A stretch of 20,297 nucleotides of DNA from a virus: positions 1 to 20,297 of the IMG/VR virus record IMGVR_UViG_3300010885_044405; one strand, written 5' to 3'. The position numbers and the translations under genes were made by a program. How positions within the stretch are numbered: position 1 is the stretch's first letter; every line of letters starts with the position of its first letter. This document shows positions 1-20,297 of this stretch, piece after piece. The notes under the pieces are model-generated. The model was not told the origin of the DNA, did no database searches, and saw only the letters and a program-made list of their open reading frames with translations.

Positions 1-991
1 GATTTAATAAATTTTTCAATCGGCTTACCACAATCTCGTTTTTTAACTTAAATTCATCCTCAAAAATTTGAATTAAATTAATTCCCGCTTTATTAGCTAA
101 ATCTGCTTTTGTTTTATGTAATTCTTTGTCTTTGTGAATTTCGGTATGCCAATACAATCCATGCATCTCTATTCCTAGTTTATATTCTGGAATATAGATA
201 TCAATCTCATATCCATTCAGCATATTTCTGTCTCGGTAAATAAAATTAATATCATACTGATCTAGAAATTGTTTGATGAAAATTTCCATTTTAGTTCCAA
301 TTGGTTTGCACTTTCTGCATTCCAAATGCTTATGGTATTTTATAATAGCATCATATTCATAATTACACTTTTTGCACTTCCACCTATACATTTTATAGGC
401 ATTTAAAAATCCTTCATATTCCTCGAATGGAAACAGGGGAGCCACAACATCACCATCAACTAAACTTTTATAATATTTGTGCCGTGATGTTTCTGATACC
501 AACTTTGGATTGGTTCTTGGTTTTATGTCTCCAGATTTTATTCTTTCCTTAAAATCTTTAGACTTTGCATAATTCTCAACACCATATTTTGCAAAATTAG
601 TTTTTCTGAGCTTTTCTTTTCCTTCTTTAGAAGCTAAAAAATTCGTAGATCCGTATTTAATCAAATTAGTATTTTTCAACTTTTCCATTCTTTCAGGAGA
701 TTTCATGTGGCATGTTCTGCTACATGTTGCTTGCCACCCATTATTTGAATTAAAAATTGTTTCTTCACCGCAAACTACGCATGTTGGATTAGCTGTGACA
801 TCTTCGATAAATGATCGAACTCTTACGGAAAAAGCATATTTTGTCCCTTCCAAAAATTTGGTTTGATCGAGTACTGTGTTGTATAAATCAGCACCAAAAG
901 TATTCACAAACATTTTTTCCTTTACGAATCTATAAGATCCCCCGTAATTCTTTTCCAAAAATTCTATGATTTTATTTTTTTCCATGTTCAT
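1..991 (-). CDS. EDxHD/Vsr-like homing endonuclease, C-terminus beyond window
   Basis: The minus-strand frame is open from an ATG at 991 to the window edge (330 codons, no stop). A second in-frame ATG is at 985; I prefer 991 because GGA lies at suitable spacing upstream of it. Visible parts, in order: a Cys pair set C71/C74 and C90/C94, likely a zinc finger; two copies of a TN-x-x-KYG-x-x-N repeat (about residues 108-140), typical of phage homing endonucleases; a second Cys pair set C206/C209 and C225/C228; then a PD-(D/E)xK-like core with E262-x-D264, E275-x-H277, Y280-W281-H282 and F310-E311-D312-E313. This layout matches the EDxHD (Vsr-fold) homing endonucleases. Such enzymes nick or cut DNA and spread their own gene. 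It lies just downstream of the capsid gene terminator, a common place for freestanding homing genes. Function is inferred from motifs; the family call is fairly firm, the target site unknown. Confidence 0.8.
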   Translation of the reverse strand, partial: MNMEKNKIIEFLEKNYGGSYRFVKEKMFVNTFGADLYNTVLDQTKFLEGTKYAFSVRVRSFIEDVTANPTCVVCGEETIFNSNNGWQATCSRTCHMKSPERMEKLKNTNLIKYGSTNFLASKEGKEKLRKTNFAKYGVENYAKSKDFKERIKSGDIKPRTNPKLVSETSRHKYYKSLVDGDVVAPLFPFEEYEGFLNAYKMYRWKCKKCNYEYDAIIKYHKHLECRKCKPIGTKMEIFIKQFLDQYDINFIYRDRNMLNGYEIDIYIPEYKLGIEMHGLYWHTEIHKDKELHKTKADLANKAGINLIQIFEDEFKLKNEIVVSRLKNLLN

Positions 992-1013
992 TTGATTCCA
1001 AATATATCATCAA

Positions 1014-1020
1014 TATTTAG
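1014..1020 (-). promoter_or_regulatory. CTAAATA late-promoter-like motif before the homing endonuclease
   Basis: CTAAATA on the minus strand, 22 nt before the ATG at 991. It matches the element found before late genes elsewhere in the window but sits further away, so a transcript from it would have a short leader. An AATAAATA at 1035-1042 is a second candidate. Confidence 0.45.
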
Positions 1021-1053
1021 CATTGCAAGGATTTTATTTATTCGGATGCAAAA

Positions 1054-1083
1054 AAAACACCGCAGATTTCTCTGCGGTGTTTT
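1054..1083 (-). terminator. Rho-independent terminator after gp23
   Basis: A perfect 13-bp inverted repeat (core CACCGCAGA / TCTGCGGTG) encloses a 4-nt loop. On the minus-strand transcript the loop is GAAA, a GNRA tetraloop, and the stem runs into seven T residues. It starts 30 nt after the gp23 stop and is the strongest terminator in the window. A- and T-runs on both sides mean it could also work on the plus strand. It separates capsid transcription from the homing endonuclease. Confidence 0.92.
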
Positions 1084-1112
1084 GTAAGTTGTTTATTTTT
1101 AAACAGTTAAGT

Positions 1113-2615
1113 TTAGAAATACACTGATTGATTACCGGGGGTAAACGCTTGACCGAGTCCTTTAAGGATGATCGTGTGGTAATAGAGCGCGGCTCCAAAA
1201 ATATTATCCACTACGCCATATCTTGTCAAGAGTCCAACGCGAGGAGCGAAATCATTCGGTCCAATTGTGCGCTGAATCATAACAGGGATGTATGGGCAGT
1301 AAATGATACCAGAATCATAGAATTCAGTACCTTTATATCCGAGGAGGGCATATTCTACACCAGCGGTTTGACCAGTATAACCTTGATCGCCGTATACAGC
1401 ACTGTTCTGAACTTCAGTACGAGTGTCGCGGTATACTTGGAAACGGCCACCTAGTGAACCAACCTTGGCTACACCAGCTTGTTGAGTGGTTACGTTACCT
1501 TGAACGGTAACCCATTGGAATTCAGGAAGCATTTCGAAAATTGCACAAACGCGAGGAGTTGCAACAATGAAGTTTGCAGGTCCACGACGATTGCGAATTG
1601 CGATACGGTTTGCTTCGATAATTACTCTCTGGTAGAAGTCACGATTACGTTCAACTAACCAACGGCCATCGGCAGAAGCGGGAGACCATACAGAATATCC
1701 TTTTCCATAACCACCGTTGAGGGAGGTTTGGATCATACGGATAATCATTTCACGGTCGATTTCGGCCTGAAGTTCGTATGCCATAGCATTCGTGATTTCA
1801 GAATCGATATCAATACCGTTCATGTTCTTTAGATCTTGCTCTAGTTCGACAGACCATTTAGCACCAAGGCGGCGTGTACCAGCTTCAACTGCGGTCTTTT
1901 CAAAGCTAACTTCAACTGTTGGGATGTTGGCATTGATTTCGAAATTCTGGAGAATTTCAGCAATACCGCTATCTTGTGCGGAGAAAGCCCACTCGGAGTT
2001 ACCGGAGAGGAAAGCAGAAGAAACGCCAGTGTAACGAGAATCGAGATGTTGATATCCGAGTTCGTTATCACCTTGAGGTGATTTGCCATAACCTGCGCCA
2101 GCAGCAGAACCTGCGTAGTTCACGGTGCTCTGATTGTGAGTACCGGGAGCGGGTGCCCATGCACCACCAGAAGTGGAGGTGTCTTGGTAATTACCACCGA
2201 GGGACTGATTGCTGTACTTATAACGAAGAGCGAATGCTAGACCAACTGGTCCAGACATAGGCTGAACGCCAACGATTTCGTTGGTGATAAGTTCAGGGAA
2301 TGTACGGCGAATCATTGGAATCAAGATTTTTGGTAGACGTTGATCGCCAGTTGCATAACTATCGGAACTTCCGAAGTTTGCAGCAGTGGCACCGTTATTA
2401 CCACCGAATACTCCTGCACCACCGGAAGTATTAGCTTCACGTAGGCAGTAGGCTTCTTGGTTTTCAAGAAGCATTGCGGTGTTAAGACGGGTATGTTCGT
2501 CTTCGATTGCGGCTACGCTCTTAGAGGTATAGTCGAGCACGGGTGCCCACTTTTCCAAAAGAACCTTAGCGCGATCTTGATCAATATATGATTGTGCGGG
2601 TTTAATTTGTTTCAT
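1113..2615 (-). CDS. 23: Major capsid protein, T4 gp23-like
   Basis: Forms the hexameric lattice of the head. The protein is 500 aa (T4 gp23 is 521). An N-terminal alpha-helical propeptide of about 60 residues ends in L58-R-E60|A61, matching the (L/I)xE|(A/S/G) site of the T4 prohead protease gp21; cleavage would leave about 440 aa. The Gly/Ser-rich stretch right after the site and the C-terminal RYGVVDN...LYYH...KGLGQAF region resemble gp23-type capsid proteins. It is last in the cassette gp21-gp67-gp22-gp23, the same order as T4, and is followed by a strong terminator. There is no Shine-Dalgarno; the 5' region is A-rich (AGAAAG). Unlike its late neighbours it has no TAAATA element against the start; the nearest is 68 nt upstream. 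Its base composition looks less AT-rich than the sugar genes, as expected for a highly expressed protein. Confidence 0.96.
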   Translation of the reverse strand: MKQIKPAQSYIDQDRAKVLLEKWAPVLDYTSKSVAAIEDEHTRLNTAMLLENQEAYCLREANTSGGAGVFGGNNGATAANFGSSDSYATGDQRLPKILIPMIRRTFPELITNEIVGVQPMSGPVGLAFALRYKYSNQSLGGNYQDTSTSGGAWAPAPGTHNQSTVNYAGSAAGAGYGKSPQGDNELGYQHLDSRYTGVSSAFLSGNSEWAFSAQDSGIAEILQNFEINANIPTVEVSFEKTAVEAGTRRLGAKWSVELEQDLKNMNGIDIDSEITNAMAYELQAEIDREMIIRMIQTSLNGGYGKGYSVWSPASADGRWLVERNRDFYQRVIIEANRIAIRNRRGPANFIVATPRVCAIFEMLPEFQWVTVQGNVTTQQAGVAKVGSLGGRFQVYRDTRTEVQNSAVYGDQGYTGQTAGVEYALLGYKGTEFYDSGIIYCPYIPVMIQRTIGPNDFAPRVGLLTRYGVVDNIFGAALYYHTIILKGLGQAFTPGNQSVYF

Positions 2616-2658
2616 ATGTGTTTGTTTTCTTTCTTTTATTTTTCGACCTCAAGCATAT

Positions 2659-2670
2659 CTGCATATGCAG
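2659..2670. repeat. Perfect 12-bp palindrome in the gp23 leader
   Basis: CTGCATATGCAG reads the same on both strands. It lies between the gp22 stop and the gp23 start, downstream of the likely late promoter at 2683-2689, so it would be in the 5' leader of the gp23 mRNA. It could be a protein-binding site or a small RNA structure; no function is shown. Confidence 0.5.
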
Positions 2671-2682
2671 GAACTCAAGTAA

Positions 2683-2689
2683 TATTTAC
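2683..2689 (-). promoter_or_regulatory. GTAAATA late-promoter-like motif upstream of gp23
   Basis: GTAAATA on the minus strand in the 103-nt gap between gp22 and gp23, ending 67 nt before the gp23 ATG. It is flanked by AAGTAA/TTACTT arms. A further GTAAATA (2723-2729) overlaps the gp22 stop. Either could drive extra gp23 transcription with a leader of roughly 60-100 nt. Confidence 0.5.
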
Positions 2690-2718
2690 TTCTACCAAAT
2701 TTTTAGTGAATAAATATA

Positions 2719-3603
2719 TTAATATTTACTCAATTCGTTCAAATAATTTGAAACGGTTGAAAATTCTTTTTCGGGTTGTGGTTGAACTTGTGTATCTTCT
2801 TCCAACACAACACGATCAGCTTTTACTTTACGCTGTTCGAAAGCTTCTTCTTTTAGAGATTGGATACGCTCTTCTTCTTTTTTATCAAAAAGTGAAAGGG
2901 TATAATCAATATTTTCCAAAATGAACTTTGGAGATTTTCCTTCGAAAATACGTTGGGCATATTCCTTCTTCTTTGCAGGAAGTGTGGAAGTTTTTTGTTC
3001 GAGCACCAAAGCTGCTTTTGCTTTTTGTAGGGATTCGCGGAGTTGTTCATTTTCCTGTTGTGCTTCGGTTGCGACTTTACGAGATTCGGTGATTTGCGTC
3101 TTACCATCAATAAGAGCATCTTTTAATGATTCGCTCATGAGAGCGGAATCGATAGCAAGAGATTCGCGAAGATTATTGAGAATAATACGAGCCTTTTGAT
3201 TCTTAACGGCTTCGTTAATTGATTTGGTTGGAATCTTGGATTCAATGAAGAGATCAACGTAATGAGAAATTTTTTCAACTAAATCATCCTTGAATTCAAG
3301 TGCTTGTTCCTTGATGATCTTTTGGTAACGCTCAACAACCATCTGAAGTTTTGCGTGATTGTTTTGATCAAGAGCTTCAACAACACGTTGAAGTTTTGCA
3401 CTATGATCATTATCAATAGCTTCTAGGAGTTGTTCGGCTTTTGCAGTATATTCTGCATCTTGTTCGGTGAGAGCCTTTTCAACATGTAAACGAACTCGAT
3501 CATTTACTGCTGCATTAAATGCTTCTTGAATTTGTCCGAGAGTTTCTTCGGTGAGGATTCCTTGGGTTGCTTCTTTTAGAAGAGATGAAATTTCCGTTGC
3601 CAT
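2719..3603 (-). CDS. 22: Prohead core scaffolding protein, T4 gp22-like
   Basis: The internal scaffold around which the capsid assembles, later degraded by the gp21 protease. The protein is 294 aa (T4 gp22 is 269), almost wholly alpha-helical and charged, with long heptad-like stretches (about residues 40-110 and 175-245). Several sites match (L/I/V)xE|(A/S), for example SLLKE|A near the N-terminus, LLE|A, VVE|A and LRE|S, as expected of a scaffold that is digested. Identification rests on these features and above all on position between gp67-like/gp21 and gp23; coiled-coil scaffolds diverge fast, so sequence alone would be weak evidence. The start is the ATG at 3603; upstream is A-rich with no Shine-Dalgarno and no close TAAATA element, so it is probably read through from the gp67/gp21 transcripts. 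Confidence 0.88.
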   Translation of the reverse strand: MATEISSLLKEATQGILTEETLGQIQEAFNAAVNDRVRLHVEKALTEQDAEYTAKAEQLLEAIDNDHSAKLQRVVEALDQNNHAKLQMVVERYQKIIKEQALEFKDDLVEKISHYVDLFIESKIPTKSINEAVKNQKARIILNNLRESLAIDSALMSESLKDALIDGKTQITESRKVATEAQQENEQLRESLQKAKAALVLEQKTSTLPAKKKEYAQRIFEGKSPKFILENIDYTLSLFDKKEEERIQSLKEEAFEQRKVKADRVVLEEDTQVQPQPEKEFSTVSNYLNELSKY

Positions 3604-3630
3604 AATATTAGTTATTCTTTTTGTTAAAAT

Positions 3631-3879
3631 TTATTTCGAGTTACTCTTAGTTTTTTTATTCTTGTCTTCAGCTTTTGGAAATTTCCCTCCAAATGCGCTC
3701 TTTTTAGCTGCTTTCTTTTCTTCTGGAGTTCCTCCAAAAACTTTCTTTTTAGCGGCTTTTTTAATTTTGGCTTTAACCTTTTCTTGAATTACAACTTCCA
3801 AAAATTTATGAGCACCACTGTAATTTTCAGCGATCATGGCATCGATAAACTTCACGATATTTTCTTTTTCGAGATTCAT
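3631..3879 (-). CDS. 67: Small prohead core protein, T4 gp67-like
   Basis: An 82-aa protein between gp21 and gp22 (T4 gp67 is 80 aa). The first 40 residues contain a helix of the form IDAMIAENYSGAHKFL followed by VIQEKVKAKI, which resembles the N-terminal helical part of gp67-type core proteins. The rest is low complexity with two near repeats, AAKKKVFGG and AAKKSAFGG, and a Lys-rich end. T4 gp67 has a strongly acidic C-terminus, so the basic tail here is a marked difference and suggests it may bind DNA or other core proteins differently. An AATAAATA sits 5 nt before the ATG. The role (head core, shape control) is inferred from synteny and the N-terminal similarity. Confidence 0.7.
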   Translation of the reverse strand: MNLEKENIVKFIDAMIAENYSGAHKFLEVVIQEKVKAKIKKAAKKKVFGGTPEEKKAAKKSAFGGKFPKAEDKNKKTKSNSK

Positions 3880-3884
3880 ATTTT

Positions 3885-3892
3885 TATTTATT
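3885..3892 (-). promoter_or_regulatory. AATAAATA late-promoter-like motif, 5 nt before gp67 start
   Basis: AATAAATA on the minus strand, then AAAAT, then the ATG of the gp67-like gene. It differs from the T4 late consensus TATAAATA by one base. Confidence 0.6.
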
Positions 3893-3893
3893 A

Positions 3894-4559
3894 TTATTTG
3901 ATGTTATTTAAGAAGTTGATGATGCATTCCTTTAGATATTGCTCTACTTCTTTGTTTGGTAACTTTTTGATACCTTTTTCGAAGCTGTCATATACTTCTT
4001 CAAATTGTCCTGATTCACCAAGTACCCATTGTTTTGATTCTAAAATTCCATTTACGAAAGCTTTTGGAAAAGATGGATCAGCCACACAATCCACAGAAAT
4101 AAGACGGAAATTCCTCACAACATTTTTACCATCGGTGGATTCTTCAAGCTGTCCAAGTGCTCGTGAACTCATGCCTACACGTACTCCATCTTGTACTAAT
4201 GAACGAACAATATGTCCGCATGGTGTGGTTAATACTTTGCTTGTACCATAAAAAACATTTCCTTCTTGAAACATATCGGTCACAAGATGGCAGGCTTTAT
4301 CAAGACTAACTTCTGCGCTGCTTTCGTGATTTAAGGTTCCCATTGCTCGTCCAGTTACAACCATTTCTTTTTTATAACGAGCAACTTCGTCAATCATTTC
4401 ATCCAAACGATACAAACGATTGTTACGATTATAATTTTCGGCCATCATATATGGCCCTTTAATGAAAAGAGTCGCAGGGCTTTTGCGATCCTTTTCTTCG
4501 AAAATATATTCGAATTGTTCTTCTGGAGCAGGCTTTTCAACAATTAACCTTAGTGACAT
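3894..4559 (-). CDS. 21: Prohead maturation serine protease, T4 gp21-like
   Basis: Processes the scaffold and the capsid propeptide during head maturation. The protein is 221 aa (T4 gp21 is 212). Motifs fit the herpesvirus-assemblin-like phage proteases: catalytic His78 in GTLNHE and the Ser in GVRVGMSSRALG (S131 or S132), followed by SVDCVADPSF. Near the C-terminus ILE174|S and LGE182|S match the protease's own specificity, suggesting self-processing of the last 40-50 residues, as T4 gp21 does. It is the first gene of the prohead cassette and is transcribed divergently from the plus-strand gene at 4635. The ATG at 4559 is preceded by CTAAATA at a 5-nt gap, which supports this start. Confidence 0.93.
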   Translation of the reverse strand: MSLRLIVEKPAPEEQFEYIFEEKDRKSPATLFIKGPYMMAENYNRNNRLYRLDEMIDEVARYKKEMVVTGRAMGTLNHESSAEVSLDKACHLVTDMFQEGNVFYGTSKVLTTPCGHIVRSLVQDGVRVGMSSRALGQLEESTDGKNVVRNFRLISVDCVADPSFPKAFVNGILESKQWVLGESGQFEEVYDSFEKGIKKLPNKEVEQYLKECIINFLNNIK

Positions 4560-4564
4560 AAAAC

Positions 4565-4571
4565 TATTTAG
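4565..4571 (-). promoter_or_regulatory. CTAAATA late-promoter-like motif, 5 nt before gp21 start
   Basis: Minus strand CTAAATA, then GTTTT, then ATG. It forms a divergent pair with the plus-strand CTAAATA at 4623-4629; both genes have the same 5-nt spacer in opposite directions, strong internal support that the element is real. Confidence 0.75.
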
Positions 4572-4622
4572 ACTTATGATTTAATATTTTTAGAGTAAAA
4601 CACTTGAAATACACAAAAAAAC

Positions 4623-4629
4623 CTAAATA
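4623..4629 (+). promoter_or_regulatory. CTAAATA late-promoter-like motif, 5 nt before the plus-strand gene
   Basis: Plus strand CTAAATA, then ATCTT, then ATG at 4635. It is the only copy placed before a plus-strand gene and shows that this inverted gene is in the same late regulon as the head genes. Confidence 0.75.
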
Positions 4630-4634
4630 ATCTT

Positions 4635-5741
4635 ATGGCAGAAGATATTAATCTAATTTTTGAAAAGTATTTAGAGGTAGTAGAGGAGGCAGGTAAAGGA
4701 CATAGACCACAAAGTTATGGTGATGTTATGTTGGGTAAACAACATAAACAAAAAGGTGCTTTGGCTTTTGGATTAGGCCAAAAAGAAGCAGATAATTTTT
4801 ATAGTGGTAATACTGGATTAACCCCAGAAATCACAAAACAATATAGATCTGACAAAACCTACGAACAAATTGTAGGAGAAGAATTAAATGATCCTTCAAA
4901 ACATATTTCTGTTACTGGATCTGAAGGAATTGTTTCTCCAAAAGCACAAAAAACTTTCTTGGCTATGCGAGACCGCAAAGAATTGGATCGTTATCTGAAT
5001 ATTAGCAACACAGATGATATCTTAATTCCTCATTTCTCATTAGCTCAAACTATCAATAACTTCTCATTACATGCTAGGAATTCAGATGATGAGAATGTTA
5101 AAAAGGCTATTGCTGAATTTTTATCAAAAACTTTAAAGTTTCTTCAGAAAGAATCAAATTATCGTAAGATGTATGCGAATGCTAATGTGTTTTTTGACAA
5201 TAAAAAGTTCGTAGCAGATTCCAAGGAAAACATAACAGATCCAGCAGATACTTATTCTGAACATATTGGTGATATCACAGAAGCATTAAAAGGGTTACAA
5301 CAAAAACCAGTACAATTCATTGATCCTAAATTAGAACCATCCTTCTATAAATTTAGAAAAAAGACACGTTTTGGAACTAAAGACGTATCTTTTGCTATAG
5401 ATCCTACCAAAGGAGAACGTCAGGCATTTGCTCCAGCATCCGAACCACATCCAAATATTGGTGGTGTGATGCCAACTCAAAAAACTGGAAGATCTGCCAC
5501 AGAAGAAGAAAGCAAAACAACACAATTAAAAAATCTAAGTGCTCAGATGTTTAAATTGATGAAAAATAAAGCTCCACAATCTGAAATTGATGCTGTTAAA
5601 GAAAAAATGAGAGAATTAAATCGTGCATCTTTACAAGCTGCTCCTTCTGTTGGAACTGCTGCATCAGCTAAAAAATTATCAAGAAAAGGAAAAATTAAAA
5701 AAGAATCTTATGAACCGTTCGTAAGAAATATTCTTTTTTAA
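4635..5741 (+). CDS. Unknown late protein; candidate virion-internal protein
   Basis: A 368-aa protein, the only plus-strand gene in the window. I do not recognise its family. It is hydrophilic and Lys-rich with no signal peptide or membrane segment. The N-terminus is a short amphipathic helix (INLIFEKYLEVVEE, residues 5-18) followed by AGKG. This looks like the capsid-targeting leader of T4 internal proteins, a short helix ending in a gp21-type site (xxE|A). A second possible site, ITE|A, lies near residue 217. The middle (about 130-200) is predicted helical; residues 265-300 are Pro/Thr/Ser-rich and likely disordered; 300-330 may be coiled coil. It has its own CTAAATA late element, sits between gp4 and gp21, and converges on gp4 with overlapping stop codons. 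A packaged internal or minor head protein is my inference only. Confidence 0.85.
   Translation: MAEDINLIFEKYLEVVEEAGKGHRPQSYGDVMLGKQHKQKGALAFGLGQKEADNFYSGNTGLTPEITKQYRSDKTYEQIVGEELNDPSKHISVTGSEGIVSPKAQKTFLAMRDRKELDRYLNISNTDDILIPHFSLAQTINNFSLHARNSDDENVKKAIAEFLSKTLKFLQKESNYRKMYANANVFFDNKKFVADSKENITDPADTYSEHIGDITEALKGLQQKPVQFIDPKLEPSFYKFRKKTRFGTKDVSFAIDPTKGERQAFAPASEPHPNIGGVMPTQKTGRSATEEESKTTQLKNLSAQMFKLMKNKAPQSEIDAVKEKMRELNRASLQAAPSVGTAASAKKLSRKGKIKKESYEPFVRNILF
5697..5739. terminator. Bidirectional hairpin terminator inside the end of the plus-strand gene
   Basis: Outer 10-bp stem AAAAAAGAAT / ATTCTTTTTT (5697-5706 with 5730-5739) encloses an inner 8-bp stem CTTATGAA / TTCGTAAG (one G-T wobble, loop CCG); four unpaired bases (AAAT) lie on the right side. 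It ends in a T-run in either direction, so it can stop both converging transcripts. It lies wholly within the last codons of the plus-strand gene and abuts the gp4 stop. Confidence 0.65.
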
Positions 5742-6190
5742 GGCAAATCTTTCTCGGTTATTACAATAAATTCAGCTCCTTTGGCAGTAGCAAACTTCTT
5801 AGCTGCTTCCCATTTAGCTTGGTTTATAACCCATTGTGTCGTTTCATAAAGAACGGTAGTTTTCTTTTTACGATTCGAAGGAGCAGGAGGAAGTGTTTGT
5901 TTATATGGTTTAATCTCAATTAGATATTTTTTTATCTTATCGCCTTCTCTTAATACCACATAAGTATCCACATAATATCTGTGTAGTCTTTGATCTATTG
6001 GAGATTTATAAGGAACAATAATTTGTTCTGAACTCCATTGTAGTACATTTGGATTACCATCAGCCCAAAGAAAAAACTTACGTTCAAGCGAAGAACGAAA
6101 TATAGCAAATTTTCCAATAAATTTTTCGGGATTCTTTGGTTGGAATACCCCCTGTTTGAATCTTGGATCTTTTTTAAATATCGGAGGCAT
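5738..6190 (-). CDS. 4: Head completion nuclease, T4 gp4-like
   Basis: Acts after DNA packaging to finish heads before tail joining. The protein is 150 aa, the same length as T4 gp4. The core fits a TnsA-like PD-(D/E)xK nuclease: FRSSLERKFFLW (Glu), then NPNVLQWSSEQIIVPY, HRYYVDTYVV (Asp), and LIEIKPYKQT (E-x-K). The C-terminal KWEAAKKFATAKGAEFIVITE segment is the usual last helix and strand. The phrases RSS-x-ERK, SE-x-IVPY and IEIKP are those I associate with T4 gp4. Its TAA stop overlaps the TAA of the converging plus-strand gene (shared TTAA). TTAAATA lies 5 nt before the ATG, so it is in the late set. Confidence 0.88.
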   Translation of the reverse strand: MPPIFKKDPRFKQGVFQPKNPEKFIGKFAIFRSSLERKFFLWADGNPNVLQWSSEQIIVPYKSPIDQRLHRYYVDTYVVLREGDKIKKYLIEIKPYKQTLPPAPSNRKKKTTVLYETTQWVINQAKWEAAKKFATAKGAEFIVITEKDLP

Positions 6191-6194
6191 TTAA

Positions 6195-6857
6195 TTATTT
6201 AATTGCATATAGCAAAGAATAATTATTATCAGTAGTAGAATCCAAGAACATTGTGGGAAACTTATCACCTAAATATCGTTTTAATATTTTCTCGTATAAT
6301 TGTATTCGTTTTGATTCATTTTTATCTATTCTCATGGAGATAGCTCCAGTATTAGCTATCATTCCTCTAGATAATAAACTATCTTTTAATACATCCACGA
6401 CTGTTTGAAAAACTTCTAGTGCTCCTAATCCTTCACTATTTGTTAAATTAGATTCTCCTGTGTCTGTGATAAAATTTATCATACAAATCTTTTCGTTTGT
6501 TTTTAATAAATCATTTTTTAGTTTATTATAATTCGAGGCTAGAATATTATCTTTCTTGAAATTTGAACTAGTTTCAGAAGAATTTGCTATTTCGTAAGAT
6601 GTATTCTCGTCGTAATAACTAATCAAAACTCGATACGAAGAACCTGATTTGGTTGTTATTGAATAATTGTGATGCGTGGCATTATTTTTTAACGTATCGT
6701 TTAATCGTTCAAATGATTCTAATATAGAAAATTGCTGGGATAATTCATACAATCGAAACATTTCGCTCCAATCATAATTTTCTAAAATTACATCAGAATC
6801 AAATAAATCAAATCTTTTACACTGTTTTAAAATTACACTTTCGTAAATTTCTTGCAT
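6195..6857 (-). CDS. Conserved-looking phage protein of unknown function
   Basis: A 220-aa protein with no function I can name. The N-terminal 60 residues are helical and acidic/aromatic; the middle (about 65-90) reads as beta strands (YSITTKSGSSYRVLISYY); the C-terminal part (about 120-220) has MINFIT, then GLGALEVFQTVVDVLKD, then ISMRIDKNESKRIQLYEKILKRYLG and YSLLYAI. The last pattern, a strand, then an S/N-ESKRIQLYEKILKR-type helix and a final strand, resembles phage proteins sometimes described as acetyltransferase-like, but I see no acetyl-CoA-binding motif. It lies between the candidate spanin and gp4, with TGAAATA 5 nt before the ATG, so it is probably expressed late and may be structural or act in assembly. 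Confidence 0.85.
   Translation of the reverse strand: MQEIYESVILKQCKRFDLFDSDVILENYDWSEMFRLYELSQQFSILESFERLNDTLKNNATHHNYSITTKSGSSYRVLISYYDENTSYEIANSSETSSNFKKDNILASNYNKLKNDLLKTNEKICMINFITDTGESNLTNSEGLGALEVFQTVVDVLKDSLLSRGMIANTGAISMRIDKNESKRIQLYEKILKRYLGDKFPTMFLDSTTDNNYSLLYAIK
6196..6202 (-). promoter_or_regulatory. TTAAATA late-promoter-like motif, 5 nt before gp4 start
   Basis: Minus strand TTAAATA, spacer ATTAA, then ATG at 6190. The element overlaps the stop codon of the upstream gene. Confidence 0.65.
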
Positions 6858-6861
6858 ATAT

Positions 6862-7422
6862 CTATTTCACAAAGAATCCAAATATTCTAGCACCAATACT
6901 TAAAAATCTAGTAGGGAAAAAATAAAACAATGCTCCGAGTGCTGATAATATAGTTCCAAAAATAGCAAACCATTTAATAGTTTTCTTTCTCTCGTAATCT
7001 CTAATAGTTTCGGTTCTGATGTTCTCCGTAATGATATCAGATACAAGATCTTTGTTCTTATCCTCTAGTTCTTCTATGATATTTACTTCTTTTTTATCTT
7101 CTTTGAATTTATCATCTATGGCTTTGGATAATTCTGCCGCAGTTAGATTTTTGTATTCATTACCGTCGTCAATCTTAGATCCTAGTAATGTTTGGCCTTT
7201 TTCCAAGATATCAACAGCATTTTGTAATTCAGGATCAATTTGAGATTTTTTCTTTATTAATTCTTTGGCAACCGCAATAAAGTCCTTAGCATCTTCATTT
7301 AATTTATCTTGTTTTTGATCTATTTGTCTTTGGTATTTTGTATACTCATTTACTTTAGATGTGGCGCAAGATGTGGTAAATCCCACCAAAACGATCAAAA
7401 TAGTTTTAAATAAAGATTTCAT
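6862..7422 (-). CDS. Lipoprotein with C-terminal membrane segment; candidate unimolecular spanin
   Basis: A 186-aa protein from the ATG at 7422. A frame extension to a TTG at 7455 is possible but would overlap the upstream gene and put extra residues before the signal peptide. MKSLFK plus a hydrophobic stretch ends in VGFTTSC, a lipobox-type site giving Cys19. Next comes about 130 residues of charged, probably helical periplasmic sequence, then a hydrophobic segment around residues 150-170 (IKWFAIFGTILSALGALFYFF) and a short basic tail. An outer-membrane lipoprotein signal with a C-terminal transmembrane segment is the defining layout of unimolecular spanins such as phage T1 gp11, which fuse inner and outer membranes at lysis. 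Other choices are an envelope or superinfection-related lipoprotein. No lysin or holin is adjacent. No clear TAAATA element precedes the start. Confidence 0.75.
   Translation of the reverse strand: MKSLFKTILIVLVGFTTSCATSKVNEYTKYQRQIDQKQDKLNEDAKDFIAVAKELIKKKSQIDPELQNAVDILEKGQTLLGSKIDDGNEYKNLTAAELSKAIDDKFKEDKKEVNIIEELEDKNKDLVSDIITENIRTETIRDYERKKTIKWFAIFGTILSALGALFYFFPTRFLSIGARIFGFFVK
6863..6869 (-). promoter_or_regulatory. TGAAATA late-promoter-like motif, 5 nt before the 6857 gene
   Basis: Minus strand TGAAATA (one base off NTAAATA), spacer GATAT, then ATG at 6857. It overlaps the TAG stop of the upstream gene. Confidence 0.5.
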
Positions 7423-7445
7423 AAATCTACGTAAGTTATTGATTA

Positions 7446-8615
7446 TCAACCACAAATCCAGAAAGAGGGCTCGGCGTCCCCAAATCCTGCGGCGTTAGTA
7501 TATAATTGTGTTTCTAACTTTTCTTTTTCAGCCAAACCCTGCTGCATAATATCAGTAGTAAAAGCTTGTCCTCCGAAAATTTGTACTCCGCTAAATTTTC
7601 CTCTTACATGACCAACATTTATTTTTGTGAGTGCCAAAGCATATTGATAAACCCATGGTTCTTTTATTAGATCTCTTATGGGTTTTTCTATATAACAATT
7701 AATTACTCCATAAAAATGCACAGAAGTTGTGGGTTCGGGATAGATCCTCATGTACTGTGTACGATCATCAAATTCATATGATCTCTTTGTAGCCAATACT
7801 TTTTCACGAGTTTCAAGCCAGTTTTTAACTGTGTACCAACTGATTAAATCAAATCCATAATTTCCCATGGCATAACTAAAATAAGTTTGTTGTGCCAAGG
7901 TTTGTTCGATTGTGAATAGTGTATTAATTCCAGTGGTTGCTCCTTCTTCGAAATCAGTAATCGCCATTACTTTACGATAGTCCATGGCATCATAATCAAA
8001 CATGTTATTGTAGATTACGGGAGTTTGTGCATTACATTCCCCATTCATCGTAAGTTCTTTTGTTACTGTATTAACAAAGAATGATGATACTGGTATCATC
8101 GAAAGAATTGGATTCGCTGCAAAAGATGTTACAACTTGATTATATGTAGAATAATCTAGAATCTGATTACGTTCCATTCCATCAATAAATGCTGCGGATA
8201 ATTCTGGAACCACAGAGAAAAATACTTTATTAATACTAGATACTGCAACATACATTGTATCTGGTGGTAAAAGATACGGAGCAGTATCAACAGATTCGGT
8301 TTTGTGTGTAACCTTTTCTCTTAAATTTAAACCATTATTTGCCAGAGTATACAAATGATCCAAACGAATTCCACGTCCACGTTCATATAGAGCAGAATCT
8401 AGAATTAGATATTCTTTGGTATATCCTGCGAATTTTGAGAACATTTCACAGGCAATACCAATATTTTCAAACAATTGATCCTGATGCACCTCCACAGATA
8501 TTAATGGAGCACCCAAAGATCTTACAATCCTGTCACCCAAACGAGCAAAACAATCAATCTTATTATTAAGATTAGTACTCTGAAATGCCGAAACAGGCGT
8601 AATTACACATGACAT
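7446..8615 (-). CDS. Neck/connector-like virion structural protein
   Basis: A 389-aa protein immediately after the portal gene. The N-terminal region (RIVRSLGAPLISVEVHQDQL, then FENIGIACEMFSKF, about residues 25-65) has the look of phage adaptor or neck proteins, where a beta segment leads into helices carrying acidic residues. The C-terminal segment WVYQYALALTKINVGHVRGK, followed by FSGVQIFGGQAF and a helix with EKEKLETQL, resembles a pattern seen in T4-like marine phage structural proteins. I cannot tell whether it corresponds to T4 gp13, gp14 or another connector component. CTAAATA stands 5 nt before the ATG, placing it in the late set. The structural role is inferred from position and late control; confidence in the exact part is low. 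Confidence 0.85.
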   Translation of the reverse strand: MSCVITPVSAFQSTNLNNKIDCFARLGDRIVRSLGAPLISVEVHQDQLFENIGIACEMFSKFAGYTKEYLILDSALYERGRGIRLDHLYTLANNGLNLREKVTHKTESVDTAPYLLPPDTMYVAVSSINKVFFSVVPELSAAFIDGMERNQILDYSTYNQVVTSFAANPILSMIPVSSFFVNTVTKELTMNGECNAQTPVIYNNMFDYDAMDYRKVMAITDFEEGATTGINTLFTIEQTLAQQTYFSYAMGNYGFDLISWYTVKNWLETREKVLATKRSYEFDDRTQYMRIYPEPTTSVHFYGVINCYIEKPIRDLIKEPWVYQYALALTKINVGHVRGKFSGVQIFGGQAFTTDIMQQGLAEKEKLETQLYTNAAGFGDAEPSFWICG

Positions 8616-8620
8616 GTAAT

Positions 8621-8627
8621 TATTTAG
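8621..8627 (-). promoter_or_regulatory. CTAAATA late-promoter-like motif, 5 nt before the neck-like gene
   Basis: Minus strand CTAAATA, spacer ATTAC, then ATG at 8615. It fills the 17-nt gap after the portal stop codon. Confidence 0.75.
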
Positions 8628-8632
8628 TCATA

Positions 8633-10450
8633 TTATGCTGCTGGTGGTGTTTCTGGTGCTCCTCCTGCGGGAGGTGGTGCTCCTGCTTCTCCACTTGCTT
8701 CAGCTCCTCCTTCAGCACCTGAGGGTGCTCCCATATTAACGGGTCCACCTGCTGGAGGTGGTGGTAATCCTCCACCCCCTCCACCTCCACCACCTGATGG
8801 AGGTAGTCCTTCAGCTCCTGCTTCTCCTCCTGCATTAGCTTGTGCTTCTAATGCTTCTTTCCATTTTGGTCCTAAAGTTTCGATCTGTGTTAATTCCCAA
8901 CGAAGTTCTTTATCTTTACGCAAGAATTCACGGTTCGCTTTAATATCAATATCAGACCATCCAAGATATCTCTTCTGAGCAAAAGTTGGAGATACTGATT
9001 CGTTCGCAGCCAGATTTCCGAAATTAGAAACTTTAAGCTCCAACTTCTGGCTTTCACGAAGTTCATAGAAATTAGTTGGAACATTAAATTCAATCTGTAC
9101 GGATTCTTCTTTTAGTTCGAACTCTTTCCACAGATTCTTCATCTGAAGATGAGTTATAAATCCGTTTTTCAAACCAGCACAGAACAGTTGCTGCAACCTG
9201 ATAATAAAACGAGCAAACTTTAATTCTTCACGAAGCATATCAGCTCCGTCACGGAATGCATCTTGAGGATCTAGACGAGTGGTTGGTACTTTGAGAGACT
9301 GATATAACTTCTTAACGAAGTAAAGTAAATCTTCTAAATTTCCAAGATTTTGGGCACCTTCAAGCTGAATTACGCTAGTTCCTTCAGATCCAGCACGTTT
9401 TGCAAACCAAAAATTATCCATAATAGATTGTGGATTGAATTTTTGTGTAATTCCACCTTGGGACGGATCGTATGTTTTGCTAGACCAATATTGTGTTACC
9501 AATTTACGAAGATATGCTTCGGCTTTTGGTGCTGGCATATTACCAACATCAACATTAAAAACCAACCTTTCGGGAGCACGAGCCAAACGATAAATTACAA
9601 TCGAATCTTCGATCATGCTCAACTGACGATAAGCTCTCCTAGCATTTTCCAAAAATGGAAGACGCATTGTTTTGCTTTCATTCCATACATCAGAATGAAC
9701 ATATGTTACTTGGTTTTTATCCAAGGGTACATAATCCACGCCAACTTGTTTCAGCGGATTATTGGGATCGAATTTTGGCTTACGATAAAGATATCCTTTT
9801 ACCAAAACATTCTGTACATTTGAAAAAACTGGATCGACTAGTTCAGTCGGAATCTGAACAATTCCAAGAATACCTTCTTCAGGATAATCTTTATGAATAA
9901 TATGTTCCCAATAAATTTCTCCTTCAACTAACAACTGCCTAAAATAAGACCAGCCTTTGTGTTCGAAATCAAAATGAGAAACGTATTTAAAAAACTCTTT
10001 GTTTAAGGTTTCCGTCTGAAAATCCGACAAAGAAATATTTTTGAATTTAAGATTCAAACAACTATTTGTAGAAGAATCTATATTAATAATTTCATCACAG
10101 ATCTCATCTAATGCATTAGCAACTTCTGAGAAAGCTGCCATGATCCTATAATCTCTTACTCTTGCCAATTTATCCTTCTGGATATTGGCATACATTACTT
10201 CACTGTATCGCTTGTCCGCAGTAATGTTTCCTACACTTTGATTGTTAAATTCAAAGTTTTGAGAAATAGAATGACGTGATAAAACTTCAGCTCTTCTTGT
10301 TCCAGTTTCTTCGAAATACTTGTACTTTGGATTTAAATTATCGGTTAATTTTGATACATCAAATCCCGAGTAAGGTAGCTTTGATGTGATGTAATTCATC
10401 AAATCTCTACCAAACGTGGAACTTTTCCCATCATCAAAATTATTTGCCAT
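8633..10450 (-). CDS. 20: Portal vertex protein, T4 gp20-like
   Basis: The dodecameric portal through which DNA is packaged and to which the neck binds. The protein is 605 aa (T4 gp20 is 524). The central part closely follows gp20: APERLVFNVDVGNMPAPKAE, then KLVTQYWSSK, DNFWFAKRAGSEGTSV, LEGAQNLGNLEDLLYFVKKLY, LKVPTTRLD and LREELKFARFIIRLQQLF. The excess length is largely a C-terminal tail of about 68 residues made of Gly, Ala, Pro, Glu and Ser, including nine Gly in a row and Pro runs, which T4 gp20 lacks. The tail is probably disordered and may sit inside the capsid or contact the terminase or core. GTAAATA lies 6 nt before the ATG at 10450. Confidence 0.95.
   Translation of the reverse strand: MANNFDDGKSSTFGRDLMNYITSKLPYSGFDVSKLTDNLNPKYKYFEETGTRRAEVLSRHSISQNFEFNNQSVGNITADKRYSEVMYANIQKDKLARVRDYRIMAAFSEVANALDEICDEIINIDSSTNSCLNLKFKNISLSDFQTETLNKEFFKYVSHFDFEHKGWSYFRQLLVEGEIYWEHIIHKDYPEEGILGIVQIPTELVDPVFSNVQNVLVKGYLYRKPKFDPNNPLKQVGVDYVPLDKNQVTYVHSDVWNESKTMRLPFLENARRAYRQLSMIEDSIVIYRLARAPERLVFNVDVGNMPAPKAEAYLRKLVTQYWSSKTYDPSQGGITQKFNPQSIMDNFWFAKRAGSEGTSVIQLEGAQNLGNLEDLLYFVKKLYQSLKVPTTRLDPQDAFRDGADMLREELKFARFIIRLQQLFCAGLKNGFITHLQMKNLWKEFELKEESVQIEFNVPTNFYELRESQKLELKVSNFGNLAANESVSPTFAQKRYLGWSDIDIKANREFLRKDKELRWELTQIETLGPKWKEALEAQANAGGEAGAEGLPPSGGGGGGGGGLPPPPAGGPVNMGAPSGAEGGAEASGEAGAPPPAGGAPETPPAA
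8636..8839 (-). repeat. Low-complexity Gly/Pro/Ala-rich coding repeat in the portal tail
   Basis: GGN and CCN triplet runs encode the last 68 or so residues of the portal, including a run of nine Gly and the string LPPPPAGGP. It is locally far richer in G+C than the surrounding DNA and looks like a product of triplet expansion; slippage could vary its length between relatives. Confidence 0.85.
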
Positions 10451-10456
10451 ACTGTG

Positions 10457-10463
10457 TATTTAC
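10457..10463 (-). promoter_or_regulatory. GTAAATA late-promoter-like motif, 6 nt before portal start
   Basis: Minus strand GTAAATA, spacer CACAGT, then ATG at 10450. It lies in the gap between the gp15-like stop and the portal start. Confidence 0.6.
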
Positions 10464-10469
10464 TATAAA

Positions 10470-11621
10470 TTAGCTAGAAAGATATGTCAATGTCGTATTA
10501 ATTGAATTTGTATCCATCCAACCAATTTCATTAACCACAATGAAATTGATATCTCCATTTCCAGTAAGCGGAGGCAAATTCACATGGATTACATTCTCTC
10601 CGAATACTTGCAAATAATTATTTGGGATATCAAAAGCTGTTATCGAAGGATAATAAGTAAAATCAAACGAAGAAATATTATTATAAATTGTGGGAGAATT
10701 ACTACTCAGCATAACATGATGAGTATATTGGAAGTTTTCACCAGCAATTACAAATGTCGTTGGATAAAGATAATTTGATTTTACTATATTATATCCAGAT
10801 AATTCTCTCAGCCCAACAGGAGTATTCAAATATAAATTTGTTAGTAATGGAGTTCCTGAAACTGATACAGTTTCATTTTCATCTGGTAATCCTTGTCTTG
10901 GATCATACACATATTCATCCGCAGAAAGAGCTGGATAAGAATCGTAACTAAGGATGTTTTCTGTGGTGGTATGAAAATTGGCATCAATGAAATAGATATT
11001 TTTAGCTAGATCTGCTGGTGCTGCTGGGAATAGCCAGCCTTTAATCACGAAAGAAGTCGTAGCAACAAATCTTGGCTTATCAGTTGCCGTGACTTCCACA
11101 GGATATTCTAAATTAATATTTCCATCCCAAAGTACTTCAGAACGAATTTCATTGATGATTTCTATACCAAAATCATCAGGTAATCTCCAAGAAATGATAA
11201 TATAAGGATTAGAATAAGGAACGAAATTTGACAGAATCTGATCCATGTCACTTTGATAATTCGTTAAAATATTAACAGCAACCGTCAGGTTCACAGGAAC
11301 TGGCATGGGAACCCTAGCCGAAAATTTAGCATTAACCTCTCTTCTTACTGGCGAGTAAAAACCATCAATTTTATTAAAAACACGATTTTCGTCACGATTT
11401 ATTGAAGTGATATTCACCGCAATAACAGGAACTGTGATGTTCTGTGCCTTGTTTACAATGTCCATAAGAACCCTTTCTTTGGGAGCATGGACATAACGAA
11501 CCTTAATCTGTTCTTTTTCTTCTCTTAGTTTGTTGTATCTAGAAATAACAACATCATCCATCGCAGCTATGAACTGCGTAATAAGATCTTTAATTTCAAA
11601 ATGGAATCCTTTATTAAACAC
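10470..11621 (-). CDS. 15: Tail sheath stabiliser, T4 gp15-like, with C-terminal extension
   Basis: Caps the contractile tail at its head-proximal end and helps join tail to neck. The protein is 383 aa (T4 gp15 is 272). Residues 1-240 follow gp15: an N-terminal amphipathic helix, IKVRYVHAPKERVLMDI, then PVPVNLTVAVNILTNYQSD, MDQILSNFVPYSNPYI, and TTSFVIKGWLFP, matching the gp15 pattern of an ILTNYQSDMDQI-like helix and an F-x-VxGWxxP strand. The last 125 residues are extra: YPTTFVIAGENF and a run of beta strands ending in DINFIVVNEIGWMD, reminiscent of an IPT/TIG or Ig-like fold. The start is GTG at 11621, supported by CTAAATA at a 5-nt gap; an ATG start nearby would lose the first helix. It lies next to the portal, as neck genes often do. 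Confidence 0.82.
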   Translation of the reverse strand: MFNKGFHFEIKDLITQFIAAMDDVVISRYNKLREEKEQIKVRYVHAPKERVLMDIVNKAQNITVPVIAVNITSINRDENRVFNKIDGFYSPVRREVNAKFSARVPMPVPVNLTVAVNILTNYQSDMDQILSNFVPYSNPYIIISWRLPDDFGIEIINEIRSEVLWDGNINLEYPVEVTATDKPRFVATTSFVIKGWLFPAAPADLAKNIYFIDANFHTTTENILSYDSYPALSADEYVYDPRQGLPDENETVSVSGTPLLTNLYLNTPVGLRELSGYNIVKSNYLYPTTFVIAGENFQYTHHVMLSSNSPTIYNNISSFDFTYYPSITAFDIPNNYLQVFGENVIHVNLPPLTGNGDINFIVVNEIGWMDTNSINTTLTYLSS

Positions 11622-11626
11622 AGAAG

Positions 11627-11633
11627 TATTTAG
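11627..11633 (-). promoter_or_regulatory. CTAAATA late-promoter-like motif, 5 nt before the gp15 GTG start
   Basis: Minus strand CTAAATA, spacer CTTCT, then GTG at 11621. The fixed spacing is the main evidence for choosing this non-ATG start. Confidence 0.75.
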
Positions 11634-11639
11634 GCTAAA

Positions 11640-13265
11640 TTATACAAAACGAGAAAGGAAATAGCGAGGTAGTTTCCTAGCATTCCGTAAAACGGCATCC
11701 GAAATTGTTCCATCTAGAATATATGTGACACATTTGTCGTTTTTCGTTCTAACTCCACGACCACATGCTTGAATAAGATGATTTAACATCTTATTTTGAT
11801 ACCAATCTTTGTTCTCAGTGAACAATCTTTTGATACGTTCATCATTCAGTGGCATGTATGCCGCCTTCACAATGATCTGAAAACGAGCCAAATCTTCTTT
11901 CAAGTCTACACCATAAGTCATGGAAGGACTCACCAGAATAGTAGGATCAGGAGATTCAGTATGCTGACGAATAATTTGTTCGTTATTAGCACCGTCTAAT
12001 CTGAAAAGAAATCTTGGATCATGTATATTATCTTTGAGATATTGTGTGATCTCCATGGTATGTGTATGGATCACACCTTTTACATTTTTATGAAGAGTGC
12101 AGATTTTATTAATAGATTCTGCCAATTGTGGAAGCTTTTCCTTTAGATTTTTATAATTAATCTTGTTCTTGGTTGTGACATAGATCGGAGCATTTTTGGG
12201 ATCAAATGTAGAATCCACTTCGATATATTTGAATTTATCAATTCCCAATGTCTTGGCAAAGTTATCTGGATCGATAATTGTTGCGGACATTAATAGAATT
12301 TTACCACCATGATCAAAGATATGTTTTGCTAGTTTATCCACCCTTAATGGTTTTAATGTGATTCCTTCAAGGGAATTCTCCACGACATATTCACATTCTT
12401 CCCATGTTTCCATGGTTGTTCGCATTTGCATCAACAAATTATTAAACAATTTGTAACGCTGAACATCCATTTCATTAAAGGAATTCTTCTTCTTACGGTT
12501 TAGTGTTTTCTTCAGTTCCTCAACTTCATCTCCAAGTTTCATTACAAGTGTATCTAGCCACACCCGAAACTTTCCATAATTTGTGATTGGAATATCAGTT
12601 GGCTTGAATCCCACCCTACGTAGAATTTTATAATTTAAATTTCGGCTGAACCTTTTAACAAGCTCGTCCTCGATTTCAGAGGCTTCATCACAAATAATAT
12701 ATTCTCGCCTTTTAACATGGTCTGGAAGCGAAAGAAACATGCTATAGTTTAACACTCCAAACTTATTCGTCAGAACAGATTTTCTGGAATTATAATATTC
12801 ACAAACAGAATTAAGAATACAAGATTCTTTGATTCTTGGATTAAACAAACAAGGTGCCACTTCCACATCGCAACTTGTATCTACTTTGCAAATATAACTA
12901 CTTTTTCCTTTCAACGAACTAGAATCATCAAACAGATTTGTATACTGATCCTGAAGACTTTTTGTGATCGTTAAGGCAAACACACCGAAGTCACGTTCTT
13001 CTTTGCATTCTTCTTCTTTTAAATAATCTCCGAATTCATCAATTCTGAAAGCATTATTAGTTTCAATTAGCTTTACGAATTCTTCGGTGGGTTCTTTGGA
13101 AATGTTTGCTAGAGTTTTAGACAAAAAAGATTTACCGCTTCCAGTAGGGGCGCAGGCAATAACGAACTTGTGTCCGTTATGAAATGCATCATCAATCTGA
13201 TTCAGCAACTCAATCTGTTGCGGAAGAGGTTGAAATTTTGTGGGAAAATAGTCAAGAAGTGCCAT
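11640..13265 (-). CDS. Superfamily 2 DNA helicase, XPD/DinG type with Fe-S cysteines
   Basis: An ATP-dependent 5'-3' type DNA helicase by family. The 541-aa protein has all core motifs: a Q-motif-like PLPQQIELL; motif I APTGSGKS (residues 39-46); motif II DEAS in place of DEAH (193-196); motif III LLMSATI; a motif V-like TYGVDL; and motif VI QACGRGVR. Between motifs I and II are Cys126, 132, 139, 149 and 155, the place where XPD/Rad3/DinG helicases bind a 4Fe-4S cluster, so an Fe-S cluster is likely. The role would be in replication, recombination or repair; it is not one of the classical T4 helicases (gp41, Dda, UvsW). It sits between structural genes but has no TAAATA element at its start (TATATTG at that position), consistent with early or middle expression through read-through from upstream. 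Confidence 0.9.
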   Translation of the reverse strand: MALLDYFPTKFQPLPQQIELLNQIDDAFHNGHKFVIACAPTGSGKSFLSKTLANISKEPTEEFVKLIETNNAFRIDEFGDYLKEEECKEERDFGVFALTITKSLQDQYTNLFDDSSSLKGKSSYICKVDTSCDVEVAPCLFNPRIKESCILNSVCEYYNSRKSVLTNKFGVLNYSMFLSLPDHVKRREYIICDEASEIEDELVKRFSRNLNYKILRRVGFKPTDIPITNYGKFRVWLDTLVMKLGDEVEELKKTLNRKKKNSFNEMDVQRYKLFNNLLMQMRTTMETWEECEYVVENSLEGITLKPLRVDKLAKHIFDHGGKILLMSATIIDPDNFAKTLGIDKFKYIEVDSTFDPKNAPIYVTTKNKINYKNLKEKLPQLAESINKICTLHKNVKGVIHTHTMEITQYLKDNIHDPRFLFRLDGANNEQIIRQHTESPDPTILVSPSMTYGVDLKEDLARFQIIVKAAYMPLNDERIKRLFTENKDWYQNKMLNHLIQACGRGVRTKNDKCVTYILDGTISDAVLRNARKLPRYFLSRFV

Positions 13266-13280
13266 TTACCCAATATAGGG

Positions 13281-13634
13281 CTACAATACAGACAGATCAA
13301 GCGAATTCTTTTCGAAGATCGTCAACTTGCTGTCAAAGAAACGAGAATTGTTTTTCTTGTTTAATGAAACCAAACGGTAATACAATTCCGCATCACTTTT
13401 AGAAATCGCCTCTAAAGTATAATCCAAAACCAAATAATTCTTCACACGTTTAATATCGTATGGATAAGGAATTTCATATTTCTTCTGCACATTATTACTC
13501 TTTAAATGAAAATTTAAATAAAAATCTTTCTGACTGAAAAGAATTAATTTCCCGTCTTTGATAATTTTGTTGTCGATTGCAAATACAATATCTCTTTGCA
13601 TGAAATACTTAAAATTATCTTCTACGTTGTGCAT
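13281..13634 (-). CDS. Small phage protein of unknown function
   Basis: A 117-aa protein I cannot assign. It is basic and aromatic-rich with alternating short strands (RDIVFAIDNKIIKDGKLILF, then KDFYLNFHL and KKYEIPYPYDI) and a helix near residues 70-88, suggesting a compact beta-rich fold. No membrane segment or catalytic motif is visible. It lies between the SH3-like gene and the helicase, 15 nt before the helicase start. TTAAATA lies 6 nt before its ATG, suggesting late transcription or a shared element. Confidence 0.75.
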   Translation of the reverse strand: MHNVEDNFKYFMQRDIVFAIDNKIIKDGKLILFSQKDFYLNFHLKSNNVQKKYEIPYPYDIKRVKNYLVLDYTLEAISKSDAELYYRLVSLNKKNNSRFFDSKLTIFEKNSLDLSVL

Positions 13635-13640
13635 TAAACC

Positions 13641-13647
13641 TATTTAA
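13641..13647 (-). promoter_or_regulatory. TTAAATA late-promoter-like motif, 6 nt before the 13634 gene
   Basis: Minus strand TTAAATA, spacer GGTTTA, then ATG at 13634. It lies in the 30-nt gap after the SH3-like gene. Confidence 0.55.
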
Positions 13648-13664
13648 AAGGTTTATATGAAACA

Positions 13665-14174
13665 TCAAGAGTCCATCCAGTATGCCAGTTCTGATAAGGG
13701 CATTTTAATCATTTCATTATACACAAATTCCCAAAAGAATTGATCATTCATTACTGTGATATCTTGTGTAGCCTTTCTTTTTACAAACGGAGATATGATA
13801 TCATCGTTCTTTTTTATCTTTCTAATACTTTTATTAACTGGATATTCTCCCACAAGTAGGCATTCATCCATATTAATACACCTATAATCTTGCATCACAA
13901 TATCCCAAGTAATAATTAGATTTTTTGCTCGGGGATCGAAATGTAAAGGAATATCACTATGCTTTGGTTTTCTATAAGCAAGATTAACTACTCCCAGAGT
14001 AGAATTTAATAATTCTGGACAATTCGAACATAACATCCTTCTAGAAGTTACTGTGGGACGTATATGCCCCCGAACAGGACGATGTCTGCGAACTATAAAT
14101 AATTCACAGACACCTTTTCTGAGCTTTGCTTGTAGGCTGGAATATCCTACATAATTACCTATGGAACCAATCAC
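13665..14174 (-). CDS. SH3-barrel-like small phage protein
   Basis: A 169-aa protein. The central segment TSRRMLCSNCPELLNSTLG, then LAYRKP and KNLIITWDIVMQDYRCINMDE, resembles a small protein common in T4-like marine phages that is often annotated as an SH3 beta-barrel fold; I recall this pattern but could not check it. The C-terminal part ends in FFWEFVYNEMIKM and YWMDS. Cys48 and Cys51 and further Cys residues could bind metal but the pattern is incomplete. Function is unknown. The start is GTG at 14174, chosen because TTAAATA lies exactly 5 nt upstream. It follows the GroES-like gene by 8 nt, so the two are likely co-transcribed. Confidence 0.75.
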   Translation of the reverse strand: MIGSIGNYVGYSSLQAKLRKGVCELFIVRRHRPVRGHIRPTVTSRRMLCSNCPELLNSTLGVVNLAYRKPKHSDIPLHFDPRAKNLIITWDIVMQDYRCINMDECLLVGEYPVNKSIRKIKKNDDIISPFVKRKATQDITVMNDQFFWEFVYNEMIKMPLSELAYWMDS

Positions 14175-14179
14175 ATAAC

Positions 14180-14186
14180 TATTTAA
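14180..14186 (-). promoter_or_regulatory. TTAAATA late-promoter-like motif, 5 nt before the 14174 GTG start
   Basis: Minus strand TTAAATA, spacer GTTAT, then GTG. It overlaps the TAA stop of the GroES-like gene. Confidence 0.65.
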
Positions 14187-14596
14187 TCATTCTTCTTAGC
14201 AATTCCGAACATCCTCTGTTCATTTAAGAACATTCCCTTCTTAACCTTGCCATATCCATCAACATCAAGGTTAGATACAGTGGCTCCCTTATCATTGGGG
14301 AAAATCACAATATCACCAACATTACAATAAGCTACATTTGGTCCCTTGAGAACCACCTTGGCCTTACGCCATGCCTTGGTATTAACATTTGTTGGAACAT
14401 ATAGTCCGTTACGAATTACCGCAGAGCCTTGAGCATCTTCAACCTCATCAACGAATTCAACCAAAACAATATCATCGAAAACAAATGATAGCTTATAATC
14501 ATCCAAGCCAAAAAATCCTTCGGAATTTGAACTGAGATCAATCATTCCTTTTTTTGTCTTGAAATTATCCATATTATCTGGAAGTTTTTGTGTCAT
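14183..14596 (-). CDS. GroES/gp31-like co-chaperonin
   Basis: Probably the lid for host GroEL, needed to fold the major capsid protein, as T4 gp31 does. The protein is 137 aa (gp31 is 111, GroES about 97). After an unusual N-terminal extension of about 35 residues comes the GroES-type barrel: DDIVLVEFVDEVEDAQGSAV (strand leading into the mobile loop), RNGLYVPTN, a KAKVVLKGPN strand, and CNVGDIVIFPNDKGATV, the usual 'VGDxVxFp' turn, with RMFGIAK closing the barrel. The mobile loop would be around residues 52-66. A TTAATTA element, one base off the late motif, lies 5 nt before the ATG. Orthology to gp31 rather than to cellular GroES cannot be settled here. Confidence 0.78.
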   Translation of the reverse strand: MTQKLPDNMDNFKTKKGMIDLSSNSEGFFGLDDYKLSFVFDDIVLVEFVDEVEDAQGSAVIRNGLYVPTNVNTKAWRKAKVVLKGPNVAYCNVGDIVIFPNDKGATVSNLDVDGYGKVKKGMFLNEQRMFGIAKKND

Positions 14597-14632
14597 ATGA
14601 TTAATTAAGAATATTTTTCAAAAAATCAATCT

Positions 14633-15463
14633 TTATACTAAATGCTTTTTAAGGAAATTCTTCTGATATTCGAAATAATCGTTTTTGTTTAGATGGGAAA
14701 AATTAGGAACTGGATAACAAAAATGTGTAAACACACATTTATCATTTCCGATATAAAGAACGTCATCTTCAAAATGCGAATCGCTTGTTGGTCCTCCATG
14801 AAAATGGGTGTGAATCAGAGACGACATCAACACAGGATTTAGATATTTGTTAACCACAAATGAAATCAGCCATTGAATCCTTGCGATATTTTTGAAAGTA
14901 CAATCATTAATATGAAAAAGTTCCAAATATTTTTCTCGCAGAATCCTCCATGCCTTCTTTTTTGCTATAATAACACCTCCATTATACACAGAATAAGTTT
15001 CTGGAACGCCTCCCAATTTCTCACATAATTCGGAATATGGAATAGTAGGTGTTAATTTTTTATATTCATTTGAAAGAGGTTCTCCGATATAACCATTCAT
15101 TTGCATCATTACATCACTATCTCCTAGATTTTTAATAGTCTGAATTTCAATTTCGGATAATGGTCGCTGCATCAGAATGTCGCCATCAGTAAAACAAACC
15201 ACATCATCTTCTTCTAACGAATCAAAAAATGGATGATTTAAGAATTCTCCATGCTGAATACAAATACAACTAAACGATTTAACTTCTTCTCTTTTTAAAT
15301 ATAAAGCTTCGATATTCTTAGAATTATTTTCTATTTCATTAGGAAACCCAACACACAGCAACAAATTCTTATCGAAATTAGAATTCTTATCAACGGTCTT
15401 CAAAAAAGGAACCATCTTTGGAAGATAATTATCAGTGGTTCCAGTAGCTAGGTACATTTTCAT
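14633..15463 (-). CDS. GT-A type glycosyltransferase
   Basis: A 276-aa protein that probably moves a sugar from a nucleotide-sugar donor. The N-terminus (MKMYLATGTTDNYLPKMVPF) and the following strands fit a GT-A Rossmann-like fold. Donor and metal binding is indicated by VVCFTDGDIL, with D93-x-D95 as the DxD motif. YNGGVIIAKKKAWR and the later HTHFHGG are typical acceptor-side and metal-binding features of GT8-like or related families. It has no membrane segment or signal peptide, so it acts in the cytoplasm. It closes the sugar block, 5 nt after the SDR gene. Candidate acceptors are phage structural proteins, DNA base modifications or host glycans; I cannot choose. An ACAAATA is 6 nt before the ATG, a weak late-type element. 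Confidence 0.82.
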   Translation of the reverse strand: MKMYLATGTTDNYLPKMVPFLKTVDKNSNFDKNLLLCVGFPNEIENNSKNIEALYLKREEVKSFSCICIQHGEFLNHPFFDSLEEDDVVCFTDGDILMQRPLSEIEIQTIKNLGDSDVMMQMNGYIGEPLSNEYKKLTPTIPYSELCEKLGGVPETYSVYNGGVIIAKKKAWRILREKYLELFHINDCTFKNIARIQWLISFVVNKYLNPVLMSSLIHTHFHGGPTSDSHFEDDVLYIGNDKCVFTHFCYPVPNFSHLNKNDYFEYQKNFLKKHLV

Positions 15464-15468
15464 AAAAA

Positions 15469-16329
15469 TTATTTGTTATAGTTTTTAACAGCTTCAGTTA
15501 AAGCTTCTTCAACGGGTCGCATCCCCAAACCAAAGCTTTCCAGTTTATCCGTATTAAGAATACAATTAGACCTAGCAGCAATTGAAGTCTTCATAAAATC
15601 TTGAATATCTGCGAAATATTCCTTGCTGCTAATTACTTCATTGAATTCTGGACGATATTTAGAAAATAATTCAAACAAACTCTTGGCATCTGTGTATCCC
15701 TTATTGGTGAGATTATAAATTCCCGATGGGATATTATGCTCTAGTGTCTTCAAGCAAGTAGAGACAAATTCTTCTTTTTGTGAAACAGAATTTACAAGAT
15801 TCAAAATCTTTTTATAATTCAACATCTTCGTAAGATAATTACGAGGACTATTTTCTATATTGAAAGGAATCCTAAGACGCCAAATGTATGTGTTGGGGAA
15901 ATCTCTCAAAAGTTCTTCTGACTGAGCTTTGGTTCCAGAATAAAAACTAGAATTGTTTTGCTTGAACGAAAAGTCTGGTTCGTCAGTTTCGGTATAATGC
16001 TTTTCGTACCCATTGTAAATACATCCAGAAGACACATGGCCGAAAGGAATCTTTAATTGTTCACAAGCTTGTGCAATCCACAAAGGAAAAATCACATTAC
16101 CAAAATAACACTTATCTTTTTGTGCTTCACAAGCATCTACGTTTGGTTTTCCCGTAAAGCCAGCAGCATTGATGACATAATTTACTTCTTGTCCACGAAG
16201 AAATTCCAAAACATTCTTATACCCATAAAACCACTTGTGAGATGGATTTGAAATGATCTTATCACCAAGTTGATTACGAAATTCCGAACCAATATACCCA
16301 CTACCACCGAACAAAATTACTTTTTCCAT
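15469..16329 (-). CDS. dTDP-4-keto-rhamnose reductase-like SDR (NRS/ER-like)
   Basis: An extended short-chain dehydrogenase of 286 aa, probably making a dTDP- or UDP-deoxyhexose. Seen: NAD(P)-binding FGGSGYIG (residues 7-14), NAAGFTGKPNVDACE (about 54-68), SSGCIYNGYEKHYTETDEP and catalytic Y130-S-G-T-K134. The NAAG-x-TG-x-PNVD-x-C-E, SPRNYLTKMLNYKKI and ARSNCILNTDKL phrases are those of the bifunctional 3,5-epimerase/4-keto-reductase (NRS/ER) known from plants and of related bacterial or viral enzymes, closer to these than to classical RmlD. It is 9 nt after rfbA, so both steps are likely made together. The partner 4,6-dehydratase (RmlB) is not in the window. The substrate is inferred. Confidence 0.85.
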   Translation of the reverse strand: MEKVILFGGSGYIGSEFRNQLGDKIISNPSHKWFYGYKNVLEFLRGQEVNYVINAAGFTGKPNVDACEAQKDKCYFGNVIFPLWIAQACEQLKIPFGHVSSGCIYNGYEKHYTETDEPDFSFKQNNSSFYSGTKAQSEELLRDFPNTYIWRLRIPFNIENSPRNYLTKMLNYKKILNLVNSVSQKEEFVSTCLKTLEHNIPSGIYNLTNKGYTDAKSLFELFSKYRPEFNEVISSKEYFADIQDFMKTSIAARSNCILNTDKLESFGLGMRPVEEALTEAVKNYNK

Positions 16330-16338
16330 TACTCTAAT

Positions 16339-17190
16339 TTAAGAGTATTTTGTAAATAAATCAAGCAAATAATTCTTATATTCTGAGTTCGGAAGATTCA
16401 TAATTAATGATTCAAATTCAGTATCATTTACGAATTTGTTTCTGTATGAGATCTCTTCCAAACATGCAATTTTAATTCCTTGTCTGGTTTGAATGGTTTC
16501 AACATATGATGCAGCCTGATGTAATGTAGAAGGCAAACCTGCATCCAGCCAAACAAATCCACGATTTAATTTAGAAACATATAAATTACCAGAATTCAAA
16601 TATTCTTTGTTTACGTCAGTGATTTCTAGTTCACCTCGGTTGGAGGGTTTTAAATTTTTTGAAATTTCAACTACGCTGTTATCATATAGATATAAACCGG
16701 GAATGGCATACCTGCTGATAAATTCCTTTGGCTTTTCTACTAAAAGTGTTGCTTTACCACTTTCATCAAACTTAACAACTCCGTAATCTTGAGGATTACT
16801 TACTTCATAAGCAAATACCTTTGCTCCTGTGCTGAATGTGTAATCAATTTCTCCGTGGAAAATGTTATCACCCAATACCAACATTACAGAATCAGATCCA
16901 ATAAAATCTGCTGCAATAACGAATGCTTGTGCAATTCCTTCGGGTTTGGGTTGCTCTAGATAAATTATATTCATTCCCAAGTGTTTTCCATCACGGAAAA
17001 GTTTCTTATAAGCAGGAAGATATTCGGGAGACGAAATAATACAAACTTCTCGAATACCAGCATTCATCAATGTAGCCATGGGATAATAAACCATGGGTAC
17101 ATCATAAACAGGCAATAATTGTTTATTAACAACCTGTGTTAATGGGAATAAACGAGAACCAGTACCACCTGCAAGAATTATACCTTTCAT
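16339..17190 (-). CDS. rfbA: Glucose-1-phosphate thymidylyltransferase (RmlA/RfbA)
   Basis: Joins dTTP and glucose-1-phosphate to give dTDP-glucose, the first step towards dTDP-rhamnose and other deoxysugars. The 283-aa protein has the family signatures: LAGGTGSRLFPLT (residues 6-18), KQLLPVYD, IISSPEYLP, PEGIAQAF, LGDNIF (Asp108), VEKPKE, GLYLYD and WLDAG. Usual length is 286-300 aa; compared with enterobacterial RmlA about ten residues are missing just after LGDNIFHG, a surface region, so activity should be kept. The ATG overlaps the gp62 stop (ATGA), implying translational coupling. It is followed at 9 nt by the reductase-like SDR. Confidence 0.93.
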   Translation of the reverse strand: MKGIILAGGTGSRLFPLTQVVNKQLLPVYDVPMVYYPMATLMNAGIREVCIISSPEYLPAYKKLFRDGKHLGMNIIYLEQPKPEGIAQAFVIAADFIGSDSVMLVLGDNIFHGEIDYTFSTGAKVFAYEVSNPQDYGVVKFDESGKATLLVEKPKEFISRYAIPGLYLYDNSVVEISKNLKPSNRGELEITDVNKEYLNSGNLYVSKLNRGFVWLDAGLPSTLHQAASYVETIQTRQGIKIACLEEISYRNKFVNDTEFESLIMNLPNSEYKNYLLDLFTKYS

Positions 17191-17546
17191 AAGTTCAAAT
17201 ACGATTTAATTTCCCTCTGAGATAATTCCATACATTTTGCCATCATAGTAATTTCAGGATTCTCTTCCGCTTTATCTTCTTTGGTTTTCTTGATATACTC
17301 GATACGTTTCCTCTTGGTCTTTGGAAGAATATTCAATGCAAATTCGTATTGCTCTTGTTTAGTCTCGAATAATTTGCCGTATCGGTTTGTCGTTTCATTA
17401 ACAATCGAAGCAATGTCGGGAGAATGCATAGAACTCCAGCGATTAACCATGTAAAGACTGAACTGTGTTTCTCCTTCATTCAGTGTATTTAGCTTCTTTT
17501 TGTTAAACAAAACCGAATCAATAAAATTAAAAATTGTATCTTCCAT
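17187..17546 (-). CDS. 62: Clamp loader small subunit, T4 gp62-like
   Basis: A partner of gp44 in loading the gp45 sliding clamp, which in T4 also serves as the coactivator of late transcription. The protein is 119 aa, shorter than T4 gp62 (187), but small versions are known in marine T4-like phages. The pattern INFID (start), F-x-x-YMVNRWSSMH in the N-terminal half, then TNRYGKLFETKQEQYEFALN and LPKTKRKRIEYIKK, with a last short helix, matches gp62: an 'MVNR' motif, helices carrying LF and YEF, and a basic KKRKR-like stretch. I did not confirm this by alignment. No gp44 gene is in the window. It is set inside the sugar cluster: 2 nt after the methyltransferase gene and overlapping rfbA by 4 nt. 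Confidence 0.65.
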   Translation of the reverse strand: MEDTIFNFIDSVLFNKKKLNTLNEGETQFSLYMVNRWSSMHSPDIASIVNETTNRYGKLFETKQEQYEFALNILPKTKRKRIEYIKKTKEDKAEENPEITMMAKCMELSQREIKSYLNL

Positions 17547-17548
17547 TA

Positions 17549-18178
17549 TTATTTCTTTTTGATGACGGAAGTGATACTCATTCCGTTATTGTTATAAAAT
17601 AGTTCACAAAATTCTATACTATCAAATACTTGTTTTATGTCAGATACTGCCACAAAATAATTATTAAAATCAACACCTTTTTTTACAAATTGATCCAATA
17701 GAGAAAGTGTGGTATTTTTACTCAAATCTTCCGAAAAATCATTTATGTGAAACGGAATACTAGTATGCAAATCTTCTAGAATATAATAGCCTCCAGATTT
17801 TAACCGATGAAACATAGTTACCAACGTAATTTGTTGTTGGTTCATAGTATGACCTCCATCATCAATAATTACATCAAATTCAACATCCCCAAATACAGTT
17901 TTCAAACGAACAATGTCGGTTTGATCTCCCTGCTCAATCAAAATTCGATCCTCTTGATATTGTTGCAAGTAATCAATATCCAATCCATATATATTTCCGT
18001 TTTGAAAATATTCTTTCCAAGTCCTCAGAGAGGCTCCTTGGTAAATTCCAATTTCCAATAAATTTATATTAGAATCTCGGATAGCATCCAAATGTTTATC
18101 ATAGAAATCGGTGAATCCATGGTATGTGGATTTGTCGGTACAATTAAGTGAGCCTATTTCGGATAATATCTTTTTCAT
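17549..18178 (-). CDS. SAM-dependent methyltransferase, sugar O-methyltransferase type
   Basis: A 209-aa class I methyltransferase. Visible: TYHGFTDFYDKHL near the N-terminus, SAM-binding LLEIGIYQGASL (E42, G44, G48), IYGLDID (acidic end of strand 2), FDVIIDDGGH (D106, D107, H110) and YILEDLHTS (E135, D136). The DD-G-x-H and EDL-H pair is the metal-binding set of the MycE/ElmMIII-type sugar O-methyltransferases of macrolide and tetracenomycin pathways, and of methyltransferases in O-antigen loci. The likely job is methylating a deoxysugar made by the neighbouring enzymes. It follows the TIM-barrel gene without a gap and precedes gp62 by 2 nt. It lacks the late motif. Confidence 0.82.
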   Translation of the reverse strand: MKKILSEIGSLNCTDKSTYHGFTDFYDKHLDAIRDSNINLLEIGIYQGASLRTWKEYFQNGNIYGLDIDYLQQYQEDRILIEQGDQTDIVRLKTVFGDVEFDVIIDDGGHTMNQQQITLVTMFHRLKSGGYYILEDLHTSIPFHINDFSEDLSKNTTLSLLDQFVKKGVDFNNYFVAVSDIKQVFDSIEFCELFYNNNGMSITSVIKKK

Positions 18179-18907
18179 TTAGGAATAAATTTTAACAAAC
18201 TCTTCTAAATTTTGCAAGATTTTAGTTTCGTATGTTATCATTTTATTATAATTAATCTGTTTTAAAGTTTTTGCCACACTTCGATGAAATTCAAGATTTT
18301 CCAGAGGCATTAGATCCTTTTCAGAAACATGGATATGTTCTACATGATCTTTATACTCCACAATATCATCTTCGACATTCCGATTTTCCAAAATTCCATT
18401 GTGGGTATCAATCATCGTTTTGATGTTTTTGAAGTTATTTTGTTTTAAGAAATTTACTATTTCTTCAACATCGAAAAAGTAATCTCCTTTATAAAATTTG
18501 CTATTTGGCTCAATACACCATATTAATTCAGTTTTTTCTAATTTAGAATCTATATGTTTAAATAAATCTACGACACCTTTATCCACCTCCCCAGATCGTA
18601 TAGTGGGAGACCCATATACGATTCGTTTTAATCCCAGTAAAGAGGAAAAGTGTATTATTTTGTTGTAGAAATTTACATTAACTTCATCATATGTAAATTT
18701 TTTAATTGGTGAATTAAAATTAATCGATTGTACTGAATATGGAATAAAGTCAGATTTTCTTACTTCGTCATTCCATTTTAAAATATCAGCTTCAGTTAAT
18801 TCATTAATATCTTTTATTTTAGAAAAAACACATTCTATAAATTTTATATTTGTGTTTTTTATTTCTTCTAAATTATTCCAAGCTAGATTACTGATTGCTA
18901 AATCCAT
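18179..18907 (-). CDS. Sugar phosphate isomerase/epimerase-like TIM barrel
   Basis: A 242-aa protein of the xylose isomerase-like TIM-barrel / AP endonuclease 2 superfamily. Likely metal ligands follow the family order: E133 in WCIEPNS, D167 and H169 in MIDTHNG, H193 in HIHVSEKD, and E227 in ITYET. MDLAISNLAW at the N-terminus is the usual first strand, and LKRIVYGSP is strand 4-like. These enzymes isomerise or epimerise sugars; the substrate is unknown. The protein is shorter than typical members (about 250-290 aa). The start overlaps the upstream SDR gene by 20 nt, and its stop touches the methyltransferase ATG, so these are tightly coupled. Confidence 0.8.
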   Translation of the reverse strand: MDLAISNLAWNNLEEIKNTNIKFIECVFSKIKDINELTEADILKWNDEVRKSDFIPYSVQSINFNSPIKKFTYDEVNVNFYNKIIHFSSLLGLKRIVYGSPTIRSGEVDKGVVDLFKHIDSKLEKTELIWCIEPNSKFYKGDYFFDVEEIVNFLKQNNFKNIKTMIDTHNGILENRNVEDDIVEYKDHVEHIHVSEKDLMPLENLEFHRSVAKTLKQINYNKMITYETKILQNLEEFVKIYS

Positions 18908-19652
18908 TTACAAATTCTCCTATTTGTTTTATCAAATTCTCCTTGGTATCAAAATATCCGTTATCTGAAAATTTTGTTGCGAAATTATACCTAACCATTG
19001 TCTTTGAATTGCCCGTTTTAACATTCGGAAAAAATGAATCTAAGATATATTTGGTATAAATTGGTTCTGGGAACAGATTAAACACTCGTTCTTCTGGAAA
19101 TTTATTAATCATAGAATCCATATCAGAAGACAAATTATTCAAATTATACCATTGGAAATAAGTATTCAGATTAATATCCTGTACATTATTATCGTTTAGC
19201 AAATCAAACAAAATATTCTTTTTTAGATATTTTCCAAAAAGTGCTGGTAAACGAAAAATATATAAGTTTTTAAAATCTAATAATTGAGACACCAATAATT
19301 CAAAAAGATATCTATTCGATCCGTAATTTAAGTTTTTAACAACTGGAACTTGAGATTCATTCGACAACATCTCTGAATCTGAATAAACATCAATAGTAGA
19401 AATTAATATTATTCTATTATATTGTTTTCTTTTAAGGACATTTAAAATATTATTAATATTTTCGATATCTTTTGGGATATTTTTATTGATCATCCATTTT
19501 GTTGCTGGGAGGCACGACAAATACAAATCAGAATTTTCTTGATACAAGGAATCAAATTCTCCAATATTAGAAGAATTGAAAGTATAATCAAATTTAATTT
19601 GATCTATAAGATTTTTCCCAACCAGACCACTATTTCCTATTAAGTATTGCAT
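18888..19652 (-). CDS. NAD-dependent epimerase/dehydratase-like SDR with YxxxR
   Basis: A 254-aa extended SDR relative. It has a nucleotide-binding GNSGLVG (residues 6-12) and ILISTIDVYSDSE (about 82-94), where S85/T86 would act as the catalytic Ser/Thr. The catalytic Tyr appears to be Y110 in NYGSNRYLFE, but the Lys of the YxxxK motif is Arg114. ALFGKYLKKN follows, as in sugar-nucleotide SDRs. The K-to-R change may cut classic activity or reflect a different reaction. It overlaps the FAD-dependent gene by 23 nt and the TIM-barrel gene by 20 nt, forming a three-gene coupled unit likely acting on one sugar. The substrate is unknown. Confidence 0.78.
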   Translation of the reverse strand: MQYLIGNSGLVGKNLIDQIKFDYTFNSSNIGEFDSLYQENSDLYLSCLPATKWMINKNIPKDIENINNILNVLKRKQYNRIILISTIDVYSDSEMLSNESQVPVVKNLNYGSNRYLFELLVSQLLDFKNLYIFRLPALFGKYLKKNILFDLLNDNNVQDINLNTYFQWYNLNNLSSDMDSMINKFPEERVFNLFPEPIYTKYILDSFFPNVKTGNSKTMVRYNFATKFSDNGYFDTKENLIKQIGEFVNGFSNQ

Positions 19653-20297
19653 CTTTTACAAAATTTTCTATTTGAAATATTCCTTGGATCTTTCCTGTGA
19701 AACAACTAATTACATTACCATCAACTGTAATTGTTGGTGCTCGATTATCACTTTTATCTTTGGTTTTAGATTTTACTGATAATACATAATCTTGATATTC
19801 AAAATTCTTATTAAAATCTTTATAATGCTCTAATATCCTCGATTCCATTTTCATTTTTATATCATCCGCATCAATACTTTTACTTAATTTAGGAGGAGTT
19901 TCGTGTTTAGAAAATGGAGTATATGTCACATGACTAACACTAAAAACATCTCCTTGATATGGGTATATAGAGAATAATTCTCCGTCAACCAATGTCAGAG
20001 CATCGAATTCAATATCGTTACACTTTTTATAAAGAAGCATAACACAACTTTCCCAGAAAGAATTTTTAACATTTGGTTTCAGAATATTGTTAGTACAATT
20101 AACAACTAGATCATATTCTTTAGATAAAATATTTAATTTTTCTTCATCTATTCTTTCTTTCTTCAGAACATCTTTCAATTCACGAGAAAAATACTCTTTG
20201 CTTAGAAATGGATTTATATATCTTTCATCTACTACGATAGATCCGTCAGTATCTTGTAACCAGTTAGTATCTATTTCTTCGAAGTTATAATCGTCAA
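19630..20297 (-). CDS. FAD-dependent oxidoreductase, N-terminus beyond window
   Basis: The minus-strand frame is open to the window edge; the last in-frame start inside is a TTG at 20178, which is not the true start because the frame upstream reads as protein (NWLQDTDGSIVVDERYINPF). Visible is the C-terminal 220 or so residues: YDLVVNCTNN resembles the segment before the second FAD-binding glycine motif in DAAO-like oxidases (YDLVVNCTG), followed by a hydrophobic ALTLVDGELFSIYPY region and a final GNVISCFTGKIQGIF. The dinucleotide-binding N-terminus cannot be judged. It is the first of a coupled set with an SDR and a TIM-barrel isomerase, likely oxidising a sugar intermediate. The class call is tentative. 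Confidence 0.6.
   Translation of the reverse strand, partial: DDYNFEEIDTNWLQDTDGSIVVDERYINPFLSKEYFSRELKDVLKKERIDEEKLNILSKEYDLVVNCTNNILKPNVKNSFWESCVMLLYKKCNDIEFDALTLVDGELFSIYPYQGDVFSVSHVTYTPFSKHETPPKLSKSIDADDIKMKMESRILEHYKDFNKNFEYQDYVLSVKSKTKDKSDNRAPTITVDGNVISCFTGKIQGIFQIENFVKDAILNRK

Follow-up and report, generated by a model that had tools for sequence, protein, structure and literature searches.

Related late promoters and leaderless promoters

Late transcription in phage T4 employs gp55, gp33 and gp45, and the T4 late mRNAs carry leaders. The late promoters of T4 and Aeh1 are among the closest likenesses to the box analyzed here, sharing the core TAAATA (at -11 to -6, a position predicted for the present box), the late-gene specificity, a gp55-family sigma factor, an AT-rich downstream segment and the lack of a -35 consensus (PMC2988020, PMC1524935). 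The T4 promoter TATAAATA spans -13 to -6, and the Aeh1 version, CTAAATA, starts from -12 (PMC1524935). In Deinococcus, a -10 motif that stands close to the ORF with constant spacing gives rise to leaderless mRNA, as tested experimentally (PMC12340547); however, this promoter (TANNNT) serves the bacterium's own genes, whereas the box described here is a phage late box. The late promoters of phiKZ consist of TATG, the last G of which is +1 (PMC4666361), and thus also place a phage promoter element of only a few bases where transcription begins. They are read by a phage multisubunit RNA polymerase, in contrast to the host polymerase with a T4-type sigma factor proposed here. Our literature search, which left most subscription journals outside its coverage, found no description of leaderless late mRNAs in T4-like phages.

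TAAATA boxes in the window

The window is the whole 20,297-nt stretch analyzed, a fragment of an uncultured T4-like phage with a genome of 66% AT. For most of its late genes, TAAATA ends 5 nt ahead of the start codon. The window contains the following boxes, together with two genes without a box for contrast.

2719–3603 gene (gp22 position): TAACTA variant box at 3609–3614, minus strand; spacer 5 nt to ATG; one mismatch
3631–3879 gene (small, gp67-like): TAAATA box at 3885–3890, minus strand; spacer 5 nt to ATG; 14/14 orthologues
3894–4559 gene (gp21, Peptidase_S77): TAAATA box at 4565–4570, minus strand; spacer 5 nt to ATG; exact in 20/20 orthologues
4635–5741 gene: TAAATA box at 4624–4629, plus strand; spacer 5 nt to ATG; divergent from gp21
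5738–6190 gene (gp4, head closure): TAAATA box at 6196–6201, minus strand; spacer 5 nt to ATG
6195–6857 gene: GAAATA variant box at 6863–6868, minus strand; spacer 5 nt to ATG; one mismatch, weak
7446–8615 gene (gp13-like neck; phrog_211, head-tail adaptor): TAAATA box at 8621–8626, minus strand; spacer 5 nt to ATG; 21/27 orthologues
8633–10450 gene (portal, gp20): TAAATA box at 10457–10462, minus strand; spacer 6 nt to ATG
10470–11621 gene (gp15): TAAATA box at 11627–11632, minus strand; spacer 5 nt to GTG
13281–13634 gene: TAAATA box at 13641–13646, minus strand; spacer 6 nt to ATG
13665–14174 gene: TAAATA box at 14180–14185, minus strand; spacer 5 nt to GTG at 14174
14183–14596 gene: TAATTA variant box at 14602–14607, minus strand; spacer 5 nt to ATG; one mismatch or none in 11/19 orthologues
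11640–13265, minus strand: DNA helicase gene (phrog_2488), no box; box in 0/25 orthologues
17187–17546, minus strand: gp62 clamp-loader gene (phrog_225), no box; box in 0/18 orthologues

Every site listed in the earlier note exists, including the exact 5-nt boxes before the two GTG starts and the boxes with 6-nt spacers of the portal gene and gene 13281–13634; helicase and gp62 have no box, as the note had stated. Two entries required correction: gene 6195–6857 has only a variant, and the site at 14180–14185 belongs to gene 13665–14174 and not to gene 14183–14596, whose own site is TAATTA. The TAA of the box at 14180–14185 doubles as the stop codon of gene 14183–14596.

The box is conserved among orthologues to different extents. 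It is kept in 6/6 orthologues of the plus-strand gene despite a protein identity of only ~27%, and a box with at most one mismatch stands at distance 5 in all 17 orthologues of the gp22-position gene. The gp4 orthologues have an exact box in 6/20 and one with at most one mismatch in 13/20. Distance 5 is found in 19 of the 30 portal orthologues and distances of 6–8 in 8 more, while the 23 orthologues of gene 13281–13634 have the box at distance 6 in 11 and at distance 5 in 6.

The 5-nt spacing is general in the phage and its relatives

A genome-wide scan for TAAATA at a fixed distance from starts, which the earlier note had called for, revealed a distance-5 peak far above the controls. In the 236-kb relative G001, TAAATA-N5-ATG occurs 72 times, compared with 5 for the reversed pattern, and the histogram of distances to the start codon peaks at 5 with shoulders at 6–7. 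The distance-5 counts in G001, G002 and G003 are 72, 34 and 15 versus medians of 7, 3 and 3, and the count over 37 related loci is 171 versus about 20. When all pairs of 6-mer and distance are ranked, TAAATA at 5 is at the top in both G001 (z=22.0) and G002 (z=15.3). The gene starts of the relatives were called in this analysis, and those of HTVC008M, discussed below, are the depositors' annotation. GTG starts also peak at distance 5, and TTG starts show no such peak. T4, Aeh1, KVP40, S-PM2 and P-SSM2 have no clear 5-nt peak. These results confirm that a box at a fixed distance from the start codon is real and general in this phage and its relatives. A sizeable minority of boxes have spacers of 6–8 nt, and divergent late genes merely 24 nt apart carry back-to-back boxes.

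The box is restricted to late genes

Among the G001 homologues, the exact box precedes 7/9 late genes and 0/11 early or replication genes. An equal frequency before early genes, which the earlier note had named as speaking against its reading, is therefore not seen. The orthologue sets agree with this split (gp21 20/20, helicase 0/25, gp62 0/18). The genes without a box have sigma70-like promoters upstream, with 15 found versus 1.2 expected. Many late genes also lack a box and are presumably co-transcribed.

Of the late transcription proteins whose homologues the earlier note had proposed to look for, gp55 was found in the relatives G001, G002 and G008 as phrog_234 matches (E 1e-16 to 3e-29) and in G002, where the gene lies at 60424–60894, also by profile search (E 5.5e-24). 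The gp55 homologues are syntenic, in the order uvsW-gp55-gp47-gp46; none lies within the 20-kb window fragment. The search for the co-activator gp33 gave no match in the relatives by either PHROGs or profile search; gp33 is short and poorly conserved. The phrog_223 search for the sliding clamp gp45 was negative, and a three-sequence profile yielded weak candidates at 118591–119334 of G001 (E 8e-4) and 73193–73936 of G002 (E 2e-4). The AlphaFold model of the gp45 candidate (pLDDT 38) is too poor to use.

Transcription is predicted to start at the start codon

The pattern is very probably that of a T4-type late promoter driving leaderless late mRNAs. TAAATA would be the -10-type box, read by the host RNA polymerase with a phage gp55-family sigma factor; a tRNA search for clues to the host found none. 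The published late-promoter coordinates would put the last A of the box at -6; with the 5-nt spacer, the predicted +1 then coincides with the first base, A or G, of the start codon. Spacers of 6–8 nt would leave leaders of 1–3 nt. Each boxed gene would thus have its own promoter fused to its own start codon, and translation would begin on a 5'-terminal AUG or GUG without a Shine-Dalgarno site.

The bases around the predicted +1 are consistent with this assignment. A pyrimidine immediately precedes the start codon in 80% of cases (p about 1e-8). Where the spacer is 7 nt, the pyrimidine stays at an unchanged distance from the box (86%). T4's own TATAAATA sites have a pyrimidine at the 4th–5th following base and a purine (79%) at the 6th, the position that corresponds to the A of ATG in this clade. 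A purine requirement at +1 would also account for the peak at GTG starts and its absence at TTG starts. The full octamer TATAAATA, with T-13 and A-12, is not present: in contrast to T4, -13 (A 48%, G 30%) and -12 (A 36%, C 33%) are not conserved. Membership of the family does not depend on T-13/A-12, since other T4-like phages deviate from it, as Aeh1 does with CTAAATA. The 114 aligned sites show no -35 element, and no columns upstream of -19 are informative except for AT-richness. The T4 and Aeh1 boxes mostly lie 20–30 nt before the start codon, whereas those of the window's clade lie 5 nt before it, which would leave no leader. The predicted lack of a leader, unlike classical T4 late mRNAs, would make this a variant of the known late-promoter system.

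Shine-Dalgarno sites are missing before the boxed genes of the window's clade, and also before the unboxed genes, so the two classes there cannot be told apart by this lack alone; in HTVC008M, the presence of such sites does separate the box-distance classes. This cultured Pelagibacter phage (Kyanoviridae) resembles the window in having 12 annotated genes, including gp4, gp48, gp25, gp2 and gp29, with TAAATA exactly 5 nt upstream and no Shine-Dalgarno site in the gap. On the depositors' gene starts, 12/14 sites fall on annotated starts. No Shine-Dalgarno site fits in the gap where the box is 4–8 nt from the start, and one is found in 9/9 genes where the distance is at least 18 nt. Only part of the HTVC008M late genes are boxed at 5 nt, while others keep Shine-Dalgarno leaders; in the window's clade, however, the 5-nt form is dominant.

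Alternative explanations

The best-surviving alternative, although improbable, is a late promoter with a +1 a few bases off the start codon and very short leaders (1–8 nt). It would accommodate the minority of 6–8-nt spacers, the 6-nt spacers of the portal gene and gene 13281–13634, and the gp15 genes of the relatives, but it is opposed by the maximum at precisely 5 nt and by the position of the pyrimidine/purine step, which coincides with the predicted +1. Still less probable is that TAAATA-N5 is a translation-initiation signal (Kozak-like or A-rich, in the Bacteroidetes style) and not a promoter. The fixed distance to the start codon, the lack of Shine-Dalgarno sites in both classes and the preference of unboxed genes for A at -3/-4 would suit such a signal. 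However, the box is confined to late genes, fits the published late-promoter consensus and +1 distance (PMC1524935), and also occurs 18–31 nt before HTVC008M genes that have their own Shine-Dalgarno sites and within the gp15 hairpins. Bacteroidetes-type initiation was rejected on the absence of TANNTTTG promoters, in place of which sigma70-like ones are present, and of A at -3 in boxed genes. A composition or gene-packing artefact from AT-rich spacers and preceding TAA stops has a negligible chance, in spite of the 66% AT genome, because the controls refute it: neither the reversed pattern nor any other AT-rich hexamer examined yields such a peak, T4, with a similar GC content, has no comparable peak, 46 of the 126 boxes checked lie behind an opposite-strand gene, and the coincidence with an upstream TAA stop explains only 19/126.

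The promoter with its +1 at the start codon, as the earlier note had read it, is supported by the T4 coordinates, the pyrimidine/purine step, the late/early split, gp55 and the HTVC008M dichotomy. The pure translation signal that the note had left as its alternative would account for none of them. A box locked to the start codon would couple the switch to late transcription with another way of initiating translation. If late expression is leaderless across the clade, the late sigma switch might conceivably be a translation switch as well, with the phage altering ribosomes or initiation factors late so that 5'-terminal AUG mRNAs are favored over leadered host and early messages, although we consider this doubtful. 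For the annotation of these uncultured phages, the position of the box would set both start codons and temporal class. The idea is directly testable in the cultured HTVC008M, whose genome combines late genes of the leaderless type with leadered ones.

Hairpins and the predicted gp23 leader

In the gp15 genes of the relatives, the box lies inside a covarying hairpin that adjoins the ATG, and the predicted +1 falls in the 3' arm in 17/18 of those with both a scored stem and a box; the leaders would mostly be 0–8 nt. The same layout, a late promoter within a translation-blocking hairpin, is known for T4 e, soc, 49 and I-TevI (PMC3014915, PMC2988022). A promoter inside the hairpin would give a late RNA without the 5' arm, following the gating logic of T4 e, soc and 49. 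The T4 hairpins hide the Shine-Dalgarno site and/or the AUG, whereas the gp15 hairpin of the relatives, lacking a Shine-Dalgarno site, would conceal the start codon directly. No stem of this kind is present at gp15 of the window. One inverted repeat surrounds another box of the window:

13635–13655, minus strand: inverted repeat TAAACC...GGTTTA round the box of gene 13281–13634; 7-bp stem, 3' arm adjoining the ATG; weak alone

Hairpin gating as a general feature was rejected: for boxed genes behind non-late genes in G001–G003 and the window, stems adjoining the start are not in excess, with a mean of 4.62 in both real and shuffled sequences. It appears specific to gp15 of the relatives and perhaps gene 13281–13634.

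The leaderless late mRNAs proposed in the earlier note would not extend to every late gene; many late genes are unboxed, and gp23 is a leadered exception with nothing at distance 5.

2723–2728, minus strand: TAAATA box upstream of gp23 (gene 1113–2615); predicted +1 near 2717
2616–2717, minus strand: predicted structured 5' leader of the gp23 mRNA, with a covarying consensus structure

An Rfam scan of the window gave nothing above threshold, and the gp23 leader belongs to no Rfam family. The gp23 box is visible in most of 16 orthologues, and the consensus structure of the leader, which is about 100 nt long, has two-sided changes in 6/22 pairs.

The window and its relatives

The IMG/VR fragment (20,297 bases, 34% GC) derives from an uncultured T4-like phage. 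Profile matches identify gp23, gp21, gp4, a gp13-type neck protein, the portal gp20 and gp15, together with a DNA helicase, gp62 and a nucleotide-sugar cassette. The portal shares at most about 30–33% identity with isolates among the matches listed. Among 37 related loci in IMG/VR, one lies in the 236-kb contig G001 and another in the 87-kb contig G002. The window features discussed here are as follows.

2616-2728, minus strand: predicted gp23 leader and its box
4635-5741, plus strand: the single plus-strand gene within the head operon
15469-18178, minus strand: nucleotide-sugar epimerase, sugar nucleotidyltransferase and methyltransferase genes adjoining gp62, mostly missing in the relatives compared

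A TAAATA box at a fixed distance from late start codons

The boxes that the earlier note had placed shortly before start codons are all present at those sites, with small corrections. TAAATA-N5-ATG occurs 72 times in G001 and the reversed pattern 5 times. When ATG was counted at all distances after TAAATA, a single dominant peak appeared at distance 5 across the close relatives, and other AT-rich hexamers gave no such peak. TAAATA at distance 5 ranks top among all hexamer and distance pairs (z=22.0 in G001, 15.3 in G002). The arrangement is conserved in orthologues of gp21 (20/20), the gp67-like gene (14/14), gp13 (21/27) and gp20 (19/30, with 8 more at 6–8 nt). All 17 gp22 orthologues have a one-mismatch form of the box, TAACTA or another, at this distance. 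None of the 25 helicase or 18 gp62 orthologues has a box. The protein encoded by the plus-strand gene evolves fast (~27% identity), yet all six orthologues keep the late box. Three divergent gene pairs in the window's clade lie 24 nt apart.

In G001, the exact box precedes gp21, gp4, gp13, gp20, gp18, gp25 and the first part of gp17, versus none at uvsW, gp55, gp46, gp47, gp43, uvsX, gp32, gp61, gp44 and nrdA (Fisher p=0.0005), a split that matches what a late promoter demands. Upstream of box-less genes, 15 sigma70-like promoters were found versus 1.2 expected; the many late genes that have no box are presumably co-transcribed. The relatives encode the gp55 sigma in the order uvsW-gp55-gp47-gp46, as known from P-SSM2, and gp55 probably recognises the box. 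Weak candidates for the gp45 sliding clamp (G001 118591-119334 and G002 73193-73936) are mutual orthologues with 55% identity; no gp33 match was found in the relatives searched.

Two G001 genes are interrupted.

G001 103528-105030: gp55 gene split by an apparent intein (~325 aa; Cys first, GN last before Ser; Pfam Intein_splicing 7e-6)
G001 130867-135128: terminase gp17 in two pieces with another ORF, possibly an insertion element, between them; the best tblastn hits include intein-bearing Campylobacter phage terminases

Predicted transcription start

As published, T4 late promoters extend from -13 to -6; in Aeh1 the sequence is CTAAATA and begins at -12 (PMC1524935). These coordinates put the last A of the box at -6, so that a 5-nt spacer would place +1 on the A of the ATG. 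The base preceding ATG in boxed genes is a pyrimidine in 80%; at 7-nt-spacer sites it stays at an unchanged distance from the box, and at 6-nt-spacer sites it is not clearly visible. T4 start codons lie mostly far downstream of its own TATAAATA sites, yet these have the pyrimidine-then-purine step at the same place (sixth base purine, 79%). For GTG starts, too, the counts peak at distance 5; TTG starts lack the peak. This is the expected pattern if the initiating purine has to come from the start codon. Shine-Dalgarno sites are missing before the boxed genes. We infer that the late RNAs are leaderless and that ribosomes would accept them.

Cultured Pelagibacter phage HTVC008M (NC_020484) is an independent natural experiment for this geometry. 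Twelve of its 14 TAAATA-N5-ATG sites fall on depositor-annotated start codons, and its box-to-start distances are bimodal: 4–8 nt, which leaves no room for a Shine-Dalgarno sequence, or at least 18 nt, where all nine genes have one. The 26 nt between the start codons of the divergent gp2 and gp4 are occupied by two back-to-back boxes. Mixing leaderless-type and leadered late promoters, this phage offers a ready test system.

The distance-5 peak is strong in loci with a gp20 identity to the window of 60% or more and weak at 54–57%. It is absent at 44–51% and in distant loci, where boxes lie 20–32 nt upstream of the start. In T4, 8 sites stand at this distance versus a median of 4, and Aeh1, KVP40, S-PM2 and P-SSM2 show no peak. 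Its presence in HTVC008M and, more weakly, in Mosig suggests that the arrangement may have more than one origin.

Hairpins at gp15

In many relatives, the gp15 box lies inside an inverted repeat whose 3' arm abuts the ATG (L006, L015, L021, L025, L026 and L034, with compensatory changes). Stem sequence varies while pairing is kept; the first eight positions each show 3–6 types of pair. Of 18 sequences with a scored stem as well as a box, 17 have the predicted +1 within the 3' arm, a few of the stems being short; the window's own gp15 has no such stem. These repeats are likely a translation gate: RNA read through from the upstream gene (helicase in the window) would have the gp15 start codon hidden, and late RNA from the gp15 box would be missing the 5' arm. 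The gating logic is the same as for T4 e, soc, 49 and I-TevI (PMC3014915, PMC2988022). The hairpins are a second independent line of evidence for the promoter reading.

A predicted gp23 leader

gp23 has no box 5 nt before its start and carries a conserved one ~107 nt upstream. Alignment of orthologues predicts a conserved, covarying, structured 5' leader of ~100 nt, which matched no Rfam family. Its invariant stretches are GGTAGAAGTA, TACTTGA and CTTGAGGTCG, and it includes a GAGTTCCTG-hairpin-CTTGAGGTCGAA block.
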